The notes beneath the pieces are model-generated. The model saw nothing but the letters and a program-made list of their open reading frames with translations, did no database searches and was not told where the DNA came from. From the NCBI GenBank assembly GCA_036374795.1, contig DASUTC010000092.1:1-32475 (forward strand): a DNA stretch of 32,475 bases, in the 5' to 3' direction. The position numbers were made by a program, and so were the translations under genes. The DNA comes from Herpetosiphonaceae bacterium (GTDB lineage: Bacteria; Chloroflexota; Chloroflexia; Chloroflexales; Kallotenuaceae). Positions 1-32,475 of the stretch are shown one piece after another; position 1 is the first letter of the stretch, and each line of letters starts with the position of its first letter.

Positions 1-60
1 CACGGGCTTGCCACTACACTACCGCAGACTTTGGTAAACCCCACAGGAGTAGACAGTTTC

Positions 61-2097
61 ATGTTCGTTTCCACTGTGCGGCGTGTGCCGCTGCTGATGA
101 TCGCGTTACTGGTGCTCGTGGCGTGTGGCACGAACAAAGTAACGATCAATGGCCGCGTGATCGACGCCTACACCAACCAGCCGGTCAAAGATGCAGCCCT
201 CACCTTCGGCAAGAATGGCCCGGTTAAGACTGACGCCGAGGGGCGATATACCACCACCGCCTGGAGCGCCAAGGAGAGCGTCAGCATCGAAGCGCCCGGC
301 TACGAAACCACCTCGATCAATCTGGCCGAGAAGCCGGAGCTGGCAAAGACCGAGCCGACGACCGCGACGCTGGATGTCACGATCCGCCCGAACACGCTGC
401 GCGGCGTCGTCAAGGATGCCTACACCGACCAGCCCGTCGCGAATGCGCTGGTTCAGGCGACCGAGACGATCAGCGCGACGACGGATGCGAACGGCGCGTA
501 CACCTTGCAGAGCCTACCTGAGACGTTCCAGATCGCGGTGCAGGCACCCGACTACGTCGAGACTCGGGCCGACATCAGCCGCAAGACGACTCACGAGCTG
601 ACGCTGCGGCCAAGTGTGCTGCGCGGCATCGTCAAAGATACCTACAGCGGCCAGCCCGTGACGGGCGCTACGGTCAAGGCGGGCGACATCAGCGCGACGA
701 CCGGCAGCGACGGCGCGTACGAGCTGAAGGATGTGCGCGAGGATGCCGAGGTGGTCTTTACCGCCGACGGCTACGACGAGGTCAAGCAGCCGATGCCGCA
801 GGCGACCTCGCTCGACGTTGCGCTGCGCCCGAACGTGATCACGGGCACCGTGGTCGATAGCAAGGACGGCAAGCCGCTGGCACAGGCGACGGTAATCGCC
901 ACGCCGACGATCACCGGCACGGCGGTGGCCGTTACGCGCACCGACGCGAAGGGGAACTACAAGCTCGAAGACGTGCCCGAAGGCGCGTACATTCGGGCGC
1001 TGCTGCCGGGCTACCGGCGCGGCGAAACCCAGGTCAAAGAGGGTGGGCTGAGCCCGGAGATTAAGCTCGAACGGTTCGAGGCCAAGGCGCTCTACCTCAA
1101 GGCCAATGTCGCATCCAACGGCATGGAGACGGTCAACGAGTACTACGATATAATCGACCAGACCGAGCTGAACTCGATCGTGATCGACGTGAAATCGGAT
1201 AACCTGGCGGATGTCGGCTTTATCTACTACCAGTCGCAGGTGCCGGAGGTGCTGAAGGCCGAAACCTCAGCCGACTATATGCCGATCCGCGAGATGCTGG
1301 CCGAGGCCAAGAAGCGCAATATCTACACGATCGCCCGCGTCCACATCTTCGCGCACGACAACGCGCTGCTGGAGAAGCATCCCGACTGGTATGTGCAGAA
1401 GGACGGCAAGCCCTGGTTTGCCGACTTCGGCATCGCCTGGCTCGACACCTACGACGAGCGCGTCTGGGACTACAACATCAAGCTGGCGGTCGAGGTGGCG
1501 CAGCTTGGCTTCGATGAGATCCAGTTCGACTACATCCGCTTCCCGTCGGACGGCGACCTGACGGGCGCGAAGTTCAAAGGGCCGCGCGACTGGAAGAATA
1601 ATCCTGACGAGATGTTCAACACGATCGGGCGGTTCATGGAGCGCGCGCAGAAGGCGATCAACGGCGCGGGCGCGTACTTCTCGGTGGACGTGTTCGGCTA
1701 TGTCGCGTGGAAGCCGCAGGCCAACATCGGCCAGAACCTCCAGGTCATGGGCAAGTACGCCGACTACGTGTATCCGATGGTCTATCCGTCGCACTTCGTC
1801 TGGGGCGAGCTTGGCTTTGAAAATCCGGGCGCGCATCCCTACGAGATCGTCGATTTCTCGATGCAGAAGGTCAAGGATCAGCTCGTCGGCGAGGCCAGCC
1901 GCGCGAAGGTCCGCCCCTGGCTTCAGGACTTTACGCTGATCTGGGTGCCCGACCAGTACATCGTGAGGTACGGCGCGAAAGAGGTTCGGGCGCAGATCGA
2001 CGCGGCGGAGAAGAACCGCGCCAATGGCGTCGACGGCTGGGCGCTCTGGGATTCCGATAACGACTATACCGCCGAGGCGCTCAAGCCTCAGGAGTAG
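61..2097 (+). CDS. Lipoprotein with carboxypeptidase-regulatory-like repeats and DUF4015-type glycosidase-like domain
   Basis: Predicted secreted lipoprotein of 678 aa. I start it at ATG 61, which has an AGGAG about 11 nt upstream, rather than at the upstream in-frame TTG 31. The N-terminus is a short basic stretch, a hydrophobic run and a lipobox-like LVAC, so it is probably anchored outside the membrane. Residues ~25-345 hold four repeats of the carboxypeptidase regulatory-like (beta-sandwich) type, each with a G.V.D...QPV...A start, a T-D-A-G-Y centre and a V..PGY end. From ~345 to the end comes a TIM-barrel-like domain with FDEIQFDYIRFPSDG, the signature I associate with DUF4015 putative glycoside hydrolases. 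The substrate is unknown; a role in envelope or extracellular polysaccharide turnover is inference. It sits upstream of another secreted protein on the same strand. Confidence 0.8.
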   Translation: MFVSTVRRVPLLMIALLVLVACGTNKVTINGRVIDAYTNQPVKDAALTFGKNGPVKTDAEGRYTTTAWSAKESVSIEAPGYETTSINLAEKPELAKTEPTTATLDVTIRPNTLRGVVKDAYTDQPVANALVQATETISATTDANGAYTLQSLPETFQIAVQAPDYVETRADISRKTTHELTLRPSVLRGIVKDTYSGQPVTGATVKAGDISATTGSDGAYELKDVREDAEVVFTADGYDEVKQPMPQATSLDVALRPNVITGTVVDSKDGKPLAQATVIATPTITGTAVAVTRTDAKGNYKLEDVPEGAYIRALLPGYRRGETQVKEGGLSPEIKLERFEAKALYLKANVASNGMETVNEYYDIIDQTELNSIVIDVKSDNLADVGFIYYQSQVPEVLKAETSADYMPIREMLAEAKKRNIYTIARVHIFAHDNALLEKHPDWYVQKDGKPWFADFGIAWLDTYDERVWDYNIKLAVEVAQLGFDEIQFDYIRFPSDGDLTGAKFKGPRDWKNNPDEMFNTIGRFMERAQKAINGAGAYFSVDVFGYVAWKPQANIGQNLQVMGKYADYVYPMVYPSHFVWGELGFENPGAHPYEIVDFSMQKVKDQLVGEASRAKVRPWLQDFTLIWVPDQYIVRYGAKEVRAQIDAAEKNRANGVDGWALWDSDNDYTAEALKPQE

Positions 2098-2271
2098 TCG
2101 TCGATCGAGGCCGAGGGTGTGGGGAACTCCTCACACCTTCCCTTGATTCCACGCAGGGTCGAAACGGGCTGTGATAGGGGCGTACGCTGTGCGCCCCTAT
2201 CTGGGATCAAGACCAGTGCAAAGAACGTGTGTCGTCGCCGAGGCCGCACATCGATCTGGAGGACAAGCCAT

Positions 2272-4500
2272 ATGCGCCGTCTGCTACCCTTGTTGCTAGC
2301 GCTCCTGCCGCTGACTACCCTGGCCGCGCCGCTGCGTCAAGCGCCGCCGGTGCAGATTGGCGCGTGGACTCACGGCGAGGTCAACGACTGGCTGCCCGGC
2401 AGCTTCACCAATACCTTTGTCGAAGGCAGTGTGCTGCGGCTTCAGGACGGCCAGACCGGCGGCGAGTATCTTTCAGCGCCGTTGCAGGCACCCTTCGGCT
2501 TCAACGCCGGCGTGGTCGAGTGGAGCGCCAGCGTCGGAGCCGATCAGGGATTGACGCTTCAGGTGCGCTCCAGCACCGACGGCCAGACCTGGGACGATTG
2601 GCAAACGCTTCAGCGAGTCGCGCAGCAGCAGGGCCGCGCCGTCTCGCAGGTGCTAGTCTTCCGGCTGTTTACCAGTTGGCTGCAATACCGCGTTGCGCTC
2701 AGCGGCTCGCCCACGCTCGACGAGATCGAGCTGACCTACATCAGCTCGACGGCAGGGCCGCGTCTGGTCGACATTGTTGGGCGCGTGCCGCTGCAAGGGC
2801 CGGAGACGCTCACGCCCGCGCCGGAGGCTATCGCCCGCGCCGAGTGGGCCGGTCCATCGTCCACGCCACGCGGCGAGCGGCAGCGACCGCAGCGTGTCGA
2901 GGTGGCGCAAGTGCTGGCTCCAGCGGACGATCCCAATCCGCTTGCGACACTGCGCGCGCTGCGCTGGGTTAGCCAGACGATCCTGGCACAGCCTGAGCTG
3001 CCCTATCATTATGCGATCGATGGGCAGGGCAATGTGTACGAGGGACGCGGCAGCGTGACGCAGCGCATCCAGGGAGCCGAGATTGGGACGGTGCGCGTGG
3101 CGGTGCTGGCAAACGCCGAGGCGGAGGGCGTGAGCGAGGCGGCGCAGGCCCGGCTGATCGAGCTGCTGGGCTGGCTGTCGGCAAGCTATGGCATTGTGCC
3201 CGATCAGGTTAGCGCCGCGAGTGACGCGCCGCAGCGTCTCAAAGATACGATCGGTGAGCTGCGCCCGTCGTTCGATAGAGCAGTGGTGCGCTCGCGGACG
3301 GTCTTTGCCGAGGGCAATACCAGCGCCGCAACCGAGCGGATCGTCTTTTTCAATCCCGGCCCTGACGAGGCCCGCACGACGCTGACGGCCTTTACGACCA
3401 CTGGAGAGGAGCGCCGCTCAGTGGTGGTGCCCTCACGTCAGCGAGTCGATGTGACGCTCAACACCACGCTGCCGCAGCCGACCTCGCTGGGTGTGGATCT
3501 GCAATCCAACCGGCCCGTGCTCTCCGAGCGCACGCTGATCGTCGGGCGGGAGCTGATGGGCAGCACCGGCGCGAACGCCCCGGCGCGCGCCTGGTACTTC
3601 GGCGAGGGCACCACGATCTCCGATACCCAGACGGTCTTGCTGGTGGTCAATCCGCAGCGCCAGGAGGTCGCCGCGACGCTGACGTTCTATCCCGACGGCA
3701 CGGCACCGCTAACGCGCACAACTACATTCGCGCCGCGCAGCCGCACGACGCTGCCGCTCAACGAGCTGGTGCCCGACGCCGAGTTTGGCCTCAAGCTGGT
3801 TGCCTCGCAGCCGGTCGTGGCCGAGCGCTCGGTCTTCTTCGGCACTGGCGCGGCGCATCTCGCGACCGGCGTGGCGCAGCTCAGCCGCCACTGGTCGTTT
3901 GCCGAAGGATCGACGACCGAGGGCTTTACCACGACCCTGCATCTGCTCAATCCCTGGCCGCAGCAGGTGGCGATCTCGCTACAGGTGATGAGCGAGGATG
4001 GTACATCGCTCAGCCGCCGCTACGCGCTGCCTGCTGAGTCGCGCTTTGTGCTGCGGCTCAACGATGTCGTGCCCGATCTGCCGTTTGCGATGGAGGTGCA
4101 GGCCGAGCGACCGATCGCCGCCGAGCGGATCATGCAGGTTGAGAGCGGCGCGGCTGCCACGGCCACCGCAGGCGCTCCCCAGCCCGCGACGCGCTGGACG
4201 TTTGTGGAGGGCTCGACGGCGCCGCCTGCCGAGGAGTTTCTGCTGATCTCGAATGCCAATCGCGCCGCCGCCGATCTCAATGTGACGTATATCCTGGGCG
4301 ACGGCCAGATCGAGCGGCGCAGCCATACGATCCCGGCGATGGCCCGCCTGACGATCTCGGTCAACGCCGATGTGCCGAACCAGCCGCTCGTCACGGCGAT
4401 CGTCACCGCCAGCCGCCCCGTTGTGGCCGAGCGCTCGATCTTTACCGGCGGGCCGCAGGGCCGTGGCGCTGAGACGAGCGTGGGCATTCCGGGGCGCTAG
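2272..4500 (+). CDS. Secreted PGRP/amidase-like pseudoenzyme with four C-terminal 'EGST-NP-ER' repeats
   Basis: Predicted secreted protein of 742 aa. ATG 2272 is chosen because GGAGG lies 9 nt upstream and a clean signal peptide (RRLLPLLLALLPLTTLAAP) begins there; the in-frame extension upstream does not look secretory. Residues ~30-160 form a beta-rich domain. Residues ~186-330 keep the PGRP/amidase_2 scaffold: RAEW at 189, YHYAID then YEGR at 245-258, and a WLSASYGI helix. The usual zinc ligands look missing: the expected HHT segment reads VAQVLAP and the expected HRD segment reads AASDAP. Residues ~344-742 are four ~100-aa modules, each starting W.F.EG(S/T)T, followed by a NP turn and ending P.V.AER. 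Such modules are common on secreted actinobacterial and chloroflexal proteins. I infer binding to peptidoglycan or a surface role rather than hydrolysis. Confidence 0.75.
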   Translation: MRRLLPLLLALLPLTTLAAPLRQAPPVQIGAWTHGEVNDWLPGSFTNTFVEGSVLRLQDGQTGGEYLSAPLQAPFGFNAGVVEWSASVGADQGLTLQVRSSTDGQTWDDWQTLQRVAQQQGRAVSQVLVFRLFTSWLQYRVALSGSPTLDEIELTYISSTAGPRLVDIVGRVPLQGPETLTPAPEAIARAEWAGPSSTPRGERQRPQRVEVAQVLAPADDPNPLATLRALRWVSQTILAQPELPYHYAIDGQGNVYEGRGSVTQRIQGAEIGTVRVAVLANAEAEGVSEAAQARLIELLGWLSASYGIVPDQVSAASDAPQRLKDTIGELRPSFDRAVVRSRTVFAEGNTSAATERIVFFNPGPDEARTTLTAFTTTGEERRSVVVPSRQRVDVTLNTTLPQPTSLGVDLQSNRPVLSERTLIVGRELMGSTGANAPARAWYFGEGTTISDTQTVLLVVNPQRQEVAATLTFYPDGTAPLTRTTTFAPRSRTTLPLNELVPDAEFGLKLVASQPVVAERSVFFGTGAAHLATGVAQLSRHWSFAEGSTTEGFTTTLHLLNPWPQQVAISLQVMSEDGTSLSRRYALPAESRFVLRLNDVVPDLPFAMEVQAERPIAAERIMQVESGAAATATAGAPQPATRWTFVEGSTAPPAEEFLLISNANRAAADLNVTYILGDGQIERRSHTIPAMARLTISVNADVPNQPLVTAIVTASRPVVAERSIFTGGPQGRGAETSVGIPGR

Positions 4501-4505
4501 CGCGT

Positions 4506-4567
4506 CAGCGACGAAAGAGCAAGGGAACAAAGGGATAAGGGATCACGGGGAGAACTAAGAACAAAGT
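4506..4567. repeat. Degenerate heptad-repeat tract
   Basis: Purine-rich spacer directly after the amidase-like gene. It reads in 7-bp units such as AAGAGCA, AGGGAAC, AAAGGGA, GAGAACT and AAGAACA. The same repeat theme recurs in many spacers of this window. Confidence 0.55.
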
Positions 4568-4614
4568 CATTGCGAGCGTCGCCATCGCGAAAATAGCGGG
4601 CGGACTGATCCAGC

Positions 4615-4635
4615 GGGCACGCCGTCGGCGTGCCC
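4615..4635. terminator. GC-rich hairpin between convergent genes
   Basis: Perfect 9-bp inverted repeat (GGGCACGCC / GGCGTGCCC) with a 3-nt loop between two genes that converge (stops at 4500 and 4674). No T tract follows on either strand, so a bidirectional terminator or mRNA-end stabiliser is plausible but not proven. Confidence 0.5.
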
Positions 4636-4673
4636 CTGAACATGCACGCAGCATCTTGTGGCTGCTGCCAGGG

Positions 4674-5267
4674 CTACGTCAGGAATTGCTGGCCCAGGCC
4701 CGCGAAGAACAGCATCTTGAGGATGCGGCCTAAAAAGGTAGCCGTGGCGAAGATCCAGAACGGCACGCCGAGCGACCCGGCGGTCAGTCCCGCTACGTCG
4801 AAGAATGGGTTGGGCGGCGCGCTCAGCAAGAACAAGATGATGAACGCGCGCAGCGGCGTTCGCAACTGGTGCTCGACCCAGCGGTAGAAGCGCGTGTCTT
4901 CAACCGCTGTCTTGCCCGCCCGCCCGACGATAAACGCGGTTGTCTCGCCGAGGGTGGAGCCAGCCGCGCCAGCCAGGGCAATGCCCAGCGGATTGCCCAG
5001 GACACGCGCCAGCAGCGCGATCAGCCCCGGATACGGAATCGGCACGACGACCGAGGCATTCGCCAGCGCGGTGATGCCAAAGGCCGCCAGGTAGCCGAGC
5101 GCGCCGTAGTCGCGCAGGCCGATGATCCAGCCGCGTGGGATCGCCAGGACCAGCAGATTCAGCCCCAGCGCCGCGATCAGAATCAGCCCGATCTTCCAGT
5201 AGTTCGCGCGCCGGGCTGGCTGCTCCGCCCGCGAGATGGGTATGGTGTTGGTTGTTTCGTCGATCAT
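4674..5267 (-). CDS. VTT/DedA-type (SNARE-associated) membrane protein
   Basis: Integral membrane protein of about 197 aa from ATG 5267; ATG 5276 would add three residues. The family (DedA/VTT, Tvp38-like) comprises polytopic inner-membrane proteins implicated in lipid flipping and membrane homeostasis. Visible features are a short cytoplasmic N-terminus, a first membrane helix (KIGLILIAALGLNLLVLAI), the re-entrant region with PIPYPG and the conserved GSTLGETTAFIVGR loop, then the SAPPNPFFDVAGLTAG segment and a last helix. Length is normal for the family. A TATAAT lies so close to the start that the transcript may be leaderless. It converges with the amidase-like gene and is divergent from the carbonic anhydrase gene. 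Confidence 0.8.
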   Translation of the reverse strand: MIDETTNTIPISRAEQPARRANYWKIGLILIAALGLNLLVLAIPRGWIIGLRDYGALGYLAAFGITALANASVVVPIPYPGLIALLARVLGNPLGIALAGAAGSTLGETTAFIVGRAGKTAVEDTRFYRWVEHQLRTPLRAFIILFLLSAPPNPFFDVAGLTAGSLGVPFWIFATATFLGRILKMLFFAGLGQQFLT

Positions 5268-5274
5268 CACAAGC

Positions 5275-5280
5275 ATTATA
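5275..5280 (-). promoter_or_regulatory. TATAAT -10 at the very start of the DedA-like gene
   Basis: On the minus strand TATAAT occupies 5280-5275. Transcription 6-8 nt downstream would begin at or next to ATG 5267 (or GTG 5270). No Shine-Dalgarno fits either start. This suggests a leaderless mRNA. Confidence 0.5.
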
Positions 5281-5287
5281 CCGGGTG

Positions 5288-5326
5288 TTAGAGAACAAAG
5301 AACAAGCGAACAACGAGAGAACCAGG
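5288..5326. repeat. Heptad-repeat tract in divergent spacer
   Basis: Units such as GAGAACA, AAGAACA, AGCGAAC and GAACCAG in 7-bp phase lie just upstream of the DedA promoter. They belong to the same dispersed family as the other spacers. Confidence 0.5.
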
Positions 5327-5410
5327 CACGACGCACTCAGAGCCTCATGCTCCCTCGCTTGCGCACACCGAGCGGGAAAGGAAACCGCGAGGGCGGGGCA
5401 GGGAGCGGGT

Positions 5411-5416
5411 ACACTG
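5411..5416 (+). promoter_or_regulatory. Possible -10 (TACACT) for the carbonic anhydrase gene
   Basis: TACACT stands ~54 nt upstream of ATG 5470 in the divergent spacer. No clear -35 is visible, so this is a weak call. Confidence 0.3.
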
Positions 5417-5469
5417 TGGGCGTGGTGATGGCCGCAACTTGAAACCTGGAACTTTACACGGGAGGCGTT

Positions 5470-6015
5470 ATGGAGCGACTGGTAGCAGTGCGAACGGCTG
5501 ACGATGTTTTTCCTGAGTATCGCGATACGGCGATCGGGCGTTTGCTGGAATATCATAATCTGGAGCGTCCGTTCGAGGCATACACATCCGCCCAACTGCT
5601 GATCGGCATGTGCATGGATAATCGCAAGCATCTGCGCATCCCCGATAACTTCGCGTTCATTCTGCGCACCGGCGGCGCGAATCTGCGCTACAGCGACTTC
5701 AAGGTTTCCTACGCTGTGGCTGTCGGCGACGTCTCGGCGATTGCCTTGATGGGCCATACGAACTGCGGCATGGTCAATCTGGTAGCCAAGCGCGAGGCGT
5801 TTGTGCGCGGGCTGGTCGAGCACGCGGGCTGGGAGCTTCAGCGCGCCGAGGAGCACTTTATGAACTACGCCCCGATGTTCGAGATCGACAACGAGATCGA
5901 TTTTGTGGTCGGCGAGGCGCAGCGGCTGCGGCGACGCTACCCCAAGATTATCGTCGCGCCGATGATCTACCGCGTCGAGGATAATCTGCTCTACCTGATC
6001 GGCAGCAGCGCGTGA
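5470..6015 (+). CDS. Beta-class carbonic anhydrase-like protein
   Basis: Zinc enzyme family that interconverts CO2 and bicarbonate in the cytoplasm. The 181-aa protein has the beta-class zinc ligands in order: C48-x-D50-x-R52 (CMDNR) and H96-x-x-C99 (GHTNCGM), with the RTGGAN segment between them. The start at ATG 5470 has GGGAGG 4 nt upstream. The protein is a little shorter than classical beta enzymes (~200-220 aa) and lacks an obvious long N-terminal arm, as in small prokaryotic clades. It is followed by fumC with its own promoter, so it is probably monocistronic. Bicarbonate supply to carboxylases, including the carbamoyl phosphate made for pyrimidines, is a plausible but inferred role. 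Confidence 0.82.
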   Translation: MERLVAVRTADDVFPEYRDTAIGRLLEYHNLERPFEAYTSAQLLIGMCMDNRKHLRIPDNFAFILRTGGANLRYSDFKVSYAVAVGDVSAIALMGHTNCGMVNLVAKREAFVRGLVEHAGWELQRAEEHFMNYAPMFEIDNEIDFVVGEAQRLRRRYPKIIVAPMIYRVEDNLLYLIGSSA

Positions 6016-6035
6016 TTTGCTCGCGCCGCGCGTTC

Positions 6036-6064
6036 TTGTCGCGTTTGATCGCCTGGGCTATAAT
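6036..6064 (+). promoter_or_regulatory. Sigma-A-type promoter for fumC
   Basis: TTGTCG (6036-6041), a 17-bp spacer and a perfect TATAAT (6059-6064). The start codon is 39 nt downstream with AAGGAG at 6089-6094. Confidence 0.75.
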
Positions 6065-6102
6065 GCGCCGCGTCGATGGATTTGTGTGAAGGAGCGAGAT
6101 AA

Positions 6103-7506
6103 ATGACTGATCTCAACAGAATCGAACGCGACTCGATGGGCGAGATGCAGGTGCCCGGCGATGCGCTGTATGGCGCGCAGACGCAGCGCGCGGTGCTCAA
6201 CTTCCCGATCTCCAATCTGCGCTTTCCGCGCTCGTTTATCGCGGCGATGGGCCTGATCAAAAAGGCGGCGGCAGAGGTCAACATGGAGCTGGGCGAGCTT
6301 GACGAGCGCCGGGGGCAGGCGATCATCCAGGCCGCCGAAGAGGTGATTCGCGGCGATCTCGATTCGCAGTTTGTGCTCGATATTTTTCAGACCGGCTCCG
6401 GCACCAGCACCAACATGAACACGAACGAGGTGATGGCGAGCCGCGCGAGCCAGATCCTCGGCGCGGCGCTCGGCTCCAAAGAGGTCCATCCGAACGATCA
6501 TGTTAACATGGGCCAAAGCTCGAACGACGTGATCCCGACGGCCATGCATATCGCCGCGCGCGTCGCGATCGAGAAAGAGCTGATCCCGGCGATCGAGGGG
6601 CTGCGCGACGCGCTCCAGGCCAAGGCTGCCGATTTCGACGATGTGATCAAAAGCGGGCGGACCCACCTGATGGACGCCACGCCGGTACGCCTGGGCCAGG
6701 AGTTTGGCGGCTATGCCAGCCAGCTTGCGCACGGCATTCGTCGGCTGCGCGAGGCCTCGGAGGAGCTGGCCGAGCTGGCGCTGGGCGGCACCGCTGTCGG
6801 CACCGGCACGAACCAGCTTCCGGAGTTTTCGCAGAGCGCGATCCGCCGCATCTCGCAGTACACGGGCGTGCAGTTCCGCGAGGCGGATAATCACTTCGAG
6901 GCGCAGGGCGCGAAGGATGCGTATGTCTATGCGTCGGGCGCGCTCAACACGCTGGCTACATCGCTGATGAAGATCGCCAACGATATTCGCTGGCTGGCGT
7001 CGGGTCCGACCTCCGGCCTAGCCGAGATTATGCTGCCCGCGATCCAGCCCGGCTCGTCGATCATGCCCGGCAAGGTCAACCCGGTGATGGCCGAGTCGAT
7101 GATGATGGTCTGCGCGCAGGTGATGGGCAATCACCTGACGGTGACGATCGGCGGGCAGCACGGCAACTTCGAGCTGAACGTGATGATGCCGGTGATGGCG
7201 CATAATCTGCTCGAATCGATCGCGATCCTCGGCTCGGTCTGCGACGCCTTCCGCGCGAACTGCGTCGAGGGCATTACCGCTAATCGCAAGCGCTGCCAGG
7301 AGCTACTGGAGCGCAACCCGTCGATCGCCACGGCGCTCAATAAGAGCATCGGCTACGACGAGGCCGCGAAAGTTGCCAAGGAGTCGGCTGCCAGCGGTCG
7401 ATCGGTGCGCGAGGTGGTCAAGGAGCGCGGCCTGCTCTCCGACGATCAGCTTGACACCGTGCTCAACGTGCGCGATATGACCGAGCCGGGGATTCCGGGG
7501 CGGTAG
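6103..7506 (+). CDS. fumC: Fumarate hydratase, class II
   Basis: Iron-independent fumarase that reversibly hydrates fumarate to L-malate in the TCA cycle; homotetramer, cytoplasmic. The 467-aa length is typical of the class. Visible motifs are TGSGTSTNMNTNEV near residue 105, SSNDVIPTAMH near 140, SGRTHLMDATP near 187 and the lyase signature GSSIMPGKVNP near 325 carrying the catalytic-loop serine. ATG 6103 has AAGGAG 8 nt upstream and a near-consensus promoter. It converges with the TIGR02588-like gene across an inverted heptad repeat. Argininosuccinate lyase and aspartase share the fold, but the GTGTNQLPEF and NFELNVMMPV segments favour fumarase. Confidence 0.96.
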   Translation: MTDLNRIERDSMGEMQVPGDALYGAQTQRAVLNFPISNLRFPRSFIAAMGLIKKAAAEVNMELGELDERRGQAIIQAAEEVIRGDLDSQFVLDIFQTGSGTSTNMNTNEVMASRASQILGAALGSKEVHPNDHVNMGQSSNDVIPTAMHIAARVAIEKELIPAIEGLRDALQAKAADFDDVIKSGRTHLMDATPVRLGQEFGGYASQLAHGIRRLREASEELAELALGGTAVGTGTNQLPEFSQSAIRRISQYTGVQFREADNHFEAQGAKDAYVYASGALNTLATSLMKIANDIRWLASGPTSGLAEIMLPAIQPGSSIMPGKVNPVMAESMMMVCAQVMGNHLTVTIGGQHGNFELNVMMPVMAHNLLESIAILGSVCDAFRANCVEGITANRKRCQELLERNPSIATALNKSIGYDEAAKVAKESAASGRSVREVVKERGLLSDDQLDTVLNVRDMTEPGIPGR

Positions 7507-7562
7507 CCAAGAACCAAGAGCCGAGAGCCGGAGAGTTCTTCTTCGTTCTTGGTTCTTGGTTC
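7507..7562. terminator. Inverted heptad repeat, likely bidirectional terminator
   Basis: Eight consecutive 7-bp units: four purine-rich (CCAAGAA, CCAAGAG, ...) then four pyrimidine-rich (GTTCTTC, TTGGTTC, ...). Bases 7507-7519 and 7547-7559 are perfect 13-bp inverted copies. It fills the spacer between convergent genes, so it can form a hairpin at both mRNA ends. Confidence 0.6.
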
Positions 7563-7566
7563 TATT

Positions 7567-8001
7567 TCACGGCATTTTATAGCTCGCGACGCGCATCGTC
7601 AGCTCGCCCTCTGCGGGATCGCGGCTAAAGACGAATGCGCCCTCCTGCGTCTCGCCCGCCGCCAGAAAGTCGATCTGCTGCTCGCCCTCCTCCACCTCGT
7701 CGCCGATCTTTAACTCTGCGCTCACCTGGACCGACTCGGCGGTGCTGCCGCCGGTATTTTCGATGGTGAACGGCACGTAAAACTGCCCGTCGATCTCGCG
7801 GATCGTGTCGCTCTGCGTGAGGCTGATCGCTGGCGGCGTGGACGGCGTTGCCACCCAGTCGTAGATTACCAGCCCGGCGATCATCAGCAGAATCGCTACG
7901 GCCACGCCGAACGTGACCATCTCGGCAGGCGAGCGGTGCGGCGCTGTTCGTGATTGCGCCTGTGGCTTGGTTGTAGCAGTGCTCTGGGTTGCCTGACTCA
8001 T
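7567..8001 (-). CDS. TIGR02588-like single-pass membrane protein
   Basis: 144-aa protein: ~28 polar residues, one membrane helix (VTFGVAVAILLMIAGLVIYDW), then an ~85-aa extracytoplasmic beta domain. That domain carries the pattern FYVPFTIENTGGSTAESVQV seen in TIGR02588-type proteins. Family knowledge as I recall it: TIGR02588 is normally the second gene of a two-gene operon with the polytopic TIGR02587 protein; function unknown. Here its partner is at 9255-10148 on the same strand, but a TnpB element lies between them. Its own Shine-Dalgarno (AAGGAAGG, ~9 nt upstream of ATG 8001) survives at the edge of the insertion. Expression may now depend on a promoter inside or beyond the element. Confidence 0.7.
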   Translation of the reverse strand: MSQATQSTATTKPQAQSRTAPHRSPAEMVTFGVAVAILLMIAGLVIYDWVATPSTPPAISLTQSDTIREIDGQFYVPFTIENTGGSTAESVQVSAELKIGDEVEEGEQQIDFLAAGETQEGAFVFSRDPAEGELTMRVASYKMP

Positions 8002-8129
8002 GCGCTCAATCCTTCCTTTAGGCGTGGAAACCCGCCCGCTTCCAGCGGTGGATGGAATGCGGTTGCTTCAGCCGGATTCGTCCAGTAGGTGTGACCGTAG
8101 CTGTCACAGGGGTTCAGGAGAATGAACGT

Positions 8130-9227
8130 ATGAAGCTGATTGCCCACCTCAAACTGACTCCGACGCCGGAACAAGCCGCCCTGCTGCTGCAAACGCTGGA
8201 AGTAGCGAACGCCGCGTGCGACCACATGAGCGACACCGCCTGGCAGACGCAGACCTTCCGGCACTTCGACTTGCACAAGCTCTGCTACGAGTCGGTCCGC
8301 GCGTCGTTTGGGTTGTCGGCCCAACTCACCGTCCGCTGTCTCAGCAAGGTGGCCGATGCCTACAAGCTGGATCGCAAGACCAAGCGCACATTCAGGCCGC
8401 ACGGCAGTATTGCCTACGATGATCGTATCCTGTCGTGGAACCTGCATGAACCATCCGTGTCGATCTGGACGGTGCAGGGCAGACAGTCCATTCCGTTTGT
8501 GACGGGCACGCGCCAGATGGCGCTGCTGCGCACGCGCAAAGGTGAAACCGACCTGGCCTACGTCAAGGGCCAGTTTTACCTCCTGGCGACCTGCGAGGTC
8601 GCAGAACTCACGCCAGTGGGCGTGGATGGTACGTTGGGCGTGGATCTTGGCGTTACCAACATTGCCGTGGACAGCGACGGGATAATGTATAGCGGCACGC
8701 CGATGAAGGTGGCGCGCTACCGGCATCGCCGCTTGCGCACTAAGCTGCAACAGAAAGGCACCTTGGGCGCGCGTCGCCGTCTGCGCAAACTGGCGGGACA
8801 AGAACGCCGCTTTGCGACCCATACGAACCATGTGATCGCCAAACGCCTCGTATCGGCGGCTCAACGCACAAAGCGTCAGATCGCCCTGGAACAGTTGAAG
8901 GGCATTCAGACGCGGGTGAGGGCTAGGAAGTCGCAGCGTCCGATGCTGAAGTCGTGGGCGTTCCACCAATTGCAGCAGTTCGTGCGATATAAAGCGCGGT
9001 TGTGTGGTGTACCGGTCCACTTCGTTGATCCTCGGAATACTTCTCGCACTTGTCCGGCCTGTGGACATTGTGCGAAAGAGAATCGCAAGAGCCAAGCCCA
9101 ATTCCTGTGTACATCGTGTTCCTACGCTGGGAACGCGGATGTGATCGCGGCGATCAACATTGGTCGCCGGGCTGCGGTAAGCCAGCCAGACTACTCGGAT
9201 ACACCAACGGGTGTAGCGCCAGAGTAA
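8130..9227 (+). CDS. tnpB: TnpB RNA-guided nuclease (IS605 OrfB family)
   Basis: 365-aa TnpB. The family consists of RNA-guided DNA endonucleases, ancestral to Cas12, that help IS200/IS605 elements persist. The RuvC triad appears complete: D172 (GVDLGVTN), E254 (IALEQLKG) and D337 (GNADVIAAINI). The zinc ribbon is complete with C308-x2-C311 (CPACG) and C327-x2-C330 (CTSC). The N-terminal LTPTPEQAALL segment matches the family start. ATG 8130 is preferred because AGGAG lies 9 nt upstream; an in-frame extension to 8052 would enter the left end. The length is normal, there is no frameshift, and it is probably active. The guide (omega/reRNA) is expected to overlap the 3' end of this gene and the right end. 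Confidence 0.9.
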   Translation: MKLIAHLKLTPTPEQAALLLQTLEVANAACDHMSDTAWQTQTFRHFDLHKLCYESVRASFGLSAQLTVRCLSKVADAYKLDRKTKRTFRPHGSIAYDDRILSWNLHEPSVSIWTVQGRQSIPFVTGTRQMALLRTRKGETDLAYVKGQFYLLATCEVAELTPVGVDGTLGVDLGVTNIAVDSDGIMYSGTPMKVARYRHRRLRTKLQQKGTLGARRRLRKLAGQERRFATHTNHVIAKRLVSAAQRTKRQIALEQLKGIQTRVRARKSQRPMLKSWAFHQLQQFVRYKARLCGVPVHFVDPRNTSRTCPACGHCAKENRKSQAQFLCTSCSYAGNADVIAAINIGRRAAVSQPDYSDTPTGVAPE

Positions 9228-9252
9228 AGCCCGCCTGCGTCAGCAGAGGGTA
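9160..9252 (+). ncRNA. Expected omega/reRNA 3' region at the TnpB right end
   Basis: For TnpB elements the guide RNA scaffold is transcribed from the 3' part of tnpB through the right end, and the guide comes from flanking DNA. Two small hairpins are visible here: ACACC/GGTGT (9201-9214) and CTGC/GCAG (9235-9246). The call is by analogy; the boundaries are not determined. Confidence 0.3.
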
Positions 9253-9254
9253 GC

Positions 9255-10148
9255 TTATATCGCAAGCCGTCCTGCCGCACCGCCAACCGTCGCGGGAAGG
9301 CCGAGCAGCAACGTGTGATGCAGCCACATCGTCCACGGATCGCTGAAGCTAAGCTGCTGGAAAAACCATAGCATGAATGCGGCGGCAAGCAGCGACACCA
9401 GATAGGATGCCACCGTCTCGCTGATCGGCTGCTGGAAGATGCCCTGCTGCTGCCTGCGCTTTTGCTGATCCGCAAAGTTCGACTCGAAGACGATGCCGTA
9501 CGAGATGACCAGCGAGGCGGCCATGATCAGCAGCAGCCACGGCGGCGCGACGGCTGCCGCCAGCATGGGGATCTCTTCCGTCGGCGAGATGTTGAAGGCG
9601 ATGATCAGCGCTCCAACCAGCGTCGCGCCAATATCCGCCGCCGTTCCACGCAGCGTCTCCTGATCTGTCGTCTGCGTGTCGCGCTCCTGCGGATCGCCTT
9701 CCTGATCGCCCTGGTTGTCGTCGGATGGGCGATAGAGAAATTGGTTTGCCAGCGCCACGCCCAGCGAGAAGGGCACGCTTTCAAAGATGACCTTGCCGAG
9801 TATTTCTCTGAGCGGCGTTTCAGCCGTAATTTCGCGCAGCAGCACCAGCAGCAGCCCGGTGCAGACCAGGCCGATCGCCATGGCCTCGACGCTATCCATC
9901 GCGGCGTCGACCCAGCGCACATCCTTCGAGTGGCGAAAGCCGGCCATCCGGTTGAGCAGCAGGACGACAACAAACGTGGTGATCAGCGCGACAAGCATGT
10001 AGCGCCGCCCGCTAAAGCTGCCGATCCACCAGACCTCCATCGTATACAGCAGCGGGATGCCAAACAAGAAGCCGCCCGACACGCCCCGAATCAGGTCGTC
10101 AAGCTCGCGTGACCACATGCTCTGTGTCTGTGCTGGTGCTGCGCTCAT
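9255..10148 (-). CDS. TIGR02587-like polytopic membrane protein
   Basis: 297-aa integral membrane protein with about seven hydrophobic segments. The N-terminus reads ELDDLIRGVSGGFLFGIPLL followed by YTMEVWW, the pattern I recognise for TIGR02587. A hydrophilic loop (residues ~140-165, rich in D, Q and E) separates two membrane halves, and ISPTEEIPMLAA lies after it. The family has no known function and is paired with TIGR02588 (7567-8001). Start ATG 10148 has only a close GAGG; Met11 (position 10118) is an alternative start nearer the conserved region but lacks a good ribosome-binding site. The stop is only a few bases from the right end of the TnpB element, which separates it from its usual partner. 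Confidence 0.72.
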   Translation of the reverse strand: MSAAPAQTQSMWSRELDDLIRGVSGGFLFGIPLLYTMEVWWIGSFSGRRYMLVALITTFVVVLLLNRMAGFRHSKDVRWVDAAMDSVEAMAIGLVCTGLLLVLLREITAETPLREILGKVIFESVPFSLGVALANQFLYRPSDDNQGDQEGDPQERDTQTTDQETLRGTAADIGATLVGALIIAFNISPTEEIPMLAAAVAPPWLLLIMAASLVISYGIVFESNFADQQKRRQQQGIFQQPISETVASYLVSLLAAAFMLWFFQQLSFSDPWTMWLHHTLLLGLPATVGGAAGRLAI

Positions 10149-10191
10149 ACCTCAGCATAAAGCAAAAACCGGTCCACGAGTCATTAAATCG

Positions 10192-10220
10192 AAAGGGACA
10201 CAGCCAGGCTGCGTCCCTTT
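10192..10220 (-). terminator. Hairpin after the pyrF-pyrE gene
   Basis: AAAGGGAC (10192-10199) and GTCCCTTT (10213-10220) form an 8-bp stem continued by CAGCC/GGCTG with one mismatch. It lies between the end of the pyrimidine genes and the start of the TIGR02587-like gene. The downstream minus strand is only moderately T-rich. Confidence 0.55.
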
Positions 10221-10258
10221 GTCAGGCCGTGTCTTTGTGTCGAGCGATGCCGCGCGGC

Positions 10259-11704
10259 TTAGACCGTCTGCGCCTGTAAGAATGCTTCGACCTGGCCGCG
10301 CTGCTCGGCGGTGATACGCTCGTTCTGCACCAGAATATCGAGCAGGTCGCGCAGCTTGAAGACGCTGTGGACCGTGATACCGTGCGCCTCTAGCTCCTCG
10401 CGACCGCCGCCCTCACGATCGATCAGCACGACCACATCGTTGGCTTCGAGGCCGGCGCTCCGGAGCGGCTGGATCGCCTCCAGCTTGCTGTCGCCGCTTG
10501 AGATCAGATCGTCCAGCACGACGACAATCTCGCCCGGATGATAGCGCCCCTCGATCGGACGCTGCGTGCCGTAGGCTTTGACCTCTTTGCGCGGGTAGAT
10601 CAGCGGCGTGCGCGTCTGCAAGGCCACTGCGGTGCCGAGCGGCAGGCCAGCATACGGGATCGCCGCCAGCCGATCGAAGACCAGCTCGCTCAGCAGGGTG
10701 CCGTAGGCGCTGGCGGCCAGCGCCAGCGCTTCGGGATTGCTGACCAGCAGGCGCAGATCCACGTAGATCGGTGATTGCACGCCGGATTTGAGAGTGAAGC
10801 TGCCGAACTGGATAGCCTGGAGATCGTGGAGGGCGAGGGCAAGGTTGATCTTCTTGGGATCGTCGGTGGCGCGTGGTGCCTGGCGTCGCTCGCGTGTGGT
10901 GTGCTCACGTCTGCGCTGGCGGGCCGCCTCGATCTGCTCGCGGAGCTGCATCGCCGCCTCGCGGGGATCTTCGGCCCACATCACCGCCCGCGACGCATTG
11001 ACGATCACGCCGCTGCCGTCGGGCCAGAGCGCCTGGTCGAGCGCTAGATCGAGATCGGCGCCCTGCGCGCCGACGCCCGGCAGCAAGATCCACTGACCGG
11101 GCGTTAACTGCCGCACGCACAGCAGCTCGTCGGGATAGGTGGCTCCGGCGACGAGGCCGACGTTGCCGCGCTCGTTCCAGCCTGCGCACTGCTCGGCCAC
11201 GCGCTCGAAGAGCGGATGGCCGTTGCCGTCGAGCATCTGAAAATCTTGCGCGCCCGGATTGGATGTCAGACACAGCACGAAGACGCCGCGATCGGCGTAG
11301 CGCAAGAACGGCTCGACCGAGTCCCAGCCCATGTATGGGTTGACGGTAACGGCGTCGGCGTGGAGCTTCTCGAACGCGGCGCAGGCATAGCCGATCGCGC
11401 TTGAGCCGATGTCGCTGCGCTTGCTGTCGAGGATCACGGGCACGCCGCGCTCGTGGGCGTAGGCGATCGTGTCGCACAGGGTGGACCAGCCGTGGCCGCC
11501 GAGCGATTCGTAAAACGCGGCGTTGGGCTTGTACGCGCAAACCAGATCGCAGGTGAGATCGATGAGATGGCGGTTGAAGGCGAGGACTGGGTCCGCGAAA
11601 TCATGGCACCACTCGGGGAGCCGACGAGGGTCCGGATCAAGACCGACACACAGGAGCGAGCTGTTCCGTTCGCTGGCTTCCTGAAGACGCTGGAAGAATT
11701 GCAT
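10259..11704 (-). CDS. pyrF-pyrE: Bifunctional OMP decarboxylase / orotate phosphoribosyltransferase
   Basis: One 481-aa chain catalyses the last two steps to UMP. Residues 1-~262 are a type-2 OMP decarboxylase, with CVGLDPDPRRLP at 19-30 and the active site D93-x-K95-x-x-D98 (LDSKRSDIG). A charged linker (~262-285) leads to orotate phosphoribosyltransferase at ~285-481, with the PRPP-binding loop VVVLDDLISSGDSK at 394-407. The order is decarboxylase first, opposite to animal UMP synthase; similar fusions are known in cyanobacteria and kinetoplastids. ATG 11704 has AAGGAAGGA upstream, and a TATAAT lies ~75 nt before it, so it can be transcribed separately from pyrC-pyrB although it follows them. 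No frameshift is seen at the fusion joint. Confidence 0.93.
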   Translation of the reverse strand: MQFFQRLQEASERNSSLLCVGLDPDPRRLPEWCHDFADPVLAFNRHLIDLTCDLVCAYKPNAAFYESLGGHGWSTLCDTIAYAHERGVPVILDSKRSDIGSSAIGYACAAFEKLHADAVTVNPYMGWDSVEPFLRYADRGVFVLCLTSNPGAQDFQMLDGNGHPLFERVAEQCAGWNERGNVGLVAGATYPDELLCVRQLTPGQWILLPGVGAQGADLDLALDQALWPDGSGVIVNASRAVMWAEDPREAAMQLREQIEAARQRRREHTTRERRQAPRATDDPKKINLALALHDLQAIQFGSFTLKSGVQSPIYVDLRLLVSNPEALALAASAYGTLLSELVFDRLAAIPYAGLPLGTAVALQTRTPLIYPRKEVKAYGTQRPIEGRYHPGEIVVVLDDLISSGDSKLEAIQPLRSAGLEANDVVVLIDREGGGREELEAHGITVHSVFKLRDLLDILVQNERITAEQRGQVEAFLQAQTV

Positions 11705-11777
11705 ACCGTCCTTCCTTCTACCTTGGTAAGCTACGAGCGCTCAAACTTGAGACTCGCGCACAAACCTGCTAGCCCGA

Positions 11778-11783
11778 ATTATA
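11778..11783 (-). promoter_or_regulatory. -10 (TATAAT) of the pyrF-pyrE gene
   Basis: Perfect TATAAT on the minus strand, giving a leader of ~65-70 nt to ATG 11704. The leader contains the palindromes CTCAAGTTTGAG and GAGCGCTC. No convincing -35 is seen at 17 bp. Confidence 0.5.
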
Positions 11784-11804
11784 CCGAACGCCGCTCACTT
11801 TTGG

Positions 11805-11881
11805 GAAAGAACAAGGGAGAACCAAGAACCAAGAACCAGGAAACACTCGGAGCTTGAACCTTGAAACTTGGAACTCGGTAC
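11805..11881. repeat. Heptad-repeat tract between pyrB and pyrF-pyrE
   Basis: Eleven 7-bp units in unbroken phase, including GAACCAA twice, GAACCAG, TTGAACC, TTGAAAC and TTGGAAC. This is the clearest example of the dispersed heptad family in the window. Confidence 0.75.
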
Positions 11882-11889
11882 ATTTTGCA

Positions 11890-12879
11890 TCAGGCTTTGC
11901 CCAGCACGGCGGCGAGCACAGCCATGCGAATGTACATGCCGTTTTTGACCTGGCGGAAGTACGCGGCGCGTGGATCGCTGTCCAGCCGCACATCGATCTC
12001 GTTGACGCGCGGCAGCGGATGCATCACGATCGCGCTCGGCCTGGCCTGCTCCATCAGGTCGGTGCTGATGCGGTAGAAATCCTTGACCGACTCGTACTGC
12101 GCGAGGTCGGTGAAGCGCTCTTTCTGGACGCGCGTCACGTACAGCACGTCGGCGCTGCCGATCACGTCGGCGACATTGTAGGTTTCGCGCACGTTCTTGC
12201 CGGCGTCTTTGACCTGGTTCATATAGTCCAGCGGCAGGCGCAGAATCTCAGGCGACACGAACGAGAAGCGTACGTTGTAGTTGAGCAGCAGTTGCGTCAG
12301 TGAGTGGACCGTTCGCCCGTAGCGCAGATCGCCGACCATCACGACATGTAATCCATCGAGCTTGCCCAGCTCTTCTTTGATCGTGAAGAGATCGAGCAGC
12401 GCCTGGGTGGGATGCTCTCCGGTGCCATCGCCCGCGTTGATCACCGGGATCTCCGCCGCAGCCGCCGCGATCTTGGCCGAGCCGGTTTCGGGATGTCGCA
12501 GCACGATGACATCCGAGTATTGCTCCAGCGTGCGGATCGTGTCGTGCAGTGTCTCGCCTTTGGAGACGGATGAGAATTGCACGCCCTGGGTGATCGGAAT
12601 AACCGATCCGCCCAGCCGCTCCATCGCTGCGATAAACGAGGAGCTGGTGCGCGTCGACGGCTCGTAGAAGAGACAGGTCAGCACGCGGCCTTTAAGCAGC
12701 TCAGCGCCGCCCTGCTGCGCCACCATCGTGCGCATCTCCTCGGCGACATCAAAGATGTACTCAAGGCTCGCCAGCGAAAACTGGTTGACCGACAAAATAT
12801 CCTGGCCGAGAAAGCCGTGCTCGTTCAGCACCGGCTGCGGCGTGTCGTCGAGCGTGAAAATACGGGGGCGATTAAGCAT
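11890..12879 (-). CDS. pyrB: Aspartate carbamoyltransferase, catalytic subunit
   Basis: Condenses carbamoyl phosphate and L-aspartate to N-carbamoyl-L-aspartate, the first committed step of pyrimidine synthesis; a cytoplasmic trimer in the family. The protein is 329 aa from ATG 12879, chosen over an upstream in-frame ATG because AGGAGG sits 6 nt before it and the extension does not resemble the family. Motifs are the carbamoyl-phosphate loop [12 protein letters not shown] (72-83), SKGET of the 80s loop (106-110), HPTQALLD (156-163) and HPLPRVNEI (287-295). No pyrI regulatory gene is seen nearby. It lies 97 bp after pyrC across a heptad-repeat spacer and is followed by the pyrF-pyrE fusion. 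Confidence 0.95.
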
Positions 12880-12894
12880 GATGAGCCTCCTGAT

Positions 12895-12971
12895 ACAAAC
12901 AAAGAACACAGCACACGCAAACAAGGAAAACAAATGGAACAAGGGAACAAGGAATTTAAGCAATGGTTCTG
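12895..12971. repeat. Heptad-repeat tract between pyrC and pyrB
   Basis: Eleven units in 7-bp phase (ACAAACA, AAGAACA, GAACAAG, GGAACAA and so on) end in GGTTCTG near the pyrC stop. They occupy nearly the whole intercistronic gap. Confidence 0.65.
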
Positions 12972-12976
12972 TTGTT

Positions 12977-14056
12977 CTATTGTGCTTCTGACTCCTCCAT
13001 CCTAAACAGCACCTTGCCTGATCCTGGCTCTGCCAGCACCTCCGCGCCATCGAACACAGTCCGTCCGCGCAGCACGGTTTTAACGACGCGGCCTGCCACC
13101 TCAAGACCGGCAAACGGTGTCCAGCCGCACCTGGTCTGAAGCCGCTCGTTGCCGAGGCGGTAACGCGGCCCGATCTCGACTTCGGTCCAGGTGTCTGGTT
13201 GCGGCGGCAGGTGAAAGATCCGCGCGGGATTGGTCGATGTCATCTCGATCAGCCGCTCCAGCGTCAGGCGGCCCTCGTCGACGGCGGTCAGCATCAGCGG
13301 CAGTGTCGTCTCCAGGCCCGGCAAGCCCGGCGGCACGTTATCGCTGTGCTTCTCCTCGATCGTGTGCGGCGCGTGGTCGGTGGCGATACACTCGACATAA
13401 TCGAGATACTGCCAGAGCGCGGCGCGATCGTCGGGCGCGGCCAGCCGTGGGCGCACATCGCCGAACGGTCCAAGGCGCGGCAGGTCCTCGCGGCTGAGCA
13501 CGAGATGGTGCGGCGTTACCTCGCAGGTCACGTCGTAGCCGCGCTCCTTGGCTGCGACGATCGTCTCGATCTCGTGGCGGGTTGCGACATGCGCGATATG
13601 AATCGGCTTGGCGTGGCGGTGGGCGATGTCGAGCACACGCGCCAGCACATCGCCCTCGGCATGTGCGACGATCGGCCTGGTGGCGGGCCAGCTAGCCATG
13701 TGGCGATCGAGCAGATCCCAGTCATCCACGCGCAGCGGGCCGAACGTGCTGCTGACGTAGATCTTGATCGCGCAGACGTACGGCGCAATGGCGGCGATCG
13801 AGTCATCGTTGTCGGTGCTGGCTCCGGCGTAGATCCCGACATCGCAGCGCGCGCCGTCGCGGGCCATGTGCTGTTTAGCGGACAGGCGCTCGGCAGTGGT
13901 GGTCGGCGGTGACGTGTTGGGCATATCCAGCACACAGGTGACGCCGCCCGCGAGCGCAGCCGCCGTGCCGCTGGCATAGGTTTCTTTGTGCTCGCCGCCG
14001 GGCTGCCGCAGGTGGACGTGTACGTCGATCAGTCCGGGCAAGGTCAGGTTTGGCAT
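12977..14056 (-). CDS. pyrC: Dihydroorotase (CAD-like, short form)
   Basis: Zinc amidohydrolase that cyclises N-carbamoyl-L-aspartate to dihydroorotate. The 359-aa protein starts almost at the metal motif: [13 protein letters not shown] gives H13 and H15, K98 (AIKIYVSS) is the likely carboxylated lysine, H132 (IVAHAEG) and H153/H156 (IHIAHVA) follow, and TDHAPH supplies the catalytic aspartate. It is shorter than most bacterial type-I enzymes (~420 aa) because the N-terminal beta segment is missing, as in the CAD dihydroorotase domain. ATG 14056 has GAGGAGG 4 nt upstream. It is the first gene of the pyrC-pyrB-(pyrF-pyrE) series and carries a leader with an intrinsic terminator just before the ribosome-binding site. 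Confidence 0.93.
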
Positions 14057-14074
14057 AGTTCCTCCTCAAGGCAC

Positions 14075-14115
14075 AAAAAAAGCGCCAGTGGCGCGAGGCC
14101 GCTGACGCTGGTCGC
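14075..14115 (-). terminator. Attenuator-like terminator in the pyrC leader
   Basis: In minus-strand RNA a GCGCC/GGCGC hairpin with a 3-nt loop (14094-14082) is followed by seven U (14081-14075), only ~8 nt before the GAGGAGG of pyrC. An upstream segment (14115-14108, GCG-A-CCAG) can pair with CTGGCGC, the 3' arm of the terminator, and would act as antiterminator. This arrangement points to transcription attenuation of the pyrimidine genes. The sensor is unknown; I do not see a convincing PyrR-binding loop. Confidence 0.65.
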
Positions 14116-14176
14116 TTACAGGTTGAGCTGTGGCTGAGACGCCGGTTGCTGCCGAGGTTCTGCATACCGGGTCTAT

Positions 14177-14185
14177 AGGGTAGCA
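14177..14185 (-). promoter_or_regulatory. Extended -10 (TGC-TACCCT) of the pyr genes
   Basis: Minus-strand TGC TACCCT places the transcription start near 14170 and gives a ~114-nt leader that contains the attenuator. No clear -35 was found. Confidence 0.45.
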
Positions 14186-14261
14186 CGCAGGGCCACTTTT
14201 GGCAAATCGAGCTGTGTCACATGAAGACGCGCGCCATCCACGACATACTCAGATCTGGCCC

Positions 14262-14290
14262 TTGACAAAGCGGCCTTTTTAACCTACTAT
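14262..14290 (+). promoter_or_regulatory. Near-consensus promoter of the RiPP-like cluster
   Basis: TTGACA (14262-14267), an exactly 17-bp spacer and TACTAT (14285-14290). This is the strongest sigma-70-type promoter in the window. It faces the diiron-enzyme gene and predicts a start near 14297. Confidence 0.8.
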
Positions 14291-14296
14291 AAACGG

Positions 14297-14614
14297 AGCA
14301 TACCAGCTATACATATTTTGGTTATTATCCCCCCTGATAACCATCAATGTATGTGCCCTAATCAATATATAACAGCCCATTAAGCACACGAGCACCCATC
14401 AGTTTAGGTTTGTTCGGGTCCATAAACGCCCATAACCCAAATCATTAACCTAACAACGTTACCTGGCATATTGCTCTCAGCACTATTCCAGGCCCGCATA
14501 CGCGAGCAGACACCCATTCAGCGTGTCGCCGATCGACCACACTCAACGTCAAATCCATAGCAGCTTGTGTTAGCCGACTTACTGAGCGTGTAGTAGAAGG
14601 GTAGAGGGTGGCAG
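14297..14614 (+). promoter_or_regulatory. Long AT-rich 5' leader of the cluster
   Basis: About 318 nt lie between the predicted start and ATG 14615. The composition is clearly more AT-rich than the surroundings and no open reading frame is supported. A hairpin with an 8-bp stem (GGTTATTA / TGATAACC, one G-U) and a C-rich 7-nt loop lies at 14319-14342 (approximate). Several ATAACC/TTAACC-like words follow. No B12 box was found, although the cluster encodes a B12-type radical SAM enzyme. The leader could be a regulatory RNA or a protein-binding region. Confidence 0.45.
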
Positions 14615-15391
14615 ATGACTCGTAAGCGTCTTATTGCGCCAACTAGCCAGGACCTTAAACGCAGCGCGTTTCGGATCTACGAGAAGGCACGGCGCGTCGC
14701 TCACTGGAATCCCAAAACAGACATCGACTTTGAGCGACCGACGACCATCTCCGCCGAGCGGCAGGAGCTAGCCTGGCATCTGGCTAGCCAGAGCGTCTAT
14801 GCCGAGCAAGTTGGCATGATGCAGGCCGCCCGGCTGCTGAACGAGGTGGACGATATAGCGATCCGCTACTGCCTCGCCACCGCCGTATCGGATGAGGCCA
14901 AACATAGCGAGGTCTTTACCCGCTACGCGATGATCCGAGGCGGCGTGGTCGCTCCTGATAGTGAATTTGTCAATAATCTCTTCGAGGGCCTCGAAACGAT
15001 TGAGGACCCCTTTGGGCGCTTCATCGCCCACTCCATGCTAGAAGGTCTGGCCGCAGACGAGTTCTGGATCTTGCGGGCAGCCTTCAAAGGTGATGTGCTT
15101 GAGGAAATCTACCGCCGCGTCAGCGAAGACGAGGCGCGGCACGTCGCTATCGGCATGGATTATATGTCAACCGTCCTGCGTGATCGGGCGTTCGAGGATC
15201 ATGTCCATGCGCTAGAGCAGTATAGCCACATAGCGCTTGATATTGCCGGGATGACGAACGATCAAATCTTTGTCTGGCTGGGCGGGCTGGTTGACAAACA
15301 CCCTGATGAGGTCGCTCGCTGGATGCTGCGCAGGCATCGTCAGCGTATTGACCATTTATTAAAAGGTATCAACAAGGAGGCATCGACATGA
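14615..15391 (+). CDS. Ferritin-like diiron enzyme (AurF/oxygenase-like)
   Basis: 258-aa protein with the carboxylate-bridged diiron ligand pattern: E64 (VYAEQVG), E94-x-x-H97 (DEAKH), E143 (MLEGLAADEF) and E173-x-x-H176 (DEARH). Two EXXH motifs plus two further glutamates on a helical bundle are characteristic of ferritin-like oxygenases, oxidases and R2-type proteins. I place it loosely near AurF/CmlI-type enzymes, not confidently in a named family. The substrate is unknown. Its stop codon overlaps the start of the 42-codon peptide gene (ATGA), and AAGGAGG lies in its last codons, so the two are translationally coupled. That makes oxidation of the peptide, or assembly together with the radical SAM enzyme, an attractive inference. 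ATG 14615 has a weak purine-rich site (GAGGGTGG). Confidence 0.65.
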   Translation: MTRKRLIAPTSQDLKRSAFRIYEKARRVAHWNPKTDIDFERPTTISAERQELAWHLASQSVYAEQVGMMQAARLLNEVDDIAIRYCLATAVSDEAKHSEVFTRYAMIRGGVVAPDSEFVNNLFEGLETIEDPFGRFIAHSMLEGLAADEFWILRAAFKGDVLEEIYRRVSEDEARHVAIGMDYMSTVLRDRAFEDHVHALEQYSHIALDIAGMTNDQIFVWLGGLVDKHPDEVARWMLRRHRQRIDHLLKGINKEAST

Positions 15392-15516
15392 AGAAGGTCA
15401 CTCTTCGTGGGTCGGCGACCGGCGTGTGCAGGTATGTTACATACATGCACGCTCGCGACAAGAAGCAGGACGCGAATGTAGCGAGTGAGAAGAAGACGGC
15501 TTCCAAGGCAAACTAA
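15388..15516 (+). CDS. 42-aa peptide, candidate RiPP precursor
   Basis: Short gene overlapping the diiron-enzyme stop (ATGA) with a perfect AAGGAGG (15374-15380) 7 nt before ATG 15388. The product has 42 residues. The N-terminal half (MKKVTLRGSATGVCRYVTYM) has one Cys (14) and two Tyr (16, 19). The C-terminal half (residues ~21-42) is highly charged and rich in Lys, Asp, Ala and Ser. It is directly followed by an intrinsic terminator and then a RiPP-type radical SAM gene, the usual position for a precursor peptide. If it is one, the aromatic/Cys-containing N-terminal part could be the core with a charged follower, but this is inference. I recognise no known precursor family. It could instead be a small accessory subunit. 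Confidence 0.65.
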   Translation: MKKVTLRGSATGVCRYVTYMHARDKKQDANVASEKKTASKAN

Positions 15517-15532
15517 CGACGGCGGACATGGT

Positions 15533-15568
15533 GAAGACTGGGGCGTGATACCTCAGTCTTCCATTTTT
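15533..15568 (+). terminator. Intrinsic terminator after the candidate precursor gene
   Basis: GAAGACTGGGG (15533-15543), a 7-nt loop and CCTCAGTCTTC (15551-15561) form an 11-bp stem with one G-U, followed by CATTTTTC. Placed between the peptide gene and the radical SAM gene, it would let most transcripts stop after the peptide while some read through, as in many RiPP clusters. Confidence 0.75.
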
Positions 15569-15583
15569 CATACGAGGATCGAC

Positions 15584-17458
15584 ATGCGGATACTGCTGGT
15601 CAACATGCCCTGGCATGCGCTTGACTACCCATCGATCGCCCTGGGTATTCTGCACGCTCGGATAGCCGCGTGCGAGGAACGGCATGAGATTTCAGAGCTG
15701 TACGCCAATCTGCGCTGGGCCGAGTATATTCTGGAGCATGGCGAGGCCGATCCGAACAGCTATATCGACGTAGCCGATCATGGGTTCTTCTACGGCGTGG
15801 GCGAATGGGTCTTCTCGTCGGCGCTCTACCGCCAGCCGGGGCATAACCTGGAAGAGTACTGCGCCTATCTGGAGCAGCACGGCTTCGATTCCCGCGCCGC
15901 CGCTCGGCTGCATGGGCTAGCGCCAGCATTCATCGAGGAGTTGGCACAGGAAATTGTCGCTCAGGGCTATGACCTGATTGGCTTTACCACGACGTTCCTG
16001 CAAAATGTACCGTCGCTGTCGCTGGCTCAGCGGCTCAGAGAGCTCCAGCCGGATCTGCGGATCGCCTTTGGCGGCGGGAACTGCGACGGCATTCAGGGCG
16101 TGACGCTGCATCGCAATTTTCCATTCATTGATTTCGTCGTGCGGGGCGAGGGCGAGCAGGCATTTGTCCAACTGCTGGACGCGCTCGGCGGACACGGCGA
16201 TCTCGCGGCGATCGAGGGGCTGTGCTGGCGCGACAGCAGCGGCGCGCCCGTGGTCAACCGCGACCGTACGATCGCCTACCCGATCGGCTCCGTGCCCATG
16301 CCGATCTACGATACCTACTTCGAGATGATGGACCAGTCGCCGGTGGCCGGGTATGTCGAGCCCAAGCTGGTCGTCGAGTCGTCGCGTGGATGCTGGTGGG
16401 GCGAGAAACACCAATGCACCTTCTGCGGACTGAACGGCTCGATGATCAAATTCCGCAGCAAGCGTCCGGATGCGGTCTTCGCCGAGATCGATACCCTGGT
16501 GCGAAAGTATCACGCGCTGGACATCGTGATGGTCGATAACATCATGGATATGGGCTACTTCAAAGCGCTGATCCCGCAGCTGATCGAGGCCGACTGGGAC
16601 AGCAGAATTCATTACGAGGTCAAGTCGAACCTGAGCAGCGCGCAGGTCAAGGCGTTGCGCGACGCGCATGTCGTGCATGTCCAGCCGGGCATCGAAAGCC
16701 TGAGCAGCCGGGTCTTGCGCCTGATGAAGAAGGGCGTCTCCGGCGTGCAAAACGTGCGGATGCTGCGCGACGGCGAGGAGAATAACCTAACCGTCTCGTG
16801 GAACTACCTGTACGGCTTTCCCGGCGAAACAGACGACGACTATCTGAACATCATTGAGCAGATACCGGCGCTGGTCCACTTGCAGCCGCCGAGCGGCGCA
16901 ACCCGCATCGCGCTGGAGCGCTTCAGCCCGAACTTCGACGATCCCAGCTTTGGCTTCACGCGGCGCAGGCCAGCCGATTGTTATAGCCTGATCTACGATC
17001 TGCCGGTCAGCGAGCTGGAAGATATGGTCTATCTCTTTGAGACTGATGAGGCTGGCATCCGCGACGCTACCGCGCGGCGGCTTCAGGACGCCGTGATCGA
17101 GTGGTCGGCGCTCTACTACGAAAGCTCGCTCACCTACCGCCAGGTCAACGGCGTGCTGCATATCAGCGACCGCCGGGCGAATCGTGCGCCAGCAGACATC
17201 ATCATCGAGCAGCCGCGAGACGTAGCGGCCTATCTGCTGCTGCGGCGTGGAATGACCCAGGCGGCGCTGGAGCGAGCGCTGATCGAGGAGGCGTTGCCGA
17301 TCGACGGCCTGGATCGATGGATCGGCGACATGAAACGCCAAGGCCTGATCTTCGAGGAGGCGGGAACCTACCTGTCGCTGGCAACCCTGGCAAATCCCGC
17401 GCGTGTCCGTATTCAGCCTGCTCCGGCGACAGAGGCTGCTGTCGCCGATATGAACTGA
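15584..17458 (+). CDS. B12-type radical SAM RiPP maturation C-methyltransferase-like protein
   Basis: 624 aa from ATG 15584 (GAGGA 5-6 nt upstream). Residues ~1-190 look like a cobalamin-binding Rossmann domain, and the GFTTTFLQNVPS and AFGGGNCDG segments are visible. The radical SAM site is C270-x7-C278-x2-C281 within RGCWWGEKHQCTFCGLNG. That wording matches the TIGR03975 group (rSAM_ocin_1, now called RiPP maturation radical SAM C-methyltransferases) as I recall it. The family installs methyl groups on unactivated carbons of ribosomal peptides or similar substrates using SAM and methylcobalamin. A ~120-aa C-terminal region from ~500 has a winged-helix-like look (ERALIEEALPIDGLDRWI). It follows the 42-aa peptide and precedes a DUF5825-like gene by 10 nt. 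Peptide methylation is inferred from family and context. Confidence 0.82.
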   Translation: MRILLVNMPWHALDYPSIALGILHARIAACEERHEISELYANLRWAEYILEHGEADPNSYIDVADHGFFYGVGEWVFSSALYRQPGHNLEEYCAYLEQHGFDSRAAARLHGLAPAFIEELAQEIVAQGYDLIGFTTTFLQNVPSLSLAQRLRELQPDLRIAFGGGNCDGIQGVTLHRNFPFIDFVVRGEGEQAFVQLLDALGGHGDLAAIEGLCWRDSSGAPVVNRDRTIAYPIGSVPMPIYDTYFEMMDQSPVAGYVEPKLVVESSRGCWWGEKHQCTFCGLNGSMIKFRSKRPDAVFAEIDTLVRKYHALDIVMVDNIMDMGYFKALIPQLIEADWDSRIHYEVKSNLSSAQVKALRDAHVVHVQPGIESLSSRVLRLMKKGVSGVQNVRMLRDGEENNLTVSWNYLYGFPGETDDDYLNIIEQIPALVHLQPPSGATRIALERFSPNFDDPSFGFTRRRPADCYSLIYDLPVSELEDMVYLFETDEAGIRDATARRLQDAVIEWSALYYESSLTYRQVNGVLHISDRRANRAPADIIIEQPRDVAAYLLLRRGMTQAALERALIEEALPIDGLDRWIGDMKRQGLIFEEAGTYLSLATLANPARVRIQPAPATEAAVADMN

Positions 17459-17468
17459 AGATAAGCCT

Positions 17469-18197
17469 ATGATGACGAATACAGGTTATCCGATCGATCT
17501 GCTGGAACGTCCTCCGGCTCAGCCCGGCCTGCGCATGACGGCGCGTATCACCCGCGAAGAGGAACTCGACCAACTGCTGCCGTGGCTGGCGGATCAGGCG
17601 GGCGGTGCCGAGTATACCGTGGTCTGGGCAGTTGACGACCCTGAGGTATGGCCCGACGAGCAGAGCGTCGGCGTGCTGGCGCGGGCAACCGTGCCCACGA
17701 TCGTGGTCGAGCGGCCTGTCGTGCTGTCGGCGGAAGCGCCCAGGGCGACGCTCGCGTTCATCCGTTTCCTGCGCGATTCGCTCTCGTTTGGCCTGCGCGT
17801 GCAGTGGCAGGGCAGCGCCGACGAGACGATCGATCTTGAGCGGCTGGTTCACCTGCCCGCGCCCACGGAAGATCCGGTCGATGAGCCCTTCGAGATCTGG
17901 CGGCAGCTCTACTCGTTCGGGCGCATGTATTGGCGACGCGGGCCGGGCTTTGTGATCATCCGAGATACGCGCCCAACCGTCATCCAGGCGCGCTTCGTGC
18001 TGGACGAGGCCGCGCTCTGCGAGACGTTTCAGCGGATGCAGGTGCCGGTGCGCATCTCCGATCTAGCCCAGGATGATGCGCTTGCCGAAGCGGCTCAAAC
18101 GCTGCTCGACGAGGGCATCGCGCTGCGCCTGGACGATTGGTGCGTTGCGCTGCCGTTCAGAATGCGGACCTGGCCGATCCCGTACACCTCGGTCTGA
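17469..18197 (+). CDS. DUF5825-like protein, probable rSAM partner
   Basis: 242-aa soluble protein starting 10 nt after the radical SAM stop, so the two are co-transcribed. It has no signal peptide, membrane segment or metal motif. The central part has FIRFLRDSLSFGLRVQWQG followed by an acidic stretch, then a conserved-looking YWRRGPGFVIIRDTRP near residue 160 and a C-terminal part that could be winged-helix-like. This resembles, from memory, DUF5825 proteins that accompany radical SAM RiPP enzymes in actinobacteria. Function is unknown; peptide recognition or a chaperone-like role is inference. Two in-frame ATGs begin it (17469, 17472) and the ribosome-binding site is weak, suggesting coupling to the upstream gene. 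Confidence 0.55.
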   Translation: MMTNTGYPIDLLERPPAQPGLRMTARITREEELDQLLPWLADQAGGAEYTVVWAVDDPEVWPDEQSVGVLARATVPTIVVERPVVLSAEAPRATLAFIRFLRDSLSFGLRVQWQGSADETIDLERLVHLPAPTEDPVDEPFEIWRQLYSFGRMYWRRGPGFVIIRDTRPTVIQARFVLDEAALCETFQRMQVPVRISDLAQDDALAEAAQTLLDEGIALRLDDWCVALPFRMRTWPIPYTSV

Positions 18198-18250
18198 CAG
18201 AGCCTATGCGATCATGGGCTCCTCGCACAGGTGGCTGCGCGAGCGGGCTT

Positions 18251-18341
18251 GCCAAGCACAGCCAAAAACTCGAAGTACGAGGCTTATAGCAGTTGCCGCA
18301 TAGCTCCTAACGCTGATAGGAGTTATGCGGTTGTGCTTGGC
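18251..18341 (+). other. Three-way-junction-like palindromic element
   Basis: A 91-bp structure in the gap after the DUF5825-like gene. The outer stem is 18251-18263 with 18329-18341 (GCCAAGCACAGCC / GGTTGTGCTTGGC, 13 bp, one G-U). Inside are a small hairpin CTCG-AAGTA-CGAG (18269-18281) and a long hairpin 18296-18309 with 18317-18330 (14 bp, one G-U, 7-nt loop). The wobble-compatible differences hint at RNA. Alternatives are a miniature transposon-like palindrome or a strong terminator without a T tract. It lies between the two halves of the cluster. Confidence 0.55.
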
Positions 18342-18350
18342 GGACGAACT

Positions 18351-18400
18351 AAGAACCGGGTGCCAGACCCAACGTGTGGCCCCAGGGCATGGGCGCCCGG
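18351..18400 (+). repeat. GGGTGCC hairpin repeat, copy A
   Basis: CCGGGTGCC (18356-18364) pairs with GGCGCCCGG (18392-18400). The 16 bases at 18385-18400 match, in reverse complement with one difference, bases 22968-22983 of a second copy. Both copies are embedded in heptad-repeat spacers and preceded by AAGAAC-type units. Confidence 0.55.
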
Positions 18401-18420
18401 CGCACAAGGGGAAACCCAGG

Positions 18421-18490
18421 TTCAAAGTTCAAGGAACTCAAAACTTGAAGCTTGAAACTTGAAACTCGCATTGAAGCTGTAAGCTGAAAC
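18421..18490. repeat. Heptad-repeat tract upstream of the second peptide gene
   Basis: Ten units in exact 7-bp phase: TTCAAAG, TTCAAGG, AACTCAA, AACTTGA, AGCTTGA, AACTTGA, AACTCGC and others. This is the same family as the pyrB downstream tract, in a different register. Confidence 0.7.
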
Positions 18491-18565
18491 ACATACATCG
18501 CGCCCAGTTCTATGCTACGCTCCGCTCACCTTCGCGCTGCGAAGCTCGATCGTGATAAGGAGAAA

Positions 18566-18682
18566 GTGGCAGAGGACGTTCAGGCACCTGTCATTGTCGC
18601 CCCCCACTACAAGCAACTGTTCGTGGAAGGAAACCTGCATTGCGAGCTTTGCCTCCTGCTTTCAAACATTCGCGCTTGGTGA
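18566..18682 (+). CDS. 38-aa peptide, second candidate precursor or leader ORF
   Basis: GTG 18566 follows AAGGAG (18557-18562) with tight spacing. An in-frame ATG at 18512 would give 56 aa but has no ribosome-binding site. The product begins AEDVQAPVIVAPHYKQLFVE and ends with a CELC pair (Cys26, Cys29), a Leu-rich stretch and a C-terminal Trp. Its TGA lies 2 nt before ATG 18685 of the MFS gene (TGA-GG-ATG), implying coupled translation. The location next to an exporter suits a precursor peptide or a translational leader for the transporter. No family is recognised. The alternative is that the MFS gene starts at TTG 18640 and this frame is coincidental. Confidence 0.4.
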   Translation: MAEDVQAPVIVAPHYKQLFVEGNLHCELCLLLSNIRAW

Positions 18683-18684
18683 GG

Positions 18685-19947
18685 ATGGGCGCAGATAAGC
18701 TTCAGAAGATTCGTGATCCCTTCGGCCTCGGCCAGCAGTATCAGCTTACCTGGATGGCCGAGACGATCAACGTTCTGGGTAGCCAGGTGACATTGCTGGC
18801 AATCCCGACGCTGGCTGTCATCGTCTATAACGCCTCCGCGATCCAGGTGACAACGCTGCTGGCGGTATCGTACCTGCCGTCGATGCTGATCGGCCCGCTG
18901 CTGGGGCTGCTCGTCGATAGCATCTCGCTGCGGCGGCTGCTGATCATCTCGGACCTGGCGGCGGCGCTGACGGTCGCAACCGTTCCCTTGCTGATGGCCT
19001 TCGGCCTCGACTCGCTGCTCTATCTCTACGTCGTGGGCGCGCTGATCGGCCTCTTCCAGGCGCTGCACGAGCTTTCGGTGCAATCGCTGATCCCGGCGCT
19101 GGTGCCGGAGCAAGACCTGATGCGCGGCAACGTCGACCTTGAGGGCGGTCGATCGGTTGGGCGCATGAGCGGCTGGAGTCTCGGCGGAACGCTGGTGCAG
19201 GTGGTGGGCGCGAGCTGGGCGATGCTGATCGACATGGCCTCGTTCCTGATCTCGGCGGCGCTACTCTGGCGGCTAAACGACTCCTCGCTGCGCCAGACAG
19301 CACCGCCGAAGCTCGGCTTTCAGTCCGTGCTCGACGGCCTGCGCATGTTCTCGCGCTCCTCGACGCTGATTCGCCTGACGATGGGCACCTTCACGCTGAA
19401 CTTGGGCGGCTCGGTCCTGGGCGCGCTCTATCTCTTCTACGTCTACCGCGAGCTACAGCTCTCGCCGTCCGCCGTGGGCGTCACCGTGACGCTGAATTAT
19501 CTGGGCGCGTTCCTGGGCGTGATCCTGGCCCGTCGGCTGGTCAAGCGCATGCCGCTCAGCCTGATGATTACCATCTCCTCGGCGGTTGCCGGGCTGGTGC
19601 TCTTTTTGATCCCGCTGGCCTCATACGGCAACAGCTTTATTGTTCTGCTGGTCTATAACCTGATCTTTGGTCTGGTCAGCGTTGTCTGGGCCGTGACCTC
19701 CGTGACGATGCGCCAGACGATCATCCCGCACCACCTGATGGGTCGCGTCAACGCCACGATGCGCGCGATCGGAGCAACCTCGTTCCCGATCGGCGCGATC
19801 GTGGGCGGTGTCGCCTCAAGCTTCTTTGGCGTACTGCCGACGCTGTACGCCGCCGCGATGCTCGCATCGACGGCCTGGATCTGGTTCTTTCCGCCGACGC
19901 GCTGGGTTGAATCGGCGCAGCGCGATCTGGCGGGAGAATCCACGTAG
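18685..19947 (+). CDS. MFS transporter, probable exporter of the cluster product
   Basis: About 420 aa with roughly twelve hydrophobic segments, of the MFS_3/enterobactin-exporter-like type. Visible features are an N-terminal WMAETINVLGSQVTLLAIP helix, a GPLLGLLVDSISLRRLLIISD loop equivalent to the MFS motif A, and MGRVNATMRAIGATSFPIGA in the second half. ATG 18685 is chosen for the stop-start coupling with the small ORF. TTG 18640, with GGAAGG 9 nt upstream, would add 15 residues and cannot be excluded. It is followed after 9 nt by the E1 alpha gene, so it belongs to the same transcription unit. Proton-driven efflux of the peptide or small-molecule product is inferred from context. Confidence 0.85.
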   Translation: MGADKLQKIRDPFGLGQQYQLTWMAETINVLGSQVTLLAIPTLAVIVYNASAIQVTTLLAVSYLPSMLIGPLLGLLVDSISLRRLLIISDLAAALTVATVPLLMAFGLDSLLYLYVVGALIGLFQALHELSVQSLIPALVPEQDLMRGNVDLEGGRSVGRMSGWSLGGTLVQVVGASWAMLIDMASFLISAALLWRLNDSSLRQTAPPKLGFQSVLDGLRMFSRSSTLIRLTMGTFTLNLGGSVLGALYLFYVYRELQLSPSAVGVTVTLNYLGAFLGVILARRLVKRMPLSLMITISSAVAGLVLFLIPLASYGNSFIVLLVYNLIFGLVSVVWAVTSVTMRQTIIPHHLMGRVNATMRAIGATSFPIGAIVGGVASSFFGVLPTLYAAAMLASTAWIWFFPPTRWVESAQRDLAGEST

Positions 19948-19956
19948 GGGGTATGC

Positions 19957-20985
19957 ATGCCAGGAACTGCATCGGAAGCGCCGGGCAACGACGACCAGGC
20001 GGCCATGCTGCACCTGTACCAGACGATGCTGCGGATACGGGTTTTCGAGGAGCGGCTGCTGACGCTGCGCTCCAGCGGCGAGATCACCGGAGTTGTCCAT
20101 CCCTACATCGGCCACGAGGCCATCGCCGCCGGAGTGTGCGCCGCGCTCCAGGCCGACGACCAGATCGCCAGCTACTATCGCGGACACGGCCACGCAATCG
20201 CCAAGGGCGTCGCTCTTCCCCGGATGATGGCAGAGATCTTCGGGCGAGAAACCGGCCTCTGTCAGGGCCGAGGCGGCTCGATGCATCTTGCCGATTGGCA
20301 GCGCGGCTTTCTCGGCGGCAACGCGGTGGTCGGCGCGAACGTGCCGATCGCCCTGGGCCTGGCGATGGCTGCGCAGGTTCGCCAGAGCGATCAGGTCGTG
20401 GTCGTCTTCTTCGGCGATGGCGCGACCGGCGCGGGCGTGGTTCATGAGTGCCTGAGCGTGGCCTCGGCGCAACACCTGCCGATCGTCTTTGTCTGCGAGA
20501 ACAATAGCTACCAGGACGTCACCCGCAGCGATCAGGTCTTCGCATCGACGGACTTGAGCCGCTGGGGCGGCGCGCACCTGATGCCCGGCGTGGCGGTCGA
20601 TGGTAACGATGTGCTTGCGGTGCGACAGGCGGCGCGCGATCTGGTAGCTCGCGCGCGCAGCGGCGAAGGACCGTCCTTTCTGGAGGCGAAAACCTACCTG
20701 CTGCGCTTCCACGCGCAGTGGGGCACCAGGCCGCTGCCGGAGTATCGCCCGGCAGATGAGGTCCAGCAGTGGGCTACGCGCGATCCGCTGCCTCGGCTCA
20801 GGGCTGTGCTGATCGAGCAGGGCTGCGCTGCCACGCAGCTTGAGGATCTGGCCCGGCTGGTGGATGCCGAGGTCGACGAGGCGGTCGCGTTTGCGCGCGA
20901 GTCGTCGCCGCCAGGCCCAGAAACGGCAATGCGCGGCGTTTTCACACCCACATCGGCGCAGCCAGCAGCAAGCGAGGTACCGTAA
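19957..20985 (+). CDS. ThDP-dependent 2-oxoacid/acetoin dehydrogenase E1 alpha-like subunit
   Basis: 342-aa alpha subunit of a heterotetrameric ThDP enzyme that decarboxylates 2-oxo acids or cleaves acetoin. The ThDP/Mg motif runs from GDGATGAGVVHE to CENNSY (residues ~150-185). HPYIGHEA and YRGHGHAIAKG near residues 50-75, and GRGGSMHLAD near 107, are closest to acetoin dehydrogenase AcoA. ATG 19957 has AGGGGG 5 nt upstream; ATG 19953 is out of frame. Its stop overlaps the beta-subunit start (TAATG). No E2 (lipoyl) or E3 gene is adjacent, so this E1 may transfer its ThDP-bound acyl unit to something other than the classical complex, or borrow a housekeeping E2. Confidence 0.88.
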   Translation: MPGTASEAPGNDDQAAMLHLYQTMLRIRVFEERLLTLRSSGEITGVVHPYIGHEAIAAGVCAALQADDQIASYYRGHGHAIAKGVALPRMMAEIFGRETGLCQGRGGSMHLADWQRGFLGGNAVVGANVPIALGLAMAAQVRQSDQVVVVFFGDGATGAGVVHECLSVASAQHLPIVFVCENNSYQDVTRSDQVFASTDLSRWGGAHLMPGVAVDGNDVLAVRQAARDLVARARSGEGPSFLEAKTYLLRFHAQWGTRPLPEYRPADEVQQWATRDPLPRLRAVLIEQGCAATQLEDLARLVDAEVDEAVAFARESSPPGPETAMRGVFTPTSAQPAASEVP

Positions 20986-21971
20986 TGACGATGGCTCCCC
21001 CGACCAAGGTCATCACCGAGCAGCTTCGGGCCAATCCGAGGCTGCTCTACTTCGGCACCTATGTGCCGCCATTCTGGACCGACGAGTTCGGCAGCGCCCG
21101 CATTCGCTTCTTTCCGATCGCCGAGCATACGATGGTCGGCGCCGCGGTTGGCGCGGCCATCGCTGGCCTGCATCCGATCGTCCATCTCAACCGCGCAGCC
21201 TTCGCCTTTGTGGCGATGGACCAGATCGTCAACCAGGCGGCGAAGCTGCGCTACATGTCGGGCGAGCAGTTCTCGATCGGAATAACGCTGCGGGCGATGA
21301 CCAGGGGCGGCGATAACCTTGGCGCGCAGCACGAACAGTCGCCGTACGGCATGTTCGCGCATGTGCCGGGCATCAAGGTCGTCGTGCCGTCGACGATCGA
21401 GGAGGCTGCCGGGCTGTACCTGACGGCGTTTGACGATCCGAATCCGGTCTTTGTCTTCGAGGCTCCGCAGCTCTATGAGTGGTGGGACCGCAGCGACGGC
21501 GTGATCGAGCCGATCCCCTTCGGCGCGGCGCGCGTCTGGCGTCGGGGGGCGGATGTGACGATCGTCGCGATCGGCGTGATGGTGCGCGAGGTGCTGACGG
21601 CTGCTGATCGGCTGGCGCAGCAGAACATCTCCTGCGCGGTGATCGACCCGCGCACGCTGGTGCCGCTCGACATGGAGACGATCGCCGCGTCGGTACGCAC
21701 CACGGGTCGGCTCGTCGTCGTCGATGAAGCGCCGCCGACGGCTTCGATGGCGGCTGAGATCATCGCGGCGATCTGCGATCGGCCTGAGCTCTACGGAGCG
21801 CTCGCGGCCATGCCGGTGCGTGTGTGCGGGGCCGCCCTGCCGATGCCCTTCAGCCCGGCGTTGCAAGCGGACGCCATCCCGAACGCCGATCGGATTGTGC
21901 AGGTGGTGGAGCGGCTGGTGTCTGGCTCGTCTTCGCAGCCGGTGGCAGAAAACGACGCCTCGTGCGGATGA
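20985..21971 (+). CDS. ThDP-dependent 2-oxoacid/acetoin dehydrogenase E1 beta-like subunit
   Basis: 328-aa beta subunit, with an N-terminal transketolase-like pyrimidine-binding domain and a C-terminal transketolase domain. Visible motifs are AEHTMVGAAVGAAIAGLHPI near residue 45, GAQHEQSPYGMFAHVPGIKV near 115-135 and IDPRTLVPLD in the C-terminal domain. ATG 20985 overlaps the alpha-subunit stop by one base, and MTMAPP offers a second Met; coupling ensures equal amounts of both subunits. Together with alpha it forms the complete E1 active site. The paired SDR 78 bp downstream suggests reduction of an acyloin or keto product. The exact substrate is not readable from sequence. Confidence 0.88.
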   Translation: MTMAPPTKVITEQLRANPRLLYFGTYVPPFWTDEFGSARIRFFPIAEHTMVGAAVGAAIAGLHPIVHLNRAAFAFVAMDQIVNQAAKLRYMSGEQFSIGITLRAMTRGGDNLGAQHEQSPYGMFAHVPGIKVVVPSTIEEAAGLYLTAFDDPNPVFVFEAPQLYEWWDRSDGVIEPIPFGAARVWRRGADVTIVAIGVMVREVLTAADRLAQQNISCAVIDPRTLVPLDMETIAASVRTTGRLVVVDEAPPTASMAAEIIAAICDRPELYGALAAMPVRVCGAALPMPFSPALQADAIPNADRIVQVVERLVSGSSSQPVAENDASCG

Positions 21972-21991
21972 CGAAAGAACAAAGAACCAAG
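21971..21991. repeat. Short heptad-repeat tract
   Basis: Three 7-bp units (ACGAAAG, AACAAAG, AACCAAG) directly after the E1 beta stop. Confidence 0.4.
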
Positions 21992-22049
21992 CGCCTACAG
22001 GCCGTGGGCTTGGATGAACGTGGCGCTGAGGCGCGGCAAGGAGATGCTC

Positions 22050-22832
22050 ATGATTCAGGACGCTGGCCGGGGCAGGGTGGCGCTGATTACAGGCGGTTCC
22101 AGCGGTATCGGTCTGGCGAGCGCGGCGGCATTGCTGAATGACGGCTACGCGGTGATGCTCTGCGCGCGCGGCGAGGAACGGTTGCGCCAGGCATCGGAGA
22201 AGCTGGGGAATGCCGAGCGCTGCGCGTGGCACGTCGCCGATATGGCGCAGCCGGAGCAGGCGCAGGCGGCGGTCGAGGCGACACGGCAGCGCTTCGGGCG
22301 TCTGGATGCGCTGGTCGTCTCGCACGGCGTTCAGCCGGAGCCCAGAAGCTTCCTTGAGCTGACCGCCCAGGACTGGCAGCAGACGCTTGGCGTGAACCTG
22401 CACGGTGTGATCGCCGTGTGCCAGGCGGCTGCCCGCGTGATGGTCGAGCAGGGCGCGGGCGGTAGCATCGTCACCATCTCCTCGGTGAACGGCCTCTACC
22501 CTGAGGCGACGCTCGCGCCCTACAACGTATCCAAGGCGGCGGTGATCATGCTGACGAAATCGATCGCCTGTGAGCTGGCACCGCACGGTATTCGGGCACA
22601 TTGCCTCGCGCCCGGCTGGGTGGTAACGCCGATGACTGAGGCGCACTATGTGCCGATCGCCGGACGACCGCTGGATAATCCGCTGGTGGGCAAGATCGGC
22701 CAGCCCGACGAGATCGCAAGCTGGGTTGCCTTTCTGGTCGGCTCGGGCTCGTCCTATGCTACGGGCGAGGTGATCGTGGTCGATGGCGGCCAGACGACCG
22801 CGCTGAGTCCGGTTCGCCTGCGCCGCGTTTAG
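22050..22832 (+). CDS. Short-chain dehydrogenase/reductase (classical SDR)
   Basis: 260-aa NAD(P)-dependent oxidoreductase. The cofactor motif GGSSGIG is near residue 15. The catalytic Ser is in TISSVNG near 145, and the Tyr/Lys pair is in YNVSKAA near 160. The C-terminus has VDGGQTTA, usual for the family. I use ATG 22050 because AAGGAG (22038-22043) lies 6 nt upstream; in-frame ATGs at 22044 and 22014 fit worse. The protein resembles the 3-oxoacyl-ACP reductase / acetoin-diacetyl reductase group, which cannot be separated by eye. Being the last gene of the plus-strand run after an acetoin-type E1, it may reduce the product of that enzyme. It ends before a long heptad/hairpin region that is likely the transcription end. 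Confidence 0.87.
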   Translation: MIQDAGRGRVALITGGSSGIGLASAAALLNDGYAVMLCARGEERLRQASEKLGNAERCAWHVADMAQPEQAQAAVEATRQRFGRLDALVVSHGVQPEPRSFLELTAQDWQQTLGVNLHGVIAVCQAAARVMVEQGAGGSIVTISSVNGLYPEATLAPYNVSKAAVIMLTKSIACELAPHGIRAHCLAPGWVVTPMTEAHYVPIAGRPLDNPLVGKIGQPDEIASWVAFLVGSGSSYATGEVIVVDGGQTTALSPVRLRRV

Positions 22833-22848
22833 TATTCTGCGTTCAGAG

Positions 22849-23009
22849 TTTCAAGTTCAAAGCTTCAAGTCCAGGGATCAGGGGTCGGGGGAGTAGCGAA
22901 CACGGGAACACAAGAACACGGAAGGTACGGCTTTGTTCTTTCGTTCTTTTGTTCCCGTGTTCTTTTGCCGGGTGCCCATGCCCAAAGGGCACCCGGTTCT
23001 TTGTTCTGC
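22849..23009. repeat. Long heptad tract with 20-bp inverted repeat and GGGTGCC hairpin copy B
   Basis: At least 20 units keep 7-bp phase, from TTTCAAG to GTTCTTT. Within it 22898-22917 and 22943-22962 are 20-bp inverted copies with one mismatch. Next, CCGGGTGCCC (22968-22977) pairs perfectly with GGGCACCCGG (22987-22996); this is hairpin copy B. The region probably ends transcription of the cluster and insulates the sigma-factor gene. Confidence 0.65.
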
Positions 23010-23039
23010 TCCTTGCGGCACGGGGCAGCGAGTGGCCTA

Positions 23040-23048
23040 TGCTACAAT
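23040..23048 (+). promoter_or_regulatory. Extended -10 (TGC-TACAAT) of the sigma-factor gene
   Basis: TG at 23040-23041, C, then TACAAT (23043-23048), 33 nt before GTG 23081. No good -35 is present, which fits an extended -10 promoter. Confidence 0.5.
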
Positions 23049-23080
23049 AGGCGGACACGTTTCGCCGAGGGGTACGCATC

Positions 23081-23686
23081 GTGGATAAGACGGTTGACGA
23101 TCGAACACTCTATGTTGCTTGTCAGCAGGATGGTACCGATGCTCAAGCTGATGCCTTCGAGCAATTGTGGGCCTACCTGTACCGCATCGCCTACGCGATG
23201 CTCCGCACACAGCGAGATCCCGCCTCCCTGGCCTCAGACTGTACACAGAAAGCGCTGATCAAAATCCATCGTAGCCTGGAGCAGTGCCGTAATCCGGTGG
23301 TCTTTCGCGAGTGGACCGCCCAGATCGTGCGCCGCGTCGTCCTCGACGAGCTGCGACGGCCTGAGTACCGGCGCTACCCGGCGATCTCGATCGACGATGA
23401 GCACGCGCCGTGGCTGGCGACCTCGCAGCAGCTTGCCGACACGACCGATGTGCGGGCGCTGCTGCACGACGTTATTTTCCACGGCCCGCTGAGCGAGCGG
23501 TCGCGGCGGGTGGTGATCGGGCGCTACTTCGCGGAGCAGACCGACGAGGTGCTGGCCCGTGCCGAAACCGAGCGCGCCGGACAAGAGATTCGGCCCAGCC
23601 ATATCCAGGTGACACGCGCGAAAAACCTCGCCGCGCTGCGCCGCGATCCGGCGCTTCTGGATCGGCTGCGCGAACTGCTGGACTAA
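23081..23686 (+). CDS. ECF-like RNA polymerase sigma factor
   Basis: 201-aa protein with a sigma-70 region 2-like N-terminal half: AFEQLWAYLYRIAYAML, then the A..CTQKALIKIHRSLEQCR segment and FREWTAQIVRRVVLDELRR, which corresponds to the -10 recognition helix. The C-terminal part (~130-201) is a diverged region 4 ending RPSHIQVTRAKNLAALR, a helix-turn-helix ending often seen in chloroflexal ECF-like factors. Start GTG 23081 has GAGGGG 8 nt upstream. It is followed after 154 bp by a zinc-finger protein that is likely its regulator, and then by a convergent CHAT gene. Target promoters are unknown; the CHAT or secreted protease genes nearby are candidates. Confidence 0.75.
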   Translation: MDKTVDDRTLYVACQQDGTDAQADAFEQLWAYLYRIAYAMLRTQRDPASLASDCTQKALIKIHRSLEQCRNPVVFREWTAQIVRRVVLDELRRPEYRRYPAISIDDEHAPWLATSQQLADTTDVRALLHDVIFHGPLSERSRRVVIGRYFAEQTDEVLARAETERAGQEIRPSHIQVTRAKNLAALRRDPALLDRLRELLD

Positions 23687-23787
23687 GGAAAGGGAGCCGT
23701 CGTTTCGCTCGTCTTAGGATTATACTTATTTAGCGCAGGATCAAGGCGTCGGGAAACCGCAGATTCTGCACCAGAGAGGGGAATCGT

Positions 23788-23802
23788 TGGGGGCCACCCC
23801 CA
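23788..23802 (+). other. Hairpin between sigma and anti-sigma-like genes
   Basis: TGGGGG/CCCCCA stem of 6 bp with a 3-nt loop in the 154-bp gap. No T tract follows. It may modulate read-through between the two genes, but the evidence is weak. Confidence 0.3.
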
Positions 23803-23840
23803 GACCCCCGGCCTGTCGCACATTAGGGAAGGAGGCTGCC

Positions 23841-24575
23841 GTGAGCTTCGATCACTGGACATTGCAGCAAGCGCAGCGGCTAGCTCAGATCATCACACTC
23901 CACCATGACCAGGCTGCCCACAGCGCGTGCCTCGACGTGCTGGAGCCGTATATTACCGCCCAGCTTGCCGGGCAGGACTATATAGCGCTATTTCCGATCG
24001 TGACCCAGCATCTCGATAGCTGTGTCGCGTGTGCCGAGGCGTACGCCCTGGTGTACGAGGCGCGTCTCGCCGAGGCGACGGATCTGCTACCGATCGCCGT
24101 TCCCGCGCCCGCTCTGGATTTCTTGCGGCTGAGCACAGCGGATCGGCTACAGCGGACGCTCACGGCTGCGATCGAGCGGCTGGCAGAGCGCCGTTTGCGC
24201 TTCACGCTCTCCCAGTCGCTCCTCGATCTGCTCGCGCCGCAGCGCTCCGAGTTTGCGCTGCGTGGCGCTGCCCACGAGCCGATGCTTGATGTAACCGTCG
24301 ATCAGCCCTTCGGCGATGACACGCGGCTTCAGGTGAGCGTCTATCGGCAGCGCGATGCCCAGGATCAGTGTACGGTGCGCTCCCAGGTAGTGCTTGCCGA
24401 TCGCGAGTGGCCCGATCTGGCCGATCTTCCCGTGACGCTGACCGTCGGCGGCACCCAGCGCCGCGCTCACACCGATCCCTGGGGCGAAGCTGTCTTCGAG
24501 AATGTGCCGATCGACGATGTGCCGGGGCTTCAGATCGAGGTCGATGTCGATAGCCCGCCGCAGACCAGCACGTAA
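23841..24575 (+). CDS. Zinc-finger (ZAS/zf-HC2-like) anti-sigma-type protein with C-terminal beta domain
   Basis: 244 aa from GTG 23841 (AAGGAGG 5 nt upstream; the longer in-frame version lacks a ribosome-binding site). H57-x3-C61-x2-C64 (QHLDSCVACAEAY) is the ZAS-type zinc motif found in anti-sigma factors. The helical N-terminal part before it resembles zf-HC2 proteins. No membrane helix is seen, so it would be a soluble regulator. Residues ~150-240 form a beta-rich domain that ends like a carboxypeptidase-regulatory-like or Cna-B-like fold (TDPWGEAVFENVPIDDVPG). Its last 46 bp overlap, tail to tail, the end of the CHAT gene. Binding of the adjacent sigma factor and sensing through the CHAT protein are inferences from gene order. 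Confidence 0.65.
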   Translation: MSFDHWTLQQAQRLAQIITLHHDQAAHSACLDVLEPYITAQLAGQDYIALFPIVTQHLDSCVACAEAYALVYEARLAEATDLLPIAVPAPALDFLRLSTADRLQRTLTAAIERLAERRLRFTLSQSLLDLLAPQRSEFALRGAAHEPMLDVTVDQPFGDDTRLQVSVYRQRDAQDQCTVRSQVVLADREWPDLADLPVTLTVGGTQRRAHTDPWGEAVFENVPIDDVPGLQIEVDVDSPPQTST

Positions 24576-27199
24576 GGTGCCCAAAAGATCGGGTTGGCGA
24601 AGGGTCGCGCTGCTGGATCGTCGCTTAAGCTCTGCGGCACGGCCTCGCCGTTCCGCGCCAGCCACTCGGCGACCTCGCGCGCGCGCAGGTGGCGCAGGTA
24701 GCGCTGCGCCGCACGCAGCGCCGTGGGCGGATCGCTGCATGGCTGCTGTGCCAGGAGGATGGCATAAAACCGCTCCATCAGCAGCCGCGCCGAGGTATCT
24801 TCGACCATCCACAGCGTGACCAGCACGGCTCGCGCGCCGGATCGCAGGAACGTCCGCACCAGGCCCATCGGCTCATCGCCGCGCAGCACCCGGCTCAGGC
24901 CGCTCCGGCACGCGCTGAGCGTCACCAGTTCAGCCTGAAGCTGGTAGTCCGCGAGCACATCGGCGGCGCTGAGCTTCTCGCCGGGGCCGATCTCCAGCCA
25001 GGAGCGCAGGGGATTGTCGTGATCGAACTCCCCGTGACAGGCGAAGTGGAGCCATCGGTAGCGCCCGACGACGGCGGACAACTGCCGCCGAATGTCGCGA
25101 TGCCCGTGCCAGACGGTTCCGCCACACAGCGCCGCGACCGTCTCCGCCTCCGGCTCGACATGCCGCAGGTTGCGGTCGGTGCCGCCGTCATAGCCCACGG
25201 TCAGACATAGCTCGGAAGCGCCAGCAGATCGCGAGCGTCCGGCGCGGAAGAGAACCGTCGCGCTCGGCGCGTAGATCAGGTCCAGGCCATGCTCAAGCAG
25301 CGGCTCGTCGTTGTCGTCGAGCAGCGCGGTGAAGGGAAGCTGATGCAGCGGGCCGTGGGGAATGATCGCCACCTGCCGCGCCGGAGCCAGCAGATCGCCA
25401 GCGGGCGCGATCAGCGCCCGGTAAATCCGGCGCAGGAGATTGCTCGCCAGGAAGCGCTGGCCGTCGGCAAGATACGGCGAGGCGGCCTGGAAGACGTTTG
25501 GATTGACCGCGCAATCATGGCCGCGTATGTCGTCGGCGGTGAGCGCTAGGAGCAGCAGCCGCGAGGGCGTTTCCAGACAGGCGCGCACCCGTGGATCGCA
25601 CGCGCGGAGCAATGCCGTTTCTGGATTGTACAGGCCGGTGCTCACATACGCCAGCACAAGCATCTGCGGAGGCAGCAGCGCCTGCACCTCACGCGCGGTG
25701 ATCGGCGCGACATCGGCGGCATGCAGGCTGGACGTATGCCGCGCCAGCATATCGGCAAAGGCCCGTGCCCGCGCGCGCTCCGCGTAGTCGAACGCCAGCG
25801 CCGCATCGCCCTGCTCCAGGCACAGCAGGATTGCCGCCTCGTAGACCTGCTGCCAGCGTCCCATGATGCTGATTTGCAGCGATTCGTCGGAGGTCGTCGC
25901 GCGCGCCGCCTCGATCGCCTCGACCGCCAGCGCGTAGTGATGCAGCGCCGCCGCCGCATGGTGGAGCCGCTGCTCGGCATGGCCGATCCGGTACTGGACC
26001 TGCGCGACAATCTCACGCCGTCCAAGCTCCTGCACTATCTCTAGCGCCGCACGATAGTGAACCAGCGCCGCAGCGTCGTCGTCCTGCGCCTGGCACACCA
26101 GACCAAGGCCAAGATGCGCGTCCACGGCGAAGGTGCGCGTGCGCATCTGGTGCAGCGCGCGCTCGAAGTCCGCGCAGGCACGGTCGAACTGGCCCTGAAG
26201 CAGCCGGACCTCGGCGATATTGTTGGTGACTTGCGCGAAGAAGTCGAGCGGCCCGTCGCGCTCGAAGATCGCGGCGGCATGGCCGAAGGCCGCCAGAGAT
26301 TGCTCCCACCGCCCAAGATCCCGCGCCACAAGCCCCAGGTTGGTCCAGGCCATCGCCTGCCAGTGAACGTTCTCGACCCGCCGAAAAAGCTCAAGGCTGG
26401 TGGTAAGCTGGCGCTCGGCGACTGGATAATCCTGGAGGTAGTAGCTCAGGATGCCCAGGTTCATCAGCGCCAGACCCTCGCGCGCAGGATTGCCGAGGCG
26501 CTGCCATAGCTCGTAGCTGGTCTGAAACGTATCTCTGGCGCGCTGATAATCGCCTTGCAGCCGCGCGAACGTGCCCTCAGAGTTGAGCACCCGCGCGCGC
26601 AGCGCGTCGTCCAGCTCGGCCTCCGTCAGCAGGCGCGTCAGCTCGGAGCGCGATGCTGCGTACTGCTCGATCAGACCGAAGCTGAGGCCACGGTAGTACC
26701 ACAGCAGGTACCGATGCCTGGGCGTTCGCAGATCGTGCAGCGGCAGCTCGGCAAGCGCGGTCGCCAGCGCGGTCGGCTCCTGCTGGATCAGCAGCTCACA
26801 GAAGCGCTCGACAAGGCGCATGGTAGTAGCTTCGAGCGCGGCGTGCTCCGGCGGAGCGGCCATCGTCAGGCGGTGCGCATAGTGCCGCGCGGCCTCGCCA
26901 ACCAGTGCGCGCAGCAGCTCCGGCGCTTCTTGCAGCGCGCTGTAGATCGCCTCCTGCACCGACGGATTGATCCGGTAGCCCGGCGCTGCTGTGCAGATGA
27001 TGCCAGCGGCCACGAGATCCGGCACGATCGTCGCGACCGGCTCGTCCACGAGCGCGGCCAGCGTGTCCAGATCGAATGTTTCGAGGATCGCCGCTGCTTC
27101 CAGCACATGGTACTGGCTCGGAGATACACGGGTGAGCCCGTCGCAGAATTGATCCGTCGTCTCTTCGGTATGCTCACTATTACGGATGATCGCCACCAT
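24530..27199 (-). CDS. TPR-CHAT protein (caspase-like protease)
   Basis: 889-aa cytoplasmic protein. Residues ~20-130 look like a winged-helix/STAND-type remnant (LEAAAILETFDLDTLAALVD, then PGYRINPSVQEAIYSAL) without a P-loop. Residues ~160-470 are tetratricopeptide-like helical repeats (for example ALMNLGILSYYLQDYPVAERQL). Residues ~560-885 are a CHAT domain with the caspase-type dyad: His722 (LHFACHGEFDHDNP) and Cys764 (LSACRSGL). CHAT proteins are clan CD peptidases; some, such as Craspase's Csx29, cleave anti-sigma-type partners when triggered. The neighbouring sigma and zinc-finger genes make a proteolytic switch plausible here, but this is inference. ATG 27199 has GGGGAC upstream. The 3' end overlaps the convergent zinc-finger gene by 46 bp. 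Confidence 0.88.
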   Translation of the reverse strand: MVAIIRNSEHTEETTDQFCDGLTRVSPSQYHVLEAAAILETFDLDTLAALVDEPVATIVPDLVAAGIICTAAPGYRINPSVQEAIYSALQEAPELLRALVGEAARHYAHRLTMAAPPEHAALEATTMRLVERFCELLIQQEPTALATALAELPLHDLRTPRHRYLLWYYRGLSFGLIEQYAASRSELTRLLTEAELDDALRARVLNSEGTFARLQGDYQRARDTFQTSYELWQRLGNPAREGLALMNLGILSYYLQDYPVAERQLTTSLELFRRVENVHWQAMAWTNLGLVARDLGRWEQSLAAFGHAAAIFERDGPLDFFAQVTNNIAEVRLLQGQFDRACADFERALHQMRTRTFAVDAHLGLGLVCQAQDDDAAALVHYRAALEIVQELGRREIVAQVQYRIGHAEQRLHHAAAALHHYALAVEAIEAARATTSDESLQISIMGRWQQVYEAAILLCLEQGDAALAFDYAERARARAFADMLARHTSSLHAADVAPITAREVQALLPPQMLVLAYVSTGLYNPETALLRACDPRVRACLETPSRLLLLALTADDIRGHDCAVNPNVFQAASPYLADGQRFLASNLLRRIYRALIAPAGDLLAPARQVAIIPHGPLHQLPFTALLDDNDEPLLEHGLDLIYAPSATVLFRAGRSRSAGASELCLTVGYDGGTDRNLRHVEPEAETVAALCGGTVWHGHRDIRRQLSAVVGRYRWLHFACHGEFDHDNPLRSWLEIGPGEKLSAADVLADYQLQAELVTLSACRSGLSRVLRGDEPMGLVRTFLRSGARAVLVTLWMVEDTSARLLMERFYAILLAQQPCSDPPTALRAAQRYLRHLRAREVAEWLARNGEAVPQSLSDDPAARPFANPIFWAPYVLVCGGLSTSTSI

Positions 27200-27671
27200 A
27201 GCGTGTCCCCAACTTCAACGACAGGATGAACGCGGTCGTTTGTTGCGACGGAGTGAGCCTGGGGGATACGTGGTCGCGGGCGATCCGGTCGATCACGCGC
27301 GCCAACGAAACCTCGTCTCCACACCTCTCGGATGTCGCGCATCTGCCGGGCTCCATACACGGCACATGCCAGCGTAGCTCTTAGAGCGGAAAGGTTTAGC
27401 CCTAATATACCGTCTTTAACTTGTAAATGAAAGCTAAAATATTAATGTTTTGCTTTTATATAGATGATCACGATACGTGTGCGGAAACCGACCGTCACCG
27501 ATCCTGCGCAGAAGCATCGATGCTGTGGAGCACGCCGGCCCCCGGCGCGGACTCACTGCTTGTGGCGGGTGAATCGGCAAAGGAAAGGTCGCGCCTCCAT
27601 CTTCCGTCTTGATTGTGGGTTTAGCGTACCGCTCGTGATCCACAGGTTTGTGAACGAAAGGACACATCTAG
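27200..27671. other. Divergent intergenic region, AT-rich in the middle
   Basis: About 470 bp between the divergent CHAT and metalloprotease genes. Bases ~27395-27465 are strongly AT-rich (TATATT, TTGTAA, TTTATATA), unlike the flanks, and probably hold promoters for both directions. I could not fix any -35/-10 pair with confidence. No coding potential is supported and no heptad tract is present. Confidence 0.4.
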
Positions 27672-29636
27672 ATGCGACGCCTCGTACAGTGCATGCTGCT
27701 GTTGCCATTGCTCCTGGTTGGCCTCCCGACGACATCAGCGCAGACGGCTGAGATGCAGACCAATCAGGTCATAGCATTTAATGTGACCGTGTCGCTCGAA
27801 TGGCAGCCGGGTACCAACGATCAGCTTCAGAACGACCTGACGCTCAGCCAGTGCGGCACGACCGGCGTGGTGGGTAACTACCTGGACGATCTGATCACCG
27901 GCCTGACACAGGCGTCGAATTATCTGGCGCTCTACACCGACGGCCAGATGAAGCTCGGCAGCGTGACGATCTATACCGGCGGAGCGAACTGGAACAACGC
28001 CAATATTCGCGTGCTGGCCGATAGCAGCTATCGCCCCAAGGCGTTCGTCGGCGGCATCGTCACATCGCCGATGGAGTACACCAGCCCGGTCACGAGCCGC
28101 AAGCAGACGTTTTATCCTAGCGCGATCTATCTGGGGCGGCTCTGGGACGGCAAAAGTGGGCGCTGCGGCCCGTGGGCCATGAGCGACGGCTATCGCACGA
28201 TCGGTCATGAGTGGGCGCACTACGCGCTGTATTTGTACGATGAATATTACAATCAAGATACGCTCGCGCCCGTGTACTGCACGAGCAGCCATAAGCATCT
28301 GCCCGATATTGCGCCCGGCGATCCGACGATCGACCAGACCGACTCGCTGATGGCCTATCATTATCGCGCCGGGCAGCTCTGGCGCGGCGATCCCAGCGAT
28401 GGCACCTGCGATGTCACGCCGCAGATGAAGATCCACGGCGAGTCCGACTGGCACACGCTCCAGCGCTTCTATCCCGGCCTTGTGATCCCATCGGCGGCCA
28501 CGGCCACCCCGACGGCTGAGCCGGTGCCGTGGACGATCGCGTCGGTCAGCTCGCTGCCGGCGAACTCGTCGGCGAATGTGCGCCTGCGCAACACGATCGT
28601 GCCGGGCGTGAAGCTATCGGGTCACGGCTATCTGGTGCGGAGCTATACCGATAAGTCGCCGCAGCGGATCATCGGCCAGGGCACGATGGTAACGGATGAG
28701 ATGTTTCCGCTGCCGTTTCTGGGCGTCGAAGATCCCGCCCATGATCGGGCTGTGATCATCGTGCAGGACGCGCAGGCGGGCGCTCAGTATGTCGCCAACT
28801 CGGATAGCACGCCGCTGGTCATCGGCCAGAGCAAGCTCAACGATCTGTATCTTCAGCGCAACGCCTGGAAGCCGTGCCTCAGCACCACGCCCACGTTTAC
28901 CACCAGCGGCGGAATCTCCCAGGTGACTCAGCTTACTGTGCGGCTGCGCGACTGTGCCGGTCTGACCAACCGGGTGCAGCTGACGTACTGCCCATCCGGC
29001 GGCAACTGTCTACCGCTCGTCACCAAGACGATCGACGCCAGCGGCAACTTCGTCCATGCGTTCACCTTCCCGTGGGGCAGCCCGCCCGCCGAGTACGGCT
29101 ACATCTACGCGCGCTCCGCCGATATCGGCGAGCGGCAGGAGGAGACGATCGGCTGGTATCAACTGGCCGGCGGCGTGGGACCGGCGACGATCACCGGACA
29201 CGCGCCGCTGCTTGAGCGCTCGGTCGATCTCACGTCGTCGAAAACCCCGCAGATCGGTTCTCCCTCGGACTCGCATATGCTCTACAGCGTGTCGTGTCCC
29301 TACCGAACATCCGTCGCAAGCCTGCCGCCGGACGTGGGAGGCATGATCGACACGCCGCTCAACGTGCAGCCGGTGATCGCCAGGGAAAACACGAGCACCC
29401 CGTGGAACACAGCCCAATCGCATCCTGCGCTGTCTGTGCGCTGGAGCTATAACCAGGATCTGCTGAATCGCCTGCGGATCACCGAAGATCGGCTGGTGCT
29501 GATGCGGCTCGATCAGGGCGCGTGGCAGGTCGTAACGCCGCGTCAGCGCAGCCTGCCGCTGGACTGGCTGGCGATCGAGGGTCAGTCGTTCGGCGGCTCC
29601 GGCGCAACGTTCGCGCTGGGCTACCTCAAGGATTGA
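27672..29636 (+). CDS. Secreted CLCA/M87-like zinc metalloprotease
   Basis: 654-aa protein with a signal peptide (LLLPLLLVGLPTTSA, cleavage near residue 24). Residues ~35-270 carry the zincin site: H179-E180-W181-A182-H183 followed by D190-E191-Y192. The spacing HEWAHx6DEY is the motif of calcium-activated chloride channel regulator (CLCA, MEROPS M87) metalloproteases, as I recall it. Seven residues later come Cys-containing segments (VYCTSSHKH, DGTCDVTP) that may form disulfides. Residues ~275-654 are beta-rich with no membrane anchor. ATG 27672 has AAAGGA 9 nt upstream. It ends at a strong terminator and stands alone. A self-cleaving or extracellular-matrix role as in animal CLCA is not shown by the sequence. 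Other HExxH families are possible. Confidence 0.7.
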   Translation: MRRLVQCMLLLPLLLVGLPTTSAQTAEMQTNQVIAFNVTVSLEWQPGTNDQLQNDLTLSQCGTTGVVGNYLDDLITGLTQASNYLALYTDGQMKLGSVTIYTGGANWNNANIRVLADSSYRPKAFVGGIVTSPMEYTSPVTSRKQTFYPSAIYLGRLWDGKSGRCGPWAMSDGYRTIGHEWAHYALYLYDEYYNQDTLAPVYCTSSHKHLPDIAPGDPTIDQTDSLMAYHYRAGQLWRGDPSDGTCDVTPQMKIHGESDWHTLQRFYPGLVIPSAATATPTAEPVPWTIASVSSLPANSSANVRLRNTIVPGVKLSGHGYLVRSYTDKSPQRIIGQGTMVTDEMFPLPFLGVEDPAHDRAVIIVQDAQAGAQYVANSDSTPLVIGQSKLNDLYLQRNAWKPCLSTTPTFTTSGGISQVTQLTVRLRDCAGLTNRVQLTYCPSGGNCLPLVTKTIDASGNFVHAFTFPWGSPPAEYGYIYARSADIGERQEETIGWYQLAGGVGPATITGHAPLLERSVDLTSSKTPQIGSPSDSHMLYSVSCPYRTSVASLPPDVGGMIDTPLNVQPVIARENTSTPWNTAQSHPALSVRWSYNQDLLNRLRITEDRLVLMRLDQGAWQVVTPRQRSLPLDWLAIEGQSFGGSGATFALGYLKD

Positions 29637-29679
29637 GCACCCTGCCGATCCCGTAAGCATACTCGCTCATCTCCTTCCA

Positions 29680-29715
29680 GGCTAGAGGCACCCCGCCTCT
29701 AGCCTCTTCTTTTCC
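29680..29715 (+). terminator. Intrinsic terminator of the metalloprotease gene
   Basis: A perfect 10-bp stem GGCTAGAGGC / GCCTCTAGCC with a 5-nt loop is followed by the T-rich TCTTCTTTTCC. Confidence 0.88.
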
Positions 29716-29809
29716 ACGCGACAGATCGACTGACCCGCCGGGGCGTCTGGCATACGCCCAGGATACGACACGCCGTGCCCCTACGAGATCGATCGATCTG
29801 CAAGTCGTG

Positions 29810-29865
29810 TAGGAAAGGTCAAAAGGATTGGCTGCGTCTTAGGAGGTGAGGACACGATAGTCGAG
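29810..29865 (+). repeat. 56-bp direct repeat, copy 1
   Basis: Begins TAGGAAAGGTC and ends GACACGATAGTCGAG. It matches copy 2 (29937-29992) at all but three positions. Copy spacing is 127 bp start to start. It lies in the non-coding ~580-bp stretch before the subtilase gene, which otherwise holds a small GGGCGT/ACGCCC hairpin near 29735-29755 and nothing coding. Confidence 0.8.
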
Positions 29866-29936
29866 CCTCTCCACCGCTCGACTCTTCCCCGGCTACAGGT
29901 CAGGTATCAACACCAAACGCATTTCGCTGGCAGGTT

Positions 29937-29992
29937 TAGGAAAGGTCAAGAGGATTGGCTGCGTCTTAGTAGGTGAGGACACGATAGTCAAG
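29937..29992 (+). repeat. 56-bp direct repeat, copy 2
   Basis: Second copy of the 29810-29865 repeat, ~230 bp upstream of the subtilase start. Both contain AGGATTGGCTGCGTCTTAG and a purine-rich GTGAGGACACG. They could be tandem binding sites or a mobile-element footprint. Confidence 0.8.
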
Positions 29993-30220
29993 TGATTTCT
30001 CCCCCTCACTCGGCTATCCCTCAGCCAATGAGCAGCTCATCCGGCGATGATGTATCGAAAGGAGGCCAACGGGTTGATCTGAGCGCCCTGACCAGGATCA
30101 CGCCACGTCGCATTTCGAGGGCCGTCTGGCCCGCCACACAGCTCTTATACCGCATTCGCAAGCATCATCCTACGTTCGCTCCTTCTTCAGTATCGGTAAG
30201 AGGTATTCTGGAGGCTATCG

Positions 30221-32308
30221 ATGAATCGTTTCGTCAGGCTGTTCGCCATCGTTCTCTTTGCGCTTAATGTGCTGCTGGTGCCACAATCAGGACAGGCATC
30301 CAGCACGAAGCTCGCGCCGCTCGCGGTTGCCAAAGGCAAGGCCATTCCTGGTCAGTATATCGTTGTGATGAAAGAGGGTGGCGATGCGCGCGCCGCCGCC
30401 GCTATCGCAGGCGTGACGCCCAAGTTTGTCTATGAGGCGGCGCTCAACGGCTTCGCGGCAGTGCTGAACGCCGGACAGCTCAACGCGATTCGACGCAACC
30501 CCAATGTCGATTACGTCGAACAAGACCAGGAGGTCAAGGTCGATGCGACGCAGTTCATGGATGCCAACGGCGATCCGTGGGGCCTCGACCGTATCGATCA
30601 GCGCAATCTGCCGCTCTCCGGCAGCTTCACCTACTACCTGACCGGCAGCGGCGTGACGGCCTACATTATCGATACGGGCATCCTGACGACGCATCCCGAC
30701 TTCGGCGGACGCGCGGCGGATGCGTACGACGCAGTTGACGGCTCGCTCCCGGCGACCGATTGCCAGGGCCACGGCACGCATGTCGCGGGCACGGTCGGCG
30801 GCACGACCTGGGGCGTTGCCAAGAGCGTCCAGCTGCGCGGCGTGCGCGTGCTCGACTGTAACGGCTCCGGCACGTATGCCTGGGTGATCGCCGGCATCGA
30901 CTGGGTGCGCCTGAACGCGGTCAAGCCAGCCGTGGCGAACATGTCGCTGGGCGGCGGCTACTCGGCGGCGGTCAACACCGCGACGACCAACCTGGTCAAC
31001 TCCGGCGTCTTCACGGCGGTAGCCGCAGGCAACGATAACCTGAATGCCTGTAACTACTCGCCTGCCAGCACGCCTGCCGCGTACACGACCGCAGCCTCGG
31101 ATAAGCTCGATCAGCACGCGATCTTTACCTTCGGCGGCTCGAACCACGGCACCTGCGTCGACGGCTATGCGCCGGGCAAGGCGATCAAGTCGGCCTATCT
31201 CAACAACAGCACCGCCACGATGAACGGCACCTCAATGGCCTCGCCGCACATCGCGGGCTGCGCCGCTCACTACCTGCAGCACAACGGCAACGTGCCGGTC
31301 GCCGCGGTGACGGCCTGGATCAACAACAACGCGACGCTGAACGTGCTCAGCGGTGTTCCGGCGGGCACGCCCAACCGCCTGCTCTACTGCTACAAGCCCG
31401 ACGTGTGGGTCGGCGACAAAACTGCCGACACGGGCCGCGAGCCCGATCCGGCGACCGCCGCGATGAACATGTGGGAAAGCCCCTACATCTGGAATCGCCT
31501 CGCCAACGACAATATCTACGGCCACCAGAATCCTGAGTTCGGCCAGACCAACTGGATGTACGCCCGGCTGCGCAACCGTGGTCATATCACCGGCAGCGGC
31601 AACCTCCGCTTCTACGTCGCCAACGCGTCGGCGGGCCTGGCCTGGCCGACCAACTGGACCCAGATCGGTGTGGTGGCGGCGAATGTAGCTCCGGGCGCGA
31701 CGGTGGACGTGAAGGTGCCGTGGAATCCGCCCAGCACCGGCCACTACTGCATCCTGGTCCGCTGGGAGTCCGCCCAGGAGCCGATGACCTACGGCGAGAC
31801 ATCGGATGTCAACTACAACACGCGCTACAACAACAACATCGCGTGGCGCAACATGAATATCGTCAATCTCAAGCCCAACTGGTGGCAATGGATCGACTTC
31901 GACTTCCGCAACATTGATCGCGAGCTGCGCCCGCAGCGCCTGGTCATCCGCGAGCCGCGCGAGCAGCTACAAGATCCGTTCCTGCGCCATGGCAACGTGG
32001 TTGTCGACCTGGGGCCTGAGCTGACGCGGTTCTGGCTGGAAGCAGGCGGCAAGGGCGGCGGCTTCGAGCGCGTGGGTGAGACACAGTTCCGCGTGATCGA
32101 TCCGATGGGCGCGTGGTTCGATGGGATTGTCACCGAGCCGGATAAAGCCTATCCCGTCAAGCTGGGCTTCCAGTCCGACGAGATCACGACCTCTCAGCGT
32201 CCGTTCATGATCGAGGCGGTGCAGTACGCCGAAGGTCTGCGAGAGCCGGTCGGCGGCGTGAGCTACGAGGTCTATCTGCCGGATGGCACCGCGGAGCCGA
32301 TCAAGTAG
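30221..32308 (+). CDS. Secreted subtilisin-like serine protease (S8, proteinase K-like)
   Basis: 695-aa preproprotein. The signal peptide covers residues 1-~26. An inhibitor I9 propeptide (~42-107, GQYIVVMKEGG ... NVDYVEQDQEV) follows. The S8 catalytic domain (~115-390) has D151 (YIIDTG), H184 (GHGTHVAG), oxyanion N271 (AAGND) and S338 (NGTSMASPHIAG), all present. Cysteine pairs suggest the extracellular proteinase K subgroup. Residues ~395-695 form a C-terminal region rich in Trp and Asn (DVWVGDKTADTGREPDP near 395, WESPYIWNR), probably beta-sandwich for substrate binding or attachment. ATG 30221 has GGAGG 6 nt upstream. A long non-coding upstream region with a 56-bp direct repeat may carry regulation, and a terminator follows. 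Confidence 0.94.
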   Translation: MNRFVRLFAIVLFALNVLLVPQSGQASSTKLAPLAVAKGKAIPGQYIVVMKEGGDARAAAAIAGVTPKFVYEAALNGFAAVLNAGQLNAIRRNPNVDYVEQDQEVKVDATQFMDANGDPWGLDRIDQRNLPLSGSFTYYLTGSGVTAYIIDTGILTTHPDFGGRAADAYDAVDGSLPATDCQGHGTHVAGTVGGTTWGVAKSVQLRGVRVLDCNGSGTYAWVIAGIDWVRLNAVKPAVANMSLGGGYSAAVNTATTNLVNSGVFTAVAAGNDNLNACNYSPASTPAAYTTAASDKLDQHAIFTFGGSNHGTCVDGYAPGKAIKSAYLNNSTATMNGTSMASPHIAGCAAHYLQHNGNVPVAAVTAWINNNATLNVLSGVPAGTPNRLLYCYKPDVWVGDKTADTGREPDPATAAMNMWESPYIWNRLANDNIYGHQNPEFGQTNWMYARLRNRGHITGSGNLRFYVANASAGLAWPTNWTQIGVVAANVAPGATVDVKVPWNPPSTGHYCILVRWESAQEPMTYGETSDVNYNTRYNNNIAWRNMNIVNLKPNWWQWIDFDFRNIDRELRPQRLVIREPREQLQDPFLRHGNVVVDLGPELTRFWLEAGGKGGGFERVGETQFRVIDPMGAWFDGIVTEPDKAYPVKLGFQSDEITTSQRPFMIEAVQYAEGLREPVGGVSYEVYLPDGTAEPIK

Positions 32309-32332
32309 TCTCGGATCACTCAGTCGGAGAGC

Positions 32333-32366
32333 AGCCAGGGCGGGAATCCCGTCCTGGCTCTGTGTT
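32333..32366 (+). terminator. Terminator of the subtilase gene
   Basis: AGCCAGGGCGGG / CCCGTCCTGGCT forms a 12-bp stem with one G-U and a 3-nt AAT loop, followed by CTGTGTTT. The T run is short. Confidence 0.7.
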
Positions 32367-32391
32367 TAACCCCCATCTTGATCGGCTGTGC

Positions 32392-32397
32392 TACCAT
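32392..32397 (+). promoter_or_regulatory. Extended -10 (TGC-TACCAT) of the TIR gene
   Basis: TGTGC precedes TACCAT, 27 nt before ATG 32425. It has the same TGC-TAC-NNT form as the promoters at 14177-14185 (minus) and 23040-23048. Confidence 0.45.
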
Positions 32398-32424
32398 ACG
32401 GCTGCCGCGTGAGGGGAGCAGTGC

Positions 32425-32475
32425 ATGGCCGAGAGCTTCGCCTACGATGTGTTCATCTCGTACAGCCACCGCGAC
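32425..32475 (+). CDS. TIR-domain protein, N-terminal fragment (cut by window end)
   Basis: Only the first 17 codons are present. MAESFAYDVFISYSHRD contains the box-1 motif (YDVFISYSHRD) of TIR and TIR-like domains, which are NAD-consuming or signalling domains. ATG 32425 has GAGGGGAG 6 nt upstream. What follows (for example TPR, NB-ARC, caspase or WD40 in related chloroflexal proteins) lies outside the window. Confidence 0.8.
   Translation, partial: MAESFAYDVFISYSHRD

Follow-up and report, generated by a model that had tools for sequence, protein, structure and literature searches.

A candidate RiPP cluster in a Herpetosiphonaceae bacterium with an R2-like diiron oxidase gene, a cobalamin radical SAM gene and a very short Cys-X-Tyr peptide

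The window, by which we mean the whole 32,475-nucleotide stretch analysed here, carries between 14.6 and 22.8 kb eight genes that lie on the plus strand throughout. We read them, at odds of roughly three in four, as a RiPP cluster of the DUF5825/C-methyltransferase kind, and as a new subtype of it in which an R2-like diiron oxidase is added and the Cys-X-Tyr precursor is extremely short; the peptide would be methylated, oxidised and exported. An earlier note on this DNA had listed the series as a diiron enzyme, a small peptide, a radical SAM enzyme (rSAM), a DUF5825-like protein, an MFS protein, E1 alpha and beta and an SDR, and all eight were found in place.

A four-gene core shared with Alicyclobacillus

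Scanning genomes for the rSAM protein led to two Bacillota, Alicyclobacillus shizuokensis and A. ferrooxydans, in which the order is the same: diiron gene, tiny peptide, TIGR03975 rSAM (50-51% identity) and DUF5825, then SDR and MFS genes (loci L078 and L079). Because these four genes are co-conserved in so distant a group, the view that they act together as a RiPP-type system is supported, with three instances known in total, two of them from one genus. Such co-conservation of the diiron, peptide and rSAM genes is the kind of evidence that the earlier note had proposed to look for, and the outcome that it named as refuting was not obtained. One mark of a RiPP, a genetically encoded precursor adjoining its modifying enzymes, takes the form here of a conserved coding ORF in the same place in three genomes. 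The gene set is apparently rare and spread horizontally. Relatives have the flanks in common and lack 14.22-23.02 kb (in one of these genomes, G828, the two flanks are on different contigs), and beyond the two Alicyclobacillus no diiron orthologue turned up in the bacterium's own class, the sample of its own phylum, the order of Alicyclobacillus, the Bacillota sample or the sample of Nonomuraea's phylum.

The first gene (14615-15391, plus strand) encodes a 258-aa protein that falls below every Pfam threshold and scores 46.5 bits against the NCBIfam R2-like ligand-binding oxidase, short of the cut-off of 194 for that equivalog. It has a PDB profile match to R2lox (E 2.6e-8), with which it aligns, and a structural model of low confidence (pLDDT 61) gave Foldseek matches to R2lox, RNR and ADO. 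The six R2-type ligands are complete (E64, E94, H97, E143, E173 and H176) and invariant in all three orthologues, those of Alicyclobacillus being 42-44% identical. Four carboxylates and two histidines in the order E, ExxH, E, ExxH place the protein in the ferritin-superfamily diiron class (R2/ADO/AurF), as the earlier note had supposed when it took the double EXXH protein for a diiron oxygenase. Ligand set and fold class are thus those of R2-like ligand-binding oxidases, ADO and AurF, but the protein is far below the thresholds of those families, is shorter and is linked to a RiPP precursor. Its plasmid relatives in Pantoea and Xenorhabdus adjoin MFS and sterol desaturase genes with no rSAM annotated, and a relative in genome G288 has no recognised peptide or rSAM neighbour.

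The rSAM gene (15584-17458, plus strand) and the DUF5825 gene (17469-18197, plus strand; 242 aa) were both correctly assigned beforehand. The former scores 581 bits against TIGR03975 (rSAM_ocin_1; cut-off 281.85) and 37.6 bits against the B12-binding domain PF02310 (threshold 32.1), and it has the expected CX7CX2C cysteines as C270-X7-C278-X2-C281; the latter scores 79.8 bits against PF19142 (threshold 25) and resembles the C-terminal domain of the rSAM (profile-profile E 2.8e-6). The strand-helix order of the DUF5825 model was suggestive of an RRE fold, but Foldseek gave no such match and Pfam no match to PqqD. In the tree the window rSAM forms a three-member clade with the Alicyclobacillus pair (support 95/93), nested in a 100/100 clade with DUF5825-paired Streptomyces enzymes and apart from the second TIGR03975 enzyme of its own genome (L064). 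Those Streptomyces relatives have short precursors directly 5' of the rSAM gene. Not all TIGR03975 enzymes are proven methyltransferases.

The candidate precursor, 42 aa long (MKKVTLRGSATGVCRYVTYMHARDKKQDANVASEKKTASKAN), is encoded at 15388-15516 on the plus strand, its start overlapping the diiron stop (ATGA), and orthologous ORFs of 21 and 22 aa occupy the same place in the two Alicyclobacillus loci. Judged from its sequence, the peptide ORF is a real coding gene, since all three versions share a motif and follow strong ribosome-binding sites at the diiron stop, and since the two Alicyclobacillus versions have diverged mainly at third positions. The motif runs from a KKV leader start to G-[TV]-C-[HR]-Y, with the cores GVCRYVTY in the window (followed by a basic C-terminal tail) and GTCHYM(I) in Alicyclobacillus, and the pattern ^MKK[VIL].{5,10}G.C.Y fits just these three among the 23,689 small ORFs of all loci examined. 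The Shine-Dalgarno sequence AAGGAGG lies at 15374-15380 on the plus strand, within the 3' end of the diiron gene; its strong counterparts are AAAGGAGGTG in L078 and AAAGGGGGTG in L079, and the closeness of stop and start is kept in all three. Between L078 and L079 the peptide genes differ at 2, 3 and 10 first, second and third codon positions, and the GTCHYMI segment has four synonymous and no non-synonymous changes. The window and Alicyclobacillus peptides match over a short stretch, with a local score of 28-31 where shuffles average 16, and 12-34 of 5000 shuffles reach the same score. A small ORF in locus L096 had a precursor-like score and lies out of frame inside the region of a diiron gene, and we regard it as due to chance. 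Between the precursor and rSAM genes stands a terminator-like hairpin (15533-15561, plus strand; 11 pairs, then T5), which by itself is not clearly stronger than in shuffles (z -1.45) and has counterparts at this site in both L078 and L079; it may be an attenuator that favours expression of the precursor.

Extent of the cluster

How far the cluster reaches beyond DUF5825 is less clear-cut. The earlier note saw a break at 18.2-18.5 kb, perhaps between two units, and the break is real: it is an intergenic repeat (18200-18520), dispersed genome-wide with at least 40 matches, and a possible unit boundary. Past it come a predicted MFS exporter (18685-19947, starting at the ATG at 18685 within a frame open from 18640; MFS_1, 91 bits), E1 alpha of a TPP enzyme of the 2-oxoacid dehydrogenase type (19957-20985; PF00676, E1_dh, 233 bits), E1 beta (20985-21971; PF02780/PF02779, Transketolase_C 114 bits) and a FabG-like short-chain dehydrogenase, the SDR (22014-22832; PF13561, adh_short_C2, 189 bits), all on the plus strand; the last three are only possible members of the cluster. 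Two small ORFs had been noticed earlier, and while that at 15388-15516 is backed by conservation, the other, at 18512-18682, has no relatives that we could find and a start adjoining the repeat, so that we do not support it as a precursor. The near-consensus promoter also reported there is present, as a candidate sigma-70 site (TTGACA-17-TACTAT, 14262-14290, plus strand, 10/12) that precedes the diiron gene by about 325 nt. It is a weak candidate, as sites of this kind occur no more often than in shuffles (3 against an expected 2.3).

It falls only somewhat short of an even chance that the locus holds two units, a four-gene RiPP operon at 14.6-18.2 kb and an unrelated MFS-E1-E1-SDR metabolic or efflux operon at 18.6-22.8 kb, a reading compatible with the RiPP interpretation of the core. 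The 0.4 kb gap filled with repeat speaks for such a division, as do the absence of E1 genes from both Alicyclobacillus clusters, whose SDRs are 24-25% alike to that of the window, and the frequency of E1 beta relatives elsewhere (the best paralogues in the same genome are 38-39% identical). Against it, an MFS gene accompanies DUF5825 directly in locus L085 and after the SDR in L078 and L079, the top-ranked PLSDB plasmid match of the window MFS (coverage x identity) sits in the rSAM-DUF5825 operon of NBC_01340, and both halves lie inside the single block missing from relatives. The MFS exporter is therefore probably part of the cluster. The earlier note thought that the peptide might carry a 2-oxoacid-derived group, which the E1 pair and the SDR might attach or reduce; we found nothing to tie them to the cluster past adjacency and the common accessory block.

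Proposed chemistry and its nearest relatives

Among the closest described systems is clavusporin biosynthesis (Zhang et al., Nat Chem Biol 2025, as summarised in PMC12257519 and PMC12951456); according to PMC12257519, a homologous rSAM acts there with a DUF5825 protein to C-methylate residues of the peptide. The earlier note knew of no cluster with the combination seen here; the rSAM-DUF5825 pair is thus described already, and we found none that includes an R2-like diiron gene. The window rSAM belongs to the same clade as, and is 45% identical to, the enzyme of S. clavuligerus locus L084, which we take to be the clavusporin cluster, and the two loci also share a DUF5825 gene adjoining the rSAM gene, a short precursor directly upstream and an MFS gene. 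They differ in the diiron enzyme, in a precursor of as little as 21 aa in Alicyclobacillus, in the core, which is GxC[HR]Y here and V/I/T-rich in the Streptomyces relatives (VGITITVPF), and in the prolyl oligopeptidase of the S. clavuligerus cluster: no gene at 14.6-22.8 kb has a Pfam match to a peptidase that could remove the leader, nor was one recognised in L078 or L079. Other TIGR03975 clusters of the same phylum, L064 included, share the enzyme family but have no diiron gene; in several, the rSAM gene is followed by ORFs of about 60-76 aa that resemble precursors and have hydrophobic ends such as VKVGIVIEF, and the L064 rSAM has no DUF5825 beside it.

We propose that a precursor whose leader begins with KKV and whose core is G-[TV]-C-[HR]-Y would be made in excess, because of its strong ribosome-binding site and the hairpin ahead of the enzyme genes. 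The cobalamin rSAM would C-methylate unactivated core carbons, candidates being V/T before Cys and V/M/I after Tyr, and DUF5825 would be its partner or the subunit that recognises the substrate. The diiron enzyme would use O2 to oxidise the same core, whether by hydroxylation, by desaturation or by an oxidative cross-link close to Cys-X-Tyr. A protease encoded outside the cluster would trim the peptide and the MFS protein would export it.

It is also conceivable, though we consider it unlikely, that in the same cluster the rSAM forms a cross-link, say between Tyr and either Cys or an adjacent residue, and the diiron enzyme is an activating hydroxylase in the place of an MNIO. PbsB, the B12-rSAM of biphenomycin-like RiPPs, cross-links aromatic residues and joins YTY peptides, a Phe of the native peptide being hydroxylated beforehand (PMC12257519), and the Tyr/Cys/His-rich core here (CRYVTY, CHYM) would suit such chemistry better than the V/I/T-rich cores of the clade relatives. 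The pbs clusters, with their YHxYxY variants that have a second B12-rSAM and DUF5825 (PMC12257519), resemble ours in an O2-using iron enzyme, a B12-rSAM, in one variant DUF5825, and a short aromatic motif. They differ in that the iron enzyme there, an MNIO (DUF692), works with a separate RRE protein, whereas ours is R2-like with a ferritin fold and no cluster gene has a Pfam match to MNIO/DUF692. Against cross-linking by the rSAM, the described relative in its DUF5825-paired clade C-methylates, and Alicyclobacillus lacks the second Tyr that the window peptide has.

That the small ORF is instead the regulatory leader peptide of an attenuator, the enzymes using another substrate, strikes us as highly improbable. 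Its shortness, its ribosome-binding site and a hairpin right before the enzyme genes do resemble such a leader, but it has no run of one codon, GxCxY is kept across distant bacteria with synonymous drift, related clusters have short precursors at the same site upstream of the rSAM gene, and no Rfam leader, cobalamin riboswitch or other Rfam element was found at gathering scores. Scarcely credible is a diiron gene that is a chance neighbour: the diiron proteins related to it elsewhere are mostly not encoded next to a TIGR03975 gene, but the same adjacency of orthologues in distant bacteria, with stop and start so close, already contradicts it.

Implications for RiPP chemistry

The methylated and oxidised RiPP that we favour would bring together an R2/ADO/AurF-class diiron oxidase, a cobalamin rSAM and a very small ribosomal peptide, and our literature searches found no earlier description of an R2-like diiron oxidase linked to RiPPs. 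More tentatively, and with the odds somewhat against it, the locus might represent a new RiPP class in which the ferritin-fold oxidase and the rSAM rebuild the Cys-X-Tyr tripeptide of a 21-42-residue precursor into a new tripeptide scaffold, either cross-linked or methylated. With lengths from 21 aa and a short conserved core, the precursors can be synthesised, and the enzymes are therefore directly testable. If the diiron enzyme does act on the peptide, a metalloenzyme class would be added to RiPP chemistry, and mining by DUF692/MNIO genes or by known precursor families would overlook such clusters.

Gene content and conservation of the core

All eight genes that an earlier note had read from the sequence as one RiPP-type series are present on the plus strand between 14615 and 22832. 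The rSAM protein (15584-17458) does belong to TIGR03975, scoring 581 bits against a cut-off of 281.85 and carrying a B12-binding domain as well, and family scans identify the gene downstream of it as DUF5825 (17469-18197; 79.8 bits) and the others as MFS_1 (18685-19947), E1 alpha (19957-20985), E1 beta (20985-21971) and SDR (22014-22832). Three strong loci emerged when the rSAM protein was scanned against 84,980 species genomes, a scan of limited recall because it matches exact octapeptides. Co-conservation, a check of the kind that the note had proposed, is seen in two of the three, Alicyclobacillus shizuokensis (L078) and A. ferrooxydans (L079), which carry the diiron-rSAM-DUF5825 core in the order diiron, rSAM, DUF5825, SDR, MFS, with identities to the window of 42-44% for diiron, 50-51% for rSAM and 31-35% for DUF5825.

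The diiron protein (14615-15391) passes no curated family cut-off in our family scans. In profile searches of the PDB it hits R2-like ligand-binding oxidases (E 2.6e-8), a low-confidence predicted fold resembles R2lox, RNR R2 and ADO, and the R2-type ligands E64, E94, H97, E143, E173 and H176 are all invariant across the three orthologues. No further orthologue was found in sampled genomes of its own phylum and class, the Alicyclobacillus order, Bacillota and Nonomuraea's phylum, and the cluster, as far as these data show, is uncommon and patchily distributed. The literature searched, incomplete in coverage, describes no cluster with an R2-like diiron gene. A related protein (27-32% identity) occurs on Xenorhabdus and Pantoea plasmids (L086 8776-12698; L087 8779-13629), in a compact set with an MFS gene, a hypothetical protein and a sterol desaturase that looks like another small-molecule pathway.

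The candidate precursor peptide

The window peptide (15388-15516), MKKVTLRGSATGVCRYVTYMHARDKKQDANVASEKKTASKAN, has counterparts between diiron and rSAM in ORFs of 21 codons in L078 (MKKVQIPRKVKQGTCHYMIGS) and 22 codons in L079 (VKKVKIPKRVKPGTCHYMITQS). Each of the three ORFs is preceded by a strong ribosome-binding site. In the window (ATGA) and L079 (GTGA) start codon and diiron stop overlap; in L078 the start follows the stop by a few bases. The two Alicyclobacillus ORFs differ at 2, 3 and 10 first, second and third codon positions, with four synonymous and no non-synonymous changes in the GTCHYMI stretch. The window-Alicyclobacillus match is short, equalled by 12-34 of 5000 shuffles (gap cost 11); among 23,689 small ORFs of all loci examined, only these three peptides fit MKK[VIL]-x(5-10)-GxCxY. 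A hairpin separates peptide and rSAM at all three loci, clearly stronger than shuffles in L078 (z -4.6) and L079 (-3.2) but not clearly so in the window (-1.45), where an 11-pair stem is followed by T5.

Relatives of the rSAM enzyme and limits of the cluster

Maximum-likelihood analysis of 23 TIGR03975 proteins groups the window enzyme with both Alicyclobacillus enzymes (support 95/93). This trio belongs to a larger group (100/100) that also takes in enzymes from Streptomyces and Nonomuraea, several of them encoded next to DUF5825. Streptomyces-group clusters have short precursors directly 5' of the rSAM gene, as in S. clavuligerus (MQKDVIHNDPLAGDEENRKPSVGITITVPFRNAEDADED), whose locus L084 also contains genes for an MFS protein and a member of the prolyl oligopeptidase family; we infer this locus to be the clavusporin cluster. 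For clavusporin, PMC12257519 states that peptide residues are C-methylated by a homologous rSAM and DUF5825 pair. Outside the 100/100 group fall other own-phylum enzymes and the same genome's second TIGR03975 enzyme, on contig C278; that cluster (L064 2102-5027) includes, downstream, three precursor-like ORFs (61-73 aa), of which two end in VKVGIVIEF and VKVSLVVEF. A Streptomyces globosus plasmid (L191 5722-13617) combines a pheganomycin-family precursor, a TIGR03975 rSAM, an amidinotransferase and dpgABC genes. DUF5825 resembles the rSAM C-terminal domain (16991-17455) by profile-profile comparison (hhalign E 2.8e-6; the Pfam match is sub-threshold), which points to a recognition or partner domain that has split off or been duplicated.

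The left flank is common to congeners and family members up to 14171-14220 and the right flank, from 23023, to a relative's genome (G828), with no long match between them in the congeners and family members compared; the interval 14262-22832 is therefore either a single accessory block or a set of insertions lying side by side. The diiron gene was not found in congeners. The gap remarked on at 18.2-18.5 kb is real, a dispersed intergenic repeat (TTGAAACTTGAAACT-like, 18200-18520) with at least 40 matches in its own genome; a related AACACGGGAACA-like repeat lies at 22835-23010. Beyond the gap, the MFS gene probably belongs, because MFS accompanies DUF5825 in L078, L079 and a further locus (L085) and because its top plasmid match by coverage x identity, other matches having more bits, lies in a Streptomyces NBC_01340 rSAM-DUF5825 operon. 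The E1 and SDR genes are only possible members: E1 alpha/beta have no counterparts among the related clusters examined, and the SDR is only 24-25% alike to the Alicyclobacillus SDRs. Elsewhere the window holds an IS605 OrfB/TnpB-like gene with a Cas12f1-like TNB domain (8052-9227) and a TPR-CHAT protein (24530-27199, minus strand), kept in a congener, near an ECF-type sigma factor gene (23081-23686).

A proposed pathway

The precursor would be produced in excess, its core C-methylated by DUF5825 and rSAM and oxidised by the diiron enzyme, and the peptide may then be trimmed by a protease from outside the cluster and exported via the MFS protein. The chief alternative chemistry is modelled on PbsB, a B12-rSAM enzyme that cross-links aromatic residues (PMC12257519): here the Cys-X-Tyr core would be cross-linked. 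The cluster itself is real and conserved, and represents a new form of the DUF5825/rSAM C-methyltransferase type of RiPP cluster.

Follow-up and report, generated by a model that had tools for sequence, protein, structure and literature searches.

A 42-codon ORF as probable RiPP precursor gene between genes for an R2-like diiron protein and a B12-binding radical SAM enzyme in a Herpetosiphonaceae bacterium

A 42-codon open reading frame (ORF) of a Herpetosiphonaceae bacterium, situated between the genes of an R2-like ferritin-fold diiron protein and a B12-binding radical SAM enzyme, can with high confidence be regarded as a RiPP precursor gene. It occupies positions 15388-15516 of the window (i.e. 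the whole stretch of DNA that was analysed, 32,475 nucleotides of contig DASUTC010000092.1), on the forward strand, as do the diiron, radical SAM, DUF5825, MFS and SDR genes and the signals described below. For the locus as a whole, we consider it probable that a very short RiPP precursor is matured by a radical SAM/DUF5825 pair and the R2-like diiron enzyme, and exported by an MFS protein; the explanation builds on synteny, sequence conservation, enzyme families and predicted hairpins, all of which the analysis showed.

The start codon (ATG 15388) overlaps the stop codon of the diiron gene (15389-15391) in an ATGA (15388-15391), and the Shine-Dalgarno sequence AAGGAGG (15374-15380) lies upstream of it with a 7-nt spacer, as the initial annotation had described for its 42-codon gene. 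The encoded peptide (42 aa) is MKKVTLRGSATGVCRYVTYMHARDKKQDANVASEKKTASKAN, with MKKVTLRGSATGVCRYV... as its N-terminal part. On their own, the Shine-Dalgarno sequence, the overlap and a hairpin downstream constitute modest evidence for a gene. The arrangement AAGGAGG-N4-10-ATG occurs a single time in the window (0.26 expected), and as at least one occurrence was present in 25 of 100 shuffles, the Shine-Dalgarno sequence alone is weak evidence. Codon usage is ambiguous and does not prove the coding status, since the codon score falls between coding and non-coding values (it was matched or beaten by 19% of non-coding open frames, while only 1.9% of coding segments were equally low). A chance ORF without function would agree with this ambiguity and with the expected frequency of the Shine-Dalgarno match, but it is contradicted by the synteny and the sequence match to Alicyclobacillus, and we hold it to be extremely improbable. 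It is thus the comparison with the syntenic Alicyclobacillus ORFs, and not codon usage, that identifies the 42-codon ORF as a gene.

The closest relatives of the radical SAM protein, as found by a scan of the genome collection, belong to Alicyclobacillus shizuokensis (L045) and A. ferrooxydans (L046), and the gene order diiron protein, short ORF, TIGR03975 radical SAM, DUF5825 is common to the window and both these loci. The Alicyclobacillus ORFs encode peptides of 21-22 aa (A. shizuokensis, 21 aa, L045:4697-4762, MKKVQIPRKVKQGTCHYMIGS; A. ferrooxydans, L046:4776-4844, MKKVKIPKRVKPGTCHYMITQS); the latter ORF has a stop-start overlap of the kind seen in the window (GTGA), and MKKV and GxCxY are common to all three peptides. 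The window peptide aligned to the two with a summed score of 63, which was reached by 26 of 20,000 of its own shuffles; its ORF ranked first of the 1,068 small ORFs of the window by alignment to the Alicyclobacillus peptides, and equal or higher scores were registered for 2 of 16,857 ORF/start combinations from other loci. One of these two was inspected (in L078) and, being antisense inside the radical SAM gene of its locus, was set aside as a chance match. In the two Alicyclobacillus ORFs, nucleotide differences are concentrated at the third codon position (4, 4 and 11 changes at positions 1, 2 and 3, respectively, over 20 codons), and frameshifts or stop codons, sought in the ORF frame of the two syntenic relatives, were absent. 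The proposal that a RiPP precursor gene is coupled to the diiron gene is supported by conserved, syntenic ORFs beside the same enzymes, the small peptide gene of the window adjoining, as in L045 and L046, a gene of a RiPP-maturase family (TIGR03975).

The genome collection was searched with peptide patterns and about 1,800 genomes with profiles (large groups being sampled), which yielded three diiron-type loci, so that GxCxY rests on three sequences. When the peptide was searched for in the host genome and 60 relatives, only weak chance matches turned up besides the peptide itself; no further radical SAM of the window's clade was found in 158 genomes searched within the class, and no further diiron homologue in 59 genomes of the Alicyclobacillus order. 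A search of viral contigs gave no match. One more candidate for a diiron-type locus (G319) was rejected, as its diiron homologue and radical SAM gene are on separate contigs.

Comparison of the three peptides suggests how the precursor may be organized. It would comprise a putative leader motif, MKKVTLR (15388-15408; KKVxhR/P, common to the two Alicyclobacillus and eight Streptomyces-type upstream ORFs), a putative core, G12-V-C14-R-Y16-V (15421-15438; aligned with GTCHYM of both Alicyclobacillus peptides), and a charged C-terminal tail, H21-N42 (15448-15513), that is specific to the window and absent from both orthologues. Judged from these sequences, the N-terminal KKV stretch is likely the leader and GxCxY likely the core. 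The initial annotation had instead envisaged an N-terminal core with a charged C-terminal follower, and had raised the conservation of RGSATGVCRYVTYM, a part that does hold the conserved G-x-C-x-Y. Although the window peptide indeed carries its Cys and Tyr residues in the N-terminal half, both orthologues end 3-4 residues past GTCHYM, and the N terminus is what Streptomyces upstream ORFs with different cores have in common, for which reason MKKV looks like a leader; we consider the core-follower layout unlikely and have given it up. The 22-residue tail, missing in Alicyclobacillus, is not a general follower and is dispensable in the family.

The Streptomyces relatives of the radical SAM/DUF5825 pair have upstream ORFs of 27-41 aa, several of which start with KKVx[IV]R. 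One set, which includes S. clavuligerus, follows MQKD[IV]IHNDPL..ENRKP..GITITVPF.., and a second follows E[IL]KK[VI]xVRE...EKRPTR, with the KKVxhR start of the window and Alicyclobacillus ORFs. Among the small ORFs of the loci fetched by then, 14 of 8,497 carried KKVx[ILV][RKP] near the N terminus (five distinct clusters, all at peptide-gene positions), a count that is only descriptive because the pattern was defined after the peptides had been seen; further upstream ORFs with this pattern or KKI were found later in the family of G1193. The radical SAM proteins of the window and the two Alicyclobacillus species group together in a maximum-likelihood tree (96/97); the KKV-type proteins (100/100) and those from loci with clavusporin-like ORFs each form a separate clade. 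The KKV-type Streptomyces clusters (L049, L068, L069, L099, L102, L103, L105, L106; DUF5825 confirmed in L049, L068/L089 and L069/L090) resemble the window in their homologous radical SAM and in an upstream 27-40-aa ORF with KK[VI]x[VI]R, whereas their peptides have a conserved end, [ED]KRP, where the window type has GxCxY, and no diiron homologue was found in the flanks retrieved for L049, L068 and L069.

Other small ORFs were observed near radical SAM genes of the TIGR03975 family. In L100 and L104, similar 27-aa ORFs (MDFA......TSCxGSGxxN....YA[MI]P) lie approximately 220-340 nt upstream of the radical SAM gene and possibly represent a further precursor type of the family, and in L097 an ORF located 62-320 nt upstream begins with MELKKTITYPRQCGG and continues in repeated AVRVASSP-like units. 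The host genome itself has a second TIGR03975 radical SAM gene (L088, G000:C278, 2102-8436). Downstream of it come two 61-aa ORFs that resemble each other and end in KVGIVIEF and KVSLVVEF, an 89-aa ORF, and genes for an M16 peptidase and an MFS-like protein; the locus has the look of a further RiPP cluster, with a precursor of another type.

The peptide and radical SAM genes of the window are separated by a hairpin with a T tract (15533-15569). Its stem-loop (15533-15561) has 11 pairs and a 7-nt loop, is followed by CATTTTTC, and has the most pairs of any terminator-like site in 14057-19000 (-17.1 kcal/mol, z -3.8); an Rfam search gave no match. Strong hairpins are present between the two genes in 3 of 3 diiron-type loci (z -3.8, -4.8 and -4.5 in the window, L045 and L046, respectively), the T tract in the window only. 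Of the terminator originally ascribed to the peptide gene, the 11-pair hairpin with its T tract before the radical SAM gene is therefore real in the window, but the U tract is not a feature of the L045 and L046 hairpins. The hairpin, placed 3' of the peptide gene, may lower read-through into the radical SAM gene, so that the peptide would exceed the enzyme. The same hairpins (and the T tract) could also be expected if the ORF acted as an attenuator, a translated leader controlling the radical SAM gene, its peptide having no role as a product. Yet the KKV and GxCxY residues are conserved across phyla, the changes are biased to third codon positions, a TIGR03975 radical SAM should require a peptide substrate, and the Streptomyces ORFs at the equivalent place are precursor-like; we thus regard an attenuator as very unlikely and retain the precursor reading.

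The 624-aa radical SAM protein (15584-17458, from ATG 15584) contains B12-binding and radical SAM domains and scores 581 bits, above the curated cut-off (282), with the TIGR03975 model of B12-binding radical SAM RiPP C-methyltransferases. The usual radical SAM cysteine motif is CX3CX2C; here it is CX7CX2C (C270, C278, C281; CWWGEKHQCTFC), which is invariant in the Alicyclobacillus relatives. The gene directly downstream (17469-18197) encodes a DUF5825 protein (242 aa; PF19142, E 2.9e-22), the probable partner of the radical SAM enzyme, that is 31-35% identical to its Alicyclobacillus counterparts; its poor structure model (mean pLDDT 69) gave nothing usable against the PDB. The DUF5825 profile also weakly matches residues 500-568 of the radical SAM protein (E 9.7e-5), which suggests that the partner resembles its C-terminal domain.

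Published passages on clavusporins (PMC12257519) describe C-methylation by a B12-radical SAM and DUF5825 pair, and, given the organism and its gene pair, we infer that the S. clavuligerus locus is the clavusporin cluster. Clusters of this type (TIGR03975 radical SAM with DUF5825, in S. clavuligerus and relatives) are like the window in having a homologous radical SAM (45% identical), DUF5825, a short precursor-like ORF directly upstream of the radical SAM gene and an MFS gene; they differ in the presence of an S9-type peptidase gene and in having no diiron gene. Unlike the window peptide, their precursor-like ORFs (39 aa, MQKD[IV]IHNDPL...GITITVPF) are without GxCxY; the window peptide, of the MKKV/GxCxY type and with its radical SAM in another clade, is accordingly no clavusporin-like precursor (MQKDIIHNDP...TVPF). 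The YHxYxY/MNIO clusters with a second B12-radical SAM and DUF5825, in the passages of the same source, likewise have the pair beside an iron oxidative enzyme and a precursor, but there the iron enzyme is an MNIO (DUF692), while that of the window is an R2-like ferritin-fold protein.

We assign this protein (258 aa, 14615-15391), a probable oxidative tailoring enzyme, on the basis of NCBIfam, the PDB and its ligand pattern. It matched the NCBIfam R2-like ligand-binding oxidase with E 2.8e-12 (46.5 bits, under the cut-off of 194), its PDB matches were R2lox chains (E 2.6e-8), and Foldseek ranked R2lox first with a low-confidence model (mean pLDDT 61; E-values above 0.001). The residues E64, E94xxH97, E143 and E173xxH176 are invariant in the three orthologues (the window protein being 42-44% identical to those of Alicyclobacillus) and align with R2lox residues that we take to be its metal ligands. 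The likeness to R2lox thus covers the fold family and six metal-ligand positions, while the window protein differs in its length of 258 aa, in scoring below the NCBIfam cut-off and in its location in a peptide cluster. Relatives in Pantoea and Xenorhabdus are found in non-radical SAM clusters, and our literature search returned no paper that joins R2lox with RiPP, nor one that brings diiron, ferritin-like, RiPP and radical SAM together.

Downstream of the DUF5825 gene, an MFS protein (18640-19947; MFS_1, E 8e-26) probably serves in export or self-protection, and MFS genes also adjoin the related clusters in L045, L046, L049 and L090. After it, E1-alpha and E1-beta (2-oxoacid dehydrogenase-like) and SDR genes follow in one run (19957-22832) without an E2 gene; they possibly supply building blocks or form an unrelated operon, and the arrangement was not found in the compared loci. 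The SDR oxidoreductase (22014-22832) is a doubtful member of the cluster: the Alicyclobacillus clusters have an SDR too, 25% identical over 171 residues. A nearby SDR, an oxidative diiron enzyme, a length of 21-22 aa and a single conserved CxY would also suit a precursor of a small redox cofactor or metallophore, from which, in the manner of PqqA or the mycofactocin precursor, only a Cys-x-Tyr or Tyr piece is kept as product. We judge this improbable, given that the SDRs of the window and Alicyclobacillus, at that low identity, are differently placed, that an MFS exporter is present and that the cores of the related Streptomyces ORFs are without Cys or Tyr; moreover, the window peptide has no ExxxY, and its partner genes are of other families than the PqqB-E type. 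No dedicated peptidase gene was found in the cluster; peptidase-like proteins (a CHAT protein, 24530-27199, and a subtilase, 30221-32308) are encoded elsewhere in the window.

We reason that, for a RiPP precursor, the N-terminal KKVx[IL]x stretch would be the leader recognized by the radical SAM/DUF5825 pair and GxCxY(V/M) the core, whose residues the B12-radical SAM with DUF5825 may C-methylate, as with the clavusporin pair. The R2-like diiron enzyme would carry out an oxidation that depends on O2, with the conserved Cys or Tyr as the likeliest site. A peptidase would trim the product, and the MFS protein would export it; the 22-residue charged tail found in the window's lineage would have to be removed or tolerated. 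The system may thus be viewed as a DUF5825/B12-radical SAM short-precursor pathway (of the clavusporin kind) in which an R2-like diiron enzyme has been added and the core is GxCxY, the chemistry of the product being our inference.

That both enzymes, the R2-like ferritin-fold diiron oxidase and the B12 radical SAM methyltransferase, act on the 21-42-residue precursor, at a GxCxY core and with recognition through a minimal KKV leader, and so define a RiPP subclass, is a proposal that we advance tentatively, as a serious possibility falling just short of probable. To our knowledge, no R2-like diiron enzyme was previously known to modify a ribosomal peptide, and the present one would, if the proposal is true, be the first. 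With components that are all small and defined, the locus allows a direct test of what R2-like diiron proteins do in peptide modification. A rare branch (so far from Chloroflexota and Bacillota) joins the poorly known DUF5825/B12-radical SAM peptide pathways; its precursor is very short, at 21 aa, and an O2-using diiron enzyme is paired in it with an oxygen-sensitive radical SAM enzyme.
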